From a virus: DNA of 64,000 nt. Numbering within the stretch: position 1 is the stretch's first letter; each line of letters starts with the position of its first letter. The stretch covers positions 1 through 64,000 of the IMG/VR virus record IMGVR_UViG_3300028025_003904, one strand, 5' to 3'. This document shows positions 1 through 64,000 of the stretch, piece after piece. Both the position numbers and the translations under genes were made by a program. Under the pieces are notes generated by a model. That model was not told the origin of the DNA and did not search any database. It was given only the letters and a program-made list of their open reading frames with translations.

Positions 1-1048
1 TTTTTAAATATAATTCTTTTATTTTATTATCAGTTGATAATACAAACCCATCTTCCATAACATATTGCGTTACCAAATGTGCAACCATAAATGTCTGTAA
101 ACTAACTTTATCTTTATCTTTAAAGAGATTAAAAAACGGGTGTAATCTATCATCACTAGCTGTAAAATTCTGTAGCTTTACAGATGAAAATCTTTTTAAC
201 CATTTATTTGAAGGTCTAGTATCAGCATGCAATAATTGTGGAATTGTTTTACTTGAAGATGTATTTTGTTGTTTATAGTAAATGTGACACTCATCTTCAT
301 TATACATAGATAATACTATTAAATCAATTGTAGATTTATAATATCTGTTTAAAACATCATCGGTAGTAACAGGTAAAGAATTAGTATGTGTATATTTATT
401 TGCTTCTTTTACAATATCAGATAAAGTCATATCATTGACACATATAAAATTTACAAATTCACCAGAAGCTATTTCTCTTTTTATCTTATTATTACTAAAT
501 GTTAGTTTATATTCATCTGATTTCAATTTAACACCACCTATGATAAAACCAATAATACCTACAATTCTGTGCTCAAAATCGGTTGTTTCTAAAACAGGTT
601 CACTATTAGGATATAACACCAAATTTACAGTAGCTGGATTTCTCCAATCAGACCCCATTTCGGTTCTACCCCATTGCCATCCAGCATGATACCCAGCGTT
701 TTCTACATGAAAATCGGCATATTGTTTTGGGTCTTGTCCAGTTGATGGTGGTGAAATTATTCTATCATTTTTCCAAAAATTATATAATAATTCAGCAGTA
801 ACAGGTACATTAATTGAATTATGAACCTGATTACGCTTTAATGAAAAAGGATTTTGTTTAAACGTATCACCAACAAATTGTTCAAATTCATTTAGAACTC
901 TTTCTTTTTGAGATTGAAACTGATTTTGATACTCTGAATATACTTCTTTTGTTAGCCATTCCGGTGTAGGTGATTCAATTAACTTTTTAAGTTCTCTTTT
1001 TATGCTGCTAACTTTTGCATTTTTATTCTGTTTGCCTTTTTTTCCCAT
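1..1048 (-). CDS. Hypothetical protein, possibly DUF262-like (C-terminus cut by window edge)
   Basis: The reading frame opens at ATG 1048 and runs without a stop to base 1, so at least 349 residues are present and the C-terminus lies outside the window. The start is followed by a lysine-rich stretch (MGKKGKQNKNAK). A central segment with FEHRIVGIIGFI, followed about 90 residues later by a Tyr/Asn/Thr-rich stretch and IPQLLHAD, loosely resembles the 'DGQHR...' and 'N.g..Ls..El' signatures of DUF262/GmrSD-N proteins of ParB-like fold. The DGQ triplet is not intact, so the family call is weak. No signal peptide or membrane segment is seen. It follows the nuclease-like gene at 1097-1651 with a 48-nt gap and is read in the same direction. 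Confidence 0.6.
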   Translation of the reverse strand, partial: MGKKGKQNKNAKVSSIKRELKKLIESPTPEWLTKEVYSEYQNQFQSQKERVLNEFEQFVGDTFKQNPFSLKRNQVHNSINVPVTAELLYNFWKNDRIISPPSTGQDPKQYADFHVENAGYHAGWQWGRTEMGSDWRNPATVNLVLYPNSEPVLETTDFEHRIVGIIGFIIGGVKLKSDEYKLTFSNNKIKREIASGEFVNFICVNDMTLSDIVKEANKYTHTNSLPVTTDDVLNRYYKSTIDLIVLSMYNEDECHIYYKQQNTSSSKTIPQLLHADTRPSNKWLKRFSSVKLQNFTASDDRLHPFFNLFKDKDKVSLQTFMVAHLVTQYVMEDGFVLSTDNKIKELYLK

Positions 1049-1096
1049 GTTTTTATGTTTTATAGTTTAAAATTTAAGCTAAAATACAAATAATAT

Positions 1097-1651
1097 TTAA
1101 CAATTCCTAATAAAATCAACAAAATCTTCTAACTTTTTTTCGTTGATTGGTTTATAGTGTGGATTACGCCAGATTGGTTTTGTAGATGAACGTTTTCCAT
1201 CACATAGATAAAACACTTTGTGAATGTTTCCTTCATCCATATAGTATTCGTATGCCTTATCACTCACACTATTCTCTAACGCCAAAATAAAGGTAGTAGG
1301 TTTTGATTGAACACCATTTAGGATTCTACCAAAATCTGAACTAGCCCTTTCCATAAAACATCTATCTAAATATGCTTTACATTCACCAATCTTTACCATA
1401 GTTCCATCTGTATGGTATAGGTGTCTATCTACCTGAAACTTTAAGGAATAACCACTTTTACTCACCGATTCAATAAAATCGTTCTTCTTTGATTCACCAC
1501 CAATTTCAGTTTTCCAAATCAAATCTAACAATCCTTCTACCACCTCTTTCATAGTGGAACGAACCATACCCATCTCGCCTTTGTTGGCAAAGGATGCTGC
1601 TAATCGGACGTTGTCTTCGTAATACTTAATGTAAGTTTGTAAGTTGCTCAT
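1097..1651 (-). CDS. Putative PD-(D/E)XK nuclease (restriction-endonuclease-like)
   Basis: This 184-residue protein carries D82 followed by E90-C-K92 (HTDGTMVKIGECKAY), the spacing and hydrophobic context expected of the metal-binding D...(E)xK half-motif in PD-(D/E)XK nucleases. A helix with a conserved-looking Glu (EVVEGLLDLIW) precedes it, as in many type II restriction enzymes. The C-terminal half is rich in aromatic and basic residues. No methyltransferase partner is adjacent; the two methyltransferase-like genes lie at 19.5 and 41.7 kb. A phage protein of this type could degrade host or competitor DNA or act in recombination. The specific family is not recognised and the fold call rests on the motif alone. 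Confidence 0.55.
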   Translation of the reverse strand: MSNLQTYIKYYEDNVRLAASFANKGEMGMVRSTMKEVVEGLLDLIWKTEIGGESKKNDFIESVSKSGYSLKFQVDRHLYHTDGTMVKIGECKAYLDRCFMERASSDFGRILNGVQSKPTTFILALENSVSDKAYEYYMDEGNIHKVFYLCDGKRSSTKPIWRNPHYKPINEKKLEDFVDFIRNC

Positions 1652-1661
1652 AGTTTATGTT

Positions 1662-1826
1662 TTATTTAACCCATTCTTCAAATGCAATCTCATAAGCCAC
1701 CACCGGCTCATATCCTTCTTTAATAAGCGTTTCCGCTGCATCTACCACTTCATCACGCAATCCCCACGCAGATGCTTCTACACAAATCAACTCTATTTGC
1801 TGTAAATCTCCCAATGATAGTTCCAT
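1662..1826 (-). CDS. Small acidic hypothetical protein (54 aa)
   Basis: A complete 54-codon frame runs from ATG 1826 to TAA 1662 and encodes MELSLGDLQQIELICVEA... ending FEEWVK. It is acidic and probably alpha-helical, with no signal or membrane segment. It fits exactly between the lipoprotein gene ending at 1828 and the gene beginning at 1651, with 1-11 nt gaps, which is typical of compact phage operons. No family is recognised. Confidence 0.65.
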   Translation of the reverse strand: MELSLGDLQQIELICVEASAWGLRDEVVDAAETLIKEGYEPVVAYEIAFEEWVK

Positions 1827-1827
1827 A

Positions 1828-2094
1828 TTAATAAGATTTTATGTTTTCGTTGTAAGTTTGATTTTTAGTTTGTGTTTGATGGGAAATCGTTTCACCTTTT
1901 GTTGTGAAGTAGTGAGTACGTCCATTATCATAGAAACGATAAACCTTTATACCATCTTTCTCAAAAAGATATTCTACCTCAAATCCATCATCCTTACCCA
2001 ATCGTTCTTTTGACATTGGTTCATTCATACAAGCTCCGAAAATCATAGCACCTAGTACTATGATAATCGTATAGAATGTTAGTATTCGTTTCAT
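1828..2094 (-). CDS. Small lipoprotein, DUF4884-like
   Basis: Starting at the internal ATG (2094), directly after the upstream stop codon, gives 88 residues with a clean lipoprotein signal: MKRILTFYTIIIVLGAMIFGAC, where AC is the lipobox end and Cys would be lipidated. The longer frame starting at 2127 would place 11 extra residues before the signal peptide, so it was rejected. The mature part contains VEYLFEKDGIKVYRFYDNGRT, a pattern resembling the small Bacteroidota DUF4884 domain (E.LFE.DG..VYRF.D.G). It is predicted to be anchored in the envelope facing the periplasm. Its role is unknown; a lysis or envelope accessory is possible. Confidence 0.7.
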   Translation of the reverse strand: MKRILTFYTIIIVLGAMIFGACMNEPMSKERLGKDDGFEVEYLFEKDGIKVYRFYDNGRTHYFTTKGETISHQTQTKNQTYNENIKSY

Positions 2095-2095
2095 A

Positions 2096-2548
2096 TTACC
2101 AAGAAGATGAATAATAATAATCGGCACTAGTATCAGATAATGCTTCTTCTAAAATCTCAATAGTGTTCTCAATACCATCAAAGTACCATTCATCATATTC
2201 AGTTCCACCAAAGAAGAAACCACTTGCAGTTGGTAATAATTCCTCTGCTAATGAATTATCGTTTAGGATTTTCTTACATATTTCCAACAAATCTTCTAAC
2301 TGACCTTTACTAACACAATATTCTGCACAATTGTCTTCACCATTCTGTACATTCTCAACGAACCATTGGTGGATTTGGTTTTGCTTTCGCCAATAACCTA
2401 CCTCTTCAATAACATAAGTAACACGTTTCGGGTCAATCTTTACAGGTTCACCACCTTTGGTTACTTCTACATTGTACTGCTCTTCTGGTGTTTGATGCGA
2501 CCATTGTCTAACATAGGTACGCTTCTCTAAATACATGTCTAATCCCAT
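2096..2548 (-). CDS. Conserved phage protein starting MGLDMYL (150 aa)
   Basis: A 150-residue acidic soluble protein beginning MGLDMYLEKRTYV. Small proteins with this GLDMYL start are, as I recall, common in phage and prophage accessory regions and have no known biochemical function. The protein has several Trp and Tyr residues, a Gly/Phe turn (SGFFFGGTEYDEWYFDG) and ends in a Ser/Tyr-rich tail. It shares the operon downstream of the promoters at 3168-3198 and 3489-3519. Confidence 0.7.
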   Translation of the reverse strand: MGLDMYLEKRTYVRQWSHQTPEEQYNVEVTKGGEPVKIDPKRVTYVIEEVGYWRKQNQIHQWFVENVQNGEDNCAEYCVSKGQLEDLLEICKKILNDNSLAEELLPTASGFFFGGTEYDEWYFDGIENTIEILEEALSDTSADYYYSSSW

Positions 2549-2566
2549 TGTTTTATTTTTTAAAGT

Positions 2567-2806
2567 TTATAAATAATTTTTAATAACTGAAACTACATTT
2601 TCTATTCTATTGTAAAGTACCTTATCTACTTTTGCACCTCTAGCTACTTCAAGTAAATCATCGTAAAGGTAGCCATCAAATAATCCGTATAACATATTCA
2701 TAAGGTCAAAACCAGTATTGAAATCAACCTCTTTTAAAATATCCATAATTTCACCTCGTGTTGTTGAAGTCATATTGGAGTGTCTATCAAATTTTATGTA
2801 ACTCAT
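2567..2806 (-). CDS. Hypothetical protein (79 aa)
   Basis: A 79-residue mostly helical soluble protein (MSYIKFDRHSNMTSTTRGEI...). No motif or family is recognised. It lies between two short genes with about 20-nt gaps, each preceded by an AT-rich leader, and is presumably co-transcribed from the promoter at 3168-3198. Confidence 0.55.
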   Translation of the reverse strand: MSYIKFDRHSNMTSTTRGEIMDILKEVDFNTGFDLMNMLYGLFDGYLYDDLLEVARGAKVDKVLYNRIENVVSVIKNYL

Positions 2807-2825
2807 ATCTTATATGTTTTATATT

Positions 2826-3131
2826 TTATTCTTCACAAACAGTAAACTCAATTGCTGGTCCTAATACAATACCACCACTAACACCCATCCAATTGTAAGA
2901 TGGTTCTAAAATCTCACGCACTTTCTCTCTATCAAATGAATCGAATTGAATTTCATGTTCATGTGGTTCGGTCAGATACTCACCGATTGCTGCCTCAATA
3001 TCCTCTGTGGATGCGATGCGATACTCACCATACTCTTCATTGTAGAAATCATTACAATACTCAATAAATTCTTTAAGGTCTGATAGAAAACTCACTGCTT
3101 TCATCATCGGAATTGGGGCTTCATTCATCAT
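2826..3131 (-). CDS. Hypothetical acidic protein (101 aa)
   Basis: A 101-residue, strongly acidic protein (MMNEAPIPMMKAVSFL...). The Met-Met start and an internal Met at residue 9 leave the exact start uncertain. It is the first gene after the host-like promoter at 3168-3198; its leader (TTAAACATAAAACAATAAAGATATG) is nearly identical to the leader of 3222-3452 and close to those of 38863-39183 and 38403-38783. This suggests repeated promoter-leader cassettes for small accessory genes. No function is recognised. Confidence 0.6.
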   Translation of the reverse strand: MMNEAPIPMMKAVSFLSDLKEFIEYCNDFYNEEYGEYRIASTEDIEAAIGEYLTEPHEHEIQFDSFDREKVREILEPSYNWMGVSGGIVLGPAIEFTVCEE

Positions 3132-3167
3132 ATCTTTATTGTTTTATGTTTAACTTTTATTACTCTA

Positions 3168-3198
3168 TAAAGGTAAGTAAAATAAATGAGAAAGTCAA
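3168..3198 (-). promoter_or_regulatory. Bacteroidota-type promoter
   Basis: On the minus strand TTG (3198-3196) is followed after exactly 20 nt by TACCTTTA (3175-3168), matching the Bacteroidota -33/-7 consensus TTG...TAnnTTTG except for the last base. The block TTGACTTTCTCATTTATT is shared almost base for base with the promoters at 3489-3519 and 39773-39803. Confidence 0.8.
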
Positions 3199-3221
3199 GT
3201 CTTTTCTCAAATATTTTTTAA

Positions 3222-3452
3222 TTATTTTAACCGATACATAAATAAATATCCACAATCCTCATCGTAATCTGCATCTTCTACCACCTCATTCATACCACCG
3301 ATAATGGCCTGTAATTTAGCCACATCAACGCTTCTCCAATAACCAAATCGGAAAAACACATCATAACTACCACCAAAAACTTGTTTGATTTCAAAATCAC
3401 CAAACTCCAATTCAATTTCTTTTAATGTTGAAATACTCAATCCGTTTCTCAT
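3222..3452 (-). CDS. Hypothetical protein (76 aa)
   Basis: A 76-residue protein (MRNGLSISTLKEIELEFGDF...) with a predicted beta-rich centre (FEIKQVFGGSYDVFFRFGYWRSVD) and an acidic C-terminal part (VEDADYDEDCGY). It has its own host-like promoter at 3489-3519 and is transcribed away from the plus-strand gene at 3571. No family is recognised. Confidence 0.55.
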   Translation of the reverse strand: MRNGLSISTLKEIELEFGDFEIKQVFGGSYDVFFRFGYWRSVDVAKLQAIIGGMNEVVEDADYDEDCGYLFMYRLK

Positions 3453-3488
3453 ATCTTTATTGTTTTATGTTTAACTTTTATTACATAG

Positions 3489-3519
3489 TAAAGGTAAGCA
3501 TAATAAATGAGAAAGTCAA
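3489..3519 (-). promoter_or_regulatory. Bacteroidota-type promoter
   Basis: TTG (3519-3517), a 20-nt spacer and TACCTTTA (3496-3489) on the minus strand, nearly identical to the 3168-3198 promoter. It drives the 76-residue gene and probably the genes downstream of it. Confidence 0.8.
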
Positions 3520-3543
3520 GCGTTTCTCAAAATTTATTTTTAA

Positions 3544-3553
3544 TATATTTATA
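3544..3553 (+). promoter_or_regulatory. TATATTTATA element (possible late promoter)
   Basis: The ten-base TATATTTATA lies 17 nt before the ATG of the only plus-strand gene. The same element, read in the sense direction, precedes many minus-strand genes, so its orientation tracks transcription. No TTG is found at -33. Confidence 0.45.
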
Positions 3554-3570
3554 TATACATTGGAGGTTAT

Positions 3571-3729
3571 ATGAAAACATTTTTCACAAAAGCATTAGTT
3601 TATTCAATTGGAACAATTGTAGTTTCAGCTGCGGTATTTAGTATTACTATGGCAGGGTTAAACCTTGCTGGTCAAACTGATATTACCAAACAAGTTATTG
3701 AAGAAATGGATGATGTTTTAGGAATCTAA
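3571..3729 (+). CDS. Small single-pass membrane protein (52 aa), only plus-strand gene
   Basis: A 53-codon frame from ATG 3571 to TAA 3729 encodes MKTFFTKALVYSIGTIVVSA and continues with a short acidic tail ending VLGI. Residues about 8-32 form one hydrophobic helix. A strong Shine-Dalgarno (GGAGG, 3563-3567 region) sits about 6 nt before the ATG, and a TATATTTATA element lies 17 nt upstream. The stop overlaps the stop of the convergent gene 3726-5321 by four bases. No family is recognised; a small regulator of lysis or envelope function is conceivable. The combination of ribosome site, promoter-like element and exact fit makes a real gene likely. Confidence 0.6.
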   Translation: MKTFFTKALVYSIGTIVVSAAVFSITMAGLNLAGQTDITKQVIEEMDDVLGI

Positions 3730-5321
3730 AGCATTAATCTAGAACCTATTAAGAAATTACTTAATATCGGTGCTCCTGAAGCAGTTGATGTGTTTATCTT
3801 ATAGTTGAAACTCAAACCAAACTTACGGCTAATCTTATAATCTACCGATGTTCCTAATAGGAATCCAACATTAGTAGAATAAGTAACTTCACCCTTTGAT
3901 GTGTTGAAACTTGCACCAGGTGTCATTACGAATACTTGTGGTGATAAAGTAAGTTTCTTTGATTTCTGATATGGTTTAGTCCAAAACACAACTGCTGAAC
4001 TACTCATACTATAATCACTTCCAATAAATAGATTTACCAAACCTAAATTGTAACCATATACACCATACTTTGGATTTGGTATAATATGTGTAAAACCAGC
4101 CAATGCCATATAGTTACCAGATAGGTATGCAGTAGTTACTGAATAGGAGTTCATAGAAACCATCTTACCACCCTTCATATTCATTTTAGTTATACCACCA
4201 CTCAAAGCAAATTGCTTTAATGTAGACCATACCATAGAGTTTAGAGAATAAGTTACATTACCTGCTGCCGATGAACGTGATATACCATTAGTAAGTATGG
4301 CTGCGAACTCACCCGGCGAACCTTCTGCTACCGTCAAATCAGATGCAATTAGTAATGGGTTTATGTTTTGTGCCTTTTGTTTTTTATCTTCTTTCTTTTC
4401 TTCCTTCTTCTCTTCTTTTTTCTCCTCTTTCTTTTCTTCCTTTTTAGATTCTTCTTTCTTTTCTTCTTTTTTAGATTCGGATTTAGTTTCTTCTTTCTTT
4501 TCCTCACTCTTACTTTCAGATTTGGATTCTGATTTGGATTCGGATTTCGTTTCAGATTTTGTTTCAGCCTTCGCTTCTGTTTTACTTTCAGAAGATGAAG
4601 ATGAACTATTGGATGATGAACTGCTACTACCTCCACTTGATGAAGATGATGAACCACCACTTGCAGGTGCCGATGAAGCAGGTGCAGATGAAGATGGAGC
4701 CGGAGCGGATGTTGTTGGTGGTGGAGGTGGAACTGCCGCCGATGCCGCACCACTAGCCGCACCACTAGCCGCACCACTAGCTGCCGATGAAGCTGCTCCA
4801 CTTGCTGCTCCACTTGCCGCTGAACTAGCTGCTCCACTCGCTGCATTTGATGCCGCTGAACTAGCCGCTGATGATGCCGCTGAACTAGCTGCACTACTTG
4901 CTGCAGAACTTGCCGCAGAACTTGCAGCAGATGCGGCTGCTGAACTTGCGGCTTGTGCTGCCGCAGCAGATGCTGCTTGGGTGGCGGCTTGTTGAGCCGC
5001 TTGTTGAACTGCTTGGTTTACTGTTTGTTGAACTGTTTGTTGAACTACTTGATTTGTTTCACACCCTTTTGATGAATATGCAGTATAAACTATTTGTAAC
5101 CACATTTGCATTGCACCACTTTGAACTTCTTCTGGTGAAAATACTTTCATTTGGTCATAGAATGATACAAATGCTTGTCCATTGACGTAAGTAGTAGTGG
5201 CGATTTTTACTTCACCACTACACTTATCTACAAATGTTTGTGTAAATGTTGTTTGTCCGTTAGCTTTGGAAGCTAGACAAAATATGAATAATACACTTAA
5301 TAGTATTCTTAAATTTTTCAA
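3726..5321 (-). CDS. Exported low-complexity protein with C-terminal outer-membrane-like domain (531 aa)
   Basis: The frame begins at TTG 5321 (a stop codon is directly upstream in frame) and starts with a good signal peptide, MKNLRILLSVLFIFCLASKANGQ. About 90 residues of globular sequence follow, then a very long low-complexity region: Gln/Ala-rich, (AASS)n repeats, a poly-Pro run, Ser-rich stretches, then alternating Lys/Glu/Ser repeats (KKEE, SKSE), up to roughly residue 310. The last 210 residues have alternating polar/aromatic strands and end NFLIGSRLML, as in small outer-membrane barrels. A TATATTTATA-like element 23 nt upstream supports the TTG start. It closes an operon of exported proteins. 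It may be a surface fibre or spacer-anchored barrel; no homologue is recognised. Confidence 0.7.
   Translation of the reverse strand: MKNLRILLSVLFIFCLASKANGQTTFTQTFVDKCSGEVKIATTTYVNGQAFVSFYDQMKVFSPEEVQSGAMQMWLQIVYTAYSSKGCETNQVVQQTVQQTVNQAVQQAAQQAATQAASAAAAQAASSAAASAASSAASSAASSAASSAASSAASSAASNAASGAASSAASGAASGAASSAASGAASGAASGAASAAVPPPPPTTSAPAPSSSAPASSAPASGGSSSSSSGGSSSSSSNSSSSSSESKTEAKAETKSETKSESKSESKSESKSEEKKEETKSESKKEEKKEESKKEEKKEEKKEEKKEEKKEDKKQKAQNINPLLIASDLTVAEGSPGEFAAILTNGISRSSAAGNVTYSLNSMVWSTLKQFALSGGITKMNMKGGKMVSMNSYSVTTAYLSGNYMALAGFTHIIPNPKYGVYGYNLGLVNLFIGSDYSMSSSAVVFWTKPYQKSKKLTLSPQVFVMTPGASFNTSKGEVTYSTNVGFLLGTSVDYKISRKFGLSFNYKINTSTASGAPILSNFLIGSRLML
4380..5030 (-). repeat. Low-complexity coding repeats (AASS, Ser, KKEE)
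   Basis: Within the exported protein gene, short tandem codons encode Ala-Ala-Ser-Ser repeats (about 4740-4970), Ser runs (about 4560-4640) and Lys-Lys-Glu-Glu/Lys-Ser-Glu repeats (about 4380-4560). The DNA periodicity creates long spurious open frames in other frames on both strands. Such tracts are prone to slippage and length variation. Confidence 0.8.
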
Positions 5322-5343
5322 TCATTATGATATTTGCTACTTA

Positions 5344-5353
5344 TATAAATATC
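5344..5353 (-). promoter_or_regulatory. GATATTTATA element (possible late promoter)
   Basis: One-mismatch copy of TATATTTATA, 23 nt upstream of the TTG start at 5321, in sense orientation. Confidence 0.35.
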
Positions 5354-5355
5354 AT

Positions 5356-6552
5356 TTAATTTCCTTTTGTTGGGAATTTTGTCCAATCATTTGTCCAAGT
5401 TGGTTTATCCATTGTAGGTACTACTACATCTATTTCTTTATTAGTTTTTGAAAGTGCAAGAGTTTTCAATTGGTCATTTGTTAGGATTGTAGTTGCTTTA
5501 CTAATAAAGTTTAGTGTTGGGTTAAATGTTCCTACTGAATTGTTTTCAAATACTGAAACACCATCTTTCACAAATTGTGCAGTTTCGTTACTTTCCAAAC
5601 TCAATCCACCTTTCATCCATCCCCAAATTACACTATTCTTCATTGTGAATTGTGTCCCTCTTCTAAATCTTAAACCTAAATTATGGTTTGATAATGCAGT
5701 AGATGTATTCGGCCCAATCAAAATCATATTATAAAGTTTTGGATGTGTAAATGGAGTTGCAGATGAACCTGTTCCATCGTTATCACATTCTACACCATTT
5801 CCCGCATCACCATTATCTACAAATTGTGGGTCTCTCTTTGCTATACCATTTGTGATTGTTCCAGTATATCCAAAATCAAAATCAAAATCATCATCTGCGG
5901 TTGCGAATGCATATAAGTTTTTAGGTGATACAGTTCCACCAAAGAACTCAAATGCATCATCGTTAGCGTAGATAGTTTGAACATTCTCAATGATTGTTCC
6001 ACTACCAACTCCACCTAATGTTAGTGCGTTGATTTCGGAGTTTGGCATTGCTGCAACACCAGCATATTCAATACGAACATATTTTAAGATACCACTATTA
6101 TCCAAATCGTTAGTACCACCATATGGTCTTCCGATGCCACCTTCGATAGTTGGTTCTGATGTTCTATTGGTTTTTGCTCTACCCAATATTACAATACCAC
6201 CCCAATCACCTGGTGTTCTTTCTCCTGCTGGTCTTCCTGATGTAAACACAATTGGTTTTGATGCAGTTCCCTCTGCTACAATTTGCGCTCCTCTTTCGAT
6301 ACACAATGCACCCTTTTCACTTATATCTGATTTGATTATTGTACCCGGCTGAATGATAAGTTTTGCACCATCGGTTACATATACATACCCTTTTAGTACC
6401 CACTCTTTATCTGATGTAAGAGTTGTAGTTGATGTGATGTTTCCACTCAAAGTTGTTGATGTTGGTACATTGATTGGTGTAACTTCTCCACCTAAATCCT
6501 TTGAACATGCAAACATTGTTAAACTTGCGAATAATACTAATAATTTTTTCAT
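5356..6552 (-). CDS. Beta-helix surface lipoprotein paired with a TonB-dependent receptor (398 aa)
   Basis: The N-terminus MKKLLVLFASLTMFACSKD is a lipoprotein signal with the lipobox ending at Cys16. The mature protein is rich in short beta repeats with Gly/Asn turns (LKGYVYVTDGAKLIIQPGTIIKSD..., ILKYVRIEYAGV, FEFFGGTVSPKN, LRFRRGTQFTMKNSVIWG), as in right-handed parallel beta-helix proteins. Similar lipoproteins are encoded next to TonB-dependent receptors in flavobacterial genomes (from memory). Its start overlaps the receptor's stop by four bases (ATGA), indicating translational coupling. It is probably anchored in the outer membrane and may form a lid or ligand-binding partner of the receptor. 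Such a pair in a phage is unexpected. Confidence 0.8.
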   Translation of the reverse strand: MKKLLVLFASLTMFACSKDLGGEVTPINVPTSTTLSGNITSTTTLTSDKEWVLKGYVYVTDGAKLIIQPGTIIKSDISEKGALCIERGAQIVAEGTASKPIVFTSGRPAGERTPGDWGGIVILGRAKTNRTSEPTIEGGIGRPYGGTNDLDNSGILKYVRIEYAGVAAMPNSEINALTLGGVGSGTIIENVQTIYANDDAFEFFGGTVSPKNLYAFATADDDFDFDFGYTGTITNGIAKRDPQFVDNGDAGNGVECDNDGTGSSATPFTHPKLYNMILIGPNTSTALSNHNLGLRFRRGTQFTMKNSVIWGWMKGGLSLESNETAQFVKDGVSVFENNSVGTFNPTLNFISKATTILTNDQLKTLALSKTNKEIDVVVPTMDKPTWTNDWTKFPTKGN

Positions 6553-9032
6553 AGGTTGTAATTTAGTGTTAGTGAAATTGTTGTTTCGTTGTTTGTTTTA
6601 ATTAAAGTACGATTTGGTTTTTGGTAATATTCAAATGGTTGTCTGAATATATCCGATACTGCTAATTTAATTTCTCCGTTTTTAATTTTACGAAGAATAA
6701 CAATATCAACCACATCACGAGAGTTCTCAAATATATCAGGGTATCCTTGAAATCCTACTGCTGATATTCTATCTCCAACTCTATTGTATGATAAGTTGAA
6801 TGTATTGTTGTTTTTATGTAAGTTCAATCCACCATTTAGTACATAGTTTGATTGTCCTTGCAATTGTCTTTTAACTCCGTTTATATCAACTTCCGAATTG
6901 ATGAATGATGTGTTTGAATATAAATCCAACCAATCATTTAATTTTTTACGAAGTTCAATCTCAACTCCATATACCAATGCTTCGTTTGGATTTTTATATG
7001 TTAGTAATAGATTTGATGGAACTGAACCATCTGCTACAACTTGCTCAATTGGATTAAAGAACTTCTTACCAAAGAAACCAATTGATATGTTCTCACCTGA
7101 TTTAGGATACAATTCAAACTTTATATCTGAATTGAATATATCCGTTTTTTGTAAGTTTGGGTTTCCTAATAGTTGTGCGTTTCTAACAAAATCATAATAT
7201 GCAAAATTAGCTACCTCTCTAAATTCCGGTCTTGCTAATGTTTTACTTACCGATAATCTAATCTTCGTTTTTTCCGATGTTGAATATGTTGCGTTTAACG
7301 ATGGAAGTAAATCCAAATACTCTCTATCTACTGATATTCTCTGTCCACTAAAATCGGATGTTTGAACTTTGAATAAATTGTATTCCGTTCTAAAACCTGT
7401 GTTTAATTTTAGGTTATCAATTTCTTTTTCATACATTACATATCCGTTTGCCAAATCAAAATCGGCAGTATATCTATCGGTGTTGTTTGTAATCTCATTT
7501 AACAAATCAGTTGATTCGTATCTGAATATTCTTGCTTTGAAGTTTCTCAATTTCTTTAAATAACCCACTCCTAAACGAATATCTCCTATGGATTTGTTTA
7601 ATCCCCCATTGAATGAGTTTTCATCCATTACACTCCAAAAACGATAGGTATCTCTCCATGCTATTGAGTAGGGAGTTGATGTGTATAAAGATGATATATA
7701 AGGTGTTACTCTATAATCGGGTTGGTCTCTCAACATAAGATTGTACCCTACATTAAAATCTAATGTTTTAAACTTACCTTCAAATTGTGTGTTGAATACT
7801 AACTTTTGAATTGAGTTAGATGATTTACTATCTACATACTGAACATTATCATAGTTTTCACCAACTCTACTTAAAAATGATTTTTCGTTTTGGTAGTTAG
7901 CAAGTGTTTTCCAACTATAACGATTCTCTCCCAAATACACTATGTTTAATAATCCGTTTAATGATTGTACATTTGAGTAATTTAGGTCTTTATAGTTGTA
8001 TGCTAATTCGGTAGATGATTGGTAATCTATTCTTTCAGTTGTATTAGCAGAGTATGTGTTTCTTGCAGTTGAACTGAATAAGATGTTCCATTTGTTTTTC
8101 ACAACACCAAATGATAAGTTACCATTTAAGTTTGGAATAGATGTTGATGTTTCGGTTTGTGGTGAACCTATTAGTTTAGTGTATGCTCTCCTATCACCTA
8201 ATCCCGCAATTCTATATCCGTTTGTTGATGGAAATGTTGTTGGGAATTGTATAGGGTCTACCAACCTAAAATCCTGTCCTGTTGATAATGAACCCCAGCT
8301 TCCTCCCAATGATATATTAAAGAAATCACCACTAACTTCTTTTGTTGTTATTTGTACCAATCCTCCTGCGAAATCACCAGGTAGGTTTGCTGATGCTCCT
8401 TTGTTGATGATGATATTATCTATTAGTGATGTTGGGATAATATCAAATGAGAATGCTCTTCTATCGGGTTCGGTTGATGGTAAGATTGATTTGTTTAGTA
8501 GAGCCGAGTTGTATCTATCAGCTAAACCTCTAACTAAAACAAACTTATCGTTTTGGATTGTTACACCACTAACTCTTTTAAGTGCATCTCCAACAGTTCT
8601 ATCTGGTGTTTTCTTTATTGATTCGATTGATAAACCATCTGCTACAATGTAAGATGCTTTAAGTGTATTGATAAGTGCAGTTGCAGTTTCTTTCTTTGCT
8701 ACTTGCTTTACTACAACTTCTTGTAATACTTTCGTATCTTCTTCTAACTGAATATCAAGGTTAGTTGTAGTATCAATTGTAATATCTTTAGTGTATTCTT
8801 TGTATCCAACGAAAGATGCTTTGATTGAATACTTTCCTTTTGCTATATTGGTAAATTGATATTTGGATTCAATATCAGATGTTGTTCCTACTTTCTTATT
8901 TGTTGTATTATTGGTAAGCCAAATTGTTACACCTATAAGTTCTTCTTTGTTTGTTTTTACTTTACCTGAAAGGTTTTGAGAGAAAATTTGATGTGAAAGT
9001 AACAGAATTGATAATAAAAATAGTTTCCTCAT
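6549..9032 (-). CDS. TonB-dependent outer-membrane receptor (827 aa)
   Basis: A signal peptide (MRKLFLLSILLLSHQIFSQ) is followed by a carboxypeptidase-D-regulatory-like beta-sandwich (about residues 20-95: LSGKVKTNKEELIGVTIWL...YKEYTKDITI), a plug domain (about 105-230: KKTPDRTVGDALKRVSGVTI, FVLVRGLADRYN, NKGASANLPGDFAGGLVQI) and a long beta-barrel to the C-terminus (TTISLTLNYNL, ending in an aromatic/hydrophobic strand). Length and domain order are complete and typical of Bacteroidota TonB-dependent transporters. It overlaps the beta-helix lipoprotein by 4 nt. A perfect inverted repeat (9085-9101) lies 53 nt upstream of the start. Possible roles are nutrient or metal uptake in infected cells, replacement of the host phage receptor to block superinfection, or transport of a specific ligand. 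The function is inference; the family is clear. Confidence 0.93.
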   Translation of the reverse strand: MRKLFLLSILLLSHQIFSQNLSGKVKTNKEELIGVTIWLTNNTTNKKVGTTSDIESKYQFTNIAKGKYSIKASFVGYKEYTKDITIDTTTNLDIQLEEDTKVLQEVVVKQVAKKETATALINTLKASYIVADGLSIESIKKTPDRTVGDALKRVSGVTIQNDKFVLVRGLADRYNSALLNKSILPSTEPDRRAFSFDIIPTSLIDNIIINKGASANLPGDFAGGLVQITTKEVSGDFFNISLGGSWGSLSTGQDFRLVDPIQFPTTFPSTNGYRIAGLGDRRAYTKLIGSPQTETSTSIPNLNGNLSFGVVKNKWNILFSSTARNTYSANTTERIDYQSSTELAYNYKDLNYSNVQSLNGLLNIVYLGENRYSWKTLANYQNEKSFLSRVGENYDNVQYVDSKSSNSIQKLVFNTQFEGKFKTLDFNVGYNLMLRDQPDYRVTPYISSLYTSTPYSIAWRDTYRFWSVMDENSFNGGLNKSIGDIRLGVGYLKKLRNFKARIFRYESTDLLNEITNNTDRYTADFDLANGYVMYEKEIDNLKLNTGFRTEYNLFKVQTSDFSGQRISVDREYLDLLPSLNATYSTSEKTKIRLSVSKTLARPEFREVANFAYYDFVRNAQLLGNPNLQKTDIFNSDIKFELYPKSGENISIGFFGKKFFNPIEQVVADGSVPSNLLLTYKNPNEALVYGVEIELRKKLNDWLDLYSNTSFINSEVDINGVKRQLQGQSNYVLNGGLNLHKNNNTFNLSYNRVGDRISAVGFQGYPDIFENSRDVVDIVILRKIKNGEIKLAVSDIFRQPFEYYQKPNRTLIKTNNETTISLTLNYNL

Positions 9033-9084
9033 TATTGTTTTTTTAGTTCAACAATAAGTAGGAAACTATCTCATTAAAATACCA

Positions 9085-9101
9085 TTTCGTATGTTACGAA
9101 A
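9085..9101. promoter_or_regulatory. Inverted repeat TTTCGTA-TGT-TACGAAA (possible operator)
   Basis: A perfect 7-bp dyad with a 3-bp spacer lies in the gap between the 266-residue gene and the TonB receptor start. No T-run follows it, so it looks like a protein-binding site rather than a terminator. A TAnnTTTA-like sequence (about 9106-9113) lies just upstream on the minus strand, so a regulator bound here could affect receptor-operon transcription. Confidence 0.45.
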
Positions 9102-9115
9102 TTGTTAAATATATA

Positions 9116-9916
9116 TTATGCACCCAATGCTTTACTGAATCCATTAGGACAAGTTCTAGTACATACCAAAGATGCAACAACTGGTGCTACTGCAGCTCCG
9201 ATTGCGATACCAACTCCAGCAGGCGTTGCCCATAATGCAGCCGAATCTAAACTATAATAGATACAATTTGAACATACATTTCTTAATAATTGTGGGTCAA
9301 CATTCCCACCAACACCAGGTATTGCTAAAAATCCATCTGCCACTATTACACCCATTGCCGTTGATACTGCCATTTTAGCTGCCATATCTGCAACGTAAAG
9401 AACCGGCGTAGCCATCAATGATAATGTAGTTGAAGTTGCTGCTCCAGCAGGTTGTGCCGGTGTAAATGCTAAAACACAACCCGTAGATATTGCCGCAGTT
9501 ATTCCAATTGTACAAGCATTTGCATCTGCCCAATTGTATGCAGCTACTGCGCCTGCTGCCACTATCTCAACACCTGCTACAATTTGTTGTTCGGCTTGTT
9601 TAGATAATTGAACAAATTCGTTTTGAGTTACATCGAACCCCACCTTTGCAAATTCTTCAGTAGTACTTGCAATAGTACACGCTGCACTTTCTACTCTGTG
9701 TGCACTATCGGTAGCAAATGCTACTGAATAGTTGTATGCATCTTCTACACTACCTATTGCAGTGTTTATACCACTTCCAATTGGTTGAATTACGTTATCA
9801 TTAATTGCATTTCCCGCATCTACAAATGCGTTACCAATTGGTTGAATAACATTATCATTAATTGCGTTTCCGGCATCTACAAATGCCTGTTCAATTGCTT
9901 TTCCAGCGCTTCCCAT
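9116..9916 (-). CDS. Hypothetical hydrophobic Cys-containing protein with duplicated 19-residue repeat (266 aa)
   Basis: The N-terminus carries two consecutive copies of AFVDAGNAINDNVIQPIG plus one linker residue (residues about 11-48). The middle and C-terminus have Ala/Gly/Val-rich hydrophobic stretches (VAGVEIVAAGAVAAYNW, TIGITAAISTGCVLAF, AGVGIAIGAAVAPVVASLVC) that could be membrane-inserting, and a cluster of Cys residues (NVCSNCIYY, VCTRTCPNG). No classical signal peptide is seen. It could be a membrane-active or toxin-like effector or a structural protein. No family is recognised. It sits between the lipase/GNAT pair and the receptor operon. Confidence 0.6.
   Translation of the reverse strand: MGSAGKAIEQAFVDAGNAINDNVIQPIGNAFVDAGNAINDNVIQPIGSGINTAIGSVEDAYNYSVAFATDSAHRVESAACTIASTTEEFAKVGFDVTQNEFVQLSKQAEQQIVAGVEIVAAGAVAAYNWADANACTIGITAAISTGCVLAFTPAQPAGAATSTTLSLMATPVLYVADMAAKMAVSTAMGVIVADGFLAIPGVGGNVDPQLLRNVCSNCIYYSLDSAALWATPAGVGIAIGAAVAPVVASLVCTRTCPNGFSKALGA
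9777..9890 (-). repeat. Two tandem 57-bp coding repeats
   Basis: Bases 9777-9833 and 9834-9890 are diverged copies of one 57-bp unit encoding 19 residues. The nucleotide differences are mostly synonymous, which suggests selection on the repeated peptide. Confidence 0.8.
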
Positions 9917-9936
9917 AATTCTAGTTGTTTAGTTGT

Positions 9937-10245
9937 TTAATTTATTTCCATTCTCATTAAGTATAACTCATTGTTTTCAAACCAATCTTTGAATCCAAAC
10001 ATCTTTGCTAATTTCTTTGCTTTAATATTTCCCTTTGGGGGTGCTCCGTATATTTCGTTATAACCCTCATTCTTAAAGTTTTGAAGAATACCCTCATAAA
10101 TATTCATCATCCGTTTAAAAAAAGAATGTGACCATACTTCCTCATTAAAACTTATATGCATTGCAACTTTGGTACGATTAAGTAAATAATCACACTCCAC
10201 CAATACATCTTCATCTTTATATAATGTAACTCTTATTGATGACAT
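9937..10245 (-). CDS. Small GNAT-like protein (102 aa)
   Basis: The C-terminal half (MNIYEGILQNFKNEGYNEIYGAPPKGNIKAKKLAKMFGF) follows the helix-strand-helix pattern of the acetyl-CoA-binding end of GNAT acetyltransferases, where a residue pair such as N-x-x-A-x-x-L is followed by a 'GF' turn. At 102 residues it is shorter than a full GNAT domain, so a degenerate or phage-specific variant is likely. It lies 7 nt after the lipase gene. Confidence 0.5.
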   Translation of the reverse strand: MSSIRVTLYKDEDVLVECDYLLNRTKVAMHISFNEEVWSHSFFKRMMNIYEGILQNFKNEGYNEIYGAPPKGNIKAKKLAKMFGFKDWFENNELYLMRMEIN

Positions 10246-10251
10246 ATATTA

Positions 10252-10989
10252 TCAATTCACCCAGTTTTCTAATGCTTTCATATACCCATCACCCATATGG
10301 TCTTTGATAGTTTTACCTGAAAATAATGATTTTAGGTACAACCAAAGTGATTTTAGTGATTTATCATTTTGTAATCTATTACCAGCCGTATCTAATCTTA
10401 CTTGGTAGTTTACATGATGAAATCCTATATATGGTGTATGTGTTACTAAATCGTTGTTATGTACTATTCGTAAAGTATCTATACCACTTTTATCGTAGTT
10501 TTCTTTGAATACTTTATTACCAACTCTCGGGCTACCAATCGTTGTTACTTTAAGATTGTAATGAGGATAGTGTTTCTTTATTGAGTATGCATATAATGTT
10601 GCTACTGCTCCACCTAAACTATGTCCACTAACTACAATATCAGTAGTTTCACCTTGTAGGTTTTCTAATGCAGTATCAATTGCATCATATGTATCACCCA
10701 CTACCGATTCCCAACAATATTTAAATCCAATATGAACCTTTTCATTCTCTTCTATAAATGGTACTTTATCAATTGAAGCATCGTTTTGAAAATCCTTCTT
10801 TGATTCACTACCTCTCCAAACTACATATATAGTTTTATCCTTTGTTGCTACAAATCCTTGTGTATCTGATTTTTTATTCTCAATCCACTTCACTAACTCT
10901 AATCCATACTCATCCCAATTTATTTGGTCTTTGTTTGAATAAGCTAACACTGCTAATTTTGAATTATATAATGCTTCCTTTCTTGTCAT
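10252..10989 (-). CDS. Class 3 lipase (alpha/beta hydrolase)
   Basis: A 245-residue protein with the class 3 lipase signature: an oxyanion-side strand IYVVWRGSESKKDFQNDAS (residues 54-72), nucleophile elbow GHSLGG with Ser124, an SPRVGN motif (153-158), Asp180 in RIVHNNDLV, and His191/192 in FHHVNYQV. A full catalytic triad is therefore visible. There is no signal peptide, so it would act in the cytoplasm or leave the cell by lysis or another route. A phage lipase could attack membrane lipids during lysis or remodel envelope lipids. It sits next to CsgG-like and holin-like genes. Confidence 0.88.
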   Translation of the reverse strand: MTRKEALYNSKLAVLAYSNKDQINWDEYGLELVKWIENKKSDTQGFVATKDKTIYVVWRGSESKKDFQNDASIDKVPFIEENEKVHIGFKYCWESVVGDTYDAIDTALENLQGETTDIVVSGHSLGGAVATLYAYSIKKHYPHYNLKVTTIGSPRVGNKVFKENYDKSGIDTLRIVHNNDLVTHTPYIGFHHVNYQVRLDTAGNRLQNDKSLKSLWLYLKSLFSGKTIKDHMGDGYMKALENWVN

Positions 10990-10995
10990 AATTTA

Positions 10996-11715
10996 TTATT
11001 TTGTAAATTTACCCTTCTTAATCATACGAAGAAGAATGCGAGCACAAGCAATATCCAATGCTTTCTTTGTAGATGTACCAATAGTAGATTGATTGAATTT
11101 AACATCTGATAAGTTATCATCGTTTAATAATGACAATTCTCTTGTGGTAGTTGCTTCACCTAAACCCGATGCTCCAAATATCTCACCAGTTTCTGCATCT
11201 GTGAATCTAACTTGCAAACCTAAACGAGTAACCATTTTGTTTTTAACACCATCTTTCATATTGATTGTTTCATCCTCACTAATAGAGAAATCATATACTT
11301 CAATAGATACAAAATAGTGTGCTAATCTAATCTTACCTCTACCATCTAACTTATCTTGGGAAATGCCCGCTTGAGAAGCTTGAAATTGTTTAACCATTCT
11401 ATTTTTGATTTCGGTTTTGTCCTCTGTAAAAGTAAAACGGTTGAGATTTTCAAGGTATTCCATAGATATATTCGCCACACCAAGACCCACCTTCTTTTCT
11501 TTAAGTTCCGGATATTGTTCCAAAATTTCATCACTTATTCCACATTTTAAGATTTGAATTGGAATTGTTGGACCATCGTAGTCCATCAACTCACTTATGT
11601 CCACTTTTGTTTCAAAACTCGCTTTGTAGTTTTCTGTTGTAGTCTTTCCAACTACCTGTCCCTTTGCAATAAAGGTCAATAATCCCATTGCTAAAATTAG
11701 AAATACATTCTTCAT
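10996..11715 (-). CDS. CsgG-like outer-membrane secretion protein
   Basis: A 239-residue protein with signal peptide MKNVFLILAMGLLTFIAKGQ. The body follows the CsgG pattern: a strand-helix segment KVGLGVANISMEYLENLNRFTFTED, a central AGISQDKLDGRGKIRLAHYFVSIEVYDF, and the C-terminal TGEIFGASGLGEATTT...STIGTSTKKALDIACARILLRMI. E. coli CsgG (277 aa) is a lipoprotein that forms the curli secretion pore; here no lipobox Cys is present. CsgG/CsgF-like genes have been reported in some pelagic myoviruses. The gene follows a terminator and a TATATTTATA-like element, so it probably starts a transcription unit including the lipase and GNAT genes. Confidence 0.8.
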   Translation of the reverse strand: MKNVFLILAMGLLTFIAKGQVVGKTTTENYKASFETKVDISELMDYDGPTIPIQILKCGISDEILEQYPELKEKKVGLGVANISMEYLENLNRFTFTEDKTEIKNRMVKQFQASQAGISQDKLDGRGKIRLAHYFVSIEVYDFSISEDETINMKDGVKNKMVTRLGLQVRFTDAETGEIFGASGLGEATTTRELSLLNDDNLSDVKFNQSTIGTSTKKALDIACARILLRMIKKGKFTK

Positions 11716-11736
11716 ATCTTATAGTTTTTTCTTTCC

Positions 11737-11746
11737 TATAAGTATA
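11737..11746 (-). promoter_or_regulatory. TATACTTATA element (possible late promoter)
   Basis: Sense-strand TATACTTATAGG ends about 22 nt before the CsgG-like start and directly follows a terminator. An almost identical TATACTTATAGG precedes the gene at 54383-54796. Confidence 0.45.
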
Positions 11747-11780
11747 TAAAAAAAGGGAAAAACTTTCGTTCTTCCCTTTT
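11744..11780 (-). terminator. Intrinsic terminator
   Basis: On the minus strand an AT-rich 13-bp hairpin (arms 11768-11780 and 11751-11763, one G.U pair) closed by a GAAA tetraloop is followed by a run of T. It lies directly after the stop of the holin-like gene at 11788 and separates it from the CsgG-like unit. Confidence 0.85.
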
Positions 11781-11787
11781 CAATACA

Positions 11788-12087
11788 TTATCCCAATTCC
11801 TCTTCTTCCTTCATTGGTTCTGGCTTAATACTATCCAAATGATTTAGTTTATCATTTTCGGCTTTCTTATTAACAAACTTGTCAACCGATGCTATACCAA
11901 ATGAACCCAATGTTATGGTTAAAAAACCATTAAAGATATATTCGTTGATAAGTAATTCCTTACCCATATATCCAGTTACTAAATCAACTGCGATTGCTAC
12001 TACCATTACACCGAATGATGCAAATCCGACAACTGATTTTTCGTTGATGTTATTATCATCATCAAACAAATCTTTAAAAAAACCCAT
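11788..12087 (-). CDS. Holin-like two-helix membrane protein (99 aa)
   Basis: An acidic N-terminus (MGFFKDLFDDDNNINEK) precedes two hydrophobic segments (about residues 18-40, VVGFASFGVMVVAIAVDLVTG, and 49-68, YIFNGFLTITLGSFGIASV), then a charged Lys/Glu-rich tail. Size, topology and position beside another small membrane protein fit a phage holin or pinholin, but no endolysin is identified in the window. The assignment is by topology only. Confidence 0.5.
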   Translation of the reverse strand: MGFFKDLFDDDNNINEKSVVGFASFGVMVVAIAVDLVTGYMGKELLINEYIFNGFLTITLGSFGIASVDKFVNKKAENDKLNHLDSIKPEPMKEEEELG

Positions 12088-12108
12088 AGTTACTCCCCTT
12101 ATTTTTAA

Positions 12109-12459
12109 TTAATCTATATTATGGTGTGCTTCATCACTTTCATTTGGTGCAGATGCTCCGCCTGTGTTTGATAAGGATACACCGTCTTCCTCGTCCATTT
12201 TTTGAACTAACATTTTATCTTTGTCTGTATCAGAGAACCAATAATCTATAATCTTACCATAAGAACCAATAAATGCTCCTAATAAAAGTAATAATAGTTC
12301 TTTCCACTCTTGTCCTACGATGGTATCTATGTGTATAGAAATAAGAATACCAAATGTAGTAAACATAAAAGTAATTAATACAATTAATGTAATTAACCAC
12401 CTTCTTTTCATCATCTGATTTAAGAGTTGCTTAAATCCGTCTGGTTGCTGATGTTCCAT
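12109..12459 (-). CDS. Holin-like membrane protein (116 aa)
   Basis: Two hydrophobic helices (about residues 20-42, WLITLIVLITFMFTTFGILI, and 53-70, LLLLLLGAFIGSYGKIIDYWF) are flanked by a short cytoplasmic N-terminus and a charged, disordered C-terminal tail. The 'GAFIGSYGKIIDYWF' stretch is the kind of end-of-helix motif seen in marine phage holin-like proteins. It is encoded just upstream of the other two-helix protein; the pair could act as holin and antiholin. No sequence family can be fixed by eye. Confidence 0.5.
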   Translation of the reverse strand: MEHQQPDGFKQLLNQMMKRRWLITLIVLITFMFTTFGILISIHIDTIVGQEWKELLLLLLGAFIGSYGKIIDYWFSDTDKDKMLVQKMDEEDGVSLSNTGGASAPNESDEAHHNID

Positions 12460-12465
12460 ACTATA

Positions 12466-12789
12466 TTACCAAGCTGCTGGCTTTTCCTTAAACTCGTCTG
12501 CTTCTTTTTTAGGTTTAGGAGCCGGTGCTGGTTGTGCAGGTTTAGCTGAACCATTTCCTTCTCCACCTTTGTTGATGATAATAGTTTTACCACCAGCAGA
12601 TTGTTGTTGAGTTTGGTTATTTTGGATGTTGATAACCGGTGCTGCTGCCGGAGCTGCTGCTGGTTGCTCACCACCACCGAACATTTGTGAACCTAACCAA
12701 GCTCCGCCTGCGGTTACTATTGTTCCTACTGTGCCTATGATTGTTTTAACCAATCCTGACATTGTTCCATCGTTTGATTCTTCTGACAT
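12466..12789 (-). CDS. Ala/Pro/Gln-rich small protein with one hydrophobic segment (107 aa)
   Basis: After a short acidic start, residues about 11-37 form a Gly/Thr-rich hydrophobic segment (GLVKTIIGTVGTIVTAGGAWL), followed by an Ala-Pro linker, an Asn/Gln-rich strand (VINIQNNQTQQQ), and a Lys/Pro-rich C-terminus. It may insert in a membrane with a disordered tail. It lies directly upstream of the holin-like pair, so it could be part of the lysis cassette. No family is recognised. Confidence 0.55.
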   Translation of the reverse strand: MSEESNDGTMSGLVKTIIGTVGTIVTAGGAWLGSQMFGGGEQPAAAPAAAPVINIQNNQTQQQSAGGKTIIINKGGEGNGSAKPAQPAPAPKPKKEADEFKEKPAAW

Positions 12790-12813
12790 AATCTTTGTTT
12801 TTGTAAGTTGTTA

Positions 12814-13185
12814 TTATAATTTATTAAAATCTGCTATTCCCAATAGGTTTCCTTCTAAATCGAACAAACCAATTCTATATGCTGAAGATGGTAAAGCGTT
12901 TGCGTAAATCTTTAATAGATTATTACCAGCTTTTATAGTTACCTCTTCTTTTGATACTGATTTGTTTGCTATGTTTAATATTTTTACTACATATGTTCCA
13001 GCAGTTTCAGCTTTTACATTCATAGCAACTTCATTTTTTACAAATGGAGTTTCTACTTTAATACCCATATTACCAACTATTTGTAATTTTTCAGTTACTT
13101 GTGTTGGAGTTGGTACTAATAATTCTTCATTTTGACAAGATACTAATAATCCAATTGCCAATATCGATGCTACTATTTTTTTCAT
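12814..13185 (-). CDS. Small lipoprotein with secretion-tail-like beta-sandwich (123 aa)
   Basis: Signal MKKIVASILAIGLLVSCQN has a lipobox ending at Cys17. The mature domain (AGTYVVKILNIANKSVSKEE..., GNNLLKIYANALPSSAYRIGLFDLEGN) follows the pattern of Bacteroidota C-terminal sorting-type beta-sandwiches (GtY.v.i.n..G..v), although here it is a stand-alone lipoprotein. Its start overlaps the stop of the next lipoprotein gene by 4 nt (ATGA). Probably an envelope-anchored partner of the large secreted proteins upstream in the same operon. Confidence 0.7.
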   Translation of the reverse strand: MKKIVASILAIGLLVSCQNEELLVPTPTQVTEKLQIVGNMGIKVETPFVKNEVAMNVKAETAGTYVVKILNIANKSVSKEEVTIKAGNNLLKIYANALPSSAYRIGLFDLEGNLLGIADFNKL

Positions 13186-13526
13186 TTTATTATTATTGTT
13201 GTTTTTCCTAATTCTTTTTTAGTAACATCTTCCAATAACAGATATAAATATCTACTTTGTAACGATTTCGTATAAATCTTTTTTACATTTTCTCCACTTT
13301 GTCCAATAAACTTTTCTCTACCGATTACTTGTCCACTTTCTTTATCTATTAAAGTTAGTGTATAAGTTCCTTTTTCTGGCAAATCAAAGTGTATAGATTC
13401 ACCATTTGTAACATTACTTTGACTTACACTAAATATATCATCAATTGATAATCCTTCTGGCATTACCAATTCAGGTCCACTACACCCAACCAATAGTATC
13501 AAAAATAAGTATAGTACCCGTTTCAT
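13182..13526 (-). CDS. Small lipoprotein, probable paralogue of its neighbour (114 aa)
   Basis: Signal MKRVLYLFLILLVGCSG has a lipobox ending at Cys15. The core (KGTYTLTLIDKESGQVIGREKF, SLQSRYLYLLLEDVTKK) has the same beta-sandwich pattern as the 12814-13185 lipoprotein, so the two are probably diverged duplicates. It overlaps both neighbours by 1-4 nt and belongs to the same translationally coupled operon. Confidence 0.7.
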   Translation of the reverse strand: MKRVLYLFLILLVGCSGPELVMPEGLSIDDIFSVSQSNVTNGESIHFDLPEKGTYTLTLIDKESGQVIGREKFIGQSGENVKKIYTKSLQSRYLYLLLEDVTKKELGKTTIIIK

Positions 13527-15460
13527 TAGTTTATATTTATTTTTAGTTGCTTACCATCTTTATTTATTGCATCGGTTGCTGAAATTGATGTTAATCCCAA
13601 TGTACCTTCAATACCAACTAATGGTAAAAAAGTTATTTTATATTCCGTATTATCGGTTAGTAATCCATTTCCACTATAAATCAAAGAACCAAAGTTTATG
13701 TAATTACCAGTATCATTTGAAAAGTTTGTAGGATTTCCATCGGTAGTATATTCCGTATTTTCGTATTTCAATATATCTTTATCATAGTTTAATTTTAACT
13801 GAATACCTTTTAGTGATTGTCCTAATGTATTTACTTTTACACTTACCACAACTTTACCACCAACATTTTCACTTACTACATATACAGATACTTCCATTGG
13901 TGTGGTTAAACTCATAGTACGATTTACACTTGCAGTAGCTTGTGTATTTTGTGCTGGTGTATGTGATAGGTTTACATCTCCTTTTAATGCCACCACTATG
14001 TGATACACATAATCATTTATAGCCGCATCAACTGCTAACGGATAGTTTGCTTTATATGGTGCATTTATTGTTGCCCAATTAGATTTGTTTACTCCATCAA
14101 ATGTAGTTTTATTTACCAATCTAAATAAGTTATCCTCACTCCACGTAGACACTATTTGTGTACTACCTATTACGTGTTGTAGTATTTTGTAGGAATCTTT
14201 TTCGTTGAATATATTATTACCATCCACATCACCATTTAAGAATTGTACACCATTTGTAAACGAATTACTTTCAGTCCCACTCAATCCTCTATTTGCTAAC
14301 TCTTGAAATGCTAAATATGCATCACCAATAGTTAATACATTACTATATAGATTGGATAAAGTAGCTGATGGTAATTTGGATAAGTACATAACCATATCAG
14401 TTTTACTTTTAACAAAATCACTTGTATTAACCACACTCCCATTTGCACCCAAAGTTAAACCACTAGTTGCACTAACTGCCGTTGCACCATTTGCTGTATA
14501 GTTTTTTACTGACCATTGTGATGGATTTATACCTCCACCAAAGTAAAAATTAACTTTTGAGGTTGGTACATCTATTGGGTTTATTACATTTGCCGAATAG
14601 AAATTTGTAAATGTTTGTGAATCTGGATTAGTCCAAGTTCCATATTCAATTATATATGGATTAGACCAATTGTTTGATAAATCGTTCCAAGTTGATTGTC
14701 CATTCCAATTTGTTACTGCATAATTCTCACTACCATTACTGCCATTTGGTTCACCAGGTGCCCAGTTGTTATATACACCTACGATATTTCCTGCAGTTTG
14801 TCCATTTGATGTTTTCATTACAATTCCCTTTTCAGGTCCTGCATCAATCACCCATCTACCATCTACAACTTCATCTGTTGCTGCAAACCATATATTTTGT
14901 TGTGGTACGTTAGAAAATATAAAAGCGTTTTCATCGGCAGATGTGATTGTTACCAAATATCCCGTCTGTCCTTTGAATGTTGTTAGTAACGATGCCGCTC
15001 TTGCTCCCGTATAAGTATCTCCCGTTGTTACTGGTCTATAAAAGTGTCCGTTTATTGGGTTGTAATAAAATCCTGTTGGGTTTAAAGTTGCTGATACGGA
15101 TATTTGAACATTACCGGCGGTTGCACCTGTATTTATTTTTAGAGATGCTAATGCGTTATTTATGTTTGCTTGCGTTCCCGTAAATACTAAACGAGCTTTA
15201 TTACCAGTTAAAGTAAAACCAGATGCAGGTGTTAAACCTGTTGTTGTGGTTAAATTGAATGTTGTACCTGTTGGTGGATTGATGAACCCTATTGATGCCA
15301 ATAATATATCGGTAGAAGTAAACCCATTCAAAACAAATCCACTACACGACTGCCCACTTACGTTTAATTCAAACTTTTTAGCGAGCGGTTGTGTAATGGA
15401 TTGTGCAATGGTTATACTACTACACAATAAAAACATTATTGCGGTTAGTATTACTCTCAT
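13526..15460 (-). CDS. Large secreted protein with C-type lectin, dockerin-like and cohesin-like regions (644 aa)
   Basis: Signal peptide MRVILTAIMFLLCSSITIAQ. Residues about 125-275 form a C-type lectin-like domain: an entry strand (YYNPINGHFYRPV), GYLVTITSADENAF, a NWAPGEPNGSNGSENYAVT stretch with the EPN sugar/Ca motif, and STWNDL. Residues about 405-435 (FLNGDVDGNNIFNEKDSYKILQHV) match the Ca-binding dockerin/EF-hand pattern. The C-terminal 120 residues (VSVKVNTLGQSLKGIQLKLNY... to the end) resemble a cohesin beta-sandwich. It is predicted to be exported and could bind surface glycans. The stop-start overlaps (TAATG) with both neighbours indicate coupling. Confidence 0.75.
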   Translation of the reverse strand: MRVILTAIMFLLCSSITIAQSITQPLAKKFELNVSGQSCSGFVLNGFTSTDILLASIGFINPPTGTTFNLTTTTGLTPASGFTLTGNKARLVFTGTQANINNALASLKINTGATAGNVQISVSATLNPTGFYYNPINGHFYRPVTTGDTYTGARAASLLTTFKGQTGYLVTITSADENAFIFSNVPQQNIWFAATDEVVDGRWVIDAGPEKGIVMKTSNGQTAGNIVGVYNNWAPGEPNGSNGSENYAVTNWNGQSTWNDLSNNWSNPYIIEYGTWTNPDSQTFTNFYSANVINPIDVPTSKVNFYFGGGINPSQWSVKNYTANGATAVSATSGLTLGANGSVVNTSDFVKSKTDMVMYLSKLPSATLSNLYSNVLTIGDAYLAFQELANRGLSGTESNSFTNGVQFLNGDVDGNNIFNEKDSYKILQHVIGSTQIVSTWSEDNLFRLVNKTTFDGVNKSNWATINAPYKANYPLAVDAAINDYVYHIVVALKGDVNLSHTPAQNTQATASVNRTMSLTTPMEVSVYVVSENVGGKVVVSVKVNTLGQSLKGIQLKLNYDKDILKYENTEYTTDGNPTNFSNDTGNYINFGSLIYSGNGLLTDNTEYKITFLPLVGIEGTLGLTSISATDAINKDGKQLKININ

Positions 15461-17088
15461 TATTCTACATTTAATCCAATCTTATTTCCTTTTCCATCAA
15501 CTGCATCTGCTAATTCAGTATAGAATAAACCAGCAGTATTTGTTAAAGGAACATTAGATGTGAAAGTTAATTTGTATGGTGTACCAGTTTTAATTCTAGC
15601 AGTTTTAATTTGGTCCATTGAACCAAATGTTAATCTACCATCTTTATTTGTTGAAAAGTTAGTTATAGATGAACCAGCATCAAATACAATACCATCTAAT
15701 GTTAATTTAGAGTCATCGTATTTCAAAATAACTTCTAGTCCGGCTAACCCTTCTTGTGATAAGTTACCACTTAATATTACTTTATTATTTTCAATTTTAG
15801 ATGATAAACTTAATGTTGCAGTTCCAGCTAATTGGTTTGCATAGATACCTTTATTACCAATAGTTCTATTCATTGTACCATTAGTACCTATTACACTATT
15901 TGCAGATATTGGTTGACCTGGGTTAGATGAATGTGAGAAATCCAAATCACCACCAAATGCGTAAGAGAATACTTCTGTTTGATTTGCCGATGTTAAGGTA
16001 ACTACGTTATTAGATTGAGCCGGTGTAAGAGTAGGATATGCCGATTGTTTTACGGATATAAAATTCATTGCCGTTGAGTTTTGCTTTGTTATTCTTGCTT
16101 TTGAAGATACATCTTGCCCTAAAATGTGTGCAAACAAATAGTAAGCATCGTTTGTATTAAAATCACCATCATTTAGTGTTACATTACCAATTGCCTTTTC
16201 TAATGCGGGGTATCCAAATATAGATGTTGTACCATTTAATCCCACATCCGTTACTGCTAAAAATGCTCTATATGCATCGGTTACAGTTACTACGTTGTTC
16301 AAATAAGATGCTCCAAAAGTTGGTACAATATATACACCAAACTTATCACCAATGTTGAATTGTTCAAAATCAGCTTGTCCACCAGAGTTCAATGCCTTCT
16401 TTGCTAATGGTGGAATATTCCAGTTTGTAGTTCCATCTCCGTTTAGGGGTTGGATTTGAACTGATAAAGATGTAATGTCAAAATTAGATGGATAACCAAC
16501 CTTCACTCTAAATGCCGAAACGTATTTTACATCTCCAGCTGCAAATGATAATTGAAGAACTTGAGAACCAATTGGTGCAATCGGTGCATCATCTGTTCCA
16601 GTTGCAGTTGCCAAATCTAATTTGTGTATGCCTTGGTAGTTTGTATTTTCTAATAGTATAAATTTTTCAGTTGCCCACAAACCATCAATTACCGCATCTG
16701 CTCTTTGAGTTGTAAATTGTTTTGCTATCCAATCGTTGTTTTGTGTATAGTTCCAAGGTGTTGAAGCATATTGTTTATCTAACTCACCAACTCCAATTAC
16801 TGGGTTTTGAGTAAACATATAGTTTGGCCAAGTTGCTTCAAAGTTTTGAGCAGTTTGTCCTTGTGAGAATACGGTAGGACCTAATTTTTGTAGGTGTTTG
16901 TTTGAGTATTGATAACGCATCCAAAGGAATCTAGGGTTTGTAGTTCCTTTGATAATGTTATATCTTATCGTTAGTGTATCACCAACTCTGTAAGGTTTTG
17001 AGTTTACTACCTCTTGGTTAATGATTAATTGTCCGTAAGACACAAATGATGTTAAAAACAACACCAATCCGAATAATAAGTTTTTCAT
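15460..17088 (-). CDS. Large secreted protein with dockerin-like and cohesin-like regions (542 aa)
   Basis: Signal peptide MKNLLFGLVLFLTSFVSYGQ. The N-terminal 250 residues are beta-rich without a recognised domain. A dockerin-like Ca-binding segment (VTLNDGDFNTNDAYYLFAHIL, about 308-330) and a cohesin-like C-terminal beta-sandwich (VILSGNLSQEGLAGLEVILKYD...) match the layout of the following gene (13526-15460), so the two are paralogues in their C-terminal halves while only the other carries the lectin domain. A dockerin/cohesin pair in one operon suggests that the two proteins could bind each other or self-assemble into a surface structure. Confidence 0.72.
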   Translation of the reverse strand: MKNLLFGLVLFLTSFVSYGQLIINQEVVNSKPYRVGDTLTIRYNIIKGTTNPRFLWMRYQYSNKHLQKLGPTVFSQGQTAQNFEATWPNYMFTQNPVIGVGELDKQYASTPWNYTQNNDWIAKQFTTQRADAVIDGLWATEKFILLENTNYQGIHKLDLATATGTDDAPIAPIGSQVLQLSFAAGDVKYVSAFRVKVGYPSNFDITSLSVQIQPLNGDGTTNWNIPPLAKKALNSGGQADFEQFNIGDKFGVYIVPTFGASYLNNVVTVTDAYRAFLAVTDVGLNGTTSIFGYPALEKAIGNVTLNDGDFNTNDAYYLFAHILGQDVSSKARITKQNSTAMNFISVKQSAYPTLTPAQSNNVVTLTSANQTEVFSYAFGGDLDFSHSSNPGQPISANSVIGTNGTMNRTIGNKGIYANQLAGTATLSLSSKIENNKVILSGNLSQEGLAGLEVILKYDDSKLTLDGIVFDAGSSITNFSTNKDGRLTFGSMDQIKTARIKTGTPYKLTFTSNVPLTNTAGLFYTELADAVDGKGNKIGLNVE

Positions 17089-17570
17089 TATAATAGTTTT
17101 TTGATTAAGGTTTCACAAGTCTTTTTAATCGCGTTTCGTGCAGATTGTTGGTTGAATTGTCCACCTTCATTAACTAATAATGTACTAGTAGATACTTCGG
17201 ATGAACTTTCTTCTGCTAAAAATTGTTTTAATTTCTTGCCGTTTTTGTAAAGCGTACCCTTTATTCGTATAACTACTTCAGTTTCGTCTGAATGAAAAAC
17301 TGATATATTTTTTTTGGTTGTTAGAATATCGAAGAAAACGATTTCTGTTTTAAGAACGATTGTGTTCTCATCTATGGTTTCCATCAAAGGATGGTTCTCT
17401 TGTACTAATTCCTGTAAGATATTTTTTACACCAAAAGCCAGGTTTTTGTTGCCGGTTAAAGGTCCTATCTGAACACTATTAACAACTTTTTCAACAAAAA
17501 CTGGCTCTGTATTTTGCGCCATACCCATAATAGGTAATAGCACCAACAATATTGATGTAATTAGTCTCAT
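17088..17570 (-). CDS. Short CsgG-related exported protein (160 aa)
   Basis: The start at 17570 is preferred over 17582: it is preceded by GGGAGA at SD distance and begins a clean signal peptide (MRLITSILLVLLPIMGMAQ), while the longer start overlaps the TATATTTATG element. The C-terminus (SSEVSTSTLLVNEGGQFNQQSARNAIKKTCETLIKKL) parallels the CsgG-like protein at 10996 (GEATTT...KFNQSTIGTSTKKALDIACARIL), so it is a shorter relative, roughly the periplasmic half of CsgG without the barrel-forming segments. It heads the operon of dockerin/cohesin proteins and lipoproteins, which makes it a candidate chaperone or pore partner for their export. Confidence 0.6.
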   Translation of the reverse strand: MRLITSILLVLLPIMGMAQNTEPVFVEKVVNSVQIGPLTGNKNLAFGVKNILQELVQENHPLMETIDENTIVLKTEIVFFDILTTKKNISVFHSDETEVVIRIKGTLYKNGKKLKQFLAEESSSEVSTSTLLVNEGGQFNQQSARNAIKKTCETLIKKLL

Positions 17571-17579
17571 AATTTCTCC

Positions 17580-17589
17580 CATAAATAAA
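17580..17589 (-). promoter_or_regulatory. TATATTTATG element (possible late promoter)
   Basis: Sense-strand TATATTTATGGG directly upstream of the CsgG-related gene, probably the promoter of the 17.6-12.4 kb exported-protein operon. No TTG lies at -33. Confidence 0.4.
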
Positions 17590-17613
17590 TATAGGAGAAA
17601 TCATAAAACGATA

Positions 17614-18081
17614 TTAAATTTTAAGCTTTAACGAAGTGATTTGTTTTTTTGGAATTGCATACATTTCACACAATTCATTTATTTCTTCTTGTCCTTGTCT
17701 GGTAGAATAAAGAATATCTAAATACTCAACTGCTTGCTTTTCCGAAACTTCGTAATATTTTACTGCTAATTCTATTAACCATTCAGGCTGCCCATCTGCT
17801 TTCTTTCTTCCACTAATGTATTTTAAATATTGTTTACCTTTTGGTAAAATATCTATAAACACTTTATAGAATAACTCTGGCGATAAACTTTGCACATATG
17901 GTTGAACTTCCGAAACAACATCAACCCAAGTAGGTTGCATTGATAAATAACGTAAGATGAGAAAATTACTCCATGTCTTTTTGTCATCATCTGTTAGTTT
18001 ATCAAAGTAATCAGGTTTTTGATGTTCGGTTATTGCTGATATGTGGTCAAATAAGCCCAAGCGGGTTTTTTCCTTCGCCAT
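17614..18081 (-). CDS. Clamp loader small subunit (T4 gp62-like)
   Basis: A 155-residue protein in the position of T4 gene 62, next to the gp44-like large subunit, the sliding clamp and the polymerase. The segment LFYKVFIDILPKGKQYLKYIS resembles the conserved 'P(R/K)GK(R/Q)Y.K(W/Y)' core of gp62, and the size is slightly below T4 gp62 (187 aa). In T4 one gp62 joins four gp44 subunits to open the clamp. The first 35 bases overlap the zinc-ribbon gene. Identification combines the motif with gene order. Confidence 0.65.
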   Translation of the reverse strand: MAKEKTRLGLFDHISAITEHQKPDYFDKLTDDDKKTWSNFLILRYLSMQPTWVDVVSEVQPYVQSLSPELFYKVFIDILPKGKQYLKYISGRKKADGQPEWLIELAVKYYEVSEKQAVEYLDILYSTRQGQEEINELCEMYAIPKKQITSLKLKI

Positions 18082-18310
18082 TTTCTTTTGGTTTTCTTAA
18101 TTCAGGTTGTAACAACTCTTCTAATGGTTCTCCACATTCTACACATAAATAGATTTCAAATGGGATAATCTCATCCGATGCTGCTCCTGTGAGTAACTTA
18201 CTCATCTTTTTAAACTTATACCCAATTGCAAAGGTATCACCTCCACAATTCCCACAAGCCATATCCTTTGCTTGCGATATATTTGGTTTTCCTAAATTAC
18301 CACCTATCAT
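18047..18310 (-). CDS. Zinc-ribbon protein (87 aa)
   Basis: Two Cys pairs, C19-G-N-C22 and C56-V-E-C59, flank a beta-hairpin-like stretch, the layout of a zinc ribbon. Small zinc-ribbon proteins of this type occur among replication genes of T4-like marine phages. It overlaps the clamp loader small subunit gene by 35 nt and the co-chaperonin gene by 4 nt. The role is unknown; a nucleic-acid or clamp-loader contact is plausible. Confidence 0.65.
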   Translation of the reverse strand: MIGGNLGKPNISQAKDMACGNCGGDTFAIGYKFKKMSKLLTGAASDEIIPFEIYLCVECGEPLEELLQPELRKPKENGEGKNPLGLI

Positions 18311-18612
18311 CGTATCACCATTAAAACTTCTTGCTCACGCAATAAGATATAATCTTTACCAGCTAACTTAATAGTCTGTGTATCATAACTATTGTGTGGT
18401 AGTAATACTTTATTACCAACCTCCAATGTCATAGGGATACGAGTTCCGTTTTGTGTAAATACACCAGGTCCTACTGATATTACTTTACCCAATTTGTTTT
18501 CACCATATTGTGCGGTTTCTGGTAGGATAATACCACCTACTGTTTTTTCCTGCTTTTCAATCTCAATTAAAACTCTATCACCGATAGGTTTTGCTGTTTC
18601 TGTGTTTTCCAT
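18307..18612 (-). CDS. GroES-like co-chaperonin
   Basis: A 101-residue cpn10-fold protein: PIGDRVLIEIEKQEKTVGGIILPETAQYGENKLGKVISVGPGV, with the GroEL-binding mobile loop (about residues 22-35, VGGIILPE) and the C-terminal strand GKDYILLREQEVLMVI. T4 gp31 plays this role with host GroEL to fold the major capsid protein, but this sequence is closer to a classic GroES than to gp31. It would help fold phage proteins with the host chaperonin. Confidence 0.92.
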   Translation of the reverse strand: MENTETAKPIGDRVLIEIEKQEKTVGGIILPETAQYGENKLGKVISVGPGVFTQNGTRIPMTLEVGNKVLLPHNSYDTQTIKLAGKDYILLREQEVLMVIR

Positions 18613-18614
18613 AA

Positions 18615-19547
18615 TTATCTAATTAAACTTACTATTTGAATAATGCCCGCTATGAACGGAATTTCTTTATCTACTACTAATGCATCCCTTTGTTGGGAGT
18701 CTGATAATGCTAGGATTACACCTGATTTATTATCTTTACCATATTCATCTACCTTTTCATATAGATAAGTGTATAGTTCCGAAAACTCTGTAATCTTATT
18801 GTTTGCAATAATCTGTCTAATTTCCATCCACATATTGCGTTTCTCACTTCCATTTTTTAAGATGTCTAAAATCTTTATCTTAAAATCATTTTGTAAAGCA
18901 GTTTGTGTATCTACTTTAAGAGTTCCATTAGAACACTGCAACTGAATAGTATTAAGCACCCTACGAATATCCGGATAAAAAGCACTAATAATATCCGCAA
19001 CATCTTTAATATCATATTTAATGCCCTCCTTATTTAATATGTTTGTCACGTGAACCGCTACATCTTTTTTTGATGGTGGAGTTACTGCAAATGTTTGACA
19101 GCGTGATAAAATTGGTTCAATAATTTTTTCGTGATAATTACAGGTTAGGATAAATCTAGTGTGAGTACTAAATGTTTCCATTAAGTTACGAAGAATTGCT
19201 TGTGCGTTTGCTGTCATATAATCAAACTCATCCAATATAATGATTTTGTATCCTTTAAATCCAGCACCACTTGCAAAGTTCTTCACTTTGTTACGGACAG
19301 TTTCTACGTTGTTCTCATCGGATGCGTTGATAATCATCAAATCACATTCAATCGTATTCGCTATAATTTTAGCTAATGTAGTTTTACCCGTACCCGCTTT
19401 ACCATATAGTAATAGATGTGGTACATCGCCAGTATCTAAATACCCTTGTACTTTTTCTTTTAGTAAATCGTTTCCGATATACTCACTTAATTTTTGTGGT
19501 CTGTATTTTTCAACCCACAACGTATTTTCTCTTTTATTTCCAAACAT
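18615..19547 (-). CDS. Clamp loader large subunit (T4 gp44/RFC-like AAA+)
   Basis: From ATG 19547 the protein is 310 residues and begins MFGNKRENTLWVEKYRPQKLSEYIG, the canonical RFC/gp44 start. Walker A is G49KAGTGKT56, Walker B is IILDEFD (about 103-108) and the arginine finger SRC is at 148-150. The frame can be extended to 19571, which would overlap the methyltransferase stop; the shorter start keeps a 4-nt gap. It loads the 21134-21853 clamp with gp62-like partner. Confidence 0.93.
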   Translation of the reverse strand: MFGNKRENTLWVEKYRPQKLSEYIGNDLLKEKVQGYLDTGDVPHLLLYGKAGTGKTTLAKIIANTIECDLMIINASDENNVETVRNKVKNFASGAGFKGYKIIILDEFDYMTANAQAILRNLMETFSTHTRFILTCNYHEKIIEPILSRCQTFAVTPPSKKDVAVHVTNILNKEGIKYDIKDVADIISAFYPDIRRVLNTIQLQCSNGTLKVDTQTALQNDFKIKILDILKNGSEKRNMWMEIRQIIANNKITEFSELYTYLYEKVDEYGKDNKSGVILALSDSQQRDALVVDKEIPFIAGIIQIVSLIR

Positions 19548-19551
19548 TCTT

Positions 19552-21123
19552 TTAAGGTTTATAGAATACAAATATTGGTTCGTACTTATAGTAAGTCCCG
19601 TCTATCTGCATACTATTTTTAACTCCACTCAAATCAACTCCCGTCATTGGAGACATCGTCATCTTTATCTTACCCTTATATTCACATCCTAACTCTGTAA
19701 GAATATCAATGCTATCTTGCTCCAATGTCCACCACTTATCTTTACCCACTTTAATATCCGCAATGTTCCAACAAATGTATCTATCATTTCGTAGGTACTC
19801 ATACGCGGTTGTTAGTGTAGGTCTTAAAAATCCATCTCTCCAACTTTCATAGTTGTTGAACTTCTTAAATGATTGTGAATCATCATCCGAATATCTTTCT
19901 CTATCAAAGTATGGTGGTGATGTGAATACAAAATCCAACTTACCCTTATACTTTTGGAATCTTTCTTCTTCTGCAATAATCTCTGAACCAGTTGTAAATA
20001 GTTCATATGTATTACGATGACCCCAAAATAGATTAGCCGCACCTGGCACTTTGTTATTAAAGAACTCTGCTAAATACTCATATCTAGTTTTACCAATCTC
20101 ATCCAAATAGTTTTCAGTATTCGGGTCATTACCAATGTAGTGGATATTTCTATCATCTACACTCATTGCTCCCAATATCCTACCACCCCATCCCGCAGAT
20201 GGGTCATAGATGTTAATTATATCCTGGTCTTTGATGTGTTGAGTAAATTTCTGATATAAGAATTTAGCAGTTAGTGGTGGAAAATTCACTACTGCCTGTG
20301 TTCCCATTCCAATACGGAATGCAGCCGTTGCCTCTGGAAAGATTGTTTGACCTAACGGATATATTTTAATCTGTATAGGTTGCTTTGGGAGGTCTGTTAG
20401 ATTATCTATATTATCTCCCCAATCCGCAGTTTTTAGTGATGAGATATTTTCATATCTCAATTTTCCTTCTCTCCACAATTCTTTAATCTCCTCTGCCGTA
20501 ATTTCCGGTGAGGGTACTTTACTATCAGCTTGGGATAAACAAAAATCATGTCCTGCTAATGTATCACCTGCTGCCCATTTTTCAATCCACTCTTTACCGC
20601 TTTGGATATGTGAATTGTGATAATTTGAGTTATCTAAATGAACAGTTTTGGTAAAACGATACATACCATCTTGACGAGTTAATCTTCTCATTTGTTTAAT
20701 AAACTCTTGAAGATAATCATCATTTACGAATACATCATAAATAGATGGTTTTGGTTTATCATATGCAGAACCACCAATACCAGTTTTATACATTGCCGGA
20801 AAGAACTGATTTACAGGTGTTGCAAACTTATTAAAGTTAAAGATTACATCATCACCTAAATCATCCTTTTCTGCAAACTCATGCACTTTGAATGCTTGTA
20901 GTTTCGAAAAGTTCTCAATGATTGATGCTTCATCCATACCAATTCTAGGTGGTGCATCTGTTTTATCCCACTGCTCTATGGCAGTTTTACGAAAGTAATC
21001 AACCCACTTGCCGAAGTCTGTAAAGGACATCTTCAATACATCCTCATATTTGAGGTTTATATCTTCTCGGTAAATCCAGCCATTTCTTTCGTAAAAATAC
21101 TTTTTTGGATAATCAAACGCCAT
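19552..21123 (-). CDS. DNA methyltransferase-like protein with SPPY motif (523 aa)
   Basis: The C-terminal half has an AdoMet-binding motif DPSAGWGGR (308-316) and catalytic TSPPYFDRERY (401-411), the layout of amino-methyltransferases that modify exocyclic N4-cytosine or N6-adenine (SPPY favours N4-cytosine). A further conserved-looking 'CWNIADIKVGKDKW' follows. The N-terminal 260 residues are a separate unrecognised domain. The gene at 41691-42923 shares SAGWGxR and TSPPYFxxERYxxDDxQS, so both belong to one phage family. It sits between the clamp and clamp-loader genes, consistent with modification coupled to replication. Confidence 0.75.
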   Translation of the reverse strand: MAFDYPKKYFYERNGWIYREDINLKYEDVLKMSFTDFGKWVDYFRKTAIEQWDKTDAPPRIGMDEASIIENFSKLQAFKVHEFAEKDDLGDDVIFNFNKFATPVNQFFPAMYKTGIGGSAYDKPKPSIYDVFVNDDYLQEFIKQMRRLTRQDGMYRFTKTVHLDNSNYHNSHIQSGKEWIEKWAAGDTLAGHDFCLSQADSKVPSPEITAEEIKELWREGKLRYENISSLKTADWGDNIDNLTDLPKQPIQIKIYPLGQTIFPEATAAFRIGMGTQAVVNFPPLTAKFLYQKFTQHIKDQDIINIYDPSAGWGGRILGAMSVDDRNIHYIGNDPNTENYLDEIGKTRYEYLAEFFNNKVPGAANLFWGHRNTYELFTTGSEIIAEEERFQKYKGKLDFVFTSPPYFDRERYSDDDSQSFKKFNNYESWRDGFLRPTLTTAYEYLRNDRYICWNIADIKVGKDKWWTLEQDSIDILTELGCEYKGKIKMTMSPMTGVDLSGVKNSMQIDGTYYKYEPIFVFYKP

Positions 21124-21133
21124 AGTAATTGGT

Positions 21134-21853
21134 TTATGCTGATAATTGAACTTCTACTAAATAATACTTTGATGTGTAATCATCAATCTTAAATCCGATG
21201 TGTGCTAATCCTTGTGTTGAGATTTGTAAAGTTGCCGATGTAGCATCCTTATTTGCAACCAAAATCTCTTTTAAGTATTTAGCAGAGAATGAAATTGGAT
21301 TTACTGAATTAGTATAACCTTCTTGTGCTTTGTATGTAATACGATTAGAATTTACATTCGAATAACCAATTACCAAATTCAAATCACCATTTTCAGTTAA
21401 GACAGTAAATGTATCTACATCACTTAACGCATTTTTACCTTTGATAAATCGGTCAATAAACTTACCATCTAAATCAATTTGAATATCAAATGGAGGTAAT
21501 TGCTTCAAATCAGGCACCGCAGGGATTACTGATAAATCAGCTAATTGGTAGCTTGCTTTTGTACCATCACTTACCAAACTCAAAGCAATTGCTTTATCTT
21601 CTACTTTACCAACTTGCAAATCAATATCATCACCCAATACAGATAATAATTTTGATAAATTTGATGTGGTATAGATACCCAATTCCGCTGCTTCAAAGTT
21701 AAAGTTTTCCAACTCCAATTCACCTAATACCGTCTTATCATCGGAGATAAACTTTGTAGTTAGTTTTGTACCATCGGCTTTCCAAGTTACCGATTCAATC
21801 AACCCCGCCAAGTTGTATTTTTGAATAAAGCGGTTTAATCTAATTTTGTTCAT
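21134..21853 (-). CDS. Sliding clamp (T4 gp45-like)
   Basis: A 239-residue protein of two-domain clamp architecture, the size of T4 gp45 (228 aa), located between the family B polymerase and the clamp loader genes as in T4. Features include an acidic N-domain, a central linker LPPFDIQIDLDGKFIDRFIKG and a C-terminus YYLVEVQLSA. Trimeric clamps tether gp43 and, in T4, activate late transcription. It has its own strong host-like promoter (21875-21905) inside the end of the polymerase gene. Confidence 0.8.
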   Translation of the reverse strand: MNKIRLNRFIQKYNLAGLIESVTWKADGTKLTTKFISDDKTVLGELELENFNFEAAELGIYTTSNLSKLLSVLGDDIDLQVGKVEDKAIALSLVSDGTKASYQLADLSVIPAVPDLKQLPPFDIQIDLDGKFIDRFIKGKNALSDVDTFTVLTENGDLNLVIGYSNVNSNRITYKAQEGYTNSVNPISFSAKYLKEILVANKDATSATLQISTQGLAHIGFKIDDYTSKYYLVEVQLSA

Positions 21854-21874
21854 AATTTATTGTTTTAATTTTTA

Positions 21875-21905
21875 CAAAGATACGAAAATTTAATTTAGAA
21901 ACCAA
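21875..21905 (-). promoter_or_regulatory. Bacteroidota-type promoter for the clamp gene
   Basis: TTG (21905-21903), 20-nt spacer, TATCTTTG (21882-21875): a perfect TTG/TAnnTTTG match. The block with TTTCTAAATTAAATTTTCG is nearly identical to the polymerase promoter at 24466-24496. Confidence 0.9.
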
Positions 21906-24423
21906 AAAATTGTGAGAGTTTTTTTTGTGCATGATTTACTTTCTCCCACTTCAATGCTTTATAGAAATCATCCATTTTGTTTTCCAACTCTGCTTCAAAT
22001 ATTCTATCAACATCTATATATTGTTTAACGAAATCCATAATAACATCCGGGTCATTGTAGTTCTTAAATGCTACCGTATCTAACCCAAATGGATTTTGTT
22101 TTAGATACACCCACTTCACCTTATCACCATCTCTAATTGGCTCATACATAAAAGGACAATTGTAGTGTTTGAGTAATCGGTTGTATGTGATTGCCGCTTT
22201 AACGTGTGCAGGTGTTCCTTTTTCAAATGCACCTATTCGTTTATCCAAAGTTTTAGTATCATACTTACTAATCTCTTTTACTGCTCCACCTTTTGCTATA
22301 ACTGATACATCCAATCCCGATAAGCTCAATTTAAACTCTCTCAATTCTTTATCAACATCTTCATTCGTTTTACCCGTAAGAATATCACGTAGAATACCAC
22401 TCATAAAGTCTTGAAATGCCTTTGGGAATGATGAACGAACTACATCTAATCCTTTTACATCTAGCTTATCACAAGGAATACCATTTTTTAAAATCATCCA
22501 TTGTGCGTATCGTTTCTTTGCTACCCAAAAACCTGCTTTTGAAATGTATTCCTTTTTAATTTCAAATCTGTGTTTATCTTTTGATATAAAGAAGAATCTT
22601 TCAGCTAATATATCATAGAACTTATTAAGGAATAGTTGTGTTTCTTCTGCAATATCATTTACTACCGAAGCCATTCGTTTCTCATCAAATCCTTTATACT
22701 CTGGAAACCGATGTTTCACCAAAGGTTCTGCCAACATATAGATTGAGTCTGTATCTATATACACATTGTAATCTTCTTTAGTACCTAATTCCTTTTGGTA
22801 CTTAATGTTTGCCATCTCTGCCGTTTTCTTAATAACAGTTTGACCCGTAATCGTAACTGCCTCTGCATTATCAATATCGTAAAACCGAAAGGCAGGAAGA
22901 CCAAGAACACCATACATAGAGTTAAGAAGAATCTTCTGAACCAACTGCCTTTTAGCATAAAATTCATATTTCTCCGTATCACCCGCTTCACCATATTGCT
23001 TTTCTAATTTTCTAAATTCAACCCTTTGTGAAAACCATAAATCTAAAATATCTGCAATAAGTCCAGGTTTACTCTGGTCATACAGAACCCCATTGGCGGC
23101 TACACCCAATCCGTGCTCTTTAATCATTTGTTGTACTTCGTTCTTACTATAAGTTTCAGTACTTCCAGCTGATGTTACATCGTATGTTTTATCTGTACCT
23201 CTAATCCACTCTTCTGCATCCCAATTTTCAATCTTACCCATTTTTGTTTCAGGTGAGATGTTTAGGGTCATAATGATGGATGGATATAGGGATGTTAAAT
23301 CCAAGTCATAAATCCAATCATACTTACCAACGATGGGTTCTTTTACATATGCACCAATAAACTTCTCCTGATTATTATCGTTGATTTCCTGCATCCGTTC
23401 TCTTCTATCCGCAGGTTTGTTTGGTGCTACTAAATTACGATGTTTAAGATAATTCAAACAAGCTCCTTCCAAATATTTTGATGAATACACAAAATCTTCA
23501 TACGGAACGTGACCAGCGTGACAGATAGCTCTGCATAGTTCGATGAATTGTAGTTTCTTTTCTAAACCAACCACTAACTCAACGTCTACGATGTTGTAAT
23601 CAATGTATTTGTTTATATCCTCTCTGAACAAATCATCCAAATTACCTTTGTATTCTACCTTACCTTTACCCAACTCTTTGGTTGCAATGTGGTTTAGTGT
23701 ATAGGATGCTTCTAACCCATAGTTATAGGTCTTATATAAGTGTATATAATCCAATGCACTTACCCCAGCAAAACTCCAGCGATTTCTGTATGGTGAATAG
23801 AAACACTCACCAATTGGTGAAAGACGAGTTGCACTTGTTCTACCCAATACGTTTGTAATACGATTGAATAGATACGGAACGTCAAATGAGTCAATGTTCC
23901 AACCCGTAATGATTGATGGTCTGATTTCTTCGTAAATTGTTAAGAATGCTCGCAGTAACTCTCTTTCACTACTATAAGATTTAACAACTCTGTTACCAGT
24001 AATAGTATTTTTTACTTTACCAAATTCATCCAAAACCAAAGCATAATATACATCCGTTGCACTATCATGTAGTGCAATTGCAGTAATCGCGTTCTTTGCT
24101 TTTTGAGTATCTGGTAGACCTGTAATCATCTCAACCTCAATGTCAAATGTCATAATGACATGACCTACCGATGGAATATCAGATGTGTGATATAAATCTA
24201 CTAATATACGAGTTGTTTCCGGTACATCCGCCTCAAAAAGATTTGGGTCATCTTTTGTGAACTCATATGTTTTGGAAACTTTAACACCACTTAAAGTGGT
24301 TGATTCACCGAATGGGTTTCTCTCATATGCATATGGTTTGAAATCCATAACATGATAGCCCGTAGTATCGTCCCACAAATGTACTTTGTTTTTACCCTTT
24401 TGAAAAAAAATATTTTGATAAAT
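21895..24423 (-). CDS. Family B DNA polymerase (T4 gp43-like)
   Basis: Proofreading motifs: MTFDIEVEM (ExoI), WNIDSFDVPYL (ExoII), YNIVDVELV (ExoIII region). Polymerase motifs: DLTSLYPSII (A), KILLNSMYGVLG (B), VYIDTDSIYM (C, catalytic DTD). The last ATG-like open frame begins at TTG 24378, but homologous-looking sequence (YQNIFFQKGKNKVHLWDD) extends 15 codons further. A strong AGGAGG (24434-24429) lies 5 nt before ATT 24423, so ATT is the likely start (842 residues). The gene has its own host-like promoter at 24466-24496. It replicates the phage genome with the adjacent clamp. Confidence 0.93.
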   Translation of the reverse strand: MYQNIFFQKGKNKVHLWDDTTGYHVMDFKPYAYERNPFGESTTLSGVKVSKTYEFTKDDPNLFEADVPETTRILVDLYHTSDIPSVGHVIMTFDIEVEMITGLPDTQKAKNAITAIALHDSATDVYYALVLDEFGKVKNTITGNRVVKSYSSERELLRAFLTIYEEIRPSIITGWNIDSFDVPYLFNRITNVLGRTSATRLSPIGECFYSPYRNRWSFAGVSALDYIHLYKTYNYGLEASYTLNHIATKELGKGKVEYKGNLDDLFREDINKYIDYNIVDVELVVGLEKKLQFIELCRAICHAGHVPYEDFVYSSKYLEGACLNYLKHRNLVAPNKPADRRERMQEINDNNQEKFIGAYVKEPIVGKYDWIYDLDLTSLYPSIIMTLNISPETKMGKIENWDAEEWIRGTDKTYDVTSAGSTETYSKNEVQQMIKEHGLGVAANGVLYDQSKPGLIADILDLWFSQRVEFRKLEKQYGEAGDTEKYEFYAKRQLVQKILLNSMYGVLGLPAFRFYDIDNAEAVTITGQTVIKKTAEMANIKYQKELGTKEDYNVYIDTDSIYMLAEPLVKHRFPEYKGFDEKRMASVVNDIAEETQLFLNKFYDILAERFFFISKDKHRFEIKKEYISKAGFWVAKKRYAQWMILKNGIPCDKLDVKGLDVVRSSFPKAFQDFMSGILRDILTGKTNEDVDKELREFKLSLSGLDVSVIAKGGAVKEISKYDTKTLDKRIGAFEKGTPAHVKAAITYNRLLKHYNCPFMYEPIRDGDKVKWVYLKQNPFGLDTVAFKNYNDPDVIMDFVKQYIDVDRIFEAELENKMDDFYKALKWEKVNHAQKKLSQFFGF

Positions 24424-24465
24424 AGTAACCTCCTTTCGTTTTAATAACTTTTATTTTTACTTTTA

Positions 24466-24496
24466 CAAAGATACGAAAATTTAATTTAGAAAACAA
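24466..24496 (-). promoter_or_regulatory. Bacteroidota-type promoter for the DNA polymerase
   Basis: TTG (24496-24494), 20-nt spacer, TATCTTTG (24473-24466). It lies in the 83-nt gap between the GIY-YIG gene and the polymerase and gives a leader of about 35 nt ending in AGGAGG. Confidence 0.9.
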
Positions 24497-24506
24497 AAAA
24501 TTACCA

Positions 24507-25034
24507 TCATTTATTTGCTTTACGATTTGCCCACCATTTTTTCAAACCCTCACTTTTATTTAATTTGGCTTCATCTGAACGATTTGAACTTGCAAATGCT
24601 ATTCTGGCTCTGGTTTCATTTGATAAAACCCTACCTTTGTTTTTTTCACTTATTTTTTTCTTATTTTCTTCACTTCTTACAATCCCCTTTTGGCTTGGTG
24701 GTATTATACCATTTTTTTTATGTGCTTCGCTAATTCGTTTTTTATGTTCCTCTGTTCGTATCATACCAACAATACCCTCTCCCCCATCTGTTAAATTTAC
24801 CAAAGTTCCCGTATTCAAATCACGTCTACCATATAATTTGATGTAATATTTTTCTAATTCAATAGCTTCTTCTATTGATAAATTATTTTGTATTATTTCA
24901 ACTATATAATCAGTTTTTGATACAATACTATTCCAAATACGATTTCTTCCTTTTTGCCAAGCTCGCTTATTCTTACCTATACCAATATAAAATACTTCGT
25001 TTGTATCGGTTCTAATATGTTTGTAAATATACAT
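24507..25034 (-). CDS. GIY-YIG homing endonuclease
   Basis: A 175-residue protein with I3-Y4 and Y16-I17-G18 of the GIY-YIG motif (YIYKHIRTDTNEVFYIGIGK), a catalytic-type Arg/Glu helix (EEAIELEKYYIKLYG), DGGEG, and at least three NUMOD3-like DNA-binding repeats (TEEHKKRISEAHK, SEENKKKISEKNKG, SNETRARIAF). It is free-standing, between the DUF458 gene and the polymerase; homing endonucleases commonly invade next to replication genes. Its ribosome site (AAAGG) lies inside the 3' arm of an 11-bp hairpin (25041-25087), so translation may be restricted by RNA structure, as known for T4 intron endonucleases. Confidence 0.9.
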   Translation of the reverse strand: MYIYKHIRTDTNEVFYIGIGKNKRAWQKGRNRIWNSIVSKTDYIVEIIQNNLSIEEAIELEKYYIKLYGRRDLNTGTLVNLTDGGEGIVGMIRTEEHKKRISEAHKKNGIIPPSQKGIVRSEENKKKISEKNKGRVLSNETRARIAFASSNRSDEAKLNKSEGLKKWWANRKANK

Positions 25035-25040
25035 AATAAA

Positions 25041-25125
25041 AAAACCTTTGGCTTTCGGGGTTGAGGTCCCTACTAACCAAAGGTTTTGTTTTCAATTTCG
25101 TTAAATATGTAGCCTCAACTCTACA
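25041..25125 (-). ncRNA. Structured leader/terminator with possible kissing loops
   Basis: On the minus strand a first hairpin (TGTAG/CTACA stem, 25108-25125) has loop AGTTGAGG. A second hairpin has a perfect 11-bp stem (25077-25087 with 25041-25051), a 25-nt loop containing CCTCAAC and a small GGG/CCC substem, and is followed by T7. The loop GTTGAGG (25113-25119) is fully complementary to CCTCAAC (25060-25066). It can act as an intrinsic terminator after the DUF458 gene, or sequester the AAAGG ribosome site of the endonuclease gene 8 nt downstream. Confidence 0.7.
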
Positions 25126-25151
25126 CATATAAATATAACAAAATTTAATTT

Positions 25152-25616
25152 TTAGTACATTTTTACCAAAGTATCTGCTGCATATGTTACTGCTGCATTT
25201 GTTCCTTTGTGTCTACATTTATAACCAAGGCCTTCCACCATTCCTACTGCTTGACGGAATACTTCGTTTGATTTGAATTGTGGGTCTGGGTTTAAATCTA
25301 CATCAATATATGTTGCCTTTGGTAATCCCGCTTCTCTTAAATACTCTGCTACCTCAATAGAAGACCATACTTCATGTATCAAACGATTACCTGAATAGTT
25401 CTCTCTATTAGTGTTCCAACGAGTGAAAAGTAAGTGAGCTCCTTTGCCGGGAGTGTAAAGTGCAATTACAATTGCGTAGATTGTTTTTGTTTTAAATACT
25501 TGTGAATCACATCCAATGAGTATTTCAATACCATCGTTATTAGATAGGTATTCAGATATATATGTTACTAATTCTACTTTTTTTCTGTCAATTAATCTTC
25601 TGAATACCTTTTCCAT
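25152..25616 (-). CDS. DUF458 family predicted RNase H-like protein (YkuK-like)
   Basis: A 154-residue protein with the DUF458 pattern: ILIGCDSQVFKTKTIYAIVIALY (first acidic residue in the GCDS motif), an LIHEVWSSIEVAEYLRE helix, THYIDVDLNPDPQFKSNEVFRQ-like strand with ID(V)DLN, and GMVEGLGYKCRHKGTNAAVTYAADTLVK near the end. The family is predicted to have an RNase H fold; no activity is established. It overlaps nothing and follows the 2H phosphoesterase gene by 4 nt. Confidence 0.82.
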   Translation of the reverse strand: MEKVFRRLIDRKKVELVTYISEYLSNNDGIEILIGCDSQVFKTKTIYAIVIALYTPGKGAHLLFTRWNTNRENYSGNRLIHEVWSSIEVAEYLREAGLPKATYIDVDLNPDPQFKSNEVFRQAVGMVEGLGYKCRHKGTNAAVTYAADTLVKMY

Positions 25617-25620
25617 ATCC

Positions 25621-26151
25621 TTACCTTATTTTAAATTTGTGTTTACTACCATCGCTTTTACTATAAATGACATATAATGGTGAAACTTCAAATTGCATCT
25701 GCATAAACTTATTTGTATATTGTTGCCACTTACCTTTCTTTAAGTAAGCAACAGTCATATGTGGGTGATACTCTGGATAATCGTTTGAATGTGGTAGTTT
25801 CTTTAAGAGTTCGTTTGCTCTTTCCAATCCTTCACCACTAGCATCAAACTTTAACACATCGTAATCAGGGTTACCATCAAATATAGATGGGTTTGTTAAT
25901 TTAATATCACCAAAAGGAACTTGGTTGATAATTTGTGATACTACACCATCTGGTACATTTGTATGTAGACCATATAGTAATGTAACGTGCGGTTCTGTTT
26001 CTAAACCATAATGACCGTTCTCATCATCATATACATCAACATCACTAATTGTACTTGTCAATATAGATTCATCAAAATCTATGTATAACATTGCACATCC
26101 ATACTGATATGGGCTTTTTTGTATTTCTTTTAATATCTTGCGTAGTTTCAT
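25621..26151 (-). CDS. 2H phosphoesterase (LigT/2'-5' RNA ligase-like)
   Basis: Two H-x-T motifs are visible, PHVTLLYG and YHPHMTVAYL, about 85 residues apart, the paired signature of 2H phosphoesterases that process cyclic or 2'-5'/2',3' phosphodiesters in RNA. In phages such enzymes can repair or process tRNAs or degrade 2'-5' signals. The open frame extends upstream to ATG 26196, but that part overlaps the 3' end of a tRNA-like element; the internal ATG (26151, MKLRKILKEIQ) is preferred. It borders the tRNA array, consistent with an RNA-processing role. Confidence 0.82.
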   Translation of the reverse strand: MKLRKILKEIQKSPYQYGCAMLYIDFDESILTSTISDVDVYDDENGHYGLETEPHVTLLYGLHTNVPDGVVSQIINQVPFGDIKLTNPSIFDGNPDYDVLKFDASGEGLERANELLKKLPHSNDYPEYHPHMTVAYLKKGKWQQYTNKFMQMQFEVSPLYVIYSKSDGSKHKFKIR

Positions 26152-26168
26152 TTTGTTTGGTTTAATTG

Positions 26169-26329
26169 CTGTAATGGGAGGATTCGAACCATCCATAAGG
26201 TAATTAGGTAAAGAACAATTTTTGGCGCTTCCGGAAGCTAGGTGGTCAACCCCTTTATTATTCTTACTTTATTTATTTATCCTCGCCCCCGAGACAGGAG
26301 GGTGCGTCTGCCAATTTCGCCACATCACA
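26169..26329 (-). tRNA. Interrupted tRNA-Leu-like element (possible intron or pseudogene)
   Basis: The minus strand shows a 5' half TGTGATG-TG-GCG-AAATTGGCAGA-CGC that looks like a leucine tRNA acceptor and D-arm, and a 3' half ending TTCGAATCCTCC-CATTACA-G. The acceptor halves pair over all 7 bp (one G.U), yet the element is 161 nt long. About 75 extra bases include the 12-bp palindrome GCTTCCGGAAGC and an AT-rich stretch. The T stem has two mismatches and no clear anticodon loop can be fixed. It may be a tRNA with an insertion, or a decaying copy. Confidence 0.45.
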
Positions 26330-26333
26330 ATTT

Positions 26334-26528
26334 TTAAGGTCTACCGAATGTTACATTATTCTGTAACCTTATATCTTTATTATTTAATACCCAAATTTGC
26401 CCATCATCCATTCCACAAGTAAAGTATAAATCGTGCTCTTGTGAGTAATCTATACACATAAATGCGTAACCTCGCATACCATCTGATATACGAATTATAG
26501 GTATTGTTGGGTTCAATTGTATTATCAT
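26334..26528 (-). CDS. Conserved small phage protein (64 aa)
   Basis: A 64-residue protein (MIIQLNPTIPIIRISDGMRGYAFMCIDYSQEHDLYF... ending NNVTFGRP). The layout 'IP.....G.GyAhf.iDYg.EhdLyw....d.GeiW..nN..vR...N.t.GR' is one I recall from small conserved proteins in marine T4-like phages; no function is known. It lies between the interrupted tRNA and tRNA-Ser, with a TATATTTATAGG element directly upstream of its ATG (26532-26541), which would make its mRNA almost leaderless. Confidence 0.65.
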   Translation of the reverse strand: MIIQLNPTIPIIRISDGMRGYAFMCIDYSQEHDLYFTCGMDDGQIWVLNNKDIRLQNNVTFGRP

Positions 26529-26556
26529 ACCTATAAATATAAAGTTATGATAATTG

Positions 26557-26646
26557 TAGAGAGTGAGGGGCTCGAACCCTCGCGCCGGTTTTACCCAACC
26601 TAACAGTTTAGCAAACTGCCCCCTTCACCAACTTGGGTAACTCTCT
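26557..26646 (-). tRNA. tRNA-Ser(GCT)
   Basis: Class II cloverleaf: acceptor AGAGAGT/ACTCTCT, anticodon stem GCAGT/ACTGT with loop TTGCTAA (anticodon GCT), a long variable arm and T arm GAGGG-TTCGAGC-CCCTC. Confidence 0.9.
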
Positions 26647-26649
26647 AAA

Positions 26650-27090
26650 TTATTTTTTTTTCTTTCTCCAAGTTGGAGTTTGTGAATGACAATTTGGACA
26701 AAGAATTTTTAAATTACTCAAATCATTATTTTTATTATTACCATCTATATGGTCAATTTCCATAGGCAATCTTTTACCAAGCCATTTTTCAATTCCACAT
26801 TCTTCACATTTATGTCCCCTATCTTCTTTTATCCACACTTTTATACTGGATATATGTGCTTTTGTATAATCTCTTTTTTGTTTAAAAGTATTTCTACTTT
26901 TTTCAATTTTACTTGGATTTGAGTTATATGAAAAATCGCATGTCTTCCACCATTCAGATTTCAACATTCCCTCACTAATTTTTCTTTTTACTGCATCCGT
27001 TCTAACTCTTGAATTGGCACACGATACTGAACAATACTTACCGCTACCATAAGAACCATCGTGCTCTTTATTACATTTTATACATTTCAT
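26650..27090 (-). CDS. HNH homing-type endonuclease
   Basis: A 146-residue protein with an N-terminal zinc ribbon (C3IKC6 ... YC20SVSC24), and a C-terminal HNH domain: CEECG (Zn), PMEIDHIDGNNKNNDLSNLKILCPNCHSQT, with the H-N-H residues in DHIDGN and the CPNCH pair. Free-standing HNH enzymes of this form are common mobile genes in phages. It sits inside the tRNA array between tRNA-Ser(GCT) and tRNA-Arg, a typical intergenic insertion site. A TATATTTATA element lies 24 nt upstream. Confidence 0.9.
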   Translation of the reverse strand: MKCIKCNKEHDGSYGSGKYCSVSCANSRVRTDAVKRKISEGMLKSEWWKTCDFSYNSNPSKIEKSRNTFKQKRDYTKAHISSIKVWIKEDRGHKCEECGIEKWLGKRLPMEIDHIDGNNKNNDLSNLKILCPNCHSQTPTWRKKKK

Positions 27091-27113
27091 AATCGAACTA
27101 TTGATTTATTTAA

Positions 27114-27123
27114 TATAAATATA
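27114..27123 (-). promoter_or_regulatory. TATATTTATA element (possible late promoter)
   Basis: Perfect TATATTTATA in sense orientation 24 nt before the HNH gene ATG; no TTG at the -33 position. Confidence 0.4.
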
Positions 27124-27149
27124 CGATATTTCGATTTTCAACATTTTAG

Positions 27150-27222
27150 TGACTCCATCAGGACTCGAACCTGAAACCTACGCATTAGAAGTGCGTTGCT
27201 CTATCCGTTGAGCTATGGAGCC
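27150..27222 (-). tRNA. tRNA-Arg(TCT)
   Basis: Acceptor GGCTCCA/TGGAGTC, D arm AGCTCAACGGATAGAGC, anticodon loop CTTCTAA (TCT), T arm CAGG-TTCGAGT-CCTG, discriminator A. Confidence 0.93.
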
Positions 27223-27227
27223 AGATG

Positions 27228-27313
27228 AGGAGGGTGTGAGATTCGAACTCACGGTCCTGTTACAGACTCCGGTTTTCAAGACCGGTGCAATAGACCAACT
27301 CTGCCAACCCTCC
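27228..27313 (-). tRNA. tRNA-Ser(TGA)
   Basis: Class II cloverleaf with acceptor GGAGGGT/ACCCTCC, anticodon stem CCGGT/ACCGG with loop CTTGAAA (TGA), long variable arm, and T arm GTGAG-TTCGAAT-CTCAC. Confidence 0.92.
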
Positions 27314-27318
27314 TTTTA

Positions 27319-27660
27319 CTAAATTTGTTCTGACTTTAAAGTATCCAAAACAATTGGTGGATATTTCTTACGGATTTCCAATGAATCTTCTAATGCCCAC
27401 TTTTGTTTAAGTTTGGCACGTTTCTCCATATTTTTAAGTTGTTCTTTTTTCTTTATAATATCTTTCGATAATTTTTCTATACGAACATACTTACTTGCAT
27501 AATCCTCATCGGTTGCATCAACCCATTGGATTTTTCTTTGTAATTCTTTGATTTCAGTTTTTATAGTTTCAACCAAAGGTGCTTCATCGCTAAACTTTGG
27601 GTCAATTGAACCACCCAATGTGTTGAATAAAAGCATAATAGACATTCCTAATTCTTTCAT
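27319..27660 (-). CDS. Hypothetical coiled-coil protein (113 aa)
   Basis: After a short hydrophobic start (MKELGMSIMLLFNTLGG) residues about 30-95 are highly charged with heptad-like Leu/Ile/Val spacing (TIKTEIKELQRKIQ, IEKLSKDIIKKKEQLKNMEKR), indicating a coiled coil. It is embedded between tRNA-Ser(TGA) and tRNA-Gln. The start could also be Met6 or Met9. No family is recognised; a small virion or membrane-associated protein is possible. Confidence 0.55.
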   Translation of the reverse strand: MKELGMSIMLLFNTLGGSIDPKFSDEAPLVETIKTEIKELQRKIQWVDATDEDYASKYVRIEKLSKDIIKKKEQLKNMEKRAKLKQKWALEDSLEIRKKYPPIVLDTLKSEQI

Positions 27661-27677
27661 ACTATTTTTATTTAATG

Positions 27678-27748
27678 TTACCCGAGCTGGATTCGAACCA
27701 ACCCTAACTGCACCAAAAACAGTTGTGCTACCGCTACACCATCGAGCA
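27678..27748 (-). tRNA. tRNA-Gln(TTG)
   Basis: Acceptor TGCTCGA/TCGGGTA (two G.U), D arm with GCGGTAGC, anticodon stem ACTGT/GCAGT with loop TTTTGGT (TTG), T arm TTGG-TTCGAAT-CCAG. Confidence 0.9.
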
Positions 27749-27753
27749 ATTTG

Positions 27754-27827
27754 CAGTTCGTACGGGATTCGAACCCGTGGTCTCTTCCGTGACAGGGAAG
27801 CATGTTGGGCCTCTACACCAACGAACT
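27754..27827 (-). tRNA. tRNA-Asp(GTC)
   Basis: Acceptor AGTTCGT/ACGAACT, anticodon stem CTTCC/GGAAG with loop CTGTCAC (GTC), T arm CGGG-TTCGAAT-CCCG, discriminator G as usual for Asp. Confidence 0.93.
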
Positions 27828-27834
27828 AAATTAA

Positions 27835-28018
27835 AACAAACTTATTGTGTCCTTCTACACATCATAACCAATTTTTATTGGTGGTTACATTTCGTATTGG
27901 GTTAATTACTCCCCACTTATAGTAACTCTCTCCTGACCTGTATGACTATTCCGGCTTCAACAGGACCATTTTGGATTTTATATACCATGGGGTTACACCA
28001 TAGTCTTCGTTTGTTTTG
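27835..28018 (-). other. Non-coding spacer with RNA hairpins
   Basis: No gene or standard tRNA is found. On the minus strand there are an ACCAAT-AAAA-ATTGGT hairpin (about 27869-27884) and a GACTAT/ATAGTC 6-bp helix enclosing about 50 nt (about 27942-28003). It looks like a structured spacer of the tRNA array rather than random sequence. Confidence 0.4.
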
Positions 28019-28163
28019 TAGCTCTAATGGGAATCGAACCCATCTTGTTAAGTCACTTACTTCAATCAACTACTCTTTATTGTGTACACCTTTGAGTCTT
28101 TACGATTGACCGTCACATTAACCCACTCATTGCTTTTGGAGCGACCTCAACAATTATAGAGCC
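28019..28163 (-). tRNA. tRNA-like element with ~70-nt insertion (identity unclear)
   Basis: The acceptor halves GGCTCTA and TAGAGCT pair over 7 bp (terminal G.U) and a normal T arm ATGGG-TTCGATT-CCCAT precedes the 3' half and discriminator A, but the element is 145 nt long and the D and anticodon arms cannot be drawn from the continuous sequence. It parallels the element at 26169-26329. Either an intron-like insertion or a pseudogene. Confidence 0.4.
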
Positions 28164-28254
28164 AAATACGATGGTTTATCCTTTTTACTTATCAAGTAAT
28201 CCTTTCGGCACTTTGGCAACTTAAAAACATACCACCAAACGAAACATCAATCGG

Positions 28255-28327
28255 AGCTTCCGGTCGGGCTCGAACCAACCACCTGCTGATTACAAGTCAG
28301 CTGCTCTACCATATGAGCTACGGAAGC
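28255..28327 (-). tRNA. tRNA-Thr(TGT)
   Basis: Acceptor GCTTCCG/CGGAAGC, D arm AGCTCATATGGTAGAGC, anticodon stem GCTGA/TCAGC with loop CTTGTAA (TGT), T arm GTTGG-TTCGAGC-CCGAC. Confidence 0.93.
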
Positions 28328-28332
28328 AAATA

Positions 28333-28392
28333 TGATTACCGCCTGACTCTTTTCGAACTTTCGGGGCTCGTATCATTCAATTTCAGTAATCA
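28333..28392 (-). other. Short tRNA-like stem-loop element (60 nt)
   Basis: Perfect 7-bp terminal stem TGATTAC/GTAATCA encloses about 46 nt that include CGAGCCCCGAAAGTTCG but no complete D, anticodon or T arm. It fills the space between tRNA-Thr and tRNA-Glu. It may be a tRNA remnant or a small structured RNA. Confidence 0.35.
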
Positions 28393-28395
28393 TTG

Positions 28396-28469
28396 TACTC
28401 CGTATGGGAATCGAACCCATAAGCTCTCCCGTGAAAGGGGAGTATCCTAACCAATTAGACGAACGGAGC
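28396..28469 (-). tRNA. tRNA-Glu(TTC)
   Basis: Acceptor GCTCCGT/ACGGAGT, anticodon stem CTCCC/GGGAG with loop CTTTCAC (TTC), T arm ATGGG-TTCGATT-CCCAT. Confidence 0.93.
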
Positions 28470-28474
28470 ATTTA

Positions 28475-28505
28475 CAAATATAAGTATTTTCTTTTATAAT
28501 TCCAA
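28475..28505 (-). promoter_or_regulatory. Bacteroidota-type promoter in tRNA array
   Basis: TTGG (TTG 28505-28503), 20-nt spacer, TATATTTG (28482-28475). It would drive tRNA-Glu and the tRNAs downstream of it. Confidence 0.85.
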
Positions 28506-28525
28506 ACTTTATTGGGATTATTTGG

Positions 28526-28606
28526 TGGGAGTAGAAGGACTCGAACCTCCGAACTCGTAGAGAAGTGATTTACAGTCACCCGCAATTGCCACTATGCGAT
28601 ACTCCC
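28526..28606 (-). tRNA. tRNA-Tyr(GTA)
   Basis: Class II: acceptor GGGAGTA/TACTCCC, anticodon loop CTGTAAA (GTA), long variable arm, T arm GGAGG-TTCGAGT-CCTTC, discriminator A and an encoded CCA (28523-28525). Confidence 0.92.
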
Positions 28607-28721
28607 AAATGTGTGGGTAGGAGTCTCATCCCACACTAGACTTAAGGTTTCGAGTTCTTTTACAACTTACTCTGAAAGTTATTCGCCCGCGTGTCCTTCA
28701 CCTTAAAGCGGGAGCTCCTTA
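28607..28721 (-). other. Non-coding structured spacer
   Basis: Between tRNA-Tyr and tRNA-Gly no gene is seen. On the minus strand the spacer has inverted repeats: CCCGC...GCGGG (about 28685-28712), an AAGGT...ACCTT pairing, and TGTGGGA...CCCACA (about 28612-28636). Confidence 0.35.
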
Positions 28722-28724
28722 TGG

Positions 28725-28796
28725 AGCAGGTAGTCAGATTCGAACTGACGTCTCCGGTTTGGAAGACCAGAGCACTAACCACTGTGCTATACCTGC
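28725..28796 (-). tRNA. tRNA-Gly(TCC)
   Basis: Acceptor GCAGGTA/TACCTGC, anticodon stem CTGGT/ACCGG with loop CTTCCAA (TCC), T arm GTCAG-TTCGAAT-CTGAC, discriminator T and encoded CCA (28722-28724). Confidence 0.93.
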
Positions 28797-29019
28797 AAAT
28801 TTCCCCACATTGAGATTACTTGTGAGTAGTTATTTCGGTTTTTTACTATCTCGAAAACCTGCGAAGCATCCCTCGTAAAAACGTCAACCTATTACTTGGG
28901 GGAGAGTAGGTCCACAATCCTTATTCCCAATATGTAGTCATTAAGGTTGATACTACAAACCACCATCCATTGTTAAATGAGTCTTGGATTAAAGACTACC
29001 GAGTATCTCTTACTCGTTG
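28797..29019 (-). other. Non-coding structured spacer downstream of tRNA-Met
   Basis: About 220 nt without a gene. On the minus strand: hairpin GAGTA-AGAGA-TACTC (about 29001-29015), and TTGTGGACC (about 28910-28918) which is fully complementary to GGTCCACAA formed by the tRNA-Met 3' acceptor and its trailer. The latter could form an alternative helix competing with the tRNA acceptor. Confidence 0.35.
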
Positions 29020-29093
29020 TGGACCAGGTAGGAATCGAACCTACTACCTTTTGATTATGAGTCAACTGCTCTAACCGAGTGAGCTACAAGTCC
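29020..29093 (-). tRNA. tRNA-Met(CAT), elongator or Ile2
   Basis: Acceptor GGACTTG/CTGGTCC (one mismatch), D arm AGCTCACTCGGTTAGAGC, anticodon loop CTCATAA (CAT), T arm GTAGG-TTCGATT-CCTAC, discriminator A. One of the two non-initiator CAT tRNAs in the window could be an Ile2 tRNA reading AUA after lysidine modification. Confidence 0.88.
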
Positions 29094-29149
29094 ATATCGT
29101 TTAATCTAACGATAAAATCTAATATCGTTTCTTTCAACGATAAATAAGG

Positions 29150-29257
29150 TGCCGGAGGAGGGATTGGCTACCCACACACAGTCCTTTTCGGTTACTGCAC
29201 CACTTCGAATCAGGCACGTCTAATGGTTGTACTTCCCATTTGTTCCGCCACTCCGGC
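29150..29257 (-). tRNA. Aberrant tRNA-Leu-like element (108 nt)
   Basis: Acceptor GCCGGAG/CTCCGGC pairs perfectly with discriminator A, followed by TG-GCGGAA as in leucine tRNAs. The rest departs from a normal tRNA: the D loop region is expanded, a GTGCC/GGTGC stem carries an 11-nt loop, and the T loop reads TAGCCAAT instead of TTCGAAT. Possibly a degenerate tRNA or a new tRNA-like RNA. Confidence 0.4.
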
Positions 29258-29270
29258 ATATTTCTTTTGG

Positions 29271-29344
29271 TGGAGAAAGTGGGATTCGAACCCACGACCT
29301 CTTGAATGCAAATCAAGCGTTCTAGCCAACTGAACTAAATCCCC
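29271..29344 (-). tRNA. tRNA-Ala(TGC)
   Basis: Acceptor GGGGATT/TTTCTCC with the alanine identity pair G3.U70, anticodon stem CTTGA/TCAAG with loop TTTGCAT (TGC), T arm GTGGG-TTCGAAT-CCCAC, discriminator A, encoded CCA. Two mismatches at the base of the acceptor stem are noted. Confidence 0.9.
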
Positions 29345-29348
29345 ATTA

Positions 29349-29452
29349 TGTAACGTCTGTGCGGTTTGTGTCTCATTCACTCCTTTATACGAGCTTCAAA
29401 AGTTTCCATTTCATGCCTAGCGTCTGTTCCGCCATTCTTTCGAATCGTTACA
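29349..29452 (-). other. tRNA-like structured element (104 nt)
   Basis: Perfect 7-bp terminal stem TGTAACG/CGTTACA. The interior includes TGGCGGAACAGACGC, like a leucine-tRNA D arm that lacks the loop GG, but no T arm. It lies between tRNA-Ala and tRNA-Leu(TAA). Confidence 0.35.
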
Positions 29453-29455
29453 TTG

Positions 29456-29538
29456 TACTCGAAGAGGGACTTGAACCCACACGCCCATACGGACAACAGA
29501 TTTTAAGTCTGTCTTGTCTACCATTCCAACATTCGAGC
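29456..29538 (-). tRNA. tRNA-Leu(TAA)
   Basis: Class II: acceptor GCTCGAA/TTCGAGT, anticodon stem ACAGA/TCTGT with loop CTTAAAA (TAA), long variable arm GTCCGTATGGGC, T loop TTCAAGT, discriminator A. Confidence 0.92.
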
Positions 29539-29545
29539 AACTCTA

Positions 29546-29576
29546 CAAATATACAAAATATATTTTATATTTCCAA
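29546..29576 (-). promoter_or_regulatory. Bacteroidota-type promoter upstream of tRNA-Leu(TAA)
   Basis: TTGG (TTG 29576-29574), 20-nt spacer, TATATTTG (29553-29546). It begins at the last codons of the LRR lipoprotein gene and drives the tRNA-Leu(TAA) to tRNA-Met group. Confidence 0.85.
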
Positions 29577-29577
29577 A

Positions 29578-31794
29578 TTATTCTACATATTTTGTCCAAC
29601 TATCTACATTGAAACATCCCCCACAATCGGATTTTTTTTGTAATAATTTTTGAACACTTTGAACTTTAATTTCTAATAAATTTGGATTATTGTAAGTATA
29701 TAATCTATCTATGAAAATAGATGGTAATCCTTTAATATTTAAATATCTTAAATTATTATTCCAAACTAAAAACCAACTTAAAAGTGGATTTCTTGTACAA
29801 TCTAACGATTCAATTTTATTATCATGTACCCAAAGTCCTTTAATCATTGGGTTTCCACTCAAATTTAACGATGTCAATCTGTTGTTTTGCATATACAGTT
29901 GTTGTAGGTTTGGATTGTGAGTTATATCAATTGATGTTACACCACGAGTTGTTCCATATCCAGCTCTACCTTCTGTATTACCAAAATCCAATTCAATTAA
30001 ATTTTTATTTCTGGAAACATCAAATGTTACTATATCATTATCACCTGCTCCAAAATATTCTAACTTTGATAGGGAACTCACATCAATACTTGTCAATTTA
30101 TTATCCCAAAAGGAAACCCAAGTTAAGTTTAGATTTTTGGATAAATCAACACTACTAATTTGATTGTGAATAATCCGTAATCTTTGTAGATTTGGGAATG
30201 CTTCTATACCCCTAATACTTACAATACCCATAGGGTTTAGTATTTCTATGGTAGTTGCGTTTGCAATTGGTGCAGTTTTAATCCTACCATCCAATACAAA
30301 ATCGTATCCTCTATCAATCAATGCCTGCTCAAATCTACTATCAGGTACACTAATATATTCTGGCAAATTGGATACCAATGGTGGCGGTGTTGTTACAACT
30401 GGTCCGGGTACAAATGTTGTTGGTGGTGGTGTTGTTACAACTGGTTCAGGTACAAATGTTGTTGGTGGTGGTGATGGTATAGTAGGTATAGATACTATTG
30501 GAGCTGGTGGGGGTGTATCATCTAAAGTTCTGAAATTTCGTTCATTACCATAAACTATACCCTTTGAGTTTATACAATATGCTCTAATATAGTATGTTGA
30601 ATTGGGTATCAGTTCATTTACATCTACCATATATCCACCCAAACCATTTCCTACTATAAGTTTTCTATCTGAAATTGTAGGTGTTTTCTCTCTACTAATT
30701 ACTACACCTCTTTCAGTTACGGGTGTGTTACCTTCGTTTGTAACCTCACCACCAATTCTTGCACTCCTAAATGAGATATTCCCAATATCGTTGGTAGATA
30801 TTTTGGCAAACGTATAATCTATTGTTGAGAAATTTATTTCATCACCATATACAATACCTGCTTCATTTTGAGCATATGCTCTTACATAGTATTTGGTATT
30901 TACCTCCAATTTAGTAACTACAATTTTATATTCACCCAAATCAGTAACTGATGATTTGAATTTCATATTATCAATGGTTGGTTTTGGAGATTTGGATACA
31001 ACTATTCCTCGTTCCTTTAATTCCCCTCTACCTAAATCTTTCACATTACCACTTAATGTTGCTACATCCAATCCAATATCAGTTGCTGAATTTGTTTGGA
31101 TTGTTGGTAATTTGTAATCTAATGTTGAAAATGTGAGCTCTTTACCATAGGATGTACCCATAATGTTGGTAGCAAAGGCACGAACATTGTATTTTGTACC
31201 TGCTTTAAGTTTGATTACAACTAAATTGAATGCACCCATCCCTTCACCTGCATTAAATGTACTATCGGTAGTTGTGGGTGTTGGGTTGGTACTAATGCAA
31301 AATCCTCGCTTTAATATAGGTGTTTCACCATCATCTGTAATATTACCGTATAGTTTTACCGATGTTAATGTTATATTACCCAAACTATCGGTTGTTAAAG
31401 TTGGTAAAATATAATCACCCGTTGTAAAGTTCTTTAATTCACCATAAGCAGTACCATATTTATTTTTGGCGTATGCATTATAGTAATAGGTTTTATTTGG
31501 TGTTAGTTTGGTTAGATGTGATTTAAATGTTGTAATATTTGTATCCAATTTAATGGTAATACCATATCCACCAATATCCGGATTATTTGCGTAAATAAAT
31601 CCACGTTCAATTGTAGGTGCATAAGGTACATCCTCTACTTTACCCAAAATAAATGCCGATTTAAGTGTAACGTTGGTTGCATCCTCTGTGAATACAGATG
31701 GTGGCATATCAATGATTGCTGGTGTTAGTGCTTCTTCCTTTGCACAACCTAATAATAGGAAAATACCTATTAGAGTGATTTGTAACTTTTTCAT
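29578..31794 (-). CDS. Large lipoprotein with FN3-like repeats and leucine-rich repeats (738 aa)
   Basis: Lipoprotein signal MKKLQITLIGIFLLLGCAK (lipobox ending at Cys17). Four beta-sandwich repeats of about 90 residues follow (each with ERGfv.s..p.p, an LxPNTkYYvRAYAxNxxGixYG strand pair), typical of Bacteroidota FN3-like surface modules. A proline-rich linker with two copies of TTPPPTTFVP (about 425-475) leads to a C-terminal leucine-rich domain (about 490-720: LQRLRIIHNQISSVDLS, LTWVSFWDNKLTSID, LQQLYMQNNRLTSLNLSGN). It has its own promoter (31819-31850), is inserted within the tRNA array, and looks like a surface adhesin or ligand-binding protein from a host. Horizontal capture is likely. 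Confidence 0.85.
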   Translation of the reverse strand: MKKLQITLIGIFLLLGCAKEEALTPAIIDMPPSVFTEDATNVTLKSAFILGKVEDVPYAPTIERGFIYANNPDIGGYGITIKLDTNITTFKSHLTKLTPNKTYYYNAYAKNKYGTAYGELKNFTTGDYILPTLTTDSLGNITLTSVKLYGNITDDGETPILKRGFCISTNPTPTTTDSTFNAGEGMGAFNLVVIKLKAGTKYNVRAFATNIMGTSYGKELTFSTLDYKLPTIQTNSATDIGLDVATLSGNVKDLGRGELKERGIVVSKSPKPTIDNMKFKSSVTDLGEYKIVVTKLEVNTKYYVRAYAQNEAGIVYGDEINFSTIDYTFAKISTNDIGNISFRSARIGGEVTNEGNTPVTERGVVISREKTPTISDRKLIVGNGLGGYMVDVNELIPNSTYYIRAYCINSKGIVYGNERNFRTLDDTPPPAPIVSIPTIPSPPPTTFVPEPVVTTPPPTTFVPGPVVTTPPPLVSNLPEYISVPDSRFEQALIDRGYDFVLDGRIKTAPIANATTIEILNPMGIVSIRGIEAFPNLQRLRIIHNQISSVDLSKNLNLTWVSFWDNKLTSIDVSSLSKLEYFGAGDNDIVTFDVSRNKNLIELDFGNTEGRAGYGTTRGVTSIDITHNPNLQQLYMQNNRLTSLNLSGNPMIKGLWVHDNKIESLDCTRNPLLSWFLVWNNNLRYLNIKGLPSIFIDRLYTYNNPNLLEIKVQSVQKLLQKKSDCGGCFNVDSWTKYVE

Positions 31795-31818
31795 ATTTAA
31801 CTTTTAGATTTTATGTAA

Positions 31819-31850
31819 CAAATATACAACATTTATTTTATATTTCCTAA
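31819..31850 (-). promoter_or_regulatory. Promoter with TTAGG -33 and TATATTTG -7
   Basis: TATATTTG (31826-31819) preceded after 20 nt by TTAGG instead of TTG. The TTAGGAAAT block is shared with the promoters at 38815 and 39220, suggesting a distinct subclass. It drives the LRR lipoprotein. Confidence 0.65.
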
Positions 31851-31875
31851 CATTTTTTACTTTTTTATTTTATCG

Positions 31876-31945
31876 TTGCGTGTGTGGGGTTCGAACCCAC
31901 TTGGCTTTCCTTATGAGAGATAGCTCTTTTCCACCAAGCCACGCA
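31876..31945 (-). tRNA. tRNA-Met(CAT) second copy, or Ile2
   Basis: Acceptor TGCGTG/CACGCA (6 good pairs), D stem GCTT/GAGC with loop GG, loop CTCATAA (CAT) on an imperfect anticodon stem, T arm GTGGG-TTCGAAC-CCCAC. The stem mismatches lower confidence in the exact ends. Confidence 0.75.
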
Positions 31946-31951
31946 ATATGG

Positions 31952-32025
31952 GGTGTTTAATGGGATTCGAACCCATACTATCAGTACCACAAACTGACGT
32001 GCTGACCATTAACACTATAAACAAC
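31952..32025 (-). tRNA. tRNA-His(GTG)
   Basis: Anticodon stem TCAGT/ACTGA with loop TTGTGGT (GTG), an extra 5' G opposite C73 as required for histidine tRNA identity, T arm ATGGG-TTCGAAT-CCCAT, encoded CCA. Confidence 0.92.
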
Positions 32026-32026
32026 G

Positions 32027-32099
32027 AGGTGAATATTGGATTCGAACCAATGTAAAAGGTTTTGCAGACCTCTACCTAAACCAACTCGGTCAATTCACC
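32027..32099 (-). tRNA. tRNA-Cys(GCA)
   Basis: Acceptor GGTGAAT/ATTCACC, anticodon stem AGGT/ACCT with loop CTGCAAA (GCA), T arm TTGG-TTCGAAT-CCAA, discriminator T as for Cys. Confidence 0.93.
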
Positions 32100-32105
32100 A
32101 TTATG

Positions 32106-32177
32106 TAGTTCCATAGAGACTCGAACTCCAACTTTGACATCCGTAGTGTCAGGTGCTATCCATTACACCATAGAACT
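32106..32177 (-). tRNA. tRNA-Arg(ACG)
   Basis: Acceptor AGTTCTA/TGGAACT (wobble pairs), anticodon stem TGACA/TGTCA with loop CTACGGA (ACG), T arm TGGAG-TTCGAGT-CTCTA. A34 would need deamination to inosine by host TadA to read CGN broadly. Confidence 0.9.
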
Positions 32178-32182
32178 ATTAG

Positions 32183-32253
32183 CACGTCCTAAAGGATTCG
32201 AACCTCTATCATCGCTTTTGGAGAGCGGTATGCTACCATTACACCAAGGACAT
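32183..32253 (-). tRNA. tRNA-Trp(CCA)
   Basis: Acceptor ATGTCCT/AGGACGT, anticodon stem CGCT/AGCG with loop CTCCAAA (CCA), T arm AGAGG-TTCGAAT-CCTTT, discriminator G as for Trp. Confidence 0.92.
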
Positions 32254-32323
32254 GTATTTATTTCCAAAGTAAAAAATTACCTTCAAAAAATTTTCCAACC
32301 TTTATCTAAAAGTTGAAAAAGTG

Positions 32324-32397
32324 TAGAGAAAATAGGACTCGAACCTATAACCCCCGACGTATCAGGTCGGTGCTCTAACCAATTGAGCTATATCTCT
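32324..32397 (-). tRNA. tRNA-Ile(GAT)
   Basis: Acceptor AGAGATA/TTTCTCT (one mismatch), D arm AGCTCAATTGGTTAGAGC, anticodon stem CCGAC/GTCGG with loop CTGATAC (GAT), T arm ATAGG-TTCGAGT-CCTAT. Confidence 0.92.
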
Positions 32398-32400
32398 GTG

Positions 32401-32473
32401 TAGGGTGAGCGAGACTCGAACTCACATCCTCTTGCTCCCAAAGCAAGTAATCTAACCATTGATATACCACCCT
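32401..32473 (-). tRNA. tRNA-Pro(TGG)
   Basis: Acceptor AGGGTGG/TCACCCT, anticodon stem CTTGC/GCAAG with loop TTTGGGA (TGG), T arm GTGAG-TTCGAGT-CTCGC. Confidence 0.92.
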
Positions 32474-32479
32474 ATATTG

Positions 32480-32552
32480 TGAACCCGTTGGGAATCGAAC
32501 CCAAAACCCCTACATTAAAAGTGTAGTGCTCTACCAATTGAGCTACGAGTTC
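32480..32552 (-). tRNA. tRNA-Lys(TTT)
   Basis: Acceptor GAACTCG/CGGGTTC, D arm AGCTCAATTGGTAGAGC, anticodon stem CTACA/TGTAG with loop CTTTTAA (TTT), T arm TTGGG-TTCGATT-CCCAA. Confidence 0.94.
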
Positions 32553-32557
32553 ATTGG

Positions 32558-32631
32558 TGGAGCAGACAGGTATCGAACCTGTTCCTCTGGATTTTCAGTC
32601 CAGCGCAATGAACCTCATCTGCCACTGCTCC
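32558..32631 (-). tRNA. tRNA-Phe(GAA)
   Basis: Acceptor GGAGCAG/CTGCTCC, anticodon stem CTGGA/TCCAG with loop CTGAAAA (GAA), T arm ACAGG-TTCGATA-CCTGT, discriminator A and encoded CCA. Confidence 0.9.
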
Positions 32632-32671
32632 TTTAAATCCGATTTTGATATGTAGCATCGGGAACTACCTG

Positions 32672-32745
32672 TGTCCATAGTAGGATTCGAACCTACACAA
32701 TCTGGTTTCTAAAACCAGCACGGTTGCCAATTACGTCATACGGAC
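32672..32745 (-). tRNA. tRNA with anticodon TAG (Leu by code), class I variable loop
   Basis: Acceptor GTCCGTA/TATGGAC, anticodon stem CTGGT/ACCAG with loop TTTAGAA (TAG, reading CUA/CUG leucine codons), T arm GTAGG-TTCGAAT-CCTAC, discriminator A. The variable loop is only about 5 nt, unusual because bacterial leucine tRNAs have a long variable arm. Confidence 0.8.
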
Positions 32746-32753
32746 TTCTATTG

Positions 32754-32826
32754 TAGTGAGTGAGGGACTTGAACCCCCAACATCCGCCATGTAAAGACGG
32801 CGCTCTGCCAATTGAGCTAACCCACT
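32754..32826 (-). tRNA. tRNA-Val(TAC)
   Basis: Acceptor AGTGGGT/ACTCACT, D arm AGCTCAATTGGCAGAGC, anticodon stem CCGTC/GGCGG with loop TTTACAT (TAC), T arm with loop TTCAAGT. Confidence 0.92.
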
Positions 32827-32858
32827 ATTTCACCATTATGTCAAAGAACTTATTCTTG

Positions 32859-32930
32859 CGTTGATGGTAGGATTCGAACCTACGACCAATAGATTAACAG
32901 TCTACTGCGCTACCACTGCGCCACATCAAC
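32859..32930 (-). tRNA. tRNA-Asn(GTT)
   Basis: Acceptor GTTGATG/CATCAAC, anticodon stem GTAGA/TCTAT with loop CTGTTAA (GTT), T arm GTAGG-TTCGAAT-CCTAC, discriminator G. Confidence 0.94.
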
Positions 32931-32944
32931 TTATTTTTAAACAT

Positions 32945-32976
32945 AAAAAAACCCCTAACTTTTTGGGTCAGGGGTT
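32945..32976 (-). terminator. Intrinsic terminator
   Basis: Minus-strand AACCCCT (32976-32970) pairs with AGGGGTT (32956-32950), followed by a run of T. It ends the transcription unit that includes the 47-codon frame and the large structured RNA, before tRNA-Asn. Confidence 0.85.
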
Positions 32977-33003
32977 GTTTTAATTTAAGTATGTAGTTTG
33001 GTT

Positions 33004-33147
33004 TTATCCCAAGTCTACATCGTTTAATATTGTTGCCCCTAACTGATTTTTAATTCCTTTCGAACTAAAATCACACACGCGATTGCCTGCCCACATCAAA
33101 TTTGATGTCGGTTGATAAGCTATCGTATGTAGGTTAAGAGTTTTCAT
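33004..33147 (-). CDS. Possible small protein (47 aa)
   Basis: A 48-codon frame from ATG 33147 to TAA 33004 encodes MKTLNLHTIAYQPTSNLMWA followed by a polar stretch ending ILNDVDLG. It lies between the large structured RNA and the terminator at 32945-32976. The AAAGAA before the ATG could serve as a weak ribosome site. No family is recognised. It may be a real microprotein or a chance frame within the 3' part of the RNA unit. Confidence 0.45.
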   Translation of the reverse strand: MKTLNLHTIAYQPTSNLMWAGNRVCDFSSKGIKNQLGATILNDVDLG

Positions 33148-33179
33148 TTCTTTATTTATAATAATATATATGTAATTTT

Positions 33180-34104
33180 TTTATTTTAAGTTAAAAAGAT
33201 ACGGATGAGAATACTCACGTATGCGAACCGGCTTTCGTTGGATTATTGTTTCCCAACTTTTCCACTACCTTTTGGGTAGTACCGATTCAATGCGGGTTAG
33301 TTAAGCCAACCACTCATAAAGTTACAAACTACTCTCTCTTTACTCCGCTTCTTCTACTCTGCCGAACAGATTCACACTTGCGGTGTTAGAAGTTTTTCGA
33401 AAGAATCACAGACCTCTTGCGGAGGTATCGTGGCAAGGAACAACTCCCTACTATGTACGCACCTTTCGTTTGCAACTGACGAACACTTTTGCTCTTTTTG
33501 TTTATAGTTTGCACTAACCGGCAAATTGAGTTTGGTTTGTAGATGGTTTCAAGTAGTGGTTCGCCAACCTGCTCCGTTATCTTTTGAACAACAGAATACT
33601 GAACTACTCGATGTGTTATCCCTAACACCATACTTTAAGTTTGCTTCATAACTCCTACCTTGGTAGGTGAAGAGTAAGGATAATAACGACACCACTCGTA
33701 CTTTATCTTACCTTTCGGTTTTAAGTAAACTCTGATATTGAATCACGCAATTGTTGAAAGGGATTAAGTTTCAGTTTCTCGCAATAACTCTATGGATTAT
33801 TCTTATTGGTGTTCCCACCTCAACTGAACTATCTACTTTAGCCCAGTCATTTCACCACCCTCTTTACAGTGTTACCCTCAATACTAAAGGTGAAATGATA
33901 TTCCACTTGCCTACTCAAGCTCCTTTCGAAGCCGCAAATCACTTAAACCAAATGATTCACTTTATCCTACTTTCGTAGTTTATTTCACGACCATAGGCGG
34001 CCGATGTACACTATGTAGAACTCGTCTACTATGTGCTTATATTTTAAAGAACATTTTTAATTTGATTAACCGAGTATCTTTCATCACCTATTGGTCTCAA
34101 ATCT
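33180..34104 (-). ncRNA. Large structured non-coding RNA, GOLLD/ROOL-class candidate (~0.9 kb)
   Basis: About 925 nt without a convincing gene, transcribed from the strong promoter at 34111-34141 towards the terminator at 32945. Read on the minus strand it is full of hairpins: CTAC-GAAA-GTAG (33967-33978), ACC-GAAA-GGT (33710-33719), ACCTCC-GCAA-GAGGT (33412-33426), ATAC-GTGA-GTAT (33211-33222), CCTAC-CAAG-GTAGG (33654-33667), ACTACC-CAAAA-GGTAGT (about 33259-33275) and a 10-bp helix TCATTTCACC/GGTGAAATGA (33889-33898 with 33847-33856). Four GNRA tetraloops on one strand argue strongly for a folded RNA. GOLLD and ROOL RNAs are large ornate RNAs known from phages and often lie beside tRNAs, matching size and context. 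I cannot confirm the family. Confidence 0.7.
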
Positions 34105-34110
34105 ATAATA

Positions 34111-34141
34111 CAAATATACGAAACTTTTTTCATATATCCAA
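34111..34141 (-). promoter_or_regulatory. Bacteroidota-type promoter for the large ncRNA
   Basis: TTGG (TTG 34141-34139), 20-nt spacer, TATATTTG (34118-34111), in the block TTTGGATATATGAAAAAAG shared by several promoters here. Initiation would fall near 34100-34105. Confidence 0.9.
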
Positions 34142-34154
34142 AAACTTTTTAACT

Positions 34155-34345
34155 TTTTTTTAAGATTGGTTGTCTCCGGCTTTTTAGCTTACCACTTATG
34201 GTTGGGCTTCACACATTCGGTTTTATTAGATGTTGGCTTCAACAACCATTCTTAAATATTGGATGAGTAGTGGGATGGTATTTCTACCTCTCGGGTCCTC
34301 TTAACACCGGACTTCTCCACACCGGCATACTAACCTCATTTTCAA
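34155..34345 (-). ncRNA. Second structured non-coding RNA (~190 nt)
   Basis: Transcribed from its own promoter (34351-34380). Minus-strand features: GGTA-GAAA-TACC GNRA hairpin, CCGG...CCGG repeats, CCA-TAAG-TGG, GCT-AAAA-AGC, and a closing helix of AAGA/TCTT plus TGGTTGT/ACAACCA with one mismatch (34242-34253 with 34162-34173). No open frame is convincing. It directly precedes the promoter of the large RNA. Family unknown. Confidence 0.6.
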
Positions 34346-34350
34346 CATTA

Positions 34351-34380
34351 CAAATATACGAAACTTTTTTCATATATCAA
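34351..34380 (-). promoter_or_regulatory. Bacteroidota-type promoter for the second ncRNA
   Basis: TTG (34380-34378), 19-nt spacer, TATATTTG (34358-34351); near-copy of the 34111 promoter. Confidence 0.85.
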
Positions 34381-34398
34381 AGTCTTTTTAACTTTTTT

Positions 34399-34944
34399 TT
34401 ACAAATTTCTTTTTGATATTTGAAAGTTAAACGATACCGTCATTCTTTCTGTATCAGCTGGTTCAACATAATGTGATAGTGTAGATGGAAAAAATAATAA
34501 TCTACCTTTAACTGATGGTATTTTATGTTTTCTCCCCTCTTTACAGAATACAGTATTAGATGTTGAATCCGATAGATACCATATACCAGAAATTAAATCG
34601 TTACCATGTGAGTGATACTCTTGATACTTTCCGTCTTTATAGTAATTCCACCATATCTCATAATCATATCTAAACTTTTCACCAAAATTATACGTTTTTA
34701 TATAAAATGGATGCAATTGAACAATACTCGTTACGTGTTCTATAATCTCATTTACATATGGTGTACCATATAACAAATCACTATTATGATTAAACGATGA
34801 AAAAGCACCACCATCCCAACTTTTTGGAGATGTATATTTTTCTGGCTCATTTTTTATTTCTTTTTTAATACCTTCAATCAATTCATCCGGTACTTCCAAA
34901 TGTGTATCGAATAAAGTAATTGGAAATATATTAAATTCGTTCAT
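34399..34944 (-). CDS. 2OG-Fe(II) oxygenase-like protein (181 aa)
   Basis: The core YQEYHSHGNDLISGIWYLSD and the later strand LLFFPSTLSHYVEPADTERMTVSFNFQ match the double-stranded beta-helix of 2-oxoglutarate/Fe(II) oxygenases, with a His in the YHSH motif, the second ligand His in LSHYVEP and an Arg (ERMTVSFN) for 2OG. The protein at 35635-36171 has the same motifs (YQEYHSHANNILSGVWYLND, LPHYVEPSDDERMTVAFNF) and is a clear paralogue. Such proteins are common in T4-like marine phages; proposed substrates include prolyl residues or modified bases. It has its own promoter at 34965-34995. Confidence 0.82.
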   Translation of the reverse strand: MNEFNIFPITLFDTHLEVPDELIEGIKKEIKNEPEKYTSPKSWDGGAFSSFNHNSDLLYGTPYVNEIIEHVTSIVQLHPFYIKTYNFGEKFRYDYEIWWNYYKDGKYQEYHSHGNDLISGIWYLSDSTSNTVFCKEGRKHKIPSVKGRLLFFPSTLSHYVEPADTERMTVSFNFQISKRNL

Positions 34945-34964
34945 CTACTATCAAAATGTTTTTA

Positions 34965-34995
34965 CAAATATACGAAACTTTTTTCATATATCCAA
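34965..34995 (-). promoter_or_regulatory. Bacteroidota-type promoter
   Basis: TTG (34995-34993), 20-nt spacer, TATATTTG (34972-34965), upstream of the 2OG-oxygenase gene at 34399-34944. Confidence 0.9.
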
Positions 34996-35014
34996 ATGAT
35001 TTCTCATTTATTTT

Positions 35015-35089
35015 TGGTTGCGGGAGACAGAATCGAACTATCGTAGACCTGGCTTATGAGACCGGTGGGAAACCAACATCCTCCCCGCG
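35015..35089 (-). tRNA. Initiator tRNA-fMet(CAT)
   Basis: Acceptor CGCGGGG/TCCCGCA with the initiator-specific C1:A72 mismatch, D arm GGATGTTGGTTTCC, anticodon loop CTCATAA (CAT), T arm GATAG-TTCGATT-CTGTC, discriminator A and encoded CCA (35015-35017). It has its own promoter (35103-35133). The 1:72 mismatch is the main feature by which bacteria recognise tRNA-fMet for formylation. Confidence 0.9.
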
Positions 35090-35102
35090 ATTTATTATGA
35101 TA

Positions 35103-35133
35103 CAAATATACGAAACTTTTTTCATATATCCAA
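35103..35133 (-). promoter_or_regulatory. Bacteroidota-type promoter for tRNA-fMet
   Basis: TTG (35133-35131), 20-nt spacer, TATATTTG (35110-35103), directly upstream of the initiator tRNA. Confidence 0.9.
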
Positions 35134-35155
35134 ATGATTTCTCATTTATTTTTTG

Positions 35156-35565
35156 TGGAGATGCAGGGATTCGAACCCTGGTCCAGATAAGTTTCTAATG
35201 TAAATCGTTCACAAGTTTATTCAATTTTTCTAAACTGAAAAAATATAGAGTTTCTATTTTGCCATTATCACTCTCAACTGTGGAAGATTCACTTTAGTAG
35301 GTAGAACCTCAAACGAGACCTTATTCCTTTTTGGGTAGAAATCACACCTGGGTTCACATTCTTTTTTACCTCATGATGTGTACGAGGAAGATTAGGCAGC
35401 TACTGCGTAATCGAATGAGTTCATCCATGCCATAGCATCTTCGAACGTCATTGTAGATAATTCTACGTTTGCACTTATTGTTTGATAGGTCTTCAAAGGT
35501 TTCCATCTAACCTTACTTGCATCAATACAACCAGTCTTCATATCTGTCAAAAGCCGGTCATCCCC
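35156..35565 (-). ncRNA. ssrA: tmRNA (SsrA) with phage-encoded tag
   Basis: 410 nt. The 5' end GGGGATGACCGGCTTTTGACAG and the 3' end CAGGGTTCGAATCCCTGCATCTCCA form the tRNA-like domain; acceptor GGGGATG/CATCTCC contains the G3.U70 alanine identity pair. A tag frame reads GCAAACGTAGAA... and ends ...TACGCAGTAGCTGCCTAA (YAVAA, stop), so the tag would be about 26 residues beginning ANVEL and ending YAVAA, a typical degradation C-terminus. It has its own promoter. tmRNA rescues stalled ribosomes; phage copies are rare but known (for example mycobacteriophage Bxz1). Confidence 0.9.
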
Positions 35566-35584
35566 ATATTTCAAATAACGTTTA

Positions 35585-35615
35585 CAAATATACGAAACTT
35601 TTTTCGTAATTCCAA
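35585..35615 (-). promoter_or_regulatory. Bacteroidota-type promoter for tmRNA
   Basis: TTGG (TTG 35615-35613), 20-nt spacer, TATATTTG (35592-35585); the tmRNA 5' end is about 20 nt downstream. Confidence 0.9.
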
Positions 35616-35634
35616 ATAATATATATCTTTTTTT

Positions 35635-36171
35635 TTATTTTACGTTCCGTTTTGATAATTGAAAATTAAACGCTACTGTCATTCTTTCATCATCCGATGG
35701 TTCTACATAATGTGGTAGGTAAGATGGGAAGAAAACTATTTTACCTTTCGTTGGTAAAACTTTGTGTTTAAGACCCCTATCACAAAATACAGTATGTGCA
35801 TTTGAATCATTCAAATACCAAACTCCAGAAAGTATATTGTTAGCATGACTATGGTATTCTTGATACTTTCCTGCGGTATAATAATTCCACCACATATTAT
35901 ATTCATAAATAAAATTATCACCAAATCCATTGTAAGGTGGTGTAGTTTTAACTATTTCTATAACATTATTTATTATTTGATTGTGCTCTTTAGTACCATA
36001 TAATAGTTTGCTTTCATAATTAAAAGATGAATATACACCACCATCCCAATCAATTGGAGTATCATATTTAGTATCATCTTTTATATCTTCTCTAATACCA
36101 TCAGTTAAAGAATCTGGAACTTCTATATAATTCTCAAATATTCTTATTGGAAAAATATCAATACTTTGCAT
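35635..36171 (-). CDS. 2OG-Fe(II) oxygenase-like protein, paralogue (178 aa)
   Basis: Clear paralogue of 34399-34944: YQEYHSHANNILSGVWYLND and SYLPHYVEPSDDERMTVAFNFQLSKRN carry the same iron and 2OG ligand positions. It is followed on the minus strand by the tmRNA promoter and preceded by two more distant oxygenase-like proteins, so the region holds a local family expansion. The substrate is unknown; hydroxylation of peptides, sugars or DNA bases are all possible. Confidence 0.82.
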   Translation of the reverse strand: MQSIDIFPIRIFENYIEVPDSLTDGIREDIKDDTKYDTPIDWDGGVYSSFNYESKLLYGTKEHNQIINNVIEIVKTTPPYNGFGDNFIYEYNMWWNYYTAGKYQEYHSHANNILSGVWYLNDSNAHTVFCDRGLKHKVLPTKGKIVFFPSYLPHYVEPSDDERMTVAFNFQLSKRNVK

Positions 36172-36201
36172 ATTTAATCTTCAAAGTTTAGTATATCTTT
36201 T

Positions 36202-36762
36202 TTAAAAATCGTATAAACCAGCAACTGATTTAATATTACAATCTGAATTAAATGATATAATTGTTTTTACTATATTACTTTCTACGTTTGGTGCTCTATG
36301 TAATATAAAACTTGGGAACGTTAAAACATCTCCTTCTTTTACATCCAGCTCAATAATTTCTTTTTGATTCATTGGATTTAACAATTGAGTTTTTGGTGCT
36401 CCTTCTGGTAAATCTACATAATATACATTGGTAAATTGACAACCTAAATGGACATGCCACCCATGCTCTGAACCTTTTCTGTATTGTTGAAACCAAATAT
36501 TCCGTATAGTGATTTCATTGTATCCCATTTCTAAAAATCGCTTTTCCATTAGTTCAACTATTGGAGGCATTGCTATTTTTAAATAATGTCTTTCAACATC
36601 CCTATTTACATCCCAATCGGTTCTAGTTATATCTGTGTAATCTTTTGGATACGAATAGCGAGTTGCTTCTGCATCGTTTATTAAATCTAAAACATCTTCC
36701 TTTATTAAATCATGCTCCGATAGTTTGGAAATGATATATGGACATTCAATCCCTTTAATCAT
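36202..36762 (-). CDS. 2OG-Fe(II) oxygenase-like protein, third copy (186 aa)
   Basis: The core HGWHVHLGCQFTNVYYVDLPEG is a DSBH entry with a plausible H-x-H/D ligand pair, and ILHRAPNVESNIVKTIISFNSD supplies the distal His and a basic residue. It is more distant from the 34399/35635 pair than they are from each other. It belongs to the same cluster, separated by about 30 nt from its neighbour. Function is inferred from the fold only. Confidence 0.7.
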   Translation of the reverse strand: MIKGIECPYIISKLSEHDLIKEDVLDLINDAEATRYSYPKDYTDITRTDWDVNRDVERHYLKIAMPPIVELMEKRFLEMGYNEITIRNIWFQQYRKGSEHGWHVHLGCQFTNVYYVDLPEGAPKTQLLNPMNQKEIIELDVKEGDVLTFPSFILHRAPNVESNIVKTIISFNSDCNIKSVAGLYDF

Positions 36763-36765
36763 AAT

Positions 36766-37371
36766 TTAATTTTCAAAATTTAAAATAACATTACCCGCTG
36801 CTACTATTCTTTCTTTTGTAGAAAATCTAGATAAAGATGGTAAATGTTCTAAATTTGCATCGAATGCGTATATATAACCTTCTTCTGGAAAAAATGAATG
36901 TGTTATTCTAGGGTCCTTATCATCTTTAAAAAATAACTTCCCCTCTGCTCCAGTACAATTATCGGGTACTTGCAGATAATATACCCAAGTCCAATCTGTA
37001 AATGTATCGGAATCTGTTGGATGAAATTTTAAATGATTGTGATAGTGTGCTTGTTTTAATTCAGGCACTGCTATGTATATCCAAGTTCTTTGGTATCCAC
37101 TTAAATACTTTTCATTGTTTAGTTCCGTAAAAAAATCTCTTACTTTATTATAACATAAAGAAAACATATTACGGGTTTCATCACCACATAGAGTTTGTCC
37201 ATCCATTTGTAAACCAGGTGCTCTCATACGAGTATCGTTAAATCTCTTATCTGGCATCCACAAGTCTCTATCAATCTGTATTTCTTTAATAACTTTTTGA
37301 TTATCAATACCACTCATAGGTATTTTGTAAATCTTATGGTTTAAAAAACCAATTTCTTCATAACTAATCAT
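36766..37371 (-). CDS. 2OG-Fe(II) oxygenase-like protein, fourth copy (201 aa)
   Basis: A 201-residue protein with a DSBH-like core: QAHYHNHLKFHPTDSDTFTDWTWVYYLQVP, EGKLFFKD and EEGYIYAFDANLEHLPSLSRFSTKERIVAAGNVI, with His residues in NHLKFH and LEHLP and an Arg in KERIV at the expected ligand positions. It follows the third copy by 3 nt, so all are probably one operon with the zeta-like kinase. The family call is less certain than for the first two. Confidence 0.65.
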   Translation of the reverse strand: MISYEEIGFLNHKIYKIPMSGIDNQKVIKEIQIDRDLWMPDKRFNDTRMRAPGLQMDGQTLCGDETRNMFSLCYNKVRDFFTELNNEKYLSGYQRTWIYIAVPELKQAHYHNHLKFHPTDSDTFTDWTWVYYLQVPDNCTGAEGKLFFKDDKDPRITHSFFPEEGYIYAFDANLEHLPSLSRFSTKERIVAAGNVILNFEN

Positions 37372-37385
37372 AACTTATTATTCTC

Positions 37386-38186
37386 CTATTTCATATTTTT
37401 TAATGCTCTTGCAGTTGCTATCCATTTTTTAGCAATTGGATTTGTTATTGGTTGTGCTAAAAATCTAGCTGCTGCTTTTGTTACATCACCATGCTTAACA
37501 CCCACTACCGAATTATCTACAATTGAGAATTTGTATCCACCAAATAATCTTTGGAACTTACCCATGTTCTCTTGACATGCTTTCCAACTCTTTACCAATA
37601 ACTCTTCTGGTACTACTCTACTTCTTTGTAGGTTTCTTTCTTTTGCTACCTCCAATGATGTGTTTACAAACACCATATAACAATCATATCCTAACTCTTC
37701 AGCGTGTCCTTTTTGTTTAGCAATCTTATCGTACTCATGTCCAGTACCATCAATAATCATACCCAATCTACCGGCTTCGTAAAAATCTTTTAATTGCTTT
37801 GTTATTACCTTCGCCTTATTACGAATTGAATCAGATGATTTACCTTGTATTTTATCCCATAATTGTGGGTCTTCTTTTTCAATTTTTGCTAAATCCTTTG
37901 GGTCTATACCATTCTTTTTTAAACCAGCTTCAAATGCCGAATCTGAATTTACAACTTTCAAACCAGATGGTGCAAACTTTGTATAATCAACTACTCCAAA
38001 TATTTCTTTTGACATAAATCCTTTACCACTACCAGGTCCACCTGCTAAAAATATACACTTAAAGATACCGGGGTCATCAACACCCTCTGCAATCATTTGC
38101 TCTTGCAACTTTTGCTTTGTTCTTTGTAAGTATATACTTAACGTAGATAGTTCATCTACTGCTTCGTTCAATAAATGTTTGGACAT
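37386..38186 (-). CDS. Zeta-toxin-like P-loop kinase (266 aa)
   Basis: Walker A FLAGGPGSGKG (about residues 47-57), a later VNSDSAFE and a Walker B-like MIIDGTGHEYD match zeta-toxin/AAA kinase proteins, which phosphorylate small molecules (UDP-GlcNAc for zeta toxins). The N-terminal 40 residues are a charged helix. Phage proteins of this group may act on nucleotide sugars or as anti-host toxins. A TATATTTATA element lies 22 nt upstream. No antitoxin-like partner is visible next to it. Confidence 0.75.
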   Translation of the reverse strand: MSKHLLNEAVDELSTLSIYLQRTKQKLQEQMIAEGVDDPGIFKCIFLAGGPGSGKGFMSKEIFGVVDYTKFAPSGLKVVNSDSAFEAGLKKNGIDPKDLAKIEKEDPQLWDKIQGKSSDSIRNKAKVITKQLKDFYEAGRLGMIIDGTGHEYDKIAKQKGHAEELGYDCYMVFVNTSLEVAKERNLQRSRVVPEELLVKSWKACQENMGKFQRLFGGYKFSIVDNSVVGVKHGDVTKAAARFLAQPITNPIAKKWIATARALKNMK

Positions 38187-38207
38187 AGTTTTAATTAGTT
38201 TATATAG

Positions 38208-38217
38208 TATAAATATA
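38208..38217 (-). promoter_or_regulatory. TATATTTATA element (possible late promoter)
   Basis: Perfect TATATTTATA, sense orientation, 22 nt before the zeta-toxin-like gene; no TTG at -33. Confidence 0.45.
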
Positions 38218-38225
38218 TATTTTTA

Positions 38226-38399
38226 TTAAATATGTGTCCAAATTTCTCTTTTAACTATCTTACGAATGTTAGTTGTAGATACTCCGTTGTTAGATGCTAT
38301 AACTTTTAAATTACGATGTCCCATCTTCCACAATGCTCTTATCATTTCCACTTGTCCATCTGTTAGTTTGTGGTTTGGATGTTGTTCGCCTTTTAACAT
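38226..38399 (-). CDS. Small HTH protein (57 aa), possible homing-endonuclease remnant
   Basis: ATG 38399 to TAA 38226 encodes MLKGEQHPNHKLTDGQVEMI and then RALWKMGHRNLKVIASNNGVSTTNIRKIV, a tri-helical helix-turn-helix pattern as in resolvase- or NUMOD-like DNA-binding modules found at the ends of GIY-YIG/HNH endonucleases. The N-terminal 'GEQHPNHKLT' resembles the sequence that begins such modules. It stops just before the HAD phosphatase start, so it may be a stand-alone regulator or a fragment of a lost homing gene. Confidence 0.55.
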   Translation of the reverse strand: MLKGEQHPNHKLTDGQVEMIRALWKMGHRNLKVIASNNGVSTTNIRKIVKREIWTHI

Positions 38400-38402
38400 T
38401 TA

Positions 38403-38783
38403 TTAAAGTCCTACATTTTCCCAATTCGAATTGATGAACCCAGCATCCCTACCAACGGCAACTGCCATAGCACGTGCGTTTTCGGGCTCACCCTTTGAAT
38501 TGTTGTTGATTAAAATTCTTTCTTCTCGTCCGATACCCATTACGATTTGGTGATAACGGATACCTGCGTTTTCCATTTGTTGTTTAGTAATCAGTTCCAA
38601 ATGCCAAGGCCTAGCGGTTGTTAATACAATGTGATGACCGGCTTCATACCACTCATTCATTTTCTCTTTCACACCTGGCAACACATTTACTACGTTAGGG
38701 TCTAAATCTTCAAAACGAACTTGCTCAATCAAAGTACCGTCTATATCACTAAAAATCGTTTTGTAATTTTGTTCTCTTTTCAT
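38403..38783 (-). CDS. HAD-superfamily phosphatase (126 aa)
   Basis: HAD motif I is FSDIDGTLIEQ (Asp14/Asp16 nucleophile and acid), motif II is VLTTARPWH, and RILINNNSKGEPENARAMAVAVGRDAG holds a lysine and a distal motif-like region. It resembles small phage phosphatases of the polynucleotide 3'-phosphatase or capsule-phosphatase type. The tail KGEPENARAM is unusual. It has its own promoter of the TTAGG class (38815-38846) and could act in tRNA or nucleotide repair. Confidence 0.7.
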   Translation of the reverse strand: MKREQNYKTIFSDIDGTLIEQVRFEDLDPNVVNVLPGVKEKMNEWYEAGHHIVLTTARPWHLELITKQQMENAGIRYHQIVMGIGREERILINNNSKGEPENARAMAVAVGRDAGFINSNWENVGL

Positions 38784-38814
38784 ATCTTTTTAATGTTTAA
38801 CTCTCACTACTCTA

Positions 38815-38846
38815 TAAAGGTAAGTAAAAAAATCTACATTTCCTAA
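38815..38846 (-). promoter_or_regulatory. Promoter with TTAGG -33 and TACCTTTA -7
   Basis: TACCTTTA (38822-38815), with TTAGGAAAT in place of TTG at the -33 position (38838-38846). It shares this block with the promoter at 39220 and the same leader downstream. Confidence 0.65.
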
Positions 38847-38862
38847 TTTTATTTCATTTATT

Positions 38863-39183
38863 TTATAAATAAGCAACTCCATAAACACCATATTTGGCAG
38901 TTCCATCAATGATGTTTCCTCTACTATGTTTGGCGGCAGAGTCACGAGAAGCGGCTTTCATTAAATCACCTTTCTTAATTGGTACTCCTTTGTAATCACC
39001 ATTATAACGGGAGATAAATCCCCACACACTTCCGTTGCTAATTAGTTTAATAAACTTACTACCAACACGCATTTCTATTGGTTTGGGTGTTAGGTTTGAT
39101 AAGTGAGTTGCGTAGTAATCAGCAATTTCTAAATTAACTTTGTCAATAAATGCATTAACGATTGGGTTATTGTAGTTTTTCAT
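38863..39183 (-). CDS. Hypothetical protein (106 aa)
   Basis: A 106-residue basic soluble protein (MKNYNNPIVNAFIDKVNLEI...) containing KPIEMRVGSKFIKLISNGSVWGFI, a possible small SH3-like or OB beta-barrel segment, and a Lys/Ser-rich C-terminal part. No family is recognised. It has a leader and promoter (39220) of the repeated small-gene cassette. Confidence 0.55.
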   Translation of the reverse strand: MKNYNNPIVNAFIDKVNLEIADYYATHLSNLTPKPIEMRVGSKFIKLISNGSVWGFISRYNGDYKGVPIKKGDLMKAASRDSAAKHSRGNIIDGTAKYGVYGVAYL

Positions 39184-39219
39184 ATCTTTGTTGTTTTATG
39201 TTTATCTCTTATTACTCTA

Positions 39220-39250
39220 TAAAGGTAAGTAAAAGTTTTCACATTTCCTA
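39220..39250 (-). promoter_or_regulatory. Promoter with TTAGG-like -33
   Basis: TACCTTTA (39227-39220) with TAGGAAATG at -33 (about 39242-39250), overlapping the end of the small membrane-protein gene; same subclass as 38815. Confidence 0.65.
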
Positions 39251-39364
39251 GTCTTTCCTAAAAAACTTTTCATAAATTTCCAAAATAATATATTCAGCTA
39301 AACACACTACTGAAAATACCATAATGATTGAAACCATCCAAATATCTTTTGCTATTCTATACAT
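39248..39364 (-). CDS. Small single-pass membrane protein (38 aa)
   Basis: ATG 39364 to TAG 39248 encodes MYRIAKDIWMVSIIMVFSVV, a hydrophobic helix, then AEYIILEIYEKFFRKD. It begins 4 nt after the stop of the 39369-39749 gene, as expected for an operon partner. A longer frame to 39577 in the same frame would overlap the upstream gene by 200 nt and was not used. Function unknown. Confidence 0.5.
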   Translation of the reverse strand: MYRIAKDIWMVSIIMVFSVVCLAEYIILEIYEKFFRKD

Positions 39365-39368
39365 ATTA

Positions 39369-39749
39369 TTATGTTCTAAAGTGTGCTCCGTTTGATGACC
39401 ATCCTTTGGAGTGATTACTATATGTTGGACGAGGGGTGTATGCGAATGAACCCGCTGCCATTCGAGAGGTATTACCAATCGCATCCCAATCTGATTCCCA
39501 TTTATTATCCGATAATAAAATACCATCTTTAATGATGATGGCGTGTTTACCAGTATTACCAAAAGATGGACCAACACTTTGTATGTTCTTTCTATCCAGC
39601 TTCCAAAAGGTATTTTTACGATTTACTCTATCAACCTCAATAAACAAAATTGAACGTGCTTTTACTTTACACACCTTAATGTCTTTAGAATCAGATTTAC
39701 CATTTTTGGAAACCATCACTTCGACAATTTGACCATTTAAATATTCCAT
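39369..39749 (-). CDS. Hypothetical basic protein (126 aa)
   Basis: A 126-residue protein (MEYLNGQIVEVMVSKNGKSD...) whose first 60 residues look like a small beta-barrel (VEVMVSKNGKSDSKDIKVCKVKA) with a flexible Gly/Ser/His-rich C-terminus (RPTYSNHSKGWSSNGAHF). No family is recognised. It has a promoter at 39773-39803. Confidence 0.55.
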   Translation of the reverse strand: MEYLNGQIVEVMVSKNGKSDSKDIKVCKVKARSILFIEVDRVNRKNTFWKLDRKNIQSVGPSFGNTGKHAIIIKDGILLSDNKWESDWDAIGNTSRMAAGSFAYTPRPTYSNHSKGWSSNGAHFRT

Positions 39750-39772
39750 ATCTTTATCGTTTTGTTATATAG

Positions 39773-39803
39773 TAAAGATAAGTAAAATAAATTAAAAAGT
39801 CAA
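39773..39803 (-). promoter_or_regulatory. Bacteroidota-type promoter
   Basis: TTG (39803-39801), 20-nt spacer, TATCTTTA (39780-39773), in a TTGACTTTTTAATTTATT block like those at 3168 and 3489. Confidence 0.8.
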
Positions 39804-39815
39804 GTCTTTTCTAAA

Positions 39816-40523
39816 TTATTTTTTAGGTTTTTTTATTGCGGCAAATGCGGTTTTGTATGCAGGTGATGTTTTATCGTAACCCAATGCAGTTTTAACTTTG
39901 ATATTTCTACCCGTTTCTGGATTCTTTATTCGTTTATCCAATGCACCTACGGGTATCATAGATGATAATTTTTTAATATTGGCTTGTTGTTTTTCTGCAC
40001 CGGCTTTTGTTCCACTTTGTGCTTTTTTTCCAGTCTTAAACATCATCGTTTTTTCTTTATCTCTAAAATTAGAGTACGCTTGACCTATTTGATTTGGGTG
40101 AAACTTACCTATGTTTTCCTCACCACCTTCTCTAAAAATTAAATGTGCATTTCCTTTTGTATCCTTACCACCATATATAACAGAATCTTGGTTATACTTT
40201 TTTACAATATGTTCCATAAATTCTTTTGGTGCACCTGGTATAAACAAAGTTTCTTCTACTGCGTCTACCAATTTATCAGATGGGCACTTTGCATATGGTA
40301 TGGCTGAATCTTGACACTCTCTCCAATGTCCACTTACTTTAAAAAACCCTAAACCCCGTTTTCTGCAATCCGCTTCTAATTGTTTATTTAATTTTTTATT
40401 TTCAGCAGGTGTATTGGCGTAACGATATGCACTTGCCATTCCCCAACTAGGAACTTTTTTATCTACCACGTGTTGATATGCTCGTGCTAATGATGCTTCG
40501 TCTAATTTATGAAATTTTTCCAT
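39816..40523 (-). CDS. DUF3293-like protein (235 aa)
   Basis: Residues about 25-80 (WGMASAYRYANTPAENKKLNKQLEADCRKRGLGFFKVSGHWREC) and VEETLFIPGAPKEFMEHIVKKYNQDSVIYGG match, by memory, the DUF3293 pattern of Asn-rich start, 'G..~~~v.G.~.e' and 'E.S~lv.......L...f.Q.aVi'. The C-terminal 60 residues are Lys-rich and disordered (KTGKKAQSGTKAGAEKQQ), perhaps for DNA or RNA contact. Function unknown. A TATATTTATT element lies 17 nt before the ATG. Confidence 0.6.
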   Translation of the reverse strand: MEKFHKLDEASLARAYQHVVDKKVPSWGMASAYRYANTPAENKKLNKQLEADCRKRGLGFFKVSGHWRECQDSAIPYAKCPSDKLVDAVEETLFIPGAPKEFMEHIVKKYNQDSVIYGGKDTKGNAHLIFREGGEENIGKFHPNQIGQAYSNFRDKEKTMMFKTGKKAQSGTKAGAEKQQANIKKLSSMIPVGALDKRIKNPETGRNIKVKTALGYDKTSPAYKTAFAAIKKPKK

Positions 40524-40539
40524 TCTATATTATTATACT

Positions 40540-40549
40540 AATAAATATA
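40540..40549 (-). promoter_or_regulatory. TATATTTATT element (possible late promoter)
   Basis: Sense TATATTTATTAG about 17 nt upstream of the DUF3293-like gene; no TTG at -33. Confidence 0.4.
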
Positions 40550-40562
40550 ATAAATTATTATT

Positions 40563-41687
40563 TTACCTACCAAAACCGATTTTACCCTTTTGGATTTCTG
40601 TTTTGAATTGTTCTGTGTTGATGTTGTAGATGTCAGCTAATGTCATTCCTTCCGTTACTACATTGTCCATACCCAAATGTTTAATAAGAATATTAGTATC
40701 ATCTACATTTAGTTTATCAAACTTATGTTCCGCAATCAATCTACCTTTTCTTAATAGAGCAGAATCAATCTTCTCCTTATCCATATTGAATGTTGCAATG
40801 ATACTGATATTTAGAATATCACCCAATATACCATCGGTTAAATTTAGAATGTTAGATACACCAGTAGATGAGTGTGAATTATTCCTATCGCCAATAATCT
40901 TTTCAGCATCCTCAATCACCAAAATACAATCTTTGTTGTCCATTAAGAATGGAACAAAATCAGGATTCACAATACTCTCTGCCAAAATTGGTGGTAAGAA
41001 TAATACCTTTCTCTTCATATGGTTTGCCAACCATTTGATGTATGTGGTTTTACCCGTACCTGGTAGACCATGTAATAAAACTAATCTACCTCTTTGTTCC
41101 TTTTTAGATGTAAGTGCAGTTACAATTGAATCGTTTATCTTAACAAAATCCTTACCATAGTTTAATTCCAAATCAATCTTTGGTTTTGGTAGTTTGAACT
41201 CTTCTGTTTCAAATCCGTATGATGTTGCTTTCAATAAATGTATCTTACCTTCTTTGCTTTGTTTAGATAATTTTGTAACACTATCTAATATAGTATTCTT
41301 TAATACATCTTTTGCACAAGTATATGCAAATGATAATCTGTATTGGTTCTTCTTTATTGATTTTGACTCTGGTTCTATATAATCAGGCTCATCAAAGTAA
41401 TCTCCATCAATCTCTGATACATTTATTAAAATTAAATCCATACCATCAATCCTCTTTTCGTAAGTTGAATTACGTTTTGATTCTTTTGGTGATATAAAAT
41501 ACTCCGATTGTTGGATTTGATTAAATCCAGCAGTTTCTATTAAAGATAAAACCTTCTTATCAAACTTTATATCATTTGAAAACTTTGTACTATTATACAA
41601 TTTACCAGTCTTTAAGGCAATGTATTTGCCCATAGAAAAGTCATCACCATGTCCGGATGTATATAGTTTCTCTAATTCAGTATTCAT
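40563..41687 (-). CDS. BCS1-like AAA ATPase (374 aa)
   Basis: The C-terminal AAA domain has Walker A LHGLPGTGKTTY, Walker B ILVIEDAEKI, sensor/Arg-rich ISIIATFNMDKEKIDSALLRKGRLI, as in BCS1/cell-division-type AAA proteins (GLPGTGKTTYIKWLA). The N-terminal 190 residues are a separate domain (KLYTSGHGDDFSMGKYIALKTG, LILINVSEIDGDYFDEPD). It probably uses ATP to remodel a protein complex. It lies between the methyltransferase and a DUF3293-like gene and is likely cotranscribed with the methyltransferase. Confidence 0.8.
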   Translation of the reverse strand: MNTELEKLYTSGHGDDFSMGKYIALKTGKLYNSTKFSNDIKFDKKVLSLIETAGFNQIQQSEYFISPKESKRNSTYEKRIDGMDLILINVSEIDGDYFDEPDYIEPESKSIKKNQYRLSFAYTCAKDVLKNTILDSVTKLSKQSKEGKIHLLKATSYGFETEEFKLPKPKIDLELNYGKDFVKINDSIVTALTSKKEQRGRLVLLHGLPGTGKTTYIKWLANHMKRKVLFLPPILAESIVNPDFVPFLMDNKDCILVIEDAEKIIGDRNNSHSSTGVSNILNLTDGILGDILNISIIATFNMDKEKIDSALLRKGRLIAEHKFDKLNVDDTNILIKHLGMDNVVTEGMTLADIYNINTEQFKTEIQKGKIGFGR

Positions 41688-41690
41688 ATA

Positions 41691-42923
41691 TTATAGTTTT
41701 CTCCACACCCAAACTGGTTCGCAGAATGTTTTACCAATATTTTCTTTTGCCTTTTCTATTTCTTCTTCTGTGAATCTAGCTTCATCACCTTCAATCATTG
41801 CACCTGCACCGATACTACCTGGTCTTTTAGCCATTTCCATGCCTAAACATCCTTGATACTCTGCACCTGGCAACGTACCAATAAAATCATTCATAGGGTT
41901 TGTAATCTCCTGATACCCTTTACCATCTCCTTTTGATGCTGCATACACATCGGCAATATTTACTGCTAAATATCCACCCTTACGGATTGACGGCCATAGG
42001 TTGTTGATTACTTTATGTAGGAAAGATTCATTCCAAGCATCTATGTTTTTATATCTTACCCAACTCTGTGTATCATCATACGAATATCTTTCTACATTAA
42101 AGTATGGTGGCGATGTAAATACAATATCAAAGTAATCAGGGTATTGTGTGAAATCAAAATCTTCAGCTGGTGATTCGTGGAATGTTGCTTTCTTTTCTGT
42201 TTCAAAGAAACCATTATTCTTTTTATAGAACTCTGCCTGTTGTTGATAGATTGGATGGTTTTCTTTACGCGGGTCAATACCTACATAATGTTCTCCCTTT
42301 TCACTTGCAAAGAACCCACATACTCTATCGCCCCAACCCGCTGAAAAATCTAATACATTCTTTGCTCCCACAAAATCGTATAATGCTTTGGCAACATTAG
42401 GTTTGAATTGAGAACAGATATACTTTCTTAAACTCAAACATACTCTCAATGAGTTTCTATTTACCTCATCAAACTTTAAAGTATATAATCCACCCATAAG
42501 TGAATACATAAACTCTTTTGATTCCCAAGTTCTTTTGGGTCCAGGTGATACTGTACCGTCTACACTCCAACGATTTGCTTGTTGGAAATAGTTAGATGCT
42601 GCGTTCCCCGTATTCAATCTACGGAAGTATAAATTCTTTCCGTTATAAGTTAGTGGGTAGCGAGATTCGCTTGCCTTACGTGGAAACCATTCACCTTCTA
42701 CCATAAGGTTTTGATGACGAATGCCTTTTGTTGCTAGATATTCACTCCGTGCTTCTTTCTCTGTGATTTCAGCGTATGGGATTGGATACTCCATTAGGAT
42801 TTGAGATAAAGTTTCTTTTACATCTTCTTTATCAAATGTATTCTTAATGTACGTCCATTCTTCTTTTGGAATGTGTAGATAAGGATTCATACCCTTATAC
42901 TTGTCAAAATAATCTATATACAT
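41691..42923 (-). CDS. DNA methyltransferase-like protein with SPPY motif, second copy (410 aa)
   Basis: Motifs SAGWGDR (194-200) and VFTSPPYFNVERYSYDDTQSW (268-288) match the methyltransferase at 19552 (SAGWGGR, TSPPYFDRERYSDDDSQS), and both share the following 'NIADVY/NIADIK' strand. This copy lacks the long N-terminal domain of the first. It is followed by an AAA ATPase and preceded by a PLP-dependent enzyme. Two homologous methyltransferases imply either two target sites, or a modification system in which one has been repurposed. Confidence 0.75.
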   Translation of the reverse strand: MYIDYFDKYKGMNPYLHIPKEEWTYIKNTFDKEDVKETLSQILMEYPIPYAEITEKEARSEYLATKGIRHQNLMVEGEWFPRKASESRYPLTYNGKNLYFRRLNTGNAASNYFQQANRWSVDGTVSPGPKRTWESKEFMYSLMGGLYTLKFDEVNRNSLRVCLSLRKYICSQFKPNVAKALYDFVGAKNVLDFSAGWGDRVCGFFASEKGEHYVGIDPRKENHPIYQQQAEFYKKNNGFFETEKKATFHESPAEDFDFTQYPDYFDIVFTSPPYFNVERYSYDDTQSWVRYKNIDAWNESFLHKVINNLWPSIRKGGYLAVNIADVYAASKGDGKGYQEITNPMNDFIGTLPGAEYQGCLGMEMAKRPGSIGAGAMIEGDEARFTEEEIEKAKENIGKTFCEPVWVWRKL

Positions 42924-42933
42924 AACTTTTTAT

Positions 42934-43701
42934 TTAAGCACCTACATTCCAAAACAATGCTCCAGGTGATGCCATTTCTTTAATATGTTTCCAAGCTTTA
43001 CTATCGTATGTTAATGATGATGGGAATGGTGGCCTTTCTTCTATTGGACAATCTTTATGGAATGGCATTCTTTTTGGTATTGTTATAGCTCTACCCATTT
43101 CCGCATTAGTAGTACCATGTCCAATTTGAACCCCATAAACCTTTGCATCAGGCCAAGCCATCTGTAATCCTCTACTTAAAACACCACTACTCATTACACT
43201 CCACACTTCCGTTGGTTGTATTGGTAATTCTTTAGCAAAATTGGATATTGTCTGAACTATGATTGGGTGGTCTAAACCAAATGGAATACACATAGTTTTA
43301 TCCCAACCCAACCCTTGTCTATCTTTTGCTCTTTTATTTATAACCGTCAACATACCCATAGGTACTTGGTTGATTTCAGCACCAGCTTCCTCTGCTTCTT
43401 TTGTTAAGTCAGTTTTTTCATCACTATCTGGAATATAGATAATTGCTTTCTTTCCTAAATCCTTACACACATATGCCAATGCAAGTTGAGCATATCCTTG
43501 TCTTGGTGAAGCATATACCCAATTATCTATTTCCGGATACCTTAAAACAAAATTATAAGCTGCTCTTCGTTTTGTTCCACCAGGTAAAAAATCTTCTCTA
43601 ACTACATTTATACCTTCTATGTTTTCTATAACGATAGGAGGCAAGTTGATTTGAGTATCTAATTGTTTGTAATCAAAATCAAAAAAATCAAATTGCTTCA
43701 T
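42934..43701 (-). CDS. PLP-dependent enzyme, ACC-deaminase/D-cysteine-desulfhydrase-like (255 aa)
   Basis: The motif VREDFLPGGTKRRAAYNFVLR places a lysine where PLP fold-type II enzymes of the ACC deaminase group hold the cofactor lysine (GGNKxR-like). Other signatures include KKAIIYIPDSDEKTD, LTKEAEEAGAEI and VWSVMSSGVLSRGLQMAWPDAKVYGVQIG (a tryptophan-synthase-beta-like phosphate loop region). At 255 residues it is shorter than the family's usual 330, so part of the domain may be missing. It may act in amine or nucleoside metabolism, perhaps with the methyltransferase next to it. Its TTAGG-type promoter lies 6 nt before the ATG, implying a leaderless mRNA. Confidence 0.7.
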   Translation of the reverse strand: MKQFDFFDFDYKQLDTQINLPPIVIENIEGINVVREDFLPGGTKRRAAYNFVLRYPEIDNWVYASPRQGYAQLALAYVCKDLGKKAIIYIPDSDEKTDLTKEAEEAGAEINQVPMGMLTVINKRAKDRQGLGWDKTMCIPFGLDHPIIVQTISNFAKELPIQPTEVWSVMSSGVLSRGLQMAWPDAKVYGVQIGHGTTNAEMGRAITIPKRMPFHKDCPIEERPPFPSSLTYDSKAWKHIKEMASPGALFWNVGA

Positions 43702-43706
43702 AGATA

Positions 43707-43738
43707 CAAAGATACTAAAACTTTTTTATATAACCTAA
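43707..43738 (-). promoter_or_regulatory. Promoter with TTAGG -33 and TATCTTTG -7
   Basis: TATCTTTG (43714-43707) with TTAGG at -33 (43738-43734), only about 6 nt before the ATG of the PLP gene. Confidence 0.65.
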
Positions 43739-43745
43739 TTTTTTA

Positions 43746-44006
43746 CTATAAACTTTCGTTAATAGCATTTACATATGCAACCTTTGAAGATACACCAGCG
43801 AATCTTTGTACTTCCTTACCATCTTTTTCAATAATTACAGTAGGAACTGAACGGATATTATATTTAGTTGCTAATTCAAATGCTTCATCTACATCATATT
43901 CTTCAAACTTAACACCACTAACGGATTGTTTAACTTCTTCAAAAATTGGTTTTAGAGTTTTGCATGGTCCACACCAGCTAGCTGAAAATTTCTTTACACT
44001 AATCAT
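43746..44006 (-). CDS. Thioredoxin (86 aa)
   Basis: Active site W11-C-G-P-C15 and the cis-Pro region NIRSVPTVIIEKDGKEV confirm a thioredoxin, truncated at the N-terminus relative to the usual 105 residues but with the core complete. It lies directly after NrdA and PhoH, as expected for a protein supplying reducing equivalents to ribonucleotide reductase, although phage thioredoxins may also serve other proteins. Confidence 0.92.
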   Translation of the reverse strand: MISVKKFSASWCGPCKTLKPIFEEVKQSVSGVKFEEYDVDEAFELATKYNIRSVPTVIIEKDGKEVQRFAGVSSKVAYVNAINESL

Positions 44007-44008
44007 TT

Positions 44009-44737
44009 TTATCTTCCTTCTTTATTTTGTTTTTCTTTAAATTCATCATATGCATCCAATAATGCATCTACTACTGGATGTCTGTGATTTGTTAATAGAG
44101 TTTGTGAATCCATATCTTTAATCTTCTTTGCTGCGGTTACTAAAAACTTAAATCCACTTTCTCCTTTATATTTTAAATCTACTTGTTGTGAATCACCACA
44201 AACAACCATCTTACTTCTTAAACCCAAACGAGATGTAATCATTTCCATCTGGTCGTTTGTGCAATTCTGTGCTTCATCTACAATAATAAAACTATCCAAA
44301 AATGTTCTACCTCTCATAAATGCCAAAGGTACAATTTCTACTTGTCCATTTTGTAATATTTTATCAATTTTTTCTTTATTATATAATTGATAAAAGTTTG
44401 AATAAACGGGTTGCATCCAGGGTTCCATCTTTTCTCTCAAATCACCTGGTAAAAAACCAATCTCTTCTTTACTTACGGTAGGACGAGTGATAATTATTTT
44501 AGTTACAGTTTTCTTAAATAACATATCCAATGCTACTTGGCAAGCAAGTAGTGTTTTACCACTACCTGCTTTACCACTTAATATTGTAATTGCGTTGTTT
44601 AGGATTTTCTCCTTTGCTTCTTTTTGTTCATCGTTTAATTGAACCTGAAATTTAATTGGTCCTTTCGGCTTCTCAATAATTTCTTCTTTTATCTTTTCGG
44701 TCAATTCTTTGTTTTTATTTGATACATTCTCACCCAT
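44009..44737 (-). CDS. phoH: PhoH-like P-loop NTPase
   Basis: From ATG 44737 the protein is 242 residues with Walker A ITILSGKAGSGKTLLAC, a Walker B/DEAQN (FIIVDEAQNCTNDQ), PhoH's LPGDLREKMEPW, and GDSQQVDLKYKGESGFKFL, TNHRHPVVDALL near the end. A longer frame to 44800 would overlap nrdA by 47 nt, so the internal Met (MGENVSNK) was chosen. PhoH-like genes are widespread in marine phages; the role is unclear, perhaps RNA or phosphate-stress related. Confidence 0.9.
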   Translation of the reverse strand: MGENVSNKNKELTEKIKEEIIEKPKGPIKFQVQLNDEQKEAKEKILNNAITILSGKAGSGKTLLACQVALDMLFKKTVTKIIITRPTVSKEEIGFLPGDLREKMEPWMQPVYSNFYQLYNKEKIDKILQNGQVEIVPLAFMRGRTFLDSFIIVDEAQNCTNDQMEMITSRLGLRSKMVVCGDSQQVDLKYKGESGFKFLVTAAKKIKDMDSQTLLTNHRHPVVDALLDAYDEFKEKQNKEGR

Positions 44738-44753
44738 AACACTATTGTTTATT

Positions 44754-46535
44754 TTATCCTTCACACGAAACACAATCAGGGTCCATTGCTCTTGCCGCAA
44801 TATCTCCTCTCAATACACTTTCAGTTCTCATATAGTATAAAGTTTTTACACCTTCTTTCCATGCTTCCATAGTTACCTGATTAATCCACTTTGGTTCTGC
44901 GGTTGCAGGAAATGCTAAATTAAGAGAAACTGCTTGGTCTATATATTGTTGTCTAACACCAGCTTGCTTTACTAAATCTAATTGGTTTATTTCTTTAAAT
45001 GTTTTGAATACATCTTTAACCGAACTACATTTGTGCATATGGTCTTCCGCAGTTACTTCGGTACATTGAACTAACTTACCTTCAAAGAAACACCACTCAT
45101 CCAAGAAATCTAAATCTTGTACCGAGCCGCCATCTGCAAGGATTTTATCCCATACCTCTTTGGTGTTTTTGGTCATCTTTCTTAACACTCTTTCTAACTC
45201 TGGGTTCTTACGAATGAATGTTCCTTTTGATGTTTGCTCTGTAAATACATTTGCTGCCCAAGGTTCAATACCACTACTTACATTACCACTCAATTTAGAG
45301 TTTGATACTGTTGGTGCTACTGCTCTCAAATGTGTATTACGGAAACCAGTATCTCTACACCACAATGGTTCTCCATACTCTGCTCCCATATCTCTACTCG
45401 CTCTTTCACTTTCTATTTTCATTTGAGAGAAAATCTTACGAGTTTCGAATTGTGCTGGCAAACCTTCAAATGGAATACCCTTTTGTTGTAAGTATGTATG
45501 CCATCCTAAAACACCCAACCCCAATGCTCTTCCTTTTACTGCTGAACGAACTGAATTATCAAATCCAACTAAACCTTTAGCTCTTTGTATAAACTCTTCT
45601 AATACACCATCTAAAAACATTGTAGCAGTATATACTAAATCAGTATCTTTCCACTCATCGTATTTAGCAAGATTAAGAGATGATAAACAACATACAAATG
45701 AATGTGATTCATCAGTATGTAATACAATCTCACTACAAATGTTTGTCATATACACCTTCAAACCATTCTTTTTATATGCTTCTGGGTTTTGTTTGTTTAC
45801 ATTACCCTTATACATAATGTATGGTTCACCAGTTGCTTTTCTTTTTTGTAATAACTTACCCCATTTTCTACGAGCTTCGGTTTCGCCATCCTGCAACTTA
45901 CGCATAAACTTATCACCCACTACTGCACATTGGTGCATATTTAGTGATTGTCTATTAACATCTCCTTTTGGTTCTCTAATCTCCAACCAATCCTCAAAAT
46001 CTTTATGTTCGATGTTCATATTTACAGATGCCGCACCTCTACGAACTGAACCTTGATTTGTAGCAAGTATAGTTGAATCATAAATCTTACAGAATGGAAC
46101 TACACCATCCGATGTACCATTACCAGTAATCTTTGCACCAGCTGGTCTGATTTGGTTTATACCAATACCAACACCACCACCATGCTTTGCTAACAACATT
46201 AATTCTAAATTCTTTGAACCAATCTCATAGATACTATCACCTACATCAATACCAAAACAAGAGATTGGTAATCCCCTATCTGTACCTGTGTTAGATAATA
46301 CAGGTGTTGCTAAACATAACCACCCTTTCCAAATGTAATCAAAAAACTTTGTAGCTAATTGAGGTTTACCCAATCGTTGTGCTACCTTTGTAGATACACG
46401 CCAATACGCATCCTTTGGTTTCTCACCATCTTGTAAGTAACCTTTTGATATAGTCTTTACATATATCTCATTATTTCCCCATTGTGGGAAGTCTACATCA
46501 ACTTCCCAACCAAATTCTTCTCCGTAATTTCTCAT
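44754..46535 (-). CDS. nrdA: Ribonucleotide reductase large subunit (class I NrdA)
   Basis: 593 residues. Active-site Cys93 (LPISCFGIDVG), the N-C-E triad in NICSEIVLHTDESH, the partner Cys in FVCCLSSLNLA, the loop SGNVSSGIEPW and a C-terminal CVSCEG redox pair are all present. Compared with T4 and E. coli NrdA (about 750 aa) it lacks the N-terminal ATP-cone, so dATP feedback inhibition is probably lost. It makes dNTPs together with the 46543-47556 NrdB, the stop-start gap being only 7 nt. Confidence 0.93.
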   Translation of the reverse strand: MRNYGEEFGWEVDVDFPQWGNNEIYVKTISKGYLQDGEKPKDAYWRVSTKVAQRLGKPQLATKFFDYIWKGWLCLATPVLSNTGTDRGLPISCFGIDVGDSIYEIGSKNLELMLLAKHGGGVGIGINQIRPAGAKITGNGTSDGVVPFCKIYDSTILATNQGSVRRGAASVNMNIEHKDFEDWLEIREPKGDVNRQSLNMHQCAVVGDKFMRKLQDGETEARRKWGKLLQKRKATGEPYIMYKGNVNKQNPEAYKKNGLKVYMTNICSEIVLHTDESHSFVCCLSSLNLAKYDEWKDTDLVYTATMFLDGVLEEFIQRAKGLVGFDNSVRSAVKGRALGLGVLGWHTYLQQKGIPFEGLPAQFETRKIFSQMKIESERASRDMGAEYGEPLWCRDTGFRNTHLRAVAPTVSNSKLSGNVSSGIEPWAANVFTEQTSKGTFIRKNPELERVLRKMTKNTKEVWDKILADGGSVQDLDFLDEWCFFEGKLVQCTEVTAEDHMHKCSSVKDVFKTFKEINQLDLVKQAGVRQQYIDQAVSLNLAFPATAEPKWINQVTMEAWKEGVKTLYYMRTESVLRGDIAARAMDPDCVSCEG

Positions 46536-46542
46536 AATTTAA

Positions 46543-47556
46543 TTAAAATATATCTCCCCAATCTTCGCCTTCACCTGCTTTTGAATAATCCGTTGGTCTC
46601 ATTGCAAAAAAATCAGTATGTGTTACTCCACCTGTAAGATGGTAGAACCAATCTAATTCACTTGCTTTCTTTTCATTGTATTGAAAATAATCATCTCCAC
46701 CCACGAATGGATTGTAACCTAATTCTCCTAACTTTTCATTGATTCGTTTTGTAATGAAGTGTTTTAAATCATCTTTTTTAAGATTTTCTAAATCACCTCT
46801 TTCAAATATCTTATCAATATACTTATGTTCCAAACCTTGCATTATATGTGCTGCTTCGTATATAGAAGATTTTGCTTCTTCTAACAATTCTGGGAACTCA
46901 TCACACATATGTCTGAATAATTGACAACCCATCTTTGAGTGTAGGGATTCATCTCTAACACTCCACTTCATTTGTTGTCCAATTCCTTTTAATAAGTTTC
47001 TCATTTGGAATGAATACAATACAGCGAATGATGAATACAATGCTACACCTTCCGCAAATGCTGAAAAGATTGCTAATGAACGTGCTACCTCCTTTCTTGC
47101 AATTGGGTTTGTTCTTATATCTTCTGGTGTCCAATCTGCCGTAGTTTGTGTTAGCATCTCAAATCTTGCTCTCATTGCATCATCGTGTAAGAATCCTTCA
47201 AAGTCATCTAACCCCAATGTTTCATTTAAGTAAGAATATGCTACTGCGTGGATTGTTTCTTGTGAACCAAACAACATAGCCATTTGTCTTATTTCATGCT
47301 TTGGAAACCATTTAGTAACCATTCCTGTCCAATAATCGGAAACTGCACATTCTGTTTGAGCAAAGCCCAAAAGAATGTTTCCAACTAAATTCTTTTCAGC
47401 AGGTGTAAGATTTTCGTTCCAATCTTTAACATCACCTTGCATCGGTATTTCCGTATGTAACCAAAACGCTTGAGCTTGTAGTAACCAACCTTCCGTATAA
47501 TAAACAGGGTATTCAAATGGTTTATATGCTACCCTTTCTGTAAATAATTTGCTCAT
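46543..47556 (-). CDS. nrdB: Ribonucleotide reductase small subunit (NrdB)
   Basis: 337 residues with the diiron ligands: Glu in QTECAVSDYW, EXXH in QETIHAVAYSY, Glu in FAEGVALYSSF and EXXH in DESLHSKMG. The Tyr that follows EXXH by four residues (ETIHAVAY) fits the radical tyrosine of class Ia/Ib. The C-terminus (EGEDWGDIF) is the acidic tail that docks on NrdA. It is paired with the NrdA above; a 111-nt leader without a clear host promoter lies upstream. Confidence 0.93.
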   Translation of the reverse strand: MSKLFTERVAYKPFEYPVYYTEGWLLQAQAFWLHTEIPMQGDVKDWNENLTPAEKNLVGNILLGFAQTECAVSDYWTGMVTKWFPKHEIRQMAMLFGSQETIHAVAYSYLNETLGLDDFEGFLHDDAMRARFEMLTQTTADWTPEDIRTNPIARKEVARSLAIFSAFAEGVALYSSFAVLYSFQMRNLLKGIGQQMKWSVRDESLHSKMGCQLFRHMCDEFPELLEEAKSSIYEAAHIMQGLEHKYIDKIFERGDLENLKKDDLKHFITKRINEKLGELGYNPFVGGDDYFQYNEKKASELDWFYHLTGGVTHTDFFAMRPTDYSKAGEGEDWGDIF

Positions 47557-47667
47557 AGTTTTTTATCCAATTTTAATTTTAGGTATAGATAAGTATTGTA
47601 TATATCCCCTTTTCAACCCAACTTTTCATAGGATTTTTCTATGTAAGTGTGGTAGTATTTTAGGATA

Positions 47668-49035
47668 TTATCCCATATCAGTTGGCATCGTTTCCAAGTA
47701 CTTTTTGTGTAATAATTTCTTTTCAATCTGAACTCCGTTATTACTTTCTTTGGTTGCCATAATACCATTTGATGATTGAGCATCGTATATTTCTATCTCA
47801 CCTTTCATCGTATCCATCTTTGTTGGGAACGTTAAACCATCCGGTCCGAATCGGTTTTTCATTACGTGAACCCTTGCAGTATTTGCCAACTTATCTTTAT
47901 CCTTACGCGATACACTCATAATAAAATCAGCTGTCATTACTTTAGCGTAACTATCTGCAATTGAATCTGCGTGAATTACTTCATCTTCCAATGCACCTCT
48001 ATTGGTTTGTGATGCTGTCCAAATTGGAACACCAATTTCTCCACCCATTCCGCGTAGTTCCTCATACACTCCACCTAACTCTGCATATAAACCATCTCGT
48101 TTATTTACAGGTTTAAGTAAATCGGCATAATCTACTATAATAAGATGTGGAATAAATCCTTGTGCTCTTAATTTATCAATATGGGATTTCATAGTTTTTA
48201 CACTAGCTCCCCTATTTGGATAATTTTTAATCATCAAACGAGCAGAATAACCTTTTAGTTTTCTTTGGATTTCTTCTTTGTTGTTCTTTAATTCTGCTAA
48301 AGGAATACCTGTATAAATTGTATCGTATCTACAACCTACATAGTTTTCACTCAACTCCAAACTATAATGTAATACGTTGAATCCCCTTGCTACCGCATCC
48401 GCACCCAATTTACATAACAACCAAGTCTTACCAATACCTGATGGTGCTACTACAACACCCAACTCACCAGGTCCTAAACCACCATCCATCAACTCATTGA
48501 TTGGTTTCCAACCAGTAGGTACTGAATTTCTCTTTACATCTTCTAAACGATATAGAATATCTAAAAAGTAATCATGTCCTAAATTGTTTTCTAAACCAGC
48601 TCTTAATGCATCCTGAATGATTGTTCCTACCTCATCATACTTACCACTTTGTAATAAGTCTACGGATTGGAAAATTGCAGATTTAAGTTTCTGTCTTTTA
48701 CAGAATTGTAGGTACTCTTGTTTAATAAAATCGGAATCAGGTGAACCAAATAAATCATAGACTTGTTGTAATCTGTCTACAATCATTTTCTTCTGCGCAT
48801 CTGTTTCTATTGCACTCAATTTAACTTTGAATACATCTAATGTAGGTGCAGCATTGCTTGTTTGATTATAGGATACAATTTCACCAACTATCCATCTATC
48901 CGCTTCTAACTCAAAAAAATCTTTTTTGGTTATATCTGAAACTTGATTTAAAAAAGGTTGGGATTCCAATAATGATGCAACTACTTTAGCTTGGTACGAT
49001 TGTCCGAACTTTTGTAGATTATCTATTGCTTCCAT
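47668..49035 (-). CDS. DnaB-type replicative helicase (T4 gp41-like)
   Basis: 455 residues: an N-terminal helical domain, Walker A VVAPSGIGKTWLLCKLG (about 201-217), Walker B region LIIVDYADLLKPV, and GVPIWTASQTNRGALE with the downstream RADxIM/VSRK region. The layout (N-terminal ~150 aa, linker, RecA-like motor) is DnaB/gp41-like. It unwinds DNA in front of the polymerase and provides the platform for primase. A primase gene is not obvious in the window. Its start overlaps the 70-residue gene stop by 1 nt. Confidence 0.87.
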   Translation of the reverse strand: MEAIDNLQKFGQSYQAKVVASLLESQPFLNQVSDITKKDFFELEADRWIVGEIVSYNQTSNAAPTLDVFKVKLSAIETDAQKKMIVDRLQQVYDLFGSPDSDFIKQEYLQFCKRQKLKSAIFQSVDLLQSGKYDEVGTIIQDALRAGLENNLGHDYFLDILYRLEDVKRNSVPTGWKPINELMDGGLGPGELGVVVAPSGIGKTWLLCKLGADAVARGFNVLHYSLELSENYVGCRYDTIYTGIPLAELKNNKEEIQRKLKGYSARLMIKNYPNRGASVKTMKSHIDKLRAQGFIPHLIIVDYADLLKPVNKRDGLYAELGGVYEELRGMGGEIGVPIWTASQTNRGALEDEVIHADSIADSYAKVMTADFIMSVSRKDKDKLANTARVHVMKNRFGPDGLTFPTKMDTMKGEIEIYDAQSSNGIMATKESNNGVQIEKKLLHKKYLETMPTDMG

Positions 49036-49247
49036 TATTTTTTATCCTTCTTCTTTCTAGCTAATCTTTTTTCTTCAATTGATAAATTTACATCTACCTC
49101 AACTTTTGGTTTGTCCTCTTTCTTTGGACGTAGGGCTTTCCACTCTGATTTGGGAACGAACACCCAACCGTAATTTGCTACCTTTTGGTCAGCTTCTGAT
49201 TCTACTACTCTTCGGATTTCTCCTTCTTTACTTTTAATGCACTTCAT
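49035..49247 (-). CDS. Small basic conserved phage protein (70 aa)
   Basis: A highly charged 70-residue protein (MKCIKSKEGEIRRVVESEAD...YGWVFVPKSEWKALRP...RKKKDKK). The segment 'VANYGWVFVPKSEWKALR' resembles small proteins found beside helicase and SSB genes of T4-like phages. No activity is known. Its stop overlaps the helicase start by 1 nt. Confidence 0.65.
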   Translation of the reverse strand: MKCIKSKEGEIRRVVESEADQKVANYGWVFVPKSEWKALRPKKEDKPKVEVDVNLSIEEKRLARKKKDKK

Positions 49248-49271
49248 AGATTTTATCTCCGTGTTTAATTG

Positions 49272-50327
49272 TTATTTACTGTATTTACTTATTGTTCCGA
49301 AAGTTTTAACCACCCAGCTATTTACATCACCAAGTGCATCAATTACTTTCATACTCATTGCCTTTTTAATAAAAGATAGTTTATCCAATTTGGATACATT
49401 CTCTTGATATTTGGCGTTAATCTTTATTCTTGTATTAGATGATATTTCAGGATTTTCCAATTGCATTAATCTGAAATTTCTTTCTACGATTGGTTTTCCA
49501 TCTAAAATATCTTTGTAAATTTTAGGTCCTTTTCCAGCACCTCTTTCTTCACATAACTCATATAGTTTATCAAACTCTACCCTCTCCGCTTCCACCACTT
49601 CCGGAAACCTTTTAATAATTGTTTTAAGACCACACCCACTAATACCATTGATATTATCAGAGGTGTCGCCATCAAGACAGCGATATACCATAAAATTGTT
49701 GGGATGGATGCCAAACTCCTCAACAACCTTTTGCTCCGTATATAATTTCTTTTTGCTCGGTGAGTAAACTTCAACATTTGATTTAACTAATTGTAAAAAA
49801 TCTTTATCAGATGACATTACTATTGCACCATCATCTTCCGTAACCAATTGCGATGCAATATATCCAATTACATCATCTGCTTCTATACTATCAAACAACA
49901 TAATGTCAACAGGAAGATATTCAAGCAATTCTATTAAGCCAATCATTTGGCGTTTCATAGAAACACTTTCATCTTCCTTTGACATCATATCTTCATATTG
50001 ACGATTTACTCTAAAACGATTACTACCTCTATCAGCTTTGTATCCACTAAATATCTTTTTACGGCTGTCCGAACCACCTTTACCATCAAATACAATGATA
50101 CAACGAGTTGCTTTGTATTCTCTGATTGCATACCCTATACTTTTTAGGAAGCCAGTTATACCACCGATGTGGTCACCATTATCATCCATTGTGGGATTTA
50201 CCGTCCATGCTCTGATAAAAGTATTTAATCCATCTACTAATAGAACTTTTGAGTTTAAGGATTGTTCTTTTACTTTCGTATGCTCATCACTAACCTCATC
50301 TAATAACCTTTTATATAACTCGTTCAT
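49272..50327 (-). CDS. 5'-3' exonuclease / RNase H (T4 rnh-like FEN1 family)
   Basis: 351 residues with FEN-family acidic motifs: LLVDGLNTFIR, IIVFDGKGGSDSRKKIF, DSIEADDVIGYI, IVMSSDKDFLQLV and CLDGDTSDNINGISGCGLKT (helix-hairpin-helix with GCGLKT). The two Asp clusters at DSIEADD and SSDKD mark the metal sites. In T4 this enzyme removes RNA primers and trims flaps. It lies between the helicase and UvsX genes. Confidence 0.9.
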   Translation of the reverse strand: MNELYKRLLDEVSDEHTKVKEQSLNSKVLLVDGLNTFIRAWTVNPTMDDNGDHIGGITGFLKSIGYAIREYKATRCIIVFDGKGGSDSRKKIFSGYKADRGSNRFRVNRQYEDMMSKEDESVSMKRQMIGLIELLEYLPVDIMLFDSIEADDVIGYIASQLVTEDDGAIVMSSDKDFLQLVKSNVEVYSPSKKKLYTEQKVVEEFGIHPNNFMVYRCLDGDTSDNINGISGCGLKTIIKRFPEVVEAERVEFDKLYELCEERGAGKGPKIYKDILDGKPIVERNFRLMQLENPEISSNTRIKINAKYQENVSKLDKLSFIKKAMSMKVIDALGDVNSWVVKTFGTISKYSK

Positions 50328-50335
50328 ATGTTTGT

Positions 50336-51463
50336 TTATTCATCACTTAATACACTCGCATCTACTACCAGATTATCTGTATCTAATGAATCCTTTTTGT
50401 ATTGTAGAATAGTAAATTCACAAATTCGTTTATAGATTTGTTCTTTTACCGATGGATTATTTTCTAACATTTCTTGTAACTCTTTGGCTTGGAACTTAAA
50501 TTCTTCACCAGTTTCAGTATCAACATATGTGTACCACGCTCCACCTTGCTTAACAAAGTTATAATCTTTCATTGCTCCCAACCATGCTCCGTAGTTATCA
50601 ATACCTCTATCAAAGAAAATATCAAAATCCGCTGAACGTAATGGTGGTCCTAATCTATTCTTAATTACATTGGCTCTTACTTTGATACCAACGATTCTCT
50701 CATTACCTTTCTCATCTTTTGCTTTGATTTTACCAGTTGATGCTAATCTTAACCGAACCGAAGCATGGAAAGCAATTGCTTTACCACCTGATGTAGTCCA
50801 AGGGTCTGAAAATGCCATTGCGTTCATCTTTTGGCGTAATTGGTTTGTGAATACTAATGTAATCTTTTGTCTACCAATCACATTTGTGATTTTACGCATT
50901 GCCTTTGAAATGATGATTGCTTTATCAGTTGCGTATCCATCCTTATCGTAATCAGCTTCCAGCTCTCTCTTTGTAGATGCTGCGGCAACTGAATCAACTA
51001 CGATAGTTACTAACTTATCCTTATCACCTTTTCTTACTTGCTCAATGATTGTATCAATTGTTTCAAATATATCCTCTACGGTATCAGCCGTAATATATAA
51101 TAGTTTGGATACATCTACACCAATCGCATCAAAGAACTCTCTACTTACCGCAGTTTCGGTATCAATCAATACTGCAACACCACCTTGCTTTTGCGTTTCT
51201 GCTAACACGTGTGCCGATAATAACGATTTACCACTCTGCTCTAATCCAGTAATTTCCGTAATTCTACCAATTGGAAAACCTCCAAATGGTCTATTGGAAA
51301 CTGCAACATCCAACATAGTTGCCCCAGAGGACACCCACCCCGTTATGTTGGTGGGTGCATCCTCCGAGTCATCATCTAAAAAGAAAGCAACCTTTTGGTC
51401 TTTGTATTTCTTATTTAGATTATCGGCAATTTGTTGTGCTAAATCCGCTTGAACTTTTGCCAT
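50336..51463 (-). CDS. uvsX: UvsX/RecA-like recombinase
   Basis: 375 residues: Walker A GLEQSGKS (73-80), LLIDTETAVSREFFDAIG, Walker B VTIVVDSVAA, a NQLRQKM-containing L2-like region (NQLRQKMNAMAFSDPWTTSGGKAI) and a C-terminal tail. The 'TTSGG' loop matches UvsX. It forms filaments on ssDNA with gp32 and drives recombination-dependent replication and repair. Neighbours are the SSB and exonuclease genes, as in other T4-like phages. Confidence 0.92.
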   Translation of the reverse strand: MAKVQADLAQQIADNLNKKYKDQKVAFFLDDDSEDAPTNITGWVSSGATMLDVAVSNRPFGGFPIGRITEITGLEQSGKSLLSAHVLAETQKQGGVAVLIDTETAVSREFFDAIGVDVSKLLYITADTVEDIFETIDTIIEQVRKGDKDKLVTIVVDSVAAASTKRELEADYDKDGYATDKAIIISKAMRKITNVIGRQKITLVFTNQLRQKMNAMAFSDPWTTSGGKAIAFHASVRLRLASTGKIKAKDEKGNERIVGIKVRANVIKNRLGPPLRSADFDIFFDRGIDNYGAWLGAMKDYNFVKQGGAWYTYVDTETGEEFKFQAKELQEMLENNPSVKEQIYKRICEFTILQYKKDSLDTDNLVVDASVLSDE

Positions 51464-51481
51464 TGTAACTCCTTTTTATTT

Positions 51482-52342
51482 TTATGAATTGAATAAATCT
51501 TCAAATGCCGATGCTACATCAACCTTTGTAGAAGCAGGTTTTTCTTCTGCTACATCCCAAGGTAACTCTGTAATTGGCTCTGTCGATTTAGGTACTGAAA
51601 CAGGTTGAGGTACTACTTGCTCCTGAACCGATTGTGGTTTAGGTGCTAATGTTTCAGATGCAACCGATGGTGCAGGTGATTCTTCATCCTCATGTTGTGC
51701 AGTTGGGTTTAACCAATTTTCTAAAACACCTTTCAATTCAGCGTAAGATAACTCACTATAAATGTCAGTAATTTCTGTCTGCTCATTTAATAATTTGTTT
51801 TCTAACTCTGCGTTTTCGGTTAATTTAGTTACATTTGGTTTTACTCTGATACGAGTCTCTGGATATGTTTTACCAGCTTCTTCTACAATTTCGATTACCA
51901 CATCACGACCTTCGTTCTCATCGGTAATATCACCATAATCAGGGTCTGCAATGATTGCAAGAATCTCTTGATATACAGTTTTACCAAATCCCCAAAACTT
52001 AACTCCTTCGTTTTCTTGTCCACGAATAACCACAGGTGCGAATGTACGCAATTTCGGCTCCATCTTCTTACCTGCTTTCCAATTTTCAGTATCACCTAAT
52101 CGTTTTAACTTTTCGGCAAACTCTAAAATCGGGTCAGGTCTTCCAAAAGAAGCTGGTGATAAATAAGTTTTGTTGTTAATGTTGTAATGAAATAAAAGTT
52201 CAATAAAAGGATTTTGTTTGTTGAACTTATAAGGAACTATGCGTAATACATATTTTCCTGGTTTTGGTTTCCAAAGAGCATCTGTCTTTTTGGATGTGTT
52301 TTGCAACGAATTGAGACGCTGCTTGATTGCACTAATGTCCAT
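51482..52342 (-). CDS. gp32-like single-stranded DNA-binding protein
   Basis: 286 residues with a gp32-type N-terminus (MDISAIKQRLNSLQNTSKKTDALWKPKPGKYVLRIVPY), FIELLFHYNINNKTYLSPASFG, KFWGFGKTVYQEIL, and an acidic, Pro-rich C-terminal tail ending SAFEDLFNS that in T4 recruits partner proteins. No Cys cluster is present, so the zinc site seen in T4 gp32 is absent. It has a strong promoter (52441-52471) and a hairpin-forming leader (52385-52408), consistent with autoregulation as in T4. Confidence 0.85.
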   Translation of the reverse strand: MDISAIKQRLNSLQNTSKKTDALWKPKPGKYVLRIVPYKFNKQNPFIELLFHYNINNKTYLSPASFGRPDPILEFAEKLKRLGDTENWKAGKKMEPKLRTFAPVVIRGQENEGVKFWGFGKTVYQEILAIIADPDYGDITDENEGRDVVIEIVEEAGKTYPETRIRVKPNVTKLTENAELENKLLNEQTEITDIYSELSYAELKGVLENWLNPTAQHEDEESPAPSVASETLAPKPQSVQEQVVPQPVSVPKSTEPITELPWDVAEEKPASTKVDVASAFEDLFNS

Positions 52343-52384
52343 AATGTACGTTTTTGTTTTTAAGTTTTATTTATTTTAGATTTT

Positions 52385-52408
52385 AAGATTATCGCGATAA
52401 ATCTTACA
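52385..52408 (-). promoter_or_regulatory. Hairpin in SSB leader
   Basis: In the minus-strand leader of the SSB gene, TAAGAT and TATCG pair with CGATA and ATCTTA around the perfect palindrome TTATCGCGATAA. It lies about 45 nt before the ATG. T4 gp32 controls its own translation by binding a structured leader; a similar role is possible. Confidence 0.5.
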
Positions 52409-52440
52409 CGTATAAATATCGGATTCTTAAAATATTGAAA

Positions 52441-52471
52441 CAAAGATACGAATATTTTTTCGTATCTCCAA
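52441..52471 (-). promoter_or_regulatory. Bacteroidota-type promoter for the SSB gene
   Basis: TTGG (TTG 52471-52469), 20-nt spacer, TATCTTTG (52448-52441). The spacer also contains the dyad GATACGA...TCGTATC (52445-52466 area), possibly an operator. Confidence 0.88.
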
Positions 52472-52473
52472 AA

Positions 52474-54009
52474 TTAATTGAGGATAATTTTATTTGTTTT
52501 AATTAACTCAATTAAATCTTCATGAGAATATGCAAGTGTTTCTGCATAGTTTATATCATTATCGTATTTCATAAACCAATTTGCCAATTTATTATCTAAA
52601 TCGTATTCTTCATTTTCACGTTTATATACTGATTTATCAATTATCCCATTACCAGTTGCAACTAAAAACCAACTATAATCTTCAAATTGTGTAAACATAT
52701 TATCAGTATCCATAGTATTTGGTGTTCTCCGTTTCCAACTATCTAATCTACGTTTCATTTTTGGAGATAAAGTAGTTGTTTTTTGGTAATCTTTCCAAAA
52801 ATCAGTATCATTTCTATCGGTAAAATAATGAAATTGTAAAAAATCAGTTGTTGTTTCACAAGTATCTGAAATTAATGTGTTGTAATCATACATTTCATCT
52901 TCGTGCATATTGTGAATGTGGTCAGATGATAAATTCCGTAATTGTGTTATTATTAACCAAATAGATGTTGCTTCAATTGGTTCGGTAAAAGTAGAACTTA
53001 ATCCAATTGCTATACAATTTTTAACCCAAGATGTAACATATCTTCCAGCATCGAATGGTATAACTTTATTGATTTTTATTTCCTGTCCTACCATTTCTTC
53101 AACCTCTTTCTTTGCTTCTTCTACACTAATATATTTATCATCGAATACATACCCACATCCCCATCTATTTTGTAAAGGTATTTGCCACATCCAACCATAT
53201 TTCATTGCTACTGCTTTAGTATATGGTGGTAGAGTATCTGATTTTGGTAAAAAGAATGGTATTGCTTTACTTACTTTTAATTTGTCTTTATATGATTTCC
53301 ATTCTACGCCAAAGTGTTTTCCAATAAACAAACGATTAAATCCAGTACAATCAAAAACAAAATCTGTTTTAATTTCAATATCATCACATTTAATTGAACC
53401 AATACCACCATTTTCATTAGATATAATATCAGTTATTTTACCTTCTATTCTTTTTATACCACGTTCTTCGGCTTTCATTCTTAAAAATTTAGCCAATAAA
53501 CTTGCATCAAAGTGGTAACTGTAATTTGAAACAAAACTTACTTTATCATTTTCTTTTATAAATGGAGATTTATTACCATATGCTAGTTTAGAAACCAAAT
53601 TAACATCACCAATTGTTTCTTCGTTTGCAATAGCATTTATATATGCGTATTGTTGTCCATTATCTGGCAATCCAGCTACTAATGTATTTTTTGATGGTGT
53701 AAAATTATAAGGACTTAAATTAGAATCTGAAACTTTAAAGTTGTGCATATATTTTTTACCATCACCTCTCCAATTTTCAAAACTAATACCCATTTTAAAA
53801 GTAGCATTTGTATATTGTATCAGTTCATTTTCACTAATACCCAATGCATATAATATCCAAGGTAGTTGTGGAGTAGAACCTTCACCTGCTCCCAATATAC
53901 CAATATCTTCACTTTCTACAAGTGTTATATTATCTTTTGGGCATATGAGTTGTGCATATAATGCAGTCAACCATCCAGCAGTTCCACCACCAGCTACTAC
54001 TATTTCCAT
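52474..54009 (-). CDS. Flavin-dependent halogenase (tryptophan halogenase family)
   Basis: 511 residues. FAD motif GGGTAGW (7-13), the catalytic-type lysine in FKMGISFENW (Lys72), WMWQIP (273-278; W.W.IP signature that blocks monooxygenase activity) and TEPIEATSIWLI (active-site Glu) identify a flavin-dependent halogenase. It would need a reduced-flavin donor. Known phage homologues occur in cyanophages. The substrate here is unknown and might be free tryptophan, a peptide, or a modified base. It lies between the SSB and a DUF1599 gene. Confidence 0.93.
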   Translation of the reverse strand: MEIVVAGGGTAGWLTALYAQLICPKDNITLVESEDIGILGAGEGSTPQLPWILYALGISENELIQYTNATFKMGISFENWRGDGKKYMHNFKVSDSNLSPYNFTPSKNTLVAGLPDNGQQYAYINAIANEETIGDVNLVSKLAYGNKSPFIKENDKVSFVSNYSYHFDASLLAKFLRMKAEERGIKRIEGKITDIISNENGGIGSIKCDDIEIKTDFVFDCTGFNRLFIGKHFGVEWKSYKDKLKVSKAIPFFLPKSDTLPPYTKAVAMKYGWMWQIPLQNRWGCGYVFDDKYISVEEAKKEVEEMVGQEIKINKVIPFDAGRYVTSWVKNCIAIGLSSTFTEPIEATSIWLIITQLRNLSSDHIHNMHEDEMYDYNTLISDTCETTTDFLQFHYFTDRNDTDFWKDYQKTTTLSPKMKRRLDSWKRRTPNTMDTDNMFTQFEDYSWFLVATGNGIIDKSVYKRENEEYDLDNKLANWFMKYDNDINYAETLAYSHEDLIELIKTNKIILN

Positions 54010-54368
54010 TATTTACCCCATTTTTTGTTTTGTACAATCTGTGCAATGATGCCATATACTGAAAGGTCTTGGTATGTATCTGTTAAAGATTCACCTACAT
54101 TATCTTGTGCACCAATAATAATCATTTGCTTCAATCTATTGATTTTATCATTGATACGAAACCATAATCCAGTAAGAGATAGTTTTATATCACCATCACT
54201 TCTACATTCAGTTCCTACTGAAATGTTACCTGGTCCGTAGTTTGATTGTTTGCGGCAGAATAGTTCGTATTGTTCTACCATAATGCGTTTGTATTCTGCA
54301 GTAGTTTCTGGATAGTCTTTTTCCGCTTGAGCCACTATTTGTGGGTCTGTGTAATCGTTCTGTAACAT
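54009..54368 (-). CDS. DUF1599 / Nmad1-like nucleotide-modification-associated protein (119 aa)
   Basis: An all-helical 119-residue protein with ELFCRKQSNYGPGNISVGTECRSDGDIKLSLTGLWFRINDKINRLKQ and VGESLTDTYQDLSVYGIIAQIV, matching DUF1599, the family defined as 'nucleotide modification associated domain 1' (Nmad1). The family is thought to act on non-canonical nucleotides in phage DNA-modification pathways. Its stop overlaps the halogenase start by 1 nt. It supports a DNA-base-modification programme in this phage. Confidence 0.82.
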   Translation of the reverse strand: MLQNDYTDPQIVAQAEKDYPETTAEYKRIMVEQYELFCRKQSNYGPGNISVGTECRSDGDIKLSLTGLWFRINDKINRLKQMIIIGAQDNVGESLTDTYQDLSVYGIIAQIVQNKKWGK

Positions 54369-54382
54369 ATTTTATTTTGGTT

Positions 54383-54796
54383 TTAATTAATTTGCAATCC
54401 TTCAATCTCAATCACATCAAATACTCTCGTTGTTATTTTTCTAACTCCTTCCGCATTTGTAAGTAATATACAATTTCTATACTCTTCCCAATCTACCTCA
54501 TACTTTTCATCCAACATACCACCCGTCTTTTCCATTATTAATTGGTTTAGAGCGTTGATTGTATATAAGGTATTGGTTTGTTTTTTTCTATGTACTAAAA
54601 TAGTCTTTAATTCGCTTTCTGGATGCTGTCCTTCCACAACTACATTATAAGTTACAAACAAATCGTTAGGGACGTTTTTGTTCTGCAATACATAAATGTA
54701 GTTATATGCTAATTTATAACTTTTTTTTATAAAATCCAAATTATTCTCAATATCTTTTTTAGTTGAGAATGTACATAGTAACTGCGTCTTTATCAT
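54383..54796 (-). CDS. Conserved hypothetical phage protein (137 aa)
   Basis: A 137-residue soluble protein (MIKTQLLCTFSTKKDIENNLDF...) with a central DLFVTYNVVVEGQ and EKYEVDWEEYRNCILLTNAEGVRKITTRVF. No family is recognised. A TATACTTATAGGG element 20 nt before the ATG matches that of the CsgG-like gene. Confidence 0.6.
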   Translation of the reverse strand: MIKTQLLCTFSTKKDIENNLDFIKKSYKLAYNYIYVLQNKNVPNDLFVTYNVVVEGQHPESELKTILVHRKKQTNTLYTINALNQLIMEKTGGMLDEKYEVDWEEYRNCILLTNAEGVRKITTRVFDVIEIEGLQIN

Positions 54797-54815
54797 ATCT
54801 TAATTTTATACTCCC

Positions 54816-54825
54816 TATAAGTATA
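54816..54825 (-). promoter_or_regulatory. TATACTTATA element (possible late promoter)
   Basis: Sense TATACTTATAGGG about 20 nt upstream of the 54383-54796 gene; no TTG at -33. Confidence 0.45.
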
Positions 54826-54836
54826 ATAAAAACAGA

Positions 54837-56492
54837 TTATTGTTTAAGAAATGTATTTAATTCAGTTTCTTTTGGTATTGTCTTTCCAATTGGTTCTAAA
54901 TTATCTATACCATCATAATGTTTGTTTGAACCAACCGCACGAGTTCTACTATTTAAACCCAATACATTTTTACTCAAATCAATACATCTTTCTCTGTAAT
55001 CTTTTATTTGTTGATTATTTTCATTTGCAGTTTGTATTGCAACATTTGCATCTTGTTTTCTAATAACACCAATTTTAGGAACTGGATTACCCTCTGTGTA
55101 ATGTATAGCAGCAGTATCTCCCGTTGCAGTTATTTCTATATTACTTCTTAATACACTATCACCAATTACATATGCCATCGTATTGTGTAAATCATATAAT
55201 GTATATTTCCCACCAGCTTTACGAACATCATTTAGTAATGTAGATTTAATAAATTCTTTTGTATTTGATAATTCATCTTTATCTACTATTTGATTTGGGT
55301 TTCCTTTTGATGGTTTTTGTAAATTAGTAAAAAATTTATCATTTGCTGGATTATCAAGTAAATCATTTATTTCTTTTTCAGTCAATGTTTGATTTCTTAA
55401 AAATGTACTTTGTGATTTAAAATATAACTTACCATTATCAGCTTTTACAATATCAGTTTCTTTTGTATTTGGATATTTTTCTTTGGTATATTCAGTTAGT
55501 TTTTGTTTTTTACCATTTATTCGAACTTCCTCACAAGTGTATTTATTAAAAAACGCACTTTTAACATCAATGATAGAACCAATTACATTTGTTGATTTTA
55601 GTTTTACGGCTTTGCCATTAACTTTTGTTTCATATTCATCATCACCATTATGTGATAATTTATCCAAATCTGCTTTACAATTCGCACCACGTTTATTTAC
55701 CCCACCATCACCTTTGGTTGTTTTTACGGATACATAACCTATAAATAATTCACCCTTTTCACCATTTGGTTTTACAAATGCAATATCATTTTTTCTTTCC
55801 GAGTCTGTAAGTAGATATGCTTCTACACCGGCATCCAAAGATTGTTTTAATGTTTGCAATTCACCAACTTCTCCTAACCATTTTTGTATAACATTTACAC
55901 CCGAATTAAATGTTTTTATTGCTAATTTTGTTTTATCATCAAACTTTTTTATTCTCTCATCTAACAATTTAGATGCTTGTTTTCTACCACTATCGGTTGA
56001 TACATCTATAATATTTCCACTTTCATCTACTAATTGTCTAACTAATGTTCCATTTGGTAATTCTTTATATTCGGGAGATGTTAATCCCTGCGTTGTTTCT
56101 GATTTTTGTGAAAATATAACCTTTAAATCATCAATTTGTGTTGTAGATAATTTTTCATCAGGAGTTTTTGCTTTACTAACATCATCTCTTTTTGCCTTTT
56201 TAATAGCAGCTGCGGATGGTTTTTTATATTTTCCAGGATTAGATTTGGCAGTATCTTTACTTACATCATATACATTTCCTGTTTTTACATTTTGGACCGT
56301 AACATCATTTGCTTCACACATTGCTTCAATACAAATATCTTTATATGGTGATAGCTTTGTATCACTAATAATTTCACCCAATATAAAAATATGAGATGGG
56401 TTTTTAAAATCAACTATACCAACTCTGTAAGTTAATTCTTCTAATATAATATCATATATTTCTTCTAAATTATCTAAAATCATAATTTTCAC
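54837..56492 (-). CDS. Large hypothetical phage protein (551 aa)
   Basis: 551 residues, hydrophilic, without signal peptide or membrane segment. The N-terminal 60 residues (MKIMILDNLEEIYDIILEELTYRVGIVDF...) overlap the 3' end of the upstream polymerase gene by 23 nt. Lys-rich spacer segments (YKKPSAAAIKKAKRDDVSKAK) alternate with folded-looking stretches (FIGYVSVKTTKGDGGVNKRGANCKADLDKL, IDVKSAFFNKYTCEEV). VSVKTTKGDGG and DVKSAFFNKY could belong to a nuclease-like core, but no motif is decisive. It may be a virion protein or DNA-processing enzyme. Confidence 0.5.
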   Translation of the reverse strand: MKIMILDNLEEIYDIILEELTYRVGIVDFKNPSHIFILGEIISDTKLSPYKDICIEAMCEANDVTVQNVKTGNVYDVSKDTAKSNPGKYKKPSAAAIKKAKRDDVSKAKTPDEKLSTTQIDDLKVIFSQKSETTQGLTSPEYKELPNGTLVRQLVDESGNIIDVSTDSGRKQASKLLDERIKKFDDKTKLAIKTFNSGVNVIQKWLGEVGELQTLKQSLDAGVEAYLLTDSERKNDIAFVKPNGEKGELFIGYVSVKTTKGDGGVNKRGANCKADLDKLSHNGDDEYETKVNGKAVKLKSTNVIGSIIDVKSAFFNKYTCEEVRINGKKQKLTEYTKEKYPNTKETDIVKADNGKLYFKSQSTFLRNQTLTEKEINDLLDNPANDKFFTNLQKPSKGNPNQIVDKDELSNTKEFIKSTLLNDVRKAGGKYTLYDLHNTMAYVIGDSVLRSNIEITATGDTAAIHYTEGNPVPKIGVIRKQDANVAIQTANENNQQIKDYRERCIDLSKNVLGLNSRTRAVGSNKHYDGIDNLEPIGKTIPKETELNTFLKQ

Positions 56493-57813
56493 CTGTTACT
56501 ATTGTTGCTGGAAACTCTTTTGAATCTATTATTTTTTCGTATATTTCTTCATATAAATATGTAATTTCGTAATTAGGAACATCAAATACAAATGCATCAT
56601 AGTTATACATTATCAGTTTTCCCAATCCTTTATACTTTTCTTTTATTTGTTTTAGGATTTGAATGTTTCGTTCTGTTTCGTATGCTTGAATTACATAGTT
56701 TAATACTTTTGCTGGTGGTGGATTATCTTCACCAAACTTTTCCTTTTTGATTTGTATATTATAGTGTGGTGTCATCACAAACCCATGTCTATCCAAATCT
56801 GCTTTGTATTTTAATGCTAATAAATTTACCTCATTAAAGAATGGCAACTCTTGCATTTCAGAACTTACCCCACCATATATAGATTGGAATACTAATTGTT
56901 TTGCCGCATCTCTTGCTCCATCCAAATCAGCTACACCACATATAGCAGCAATCCAATCGTAAAAATCTAATTGACTATTGAATTTACTCATCCATTCTTT
57001 AACTCCAATTTGATTTTTAATTAAATCAATAAGTAAATGTGGGTGATATGCTGAATAATCTATACTCACTAACTTACCATCTTTGAATCTACTAACGAAT
57101 GCCTTGCGTACATCACTCTTTTTTGGGATGGCTGAATAGTTTACACCGCCATGCCTATTTGAAGGCCGTAGAGTGGAAGTAAATAGGTTATATTCGGTAA
57201 ATACTAACCCATCCTTATTGATATGTTTTTGTGGTAGTAAATCCCTTAATTTTTCATCTACAAATATACCTGATTTTTCTATCCATTGGAATACTTCGGT
57301 TGCATCTTTTACAAAATTAAATACAGATTCACCAACTCCATCTTCTAATTCATATTGTAATATGTTCTTTATTATACCAACTTGCTTTGATAATGGAATA
57401 CTATCGTTTAAGTTGTTTTGATATTGTTGTGGTGTACTTCGTTTGTAGAATGATTGTATTTCTCTGAATGGTTCTTCTTCGTTTGGTCCGCTTGTAATGA
57501 ATCTGTATAAATCAATATCAACCGATTGTTTTAATTCGATTAAATGTTGCACACTCTTACCATTTATGAGTGCTTTACTTCGTGGTGATTCTTCTAATAA
57601 CTTTAACGCATCTTCTCTTAAACTTAAACCATCGGTGTGGTTTATATTGATTACATAAAGTTTTTTCATAGAACTAACCACAATGAATGATATGCGATTG
57701 TTTAGAGCATGCTTATCCACATCCGAAAGTTGAATGTAAATTCTACTTGGACGAGTATTAAACTCCAATAAGAAATCATTAAACGATTGAGAATCCTCTA
57801 TGTATATAACCAT
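56470..57813 (-). CDS. Divergent family-A-like DNA polymerase (447 aa)
   Basis: The C-terminal half shows Pol A hallmarks: FTSTLRPSNRHGGVNYSAIPKKSDVRKAFVS (similar to the RLSSxxPNLQN(I/V)P stretch before motif A), motif A VSIDYSAYHPHLLIDLI, motif B AKQLVFQSIYGGVSS (K...YG), and motif C region MYNYDAFVFDVP where the usual HDE is replaced by YDA. The N-terminal half has an exonuclease-like beginning (FIVVSSMKKLYVININHTDG) without clear metal residues. The phage already has a family B polymerase, so this second enzyme may serve repair, translesion or primer-related synthesis. It has a strong host-like promoter. Confidence 0.72.
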   Translation of the reverse strand: MVIYIEDSQSFNDFLLEFNTRPSRIYIQLSDVDKHALNNRISFIVVSSMKKLYVININHTDGLSLREDALKLLEESPRSKALINGKSVQHLIELKQSVDIDLYRFITSGPNEEEPFREIQSFYKRSTPQQYQNNLNDSIPLSKQVGIIKNILQYELEDGVGESVFNFVKDATEVFQWIEKSGIFVDEKLRDLLPQKHINKDGLVFTEYNLFTSTLRPSNRHGGVNYSAIPKKSDVRKAFVSRFKDGKLVSIDYSAYHPHLLIDLIKNQIGVKEWMSKFNSQLDFYDWIAAICGVADLDGARDAAKQLVFQSIYGGVSSEMQELPFFNEVNLLALKYKADLDRHGFVMTPHYNIQIKKEKFGEDNPPPAKVLNYVIQAYETERNIQILKQIKEKYKGLGKLIMYNYDAFVFDVPNYEITYLYEEIYEKIIDSKEFPATIVTGENYDFR

Positions 57814-57817
57814 CTTA

Positions 57818-57848
57818 CAAATATAACAAAAAGATTTGGTATATCCAA
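57818..57848 (-). promoter_or_regulatory. Bacteroidota-type promoter
   Basis: TTGG (TTG 57848-57846), 20-nt spacer, TATATTTG (57825-57818) upstream of the family-A-like polymerase; the match to consensus is perfect. Confidence 0.9.
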
Positions 57849-57849
57849 A

Positions 57850-58209
57850 TTATCCTCTATAAAATTTTGTAAGGTTTTTCACATAAGTATCTATGTTACC
57901 CATAGTTTCTTGTGCGTAGTTTATGGAACGTTGATTTAGTTGTTCTACCTCAAACTTATTGCCACCTGCTATTTTCCATCTCAAAGTACAAGTCAAATAA
58001 TTATCCATATACTTATATGAATCATAATTACTTTTATCAACTTCGTATATTATACCAGTTACATCATTTCGTTTTCTTACAAAATAGCGTAAGATATAAC
58101 CCGCCATATAATCTCTTTCGTTTGGAGACGGTTCGGAGGTTGTTATTCTTTTTTCAATTGTTTTTGAACCAATTTTTAACCCCAAATATGTAGATACATT
58201 ATTATCCAT
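57850..58209 (-). CDS. Probable virion protein (119 aa)
   Basis: A 119-residue soluble protein (MDNNVSTYLGLKIGSKTIEKRI...) with LRWKIAGGNKFEVEQLNQRSINYAQETMGNIDTYVKNL. It lies directly after a baseplate-like gene (1-nt overlap) and before the family-A polymerase promoter. By position it is probably a small tail or baseplate component; no fold is recognised. Confidence 0.55.
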   Translation of the reverse strand: MDNNVSTYLGLKIGSKTIEKRITTSEPSPNERDYMAGYILRYFVRKRNDVTGIIYEVDKSNYDSYKYMDNYLTCTLRWKIAGGNKFEVEQLNQRSINYAQETMGNIDTYVKNLTKFYRG

Positions 58210-60245
58210 TAGTTTCCTGGTCTATATTTGAATTTTATACTAGTTTGCCATAATGCAGAATCTACTGTATGATTTACTTCTACTACTTGCAATAACCCTT
58301 TACTATCGTTAAATGGTAAATCCTCTATATTACATATTTTACCAACCGTAACACCTGATACTCCTAATGTTGTTATTTCTAATTCAATTGGTAGTAATGG
58401 ATTATTTTTTGTAGTACCACTATCCTTTCCAAAATAAAGATATTTTAATAATTGTGTATCTTTTACAGAAACTTTAAATCCATTTTTATCTGTTGGTACA
58501 TTAAATTCAAATTCATTGTGTTTATAACTTATAATAGTGCAATTTTCATCAACTACTCCACTAATTCCAGTCATACCTTCATATGCACCTTCTACTGCAC
58601 TAAATATTTTTTTAATACCTTCCCAAGATTTTTTAGCCAATTCAACCGCTTCATCTGCTAATTTGATTTGGTCTTTTGGAACTCCCGTGCCTCCTACAAT
58701 TGGTATTTTATCAGCTGATTCTTTGTATCCAAAACAATCACACTTATCTGGGTTGTATTCAAAAAATAAATTTTTACCAATTTCTCTATTTTTTTGGTCT
58801 CTATTTTGTGTCATAGCCATTGCTGCTATTTCTTTTGGTAAATCACTTACAAAATTTACACCCGTAATCGTTGTATTATCTCCAAATAAGTTTAATGTAG
58901 ATACCTTTGGTGGAGTTGGTGGAATTAATGAATAGTCTACAATGGTATATACCATTTTATTCTTATCTTTTGTGGAAGAAACTTGTGGAGCAAGGTCTGT
59001 TAAACCAGCTGATGCTTTATTTATTTCTGTACATAAATCCGCCAATATATCTTTTGAATTACCATTTGAATGTTTATTAAATAATTCCTCTAAAAATTCT
59101 TGCTTAACATAAATATTTTTTATATACCCCCATCGGCCAGCATCAAAGTTTACAACTCCCCCATCTATATCCCAACTAGTACCAGTTTGTTGTACATACG
59201 TTTGACCTTTTCCTCTATGCTTTATATCTTGTGTATTTAAAATATCTAATATCAATTTACCATCTGCCGATTTTGTTGGATTTGCTGCTTTTTCATTTGT
59301 AAAAATTATATTTTCCGAATTACTCAACATATTTGGGTGAGCACAAGCAATAGCTCTATCTATATCTACAATAAACGAATTTTTTTCGCCATTGTTTTTA
59401 TTTATTGTAAAACGGACAATCCATTCCATATCAATATAAATTGAGTCTGATGTGGAATCATATGATAAACCAGCTGCTTCAGCTAATAAAGATGTACCTT
59501 TTTCAACTATACCACGATTAGAATACCCATAGTTAATAAAATGGTCTCTAAACGCATTATAGTTTGATTTTAATTTTTTAAACTCCTCATCTGATAAATT
59601 AAATAAAGATGAAATTTTACCATCTAATTTTTCTTGTGTAGATGATGCGGTTGTTGAATCTTTATCTTTTACAGTATTTCCAAAAAATGCAGATATTTCA
59701 TTTTTACTACCTACTTTAAATATTACATCAACGGTTGCATCATCATTTACAGATATACTAAAATCCATAAGTGGTCCAACTATAATATCTTTTGAATTAC
59801 CAGCACTATTACAATATGTTCTCCATGCACTTACATCATCAACCAATTGTTTAGCCTGACCGCAAGTCAATGGTGATGCATCTTGTGGTGTACCATCTCT
59901 TTTCTTACTCCACCCCCAAACAATAGATTTTGCAGAACCTACTCTAAAAAAGTCCTGATATTGTTTTAGTTGACTCATTGATGCAAACTTAACAGTAACA
60001 CTACCTTCGCGTATTACACCAAGAGAACCTGTTGGTTTTATTTCCAAATTTGTTATTACAGGTGGAAACCTTTCAGTTCCTCTATTACTATATTCGTAAC
60101 TGGCGTTTGTACCGATTGTTTTATCTCCGTTATATTCGCTGAATAAAACAAATGGAGCAGCTCCGCTAAATAAAGTCCTTTCTACATTTTGAATTTTTTT
60201 CAAAATGTCTGACTCTAATGGTGTAAAAAATGGAAAACTATTCAT
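58209..60245 (-). CDS. Baseplate/tail structural protein (678 aa)
   Basis: 678 residues, no signal peptide, starts MNSFPFFTPLESDILKKIQNVERTLFSGAAP... It contains repeats of beta-rich segments and a Cys pair (KCDCFGYKE). It is flanked by a gp53-like LysM protein and a small virion protein and lies in the tail block, so it is probably a baseplate hub or wedge component. The exact T4 counterpart cannot be fixed by eye. Confidence 0.6.
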   Translation of the reverse strand: MNSFPFFTPLESDILKKIQNVERTLFSGAAPFVLFSEYNGDKTIGTNASYEYSNRGTERFPPVITNLEIKPTGSLGVIREGSVTVKFASMSQLKQYQDFFRVGSAKSIVWGWSKKRDGTPQDASPLTCGQAKQLVDDVSAWRTYCNSAGNSKDIIVGPLMDFSISVNDDATVDVIFKVGSKNEISAFFGNTVKDKDSTTASSTQEKLDGKISSLFNLSDEEFKKLKSNYNAFRDHFINYGYSNRGIVEKGTSLLAEAAGLSYDSTSDSIYIDMEWIVRFTINKNNGEKNSFIVDIDRAIACAHPNMLSNSENIIFTNEKAANPTKSADGKLILDILNTQDIKHRGKGQTYVQQTGTSWDIDGGVVNFDAGRWGYIKNIYVKQEFLEELFNKHSNGNSKDILADLCTEINKASAGLTDLAPQVSSTKDKNKMVYTIVDYSLIPPTPPKVSTLNLFGDNTTITGVNFVSDLPKEIAAMAMTQNRDQKNREIGKNLFFEYNPDKCDCFGYKESADKIPIVGGTGVPKDQIKLADEAVELAKKSWEGIKKIFSAVEGAYEGMTGISGVVDENCTIISYKHNEFEFNVPTDKNGFKVSVKDTQLLKYLYFGKDSGTTKNNPLLPIELEITTLGVSGVTVGKICNIEDLPFNDSKGLLQVVEVNHTVDSALWQTSIKFKYRPGN

Positions 60246-60246
60246 A

Positions 60247-60528
60247 TTAAAATTTTCTTGTAACCGATGATGCGTTGTTTGGGATTCTTAATTGTAATCC
60301 CGGTTCTAATTTTGTATCTATATCTGTAAGATTATTGTATGTTGCTATTACCCACCACAATTTAGAATCACCATAAAATTGATTTGCTAACAAATCTAAT
60401 CTGTCATCTTCTTCTGTTATTATTAAAATATCAGAATCAACTGGTTCTATATATGGCAATAATATAGAATTATATACTAATCCTTTAGCATTTTTGTATT
60501 CTACCGATAAATTACTATATCTTCCCAT
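60247..60528 (-). CDS. LysM-like baseplate protein (T4 gp53-like, 93 aa)
   Basis: 93 residues with a LysM-like C-terminus (DRLDLLANQFYGDSKLWWVIATYNNLTDIDTKLEPGLQLRIP), the feature of the T4 baseplate wedge protein gp53 and of other phage baseplate proteins. The 'LWWVIA.YN.L.D....L..G..LRIP' pattern is strong. In T4 gp53 joins neighbouring wedge units. It lies between two larger structural genes. Confidence 0.78.
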   Translation of the reverse strand: MGRYSNLSVEYKNAKGLVYNSILLPYIEPVDSDILIITEEDDRLDLLANQFYGDSKLWWVIATYNNLTDIDTKLEPGLQLRIPNNASSVTRKF

Positions 60529-60538
60529 ATTTTTTTAA

Positions 60539-62986
60539 TTAATTTTGAGCATTATCAACGGCTCTTACTTTGAAAAGTTTATCTTTACCAAAAATATTCT
60601 TTTTCCAATCACCTGTTTTTGGGTCATATTCTTTCTGTTTTCCCCATTTTGGAGTCTGTACAGGTGAATCATTTGAACTTGGAGTTATTGCTTTGTTTAC
60701 TGTAAATGAATTAGATTCAGCTGCATTAGCTGTACCTAATGTGGGTGTGCTAGTTTGTTTCAAATAATCAGCTGCTGCATTTGTTTGTTGAATATCTGCA
60801 TTTGCTTCTAGTGTAGGTAAATCTGTTCTTGTTGAATTTAAATATTCTTCTGCTTTTTGTGTATCGTATAAATCATTATCTGCTTCTACAAATGTTTGAT
60901 ATGGAGACATTTCCCCAGCACCTTTTGGTGTAAATTCAAATTTATTTAAAGCAGTTTTAGGTAACTGAACCATATCTATTGTTGGCATAGATGGTCTAGG
61001 TGGTAGTTGTAAAGGTGGAAGTGGTATTCTACCTTCTTTTTCCAATGTACTATACAAATATCCAGGAGGAGTTATTCCATCATAAAAATTTTCTTTTCTT
61101 CCAACATTCAAAACTTTATATGTAAAATCCATTTCACACATAAATGGTGATTGTGATTTTTTTTGAATTTCCCATGGTGCATTATCCGGAACTGTCATTG
61201 TGCAATTAGTCAAAAATCCACTTTCTTCATTTATTAAATTGCCTATTTTCAATTTTAGTAATTTACCAAATATACCCTGATTTGTACCAAATCCAGATGG
61301 CTTTGTTAATTGCATTAATGCATTTACTTTTTTCCAAAGTTCTCCTAATTCAAGTTCGTTTGTAGCATATAATTGAACTTTAAATGATATTTCTCTTTCA
61401 AAACTTTCATAAAAATAAAACTTGTATGGAGAACCAATGCCTTTGGCTTCTGACCAATTAGGTGTAGGTGTATCTGTTAAACCTGTCAATGTTGACATTA
61501 ATTTTATTTCTACTCCTGATTTTCCTTCTATCAAAGTAAAAGATACTTGAATTAAATCATACCCTTTATCATTTAACGCGTCTTTTGATAAATTTCTATG
61601 CTCTTTGTTTATTTTACCAACTAAATTATCACCCGTTCTATTATCGTAACCTCCAAATAATCCAGTATTTACATCATTATCTTCATCATAAGCCATATCC
61701 GAAAATCTTTTTGGCTTATTTACATTAATTACATCTATAATTTTATACTCACCAGCTCTAGTATTACCAATTGGTGAATTTGTAACATTTAAAAATCCTT
61801 CTCTATCGTAATAAACTCCACCAAGTTCTACTTTGTCAGTTCGATATGTATTTAAACCCTCTGATTTTGATTGCAATACACTATTTGCTTTTGGAGAATT
61901 AAATCCTAATGTGGGAACACCATCTACATTATTTCGTTTAATAGCAAGATTATCTAAATCCTGTGTAGTAGCTAAATTTGTAGCATTTACTAAATAATCG
62001 TCCTTTTTGGTAAATGTATAAATTAAATTAGTATCATACAATCTCTTACCAGAATCAGTAACAAAAATATTTAATTTTGCATTATATCTACGAGATGAAT
62101 TAGCGTTATATATTATACTTTGTGGGTTTATATTTTCTACTAAATTACCACGAAGATGTTTTGGAACTCCTGGATTATTTTCCGTAACCCCATATAAAGT
62201 ACCATCGTATATTTGGCCAATATTTGGCTTTCTTGCAAATTGAGATTGGTTAAAATTTACACCATTCTGTGGATTAGTATATCCGTTAGATTTATCAAAC
62301 TTGTAATTTACTTTTTGACCATTTACTAACCCATCAACATACATAGATGGATACATAGTTTGCTCTCTTTTAACTCCACCTACAATTCCACCTAATAATG
62401 TAGGTTCTTCGGTACCCTGTTTTCCAATTCCCAATTGATTTGCAACACCACCTACTTTTTTCGAAGCATAATCTGCTATAACACTTGTTGCTGCAGGTCC
62501 TATGTTTTGTATATATTGTGTTGGAGTGGCAAATGAACTTAAAAAATTACCAACTGCGGTTTTTTTGTTTTCAACACCACCAGTTAGCATATCAGTATAT
62601 AGGCCTTTTGTGGTAGATGTTCCTTCAATTAAATCACTTGGTAATTGTGGTTTAATAGTTTCATTTAATTTGTTATTTAGAAAACTACCAGCACTTTTAC
62701 CAATACCACCAAGTTTACCTAATCCTTTTTCAATTAAATTACCAGCTACTTTTAATGATTTTTGTTTTAATTTTTTTGTATCTACTTTACCTTGTGTAAG
62801 AATACGCACCGAATCCGTACCATATATAGTTGGTATGTTTTCAACAAGGTTTTTTAATTGCTTTACATCGTTTGAAAATTTATCATTTGGCTTTGGAGAA
62901 AGCATATCTGATTTAACATTTCTAGGATTTAAATTATTATCCTGAAAATTGTGTTCGTTCAATAAATCTCTTAATGCTTTTCCCAT
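60539..62986 (-). CDS. Large baseplate/tail-tube-associated protein (815 aa)
   Basis: 815 residues. The N-terminal 250 residues are Gly/Lys-rich and possibly disordered; the middle carries KFYFYESFEREISFKVQLYATNELELGELWKKVNALMQLTKPSG, GKLLKLKIGNLINEESGFLTNCTMTVPDNAPWEIQKKSQSPFMCEMDFTYKVL, which resembles tail-tube initiator or baseplate proteins (T4 gp48/gp54 group). The C-terminus is Pro/Ser-rich. It precedes the tape-measure-like gene. The call rests on pattern and synteny. Confidence 0.6.
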   Translation of the reverse strand: MGKALRDLLNEHNFQDNNLNPRNVKSDMLSPKPNDKFSNDVKQLKNLVENIPTIYGTDSVRILTQGKVDTKKLKQKSLKVAGNLIEKGLGKLGGIGKSAGSFLNNKLNETIKPQLPSDLIEGTSTTKGLYTDMLTGGVENKKTAVGNFLSSFATPTQYIQNIGPAATSVIADYASKKVGGVANQLGIGKQGTEEPTLLGGIVGGVKREQTMYPSMYVDGLVNGQKVNYKFDKSNGYTNPQNGVNFNQSQFARKPNIGQIYDGTLYGVTENNPGVPKHLRGNLVENINPQSIIYNANSSRRYNAKLNIFVTDSGKRLYDTNLIYTFTKKDDYLVNATNLATTQDLDNLAIKRNNVDGVPTLGFNSPKANSVLQSKSEGLNTYRTDKVELGGVYYDREGFLNVTNSPIGNTRAGEYKIIDVINVNKPKRFSDMAYDEDNDVNTGLFGGYDNRTGDNLVGKINKEHRNLSKDALNDKGYDLIQVSFTLIEGKSGVEIKLMSTLTGLTDTPTPNWSEAKGIGSPYKFYFYESFEREISFKVQLYATNELELGELWKKVNALMQLTKPSGFGTNQGIFGKLLKLKIGNLINEESGFLTNCTMTVPDNAPWEIQKKSQSPFMCEMDFTYKVLNVGRKENFYDGITPPGYLYSTLEKEGRIPLPPLQLPPRPSMPTIDMVQLPKTALNKFEFTPKGAGEMSPYQTFVEADNDLYDTQKAEEYLNSTRTDLPTLEANADIQQTNAAADYLKQTSTPTLGTANAAESNSFTVNKAITPSSNDSPVQTPKWGKQKEYDPKTGDWKKNIFGKDKLFKVRAVDNAQN

Positions 62987-62990
62987 TTAA

Positions 62991-64000
62991 TTATCCTTGA
63001 CTATTATTTTTAATATTTTGAACATGTCCTTTGTAAATTTGTCTACTATCCAAACTAACAACAACCGCCAAGTTTTTAATATCTGCCCTTAAACCTCTAA
63101 TTTCTTCTATCAATCCACCATCTCCACCGTCACCACCGGAGGAATTACCACCTAACATTACATCACCACCCAATGCCATAAATCCACCAACTGCTAACAA
63201 ACCAGGAAGTGCCAAAAGAGATGCTCCGGCAAAGGCCATTAACGATGCTGATAATGCAGCAAAGCCACCTGCCATTGCAAGTAATCCTAATGCAGAATCA
63301 ATTGATAATAATGGTAATAACGCCGTCATCATAGATGTTATACTACCTACAATTACTGAAATACCAGTTGCTATTGATGTTATAACACTCGTTATAACTA
63401 CACCAATTGCTTGGATTGCTGGAGTCATTAAACTTAATCCATATCCAAATGCAACAAATGCACCTGCTAGTGCAAGTATAACCCCAACACCTAACAATCC
63501 AAAAGTTCCTGCGGTTGCTCCAAATGATACCAATGCAGGTCCTAATAAATTTAATCCAGCTGCTGCGGATGATGCAGCTAATCCGAATAACCCCATCCCA
63601 ATTGCACCAGGTATCATAAGTATAAATGCACCTGCGGTTGCTGCTAATGTACCAACTGCGAGAAGTGGAACTGTTGCAAATGATAACAAACCAACTGCCA
63701 ATTTAGATAAACCCTTACCAGCCGTTGCTCCAAATGCACCAACTGCCATCATACCAGGTGTACCCAATGATAATAATAATAAAGCAGGACCTGCCAATGC
63801 AGTATTTAATATACCCATACTAACACCCGGCTTCCCCATAGCTTGAAAACCTTTGGCCATTTGTGTTTGTTGATTTGTGGAACTTTTACTTGGAGGTGTA
63901 GTTGGTGTTATAGCTCCGCCTTTTCCTAAATTTTTAATTGTTTTTATTTCTTTGGTATCCGTTATACCACCAAAACCTTGAAACCCCTTTCCAGTAAGCA
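62991..64000 (-). CDS. Tape-measure-like protein (N-terminal part missing, runs off window)
   Basis: The frame is open to the right edge; a likely internal ATG at 63860 is not the true start because the frame continues upstream without a stop. The visible 336 residues are a long run of Ala/Gly/Val-rich hydrophobic helices alternating with short turns (for example LAGPALLLLSLGTPGMMAVGAFG, LLGVGVILALAGAFVAFGYGLSLM), typical of the membrane-active part of phage tape-measure proteins, then a short charged C-terminus (RQIYKGHVQNIKNNSQG). The upstream GKGFQGFGGITDTKEIKT is soluble-looking. It follows the baseplate genes. Confidence 0.7.
   Translation of the reverse strand, partial: LTGKGFQGFGGITDTKEIKTIKNLGKGGAITPTTPPSKSSTNQQTQMAKGFQAMGKPGVSMGILNTALAGPALLLLSLGTPGMMAVGAFGATAGKGLSKLAVGLLSFATVPLLAVGTLAATAGAFILMIPGAIGMGLFGLAASSAAAGLNLLGPALVSFGATAGTFGLLGVGVILALAGAFVAFGYGLSLMTPAIQAIGVVITSVITSIATGISVIVGSITSMMTALLPLLSIDSALGLLAMAGGFAALSASLMAFAGASLLALPGLLAVGGFMALGGDVMLGGNSSGGDGGDGGLIEEIRGLRADIKNLAVVVSLDSRQIYKGHVQNIKNNSQG

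Follow-up and report, generated by a model that had tools for sequence, protein, structure and literature searches.

The window, the initial 64 kb of the 120-kb record of a contractile-tailed phage, encodes two exported proteins, P542 and P644, which may serve as socket and plug of a phage-encoded surface-display system on the infected cell. This reading is about evenly balanced between being right and wrong. Its likeliest purpose, a tentative suggestion, would be to tether the cell during infection or lysis, and with it the progeny, to its neighbours or to polysaccharide. The main evidence for the display model comes from a comparison of gene architecture at 173 loci. The carriers are large phages of Bacteroidota; the host of the window phage and its type IX secretion system (T9SS) are deduced from these relatives.

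The gene pair and its cassette

P542 (542 aa, 15460-17088) and P644 (644 aa, 13526-15460) are encoded on the minus strand, as are the other window genes given with coordinates below, and each ORF shares one base with its neighbour as TAATG (CATTA on the plus strand at 13524, 15458, and 17086). The proteins are paralogous in their C-terminal halves, with 27% identity over 293 aa in BLASTP (E 2e-16) and a probability of 99.8% over 271 columns in profile-profile comparison. A signal-peptide pattern with an invariant Q20 is found in both families, and the K/R-hydrophobic-[small]Q pattern occurs in 180 of 189 members of the cohesin family. The preliminary description was right about a paralogous pair of large secreted proteins with single-base overlaps; it overlooked the viral origin of the pair and the cassette of 10-15 genes to which it belongs. 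As the genes are viral, their meaning shifts to modification of the infected cell. The earlier suggestion that a displayed head serves immune evasion found no support and was dropped: no animal host is implied.

The pair lies beside replication genes and outside the structural cluster of the window. The location outside the structural cluster, together with Sec signals bearing the invariant Q20 and lipoprotein anchors that misfit cytoplasmic virion assembly, speaks against a virion decoration, in which the proteins would reach the surface or periplasm and join the particles at lysis as a glycan-sticky lectin coat. Lectin and Ig-like decorations do occur on virions, but for these genes such a role is very unlikely.

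According to locus comparison, the first gene of the coupled run encodes an exported conserved partner, E164 (17088-17582). Its match to Cohesin SA-2 (E 0.02) concerns a eukaryotic protein that shares the name but is unrelated, and searches for CsgG membership gave no usable match for E164. The cassette core further includes M107 (12466-12789), a small protein with a hydrophobic N-terminus and a tail rich in N, Q, and P, and the membrane protein M116 (12109-12459). The most conserved gene of the cassette encodes the exported protein G239 (10996-11715), for which a CsgG-superfamily fold is predicted. In Foldseek searches with its model (pLDDT 75), the best matches were CsgG chains (E 8e-7, TM 0.4-0.5), and PelC, FlgT, and LptE matched too. 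Pfam, a PDB profile search, and hhalign against one E. coli CsgG were all empty with respect to CsgG (PF03783), and the likeness appears to exist at the level of the fold only. A class 3 lipase (10252-10989) is an optional member, present at 37 of 189 G239 loci. A TonB-dependent receptor (6549-9032; Pfam Plug, OMP_b-brl_3, CarbopepD_reg_2) sits between G239 and e531 here and in some related phages. The exported protein e531 (3726-5321), as read from its sequence, has a candidate outer-membrane beta-barrel at its C-terminus and a low-complexity, K/E- and A/S-rich linker.

M99 (11788-12087), a small protein with one or two transmembrane segments, is a holin candidate. An endolysin-like gene (PG_binding_1 and GH19; PHROG endolysin, E 4e-68) was seen at 61 loci; at 41 of them it is one gene away from the cassette, and at 19 it lies directly downstream of M99. 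The arrangement speaks for a lysis or outer-membrane-disruption module that acts late in infection, with M99 as holin, the nearby lysozyme as endolysin, spanin- or pore-like roles for G239, e531, and the lipoproteins, and no more than a crosslinking or weakening of the envelope by the lectin and cohesin proteins. The CsgG-like fold of G239 points in the same direction, as does a suggestion in the literature that phage CsgGF has a part in the timing of lysis (PMC9004378). However, M99 matched no holin family, the endolysin of the window phage lies 100 kb off on the linear record, and none was seen at 112 of 173 loci, many of them truncated. A lysis module would also leave the conserved EPN/WND lectin, the swapped heads, the intact dockerin loop, and the sorting domains described below unexplained, and is an unlikely explanation.

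No fewer than 495 viral contigs encode a G239-type protein with the putative CsgG fold. Hundreds of contigs of uncultured phages retain the cassette, and it is almost never found among 84,980 bacterial genomes. Only two matches to G239 were found in bacterial genomes, both on MAG contigs with phage-like ORF content, and a pattern-based scan of the 84,980 genomes, which detects only fairly close relatives, yielded no P542 homologue. This distribution is at odds with a nutrient or adhesion accessory taken from the host without a dedicated role in the phage cycle. Such an origin would agree with the TonB-dependent receptor and lipase that adjoin in some phages and with domains typical of Bacteroidota surface proteins, but it is even less probable than virion decoration.

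Lectin head, dockerin loop, and cohesins

ORF analysis, Pfam, and homologue profiles resolve P644 into a lectin, a dockerin-like, and a cohesin region. Its C-type lectin domain (aa 165-270, 14651-14968) scores 24.1 bits against Lectin_C (PF00059), over the Pfam cut-off of 22.6, which bears out the earlier assignment of such a domain to one of the two proteins. The motifs EPN (aa 237-239) and WND (aa 258-260) are kept in 137 and 132 of 144 homologous lectin domains, respectively, and the head is predicted to be a sugar-binding, mannose-type (EPN/WND) C-type lectin. Among relatives, heads are swapped between Lectin_C, PA14, LCCL, and GEVED; no dockerin protein examined carries a glycoside hydrolase. 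In searches of deposited phages, P644 had a sole match, the lectin of vB_FspM_immuto, and P542 had none.

The dockerin calcium loop D-x-[DN]-x-[DNS] is intact in P644 (DVDGNNIFNEKD, aa 411-422, 14195-14230) and degenerate in P542, so that the calcium site thought to be shared by both proteins did not stand. The loop is intact in 73 of 74 lectin-dockerin-cohesin proteins, 40/41 lectin-dockerin proteins, all 18 double-lectin proteins, and all nine proteins with other heads, as against just 9 of 104 P542-like proteins and 5 of 582 shuffled regions. The intact loop marks the head proteins; P542 has lost it. The two F-hand loops of type I dockerins were not found: P644-type proteins have one intact loop, and their first repeat is without one. 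Dockerin type I (PF00404) matched 2 of 35 P644 homologues (best E 0.0011); L090 and L117 scored under the cut-off.

P542 is an exported scaffold protein, as judged from its ORF, homologue profiles, and an AlphaFold model. It consists of an N-terminal beta-sandwich (aa 21-163), a middle beta domain (190-256), dockerin-like helices with the degenerate calcium loop (261-325), and a cohesin domain (422-541, 15466-15825). Against Cohesin (PF00963), the window protein reaches 15.8 bits (E 0.016), under the cut-off of 24.1. The profile matches 11 of 38 P542 homologues (best E 6e-6), and the relatives L191 and L084 score over the cut-off. The cohesin-like domain of P644 (aa 510-644, 13529-13933) was delimited by BLASTP, profile-profile comparison, and homologue profiles; here, the profile matches 12 of 35 homologues (best E 4e-6). 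Membership in PF00963 is seen at the family level and not for P542 or P644 of the window taken alone. Searches of PDB sequences with P542 produced no meaningful match. In Foldseek, the P542 model matches solved cohesins including 2jh2 and 6kgd (TM to target up to 0.70), as well as two BFVD entries of 363 and 243 aa, the exact lengths of immuto gp14 and gp15. The cohesin-like ends given in the preliminary description are upheld by these results, and the lack of any cohesin or dockerin profile match, which it had named as contrary evidence, did not come about.

Because P542 is without an intact calcium loop, docking is predicted to be one-way, from the dockerin of P644 to a cohesin, most simply that of P542; the mutual docking proposed earlier is not retained. 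P644 carries a cohesin of its own, which could take a dockerin, and self-polymerisation is possible. Each scaffold bears one or two cohesins. The ligands of the head could also be components of the phage or host instead of neighbouring cells. A rival explanation is receptor masking or superinfection exclusion, in which the lectin covers host glycans or the receptor and blocks further phage adsorption. A displayed glycan-binding protein from a virulent-type phage, the variable heads, and the position by replication genes suit this explanation, and a role in superinfection or competition was suggested for a cryoconite phage with T9SS cargo (PMC7468147). Yet endolysin and holin candidates adjoin the cassette in many relatives, which suggests late expression, when exclusion would be less useful; masking is doubtful.

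Anchors and architecture across loci

No T9SS sorting domain was found in P542 or P644 by profile match. The proposed surface anchor, based on profiles and the export-signal pattern, is the lipoprotein Lp123 (12814-13185) with its T9SS-CTD-like domain, which scores 19.8 bits against the type A sorting domain (PF18962/TIGR04183), under the cut-off of 27. In relatives, the sorting domain exceeds the cut-off in L182, L165, L208, L084, and L187. The lipoproteins L177, L187, L191, and L205 bear this domain alone, and that of L187 exceeds the NCBIfam cut-off. The adjacent lipoprotein Lp114 (13182-13526) is a paralogue of Lp123 (99.3% in hhalign) and a distant relative of the sorting domain (80% to fused sorting domains, controls below 1%). 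The experimentally defined export signal of Bacteroidota surface lipoproteins (PMC5080379) served as reference for the residues after the lipobox cysteine. C-x-K-(D/E) or C-x-K-x-(D/E) occurs in 42 of 60 Lp123 homologues versus 2 of 47 other lipobox ORFs, and the exact signal C-X-K-(D/E)2 in 22/60 and 1/47, respectively. Lp123 of the window reads C-Q-N-E-E, and its post-cysteine residues QNEEL, without lysine, count against the surface-anchor view.

The cohesin protein has a fused sorting domain at 77 loci, none of which encodes Lp114 or Lp123; at 86 loci it is unfused, and 77 of these encode Lp123 or a CTD lipoprotein, or Lp114. When the set was thinned to 59 loci, the lipoprotein was present at 0 of 35 fused and 22 of 24 unfused loci. 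This fits mutually exclusive and equivalent anchors. The fused or unfused state changes only four to five times on the G239 tree, for which reason an independent-pairs sign test (4/4 concordant, p 0.125) is unable to reach significance, and exchange of whole blocks could be the source of the concordance. At 65 loci, the dockerin protein, mostly a lectin, has no cohesin of its own, and in 62 of these a cohesin-CTD protein is encoded in trans; two of the three remaining loci are contigs starting at G239. The earlier idea that the proteins dock and display a sugar-binding head draws its support from this architecture.

In the display model, P542 and P644 would be exported by Sec during infection and, judging from the sequence pattern, cut before the conserved Gln. 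The C-terminal cohesin of P542 would then receive the dockerin-like module of P644. In the window phage, Lp123 and Lp114 would hold the scaffold at the outer membrane. In related phages, the cohesin protein carries the sorting domain as a direct fusion and would therefore be placed by the host T9SS. G239, E164, and the candidate barrel e531 might aid export or outer-membrane anchoring. The outcome would be an infected cell covered with a glycan-binding head, with both docking and the surface location of the lectin being predictions from sequence. A widespread and self-sufficient envelope machine confined to phages, in which the CsgG-like pore, the barrel, and membrane partners export and mount a modular cohesin-dockerin scaffold with exchangeable glycan-binding heads and, coupled to lysis, glue the dying cell and virions to the next hosts, has a low probability.

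If the display model is true, large Bacteroidota phages re-dress infected cells with a docked lectin, and viruses make use of cohesin-dockerin assembly and host surface-sorting signals. It would also provide a testable reason for the hitherto unexplained operons of envelope proteins carried by T4-like phages across several phyla, and a new supply of dockerin/cohesin pairs and exchangeable heads.

Comparison with known systems

Clostridial cellulosomes (6kgd, 4dh2, 2vn6) share with the cassette the cohesin fold, a head protein whose dockerin-like module holds a calcium loop, a separately anchored cohesin protein, and the division into scaffold and docked parts. They differ in that the phage heads are lectin, PA14, or LCCL domains and not glycoside hydrolases, that the phage dockerin has one intact loop instead of two, that the host is Gram-negative, and that docking is deduced from sequence. 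A cellulosome proper was rejected: the dockerin proteins carry no enzymes, and there is no multi-cohesin scaffoldin with hydrolases.

As separate findings, T9SS cargo and CsgG had been described in phages before. 'Cryophage' encodes proteins that bear type A T9SS sorting domains, one of them a PA14 protein, and presumably uses the host T9SS; the accessible part of that report describes neither a cohesin/dockerin pair nor a conserved cassette (PMC7468147). In the window, by contrast, the relative of the sorting domain is on lipoproteins. Pelagimyophages and phage Melnitz carry a curli-type CsgG/CsgF operon (PMC7029224, PMC9004378), which in pelagimyophages is placed between the replication and structural modules. 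These phages are likewise T4-like, with a gene of CsgG or CsgG-like fold amid genes for envelope proteins. However, G239 appears to resemble CsgG in fold and not in sequence match, no CsgF was seen, and the described operon is without the cohesin, lectin, and T9SS-type parts of the window cassette. The literature search found no report of a cohesin-dockerin phage cassette, and as a system the cassette is undescribed.

The closest counterpart is found in vB_FspM_immuto (Immutovirus), whose genes 13-18 encode, in the same order, lectin-dockerin, dockerin, cohesin-sorting-domain, M107-like, G239-homologous (53% identity), and barrel-like proteins, annotated merely as lectin, cohesin, or hypothetical. 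Its parts are spread over three genes (lectin-dockerin, dockerin, and cohesin-CTD), and the sorting domain is fused to the cohesin. Immuto phages are amenable to purification and testing, and together with their host Flavobacterium sp. LMO8 they represent a ready experimental system.

Genome content and cassette order

The viral record, of which the window covers positions 1-64000, comprises 120,104 bases. The window encodes a family B DNA polymerase, a sliding clamp and a clamp loader, named from their sequences and phage context, a GroES-like co-chaperonin, and 23 tRNA genes, which serve nearly all amino acids, as well as a tmRNA whose 26-residue tag is unusual (26556-32930 and 35155-35565, minus strand). 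Further along the record, near 68 kb, a contractile tail sheath is encoded. The source is therefore a large T4-like phage, which the preliminary description did not recognise. The tRNA array is interrupted by a gene (29578-31794) whose product, a 738-aa lipoprotein, has FN3-like and leucine-rich-repeat matches. Amid phage genes, the product of 52474-54009 (minus) strongly matches the tryptophan-halogenase family (E 1e-110), and a pair of similar ORFs lies at 34399-36171 (minus), of which the one tested (35635-36171) encodes a 2OG-Fe(II) oxygenase family protein. Among the tail genes, one (L086 841-2934; record ~84.8-86.9 kb) codes for a protein that combines two glycosyltransferase domains, of families 1 and 9, and perhaps modifies host surface sugars or the virion.

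In the fetched loci, a conserved order encodes the exported partner E164, the scaffold protein P542, the lectin-head protein P644, the lipoproteins Lp114 and Lp123, the core proteins M107 and M116, the holin candidate M99, the CsgG-superfamily-fold protein G239, and the barrel candidate e531; many loci have a 297-aa e531 relative inserted between P644 and Lp114. G239 is the most widespread, matching at least 495 viral contigs vs 232 for P542. A scan of 84,980 bacterial and archaeal genomes yielded no relative of P542 and two of G239, both on metagenome-assembled contigs with ORF content that looks phage-like. The only deposited phages with G239 are four Immutovirus records of Flavobacterium sp. 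LMO8.

The window also encodes a full TonB-dependent receptor with CarboxypepD_reg-like domain, plug and barrel (6549-9032, minus), shared with some related phages (L063, L067, L031) and possibly serving for nutrient uptake or a receptor swap. The gene after it (5356-6552) encodes a lipoprotein of 398 aa. The hydrophobic Ala/Gly-rich protein h266 (9116-9916, minus), in which the repeat VDAGNAINDNVIQPIG occurs twice, is inherited together with the cassette in certain phages. In long forms of M116 (loci such as L061 and L067), a single transmembrane helix is followed by EF-hand-like DxDGDG repeats and a Cys/His cluster; M116 of the window ends before these.

Cohesin and dockerin regions of P542 and P644

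P542 (15460-17088) and P644 (13526-15460) are complete ORFs on the minus strand. The single-base overlap in the preliminary description was confirmed as TAATG, which recurs at E164/P542 and P644/Lp114. The proposed paralogy holds for the C-terminal halves (27% identity, E 2e-16, BLASTP; 99.8% over 271 columns in profile-profile comparison); the N-terminal halves showed no relationship by either method. With window sequences alone, the C-type lectin described earlier is the sole domain above a curated cut-off, and the P542 cohesin lies below it. Judged with relatives from IMG/VR, the suggested cohesin is evident in both families: PF00963 is matched by 11 of 38 P542 homologues (best 6e-6) and 12 of 35 P644 homologues (best 4e-6). 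Many solved cohesins are among the structural matches of the P542 AlphaFold model (pLDDT 85).

Dockerin profile support is weaker than that for cohesin (two P644 homologues at ~1e-3). The second dockerin repeat of P644 contains the canonical calcium loop DVDGNNIFNEKD, which 73 of 74 lectin+dockerin+cohesin proteins have in intact form, vs 5 of 582 shuffled regions and just 9 of 104 P542-like proteins. The two proteins thus have the fold region in common, but not the calcium site, which had been ascribed to both.

Fused and separate sorting domains

Domain profiles built in this analysis for lectin (LEC), dockerin (DOC), cohesin (COH) and the type IX secretion (T9SS) C-terminal sorting domain (CTD) were run on 173 distinct G239 loci. 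Type A, that of the window, has DOC+COH and LEC+DOC+COH proteins with Lp114/Lp123 as separate lipoproteins; type B has DOC+COH+CTD and a separate LEC+DOC; type C, found in Flavobacterium phage immuto, has LEC+DOC, DOC and COH+CTD; and type D has COH+DOC+COH+CTD with LEC+DOC or DOC. The CTD exceeds Pfam or NCBIfam cut-offs in L084, L182, L165, L208 and the lone lipoprotein L187. Profile comparisons show Lp114 and Lp123 to be mutual paralogues (99.3%) that match fused CTDs at 80-83%, with cohesin, dockerin and M107 controls below 1%.

Fused and separate sorting domains are mutually exclusive: Lp114/Lp123 occur in 0 of 77 loci with fused COH+CTD, and Lp114, Lp123 or a CTD lipoprotein in 77 of 86 with unfused COH (separate lipoproteins after thinning to 59 loci: 0/35 vs 22/24). 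A dockerin protein without cohesin is present at 65 loci, and 62 of these have a cohesin-CTD protein to pair with it in trans; two of the three remaining contigs start at G239. Because loci are non-independent and profiles were iterated on the same set, these counts are to be taken as descriptive and not as a formal test. The G239 tree has only 4-5 switches of state, too few for the phylogeny-aware sign test to reach significance (4/4 concordant, p 0.125), and block exchange is a possible source of the concordance. In an independent comparison with viral structures, the P542 model best matched a phage protein of 636 aa whose name refers to its sorting domain, followed by 363-aa and 243-aa entries, which from length and accession series are probably immuto gp14 (dockerin) and gp15 (cohesin-sorting domain).

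Export, lysis and proposed purpose

Q20 is invariant after a hydrophobic stretch in alignments A1, A3 and A4, the P542 and P644 families among them. C-x-K-(D/E) or C-x-K-x-(D/E) occurs in 42 of 60 Lp123 homologues vs 2 of 47 other lipobox ORFs. Experiments in Capnocytophaga showed the export signal to be C-X-K-(D/E)2-X, of which Flavobacterium has acidic variants (PMC5080379); the corresponding stretch of the window Lp123, C-Q-N-E-E-L, is nearer the acidic variant. The e531 sequence may be read, rather than predicted, as running from a signal peptide through a long low-complexity linker to a C-terminal barrel. The G239 model (pLDDT 75) best matches CsgG chains (E 8e-7, TM 0.4-0.5), then PelC, FlgT and LptE; by sequence, CsgG tests fail. 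At most, G239 might act like a CsgG-superfamily protein.

In the proposed mechanism, the P644 dockerin would bind a cohesin, most simply that of P542, which the lipoproteins would keep at the cell surface, while G239, E164 and e531 may aid export. The EPN motif of C-type lectins confers binding of mannose-type glycans, and the P644 lectin, which has it, would bind these. The purpose is the least certain element. Tethering, by which the infected or lysing cell would be fixed to glycans on its neighbours or in the matrix, is favoured, if tentatively, over masking, which is unlikely, and virion decoration, which is more improbable still. An endolysin-like gene is seen at 61 loci. In 41 of them it is one gene away from the cassette, and in 19 M99, a small protein with 1-2 TM segments, is encoded immediately upstream of it. 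This adjacency connects some of the cassette with lysis, and help in lysis is therefore the strongest rival to tethering, though itself improbable.

T9SS cargo encoded by a phage is reported from cryoconite (PMC7468147). CsgG-containing operons are reported for pelagimyophages and Melnitz, where the roles put forward are lysis or aggregation, termed 'sibling capture' (PMC7029224, PMC9004378). Among the open-access papers searched, none describing phage cohesin-dockerin pairs was found. The cassette is thus a new combination of known parts.
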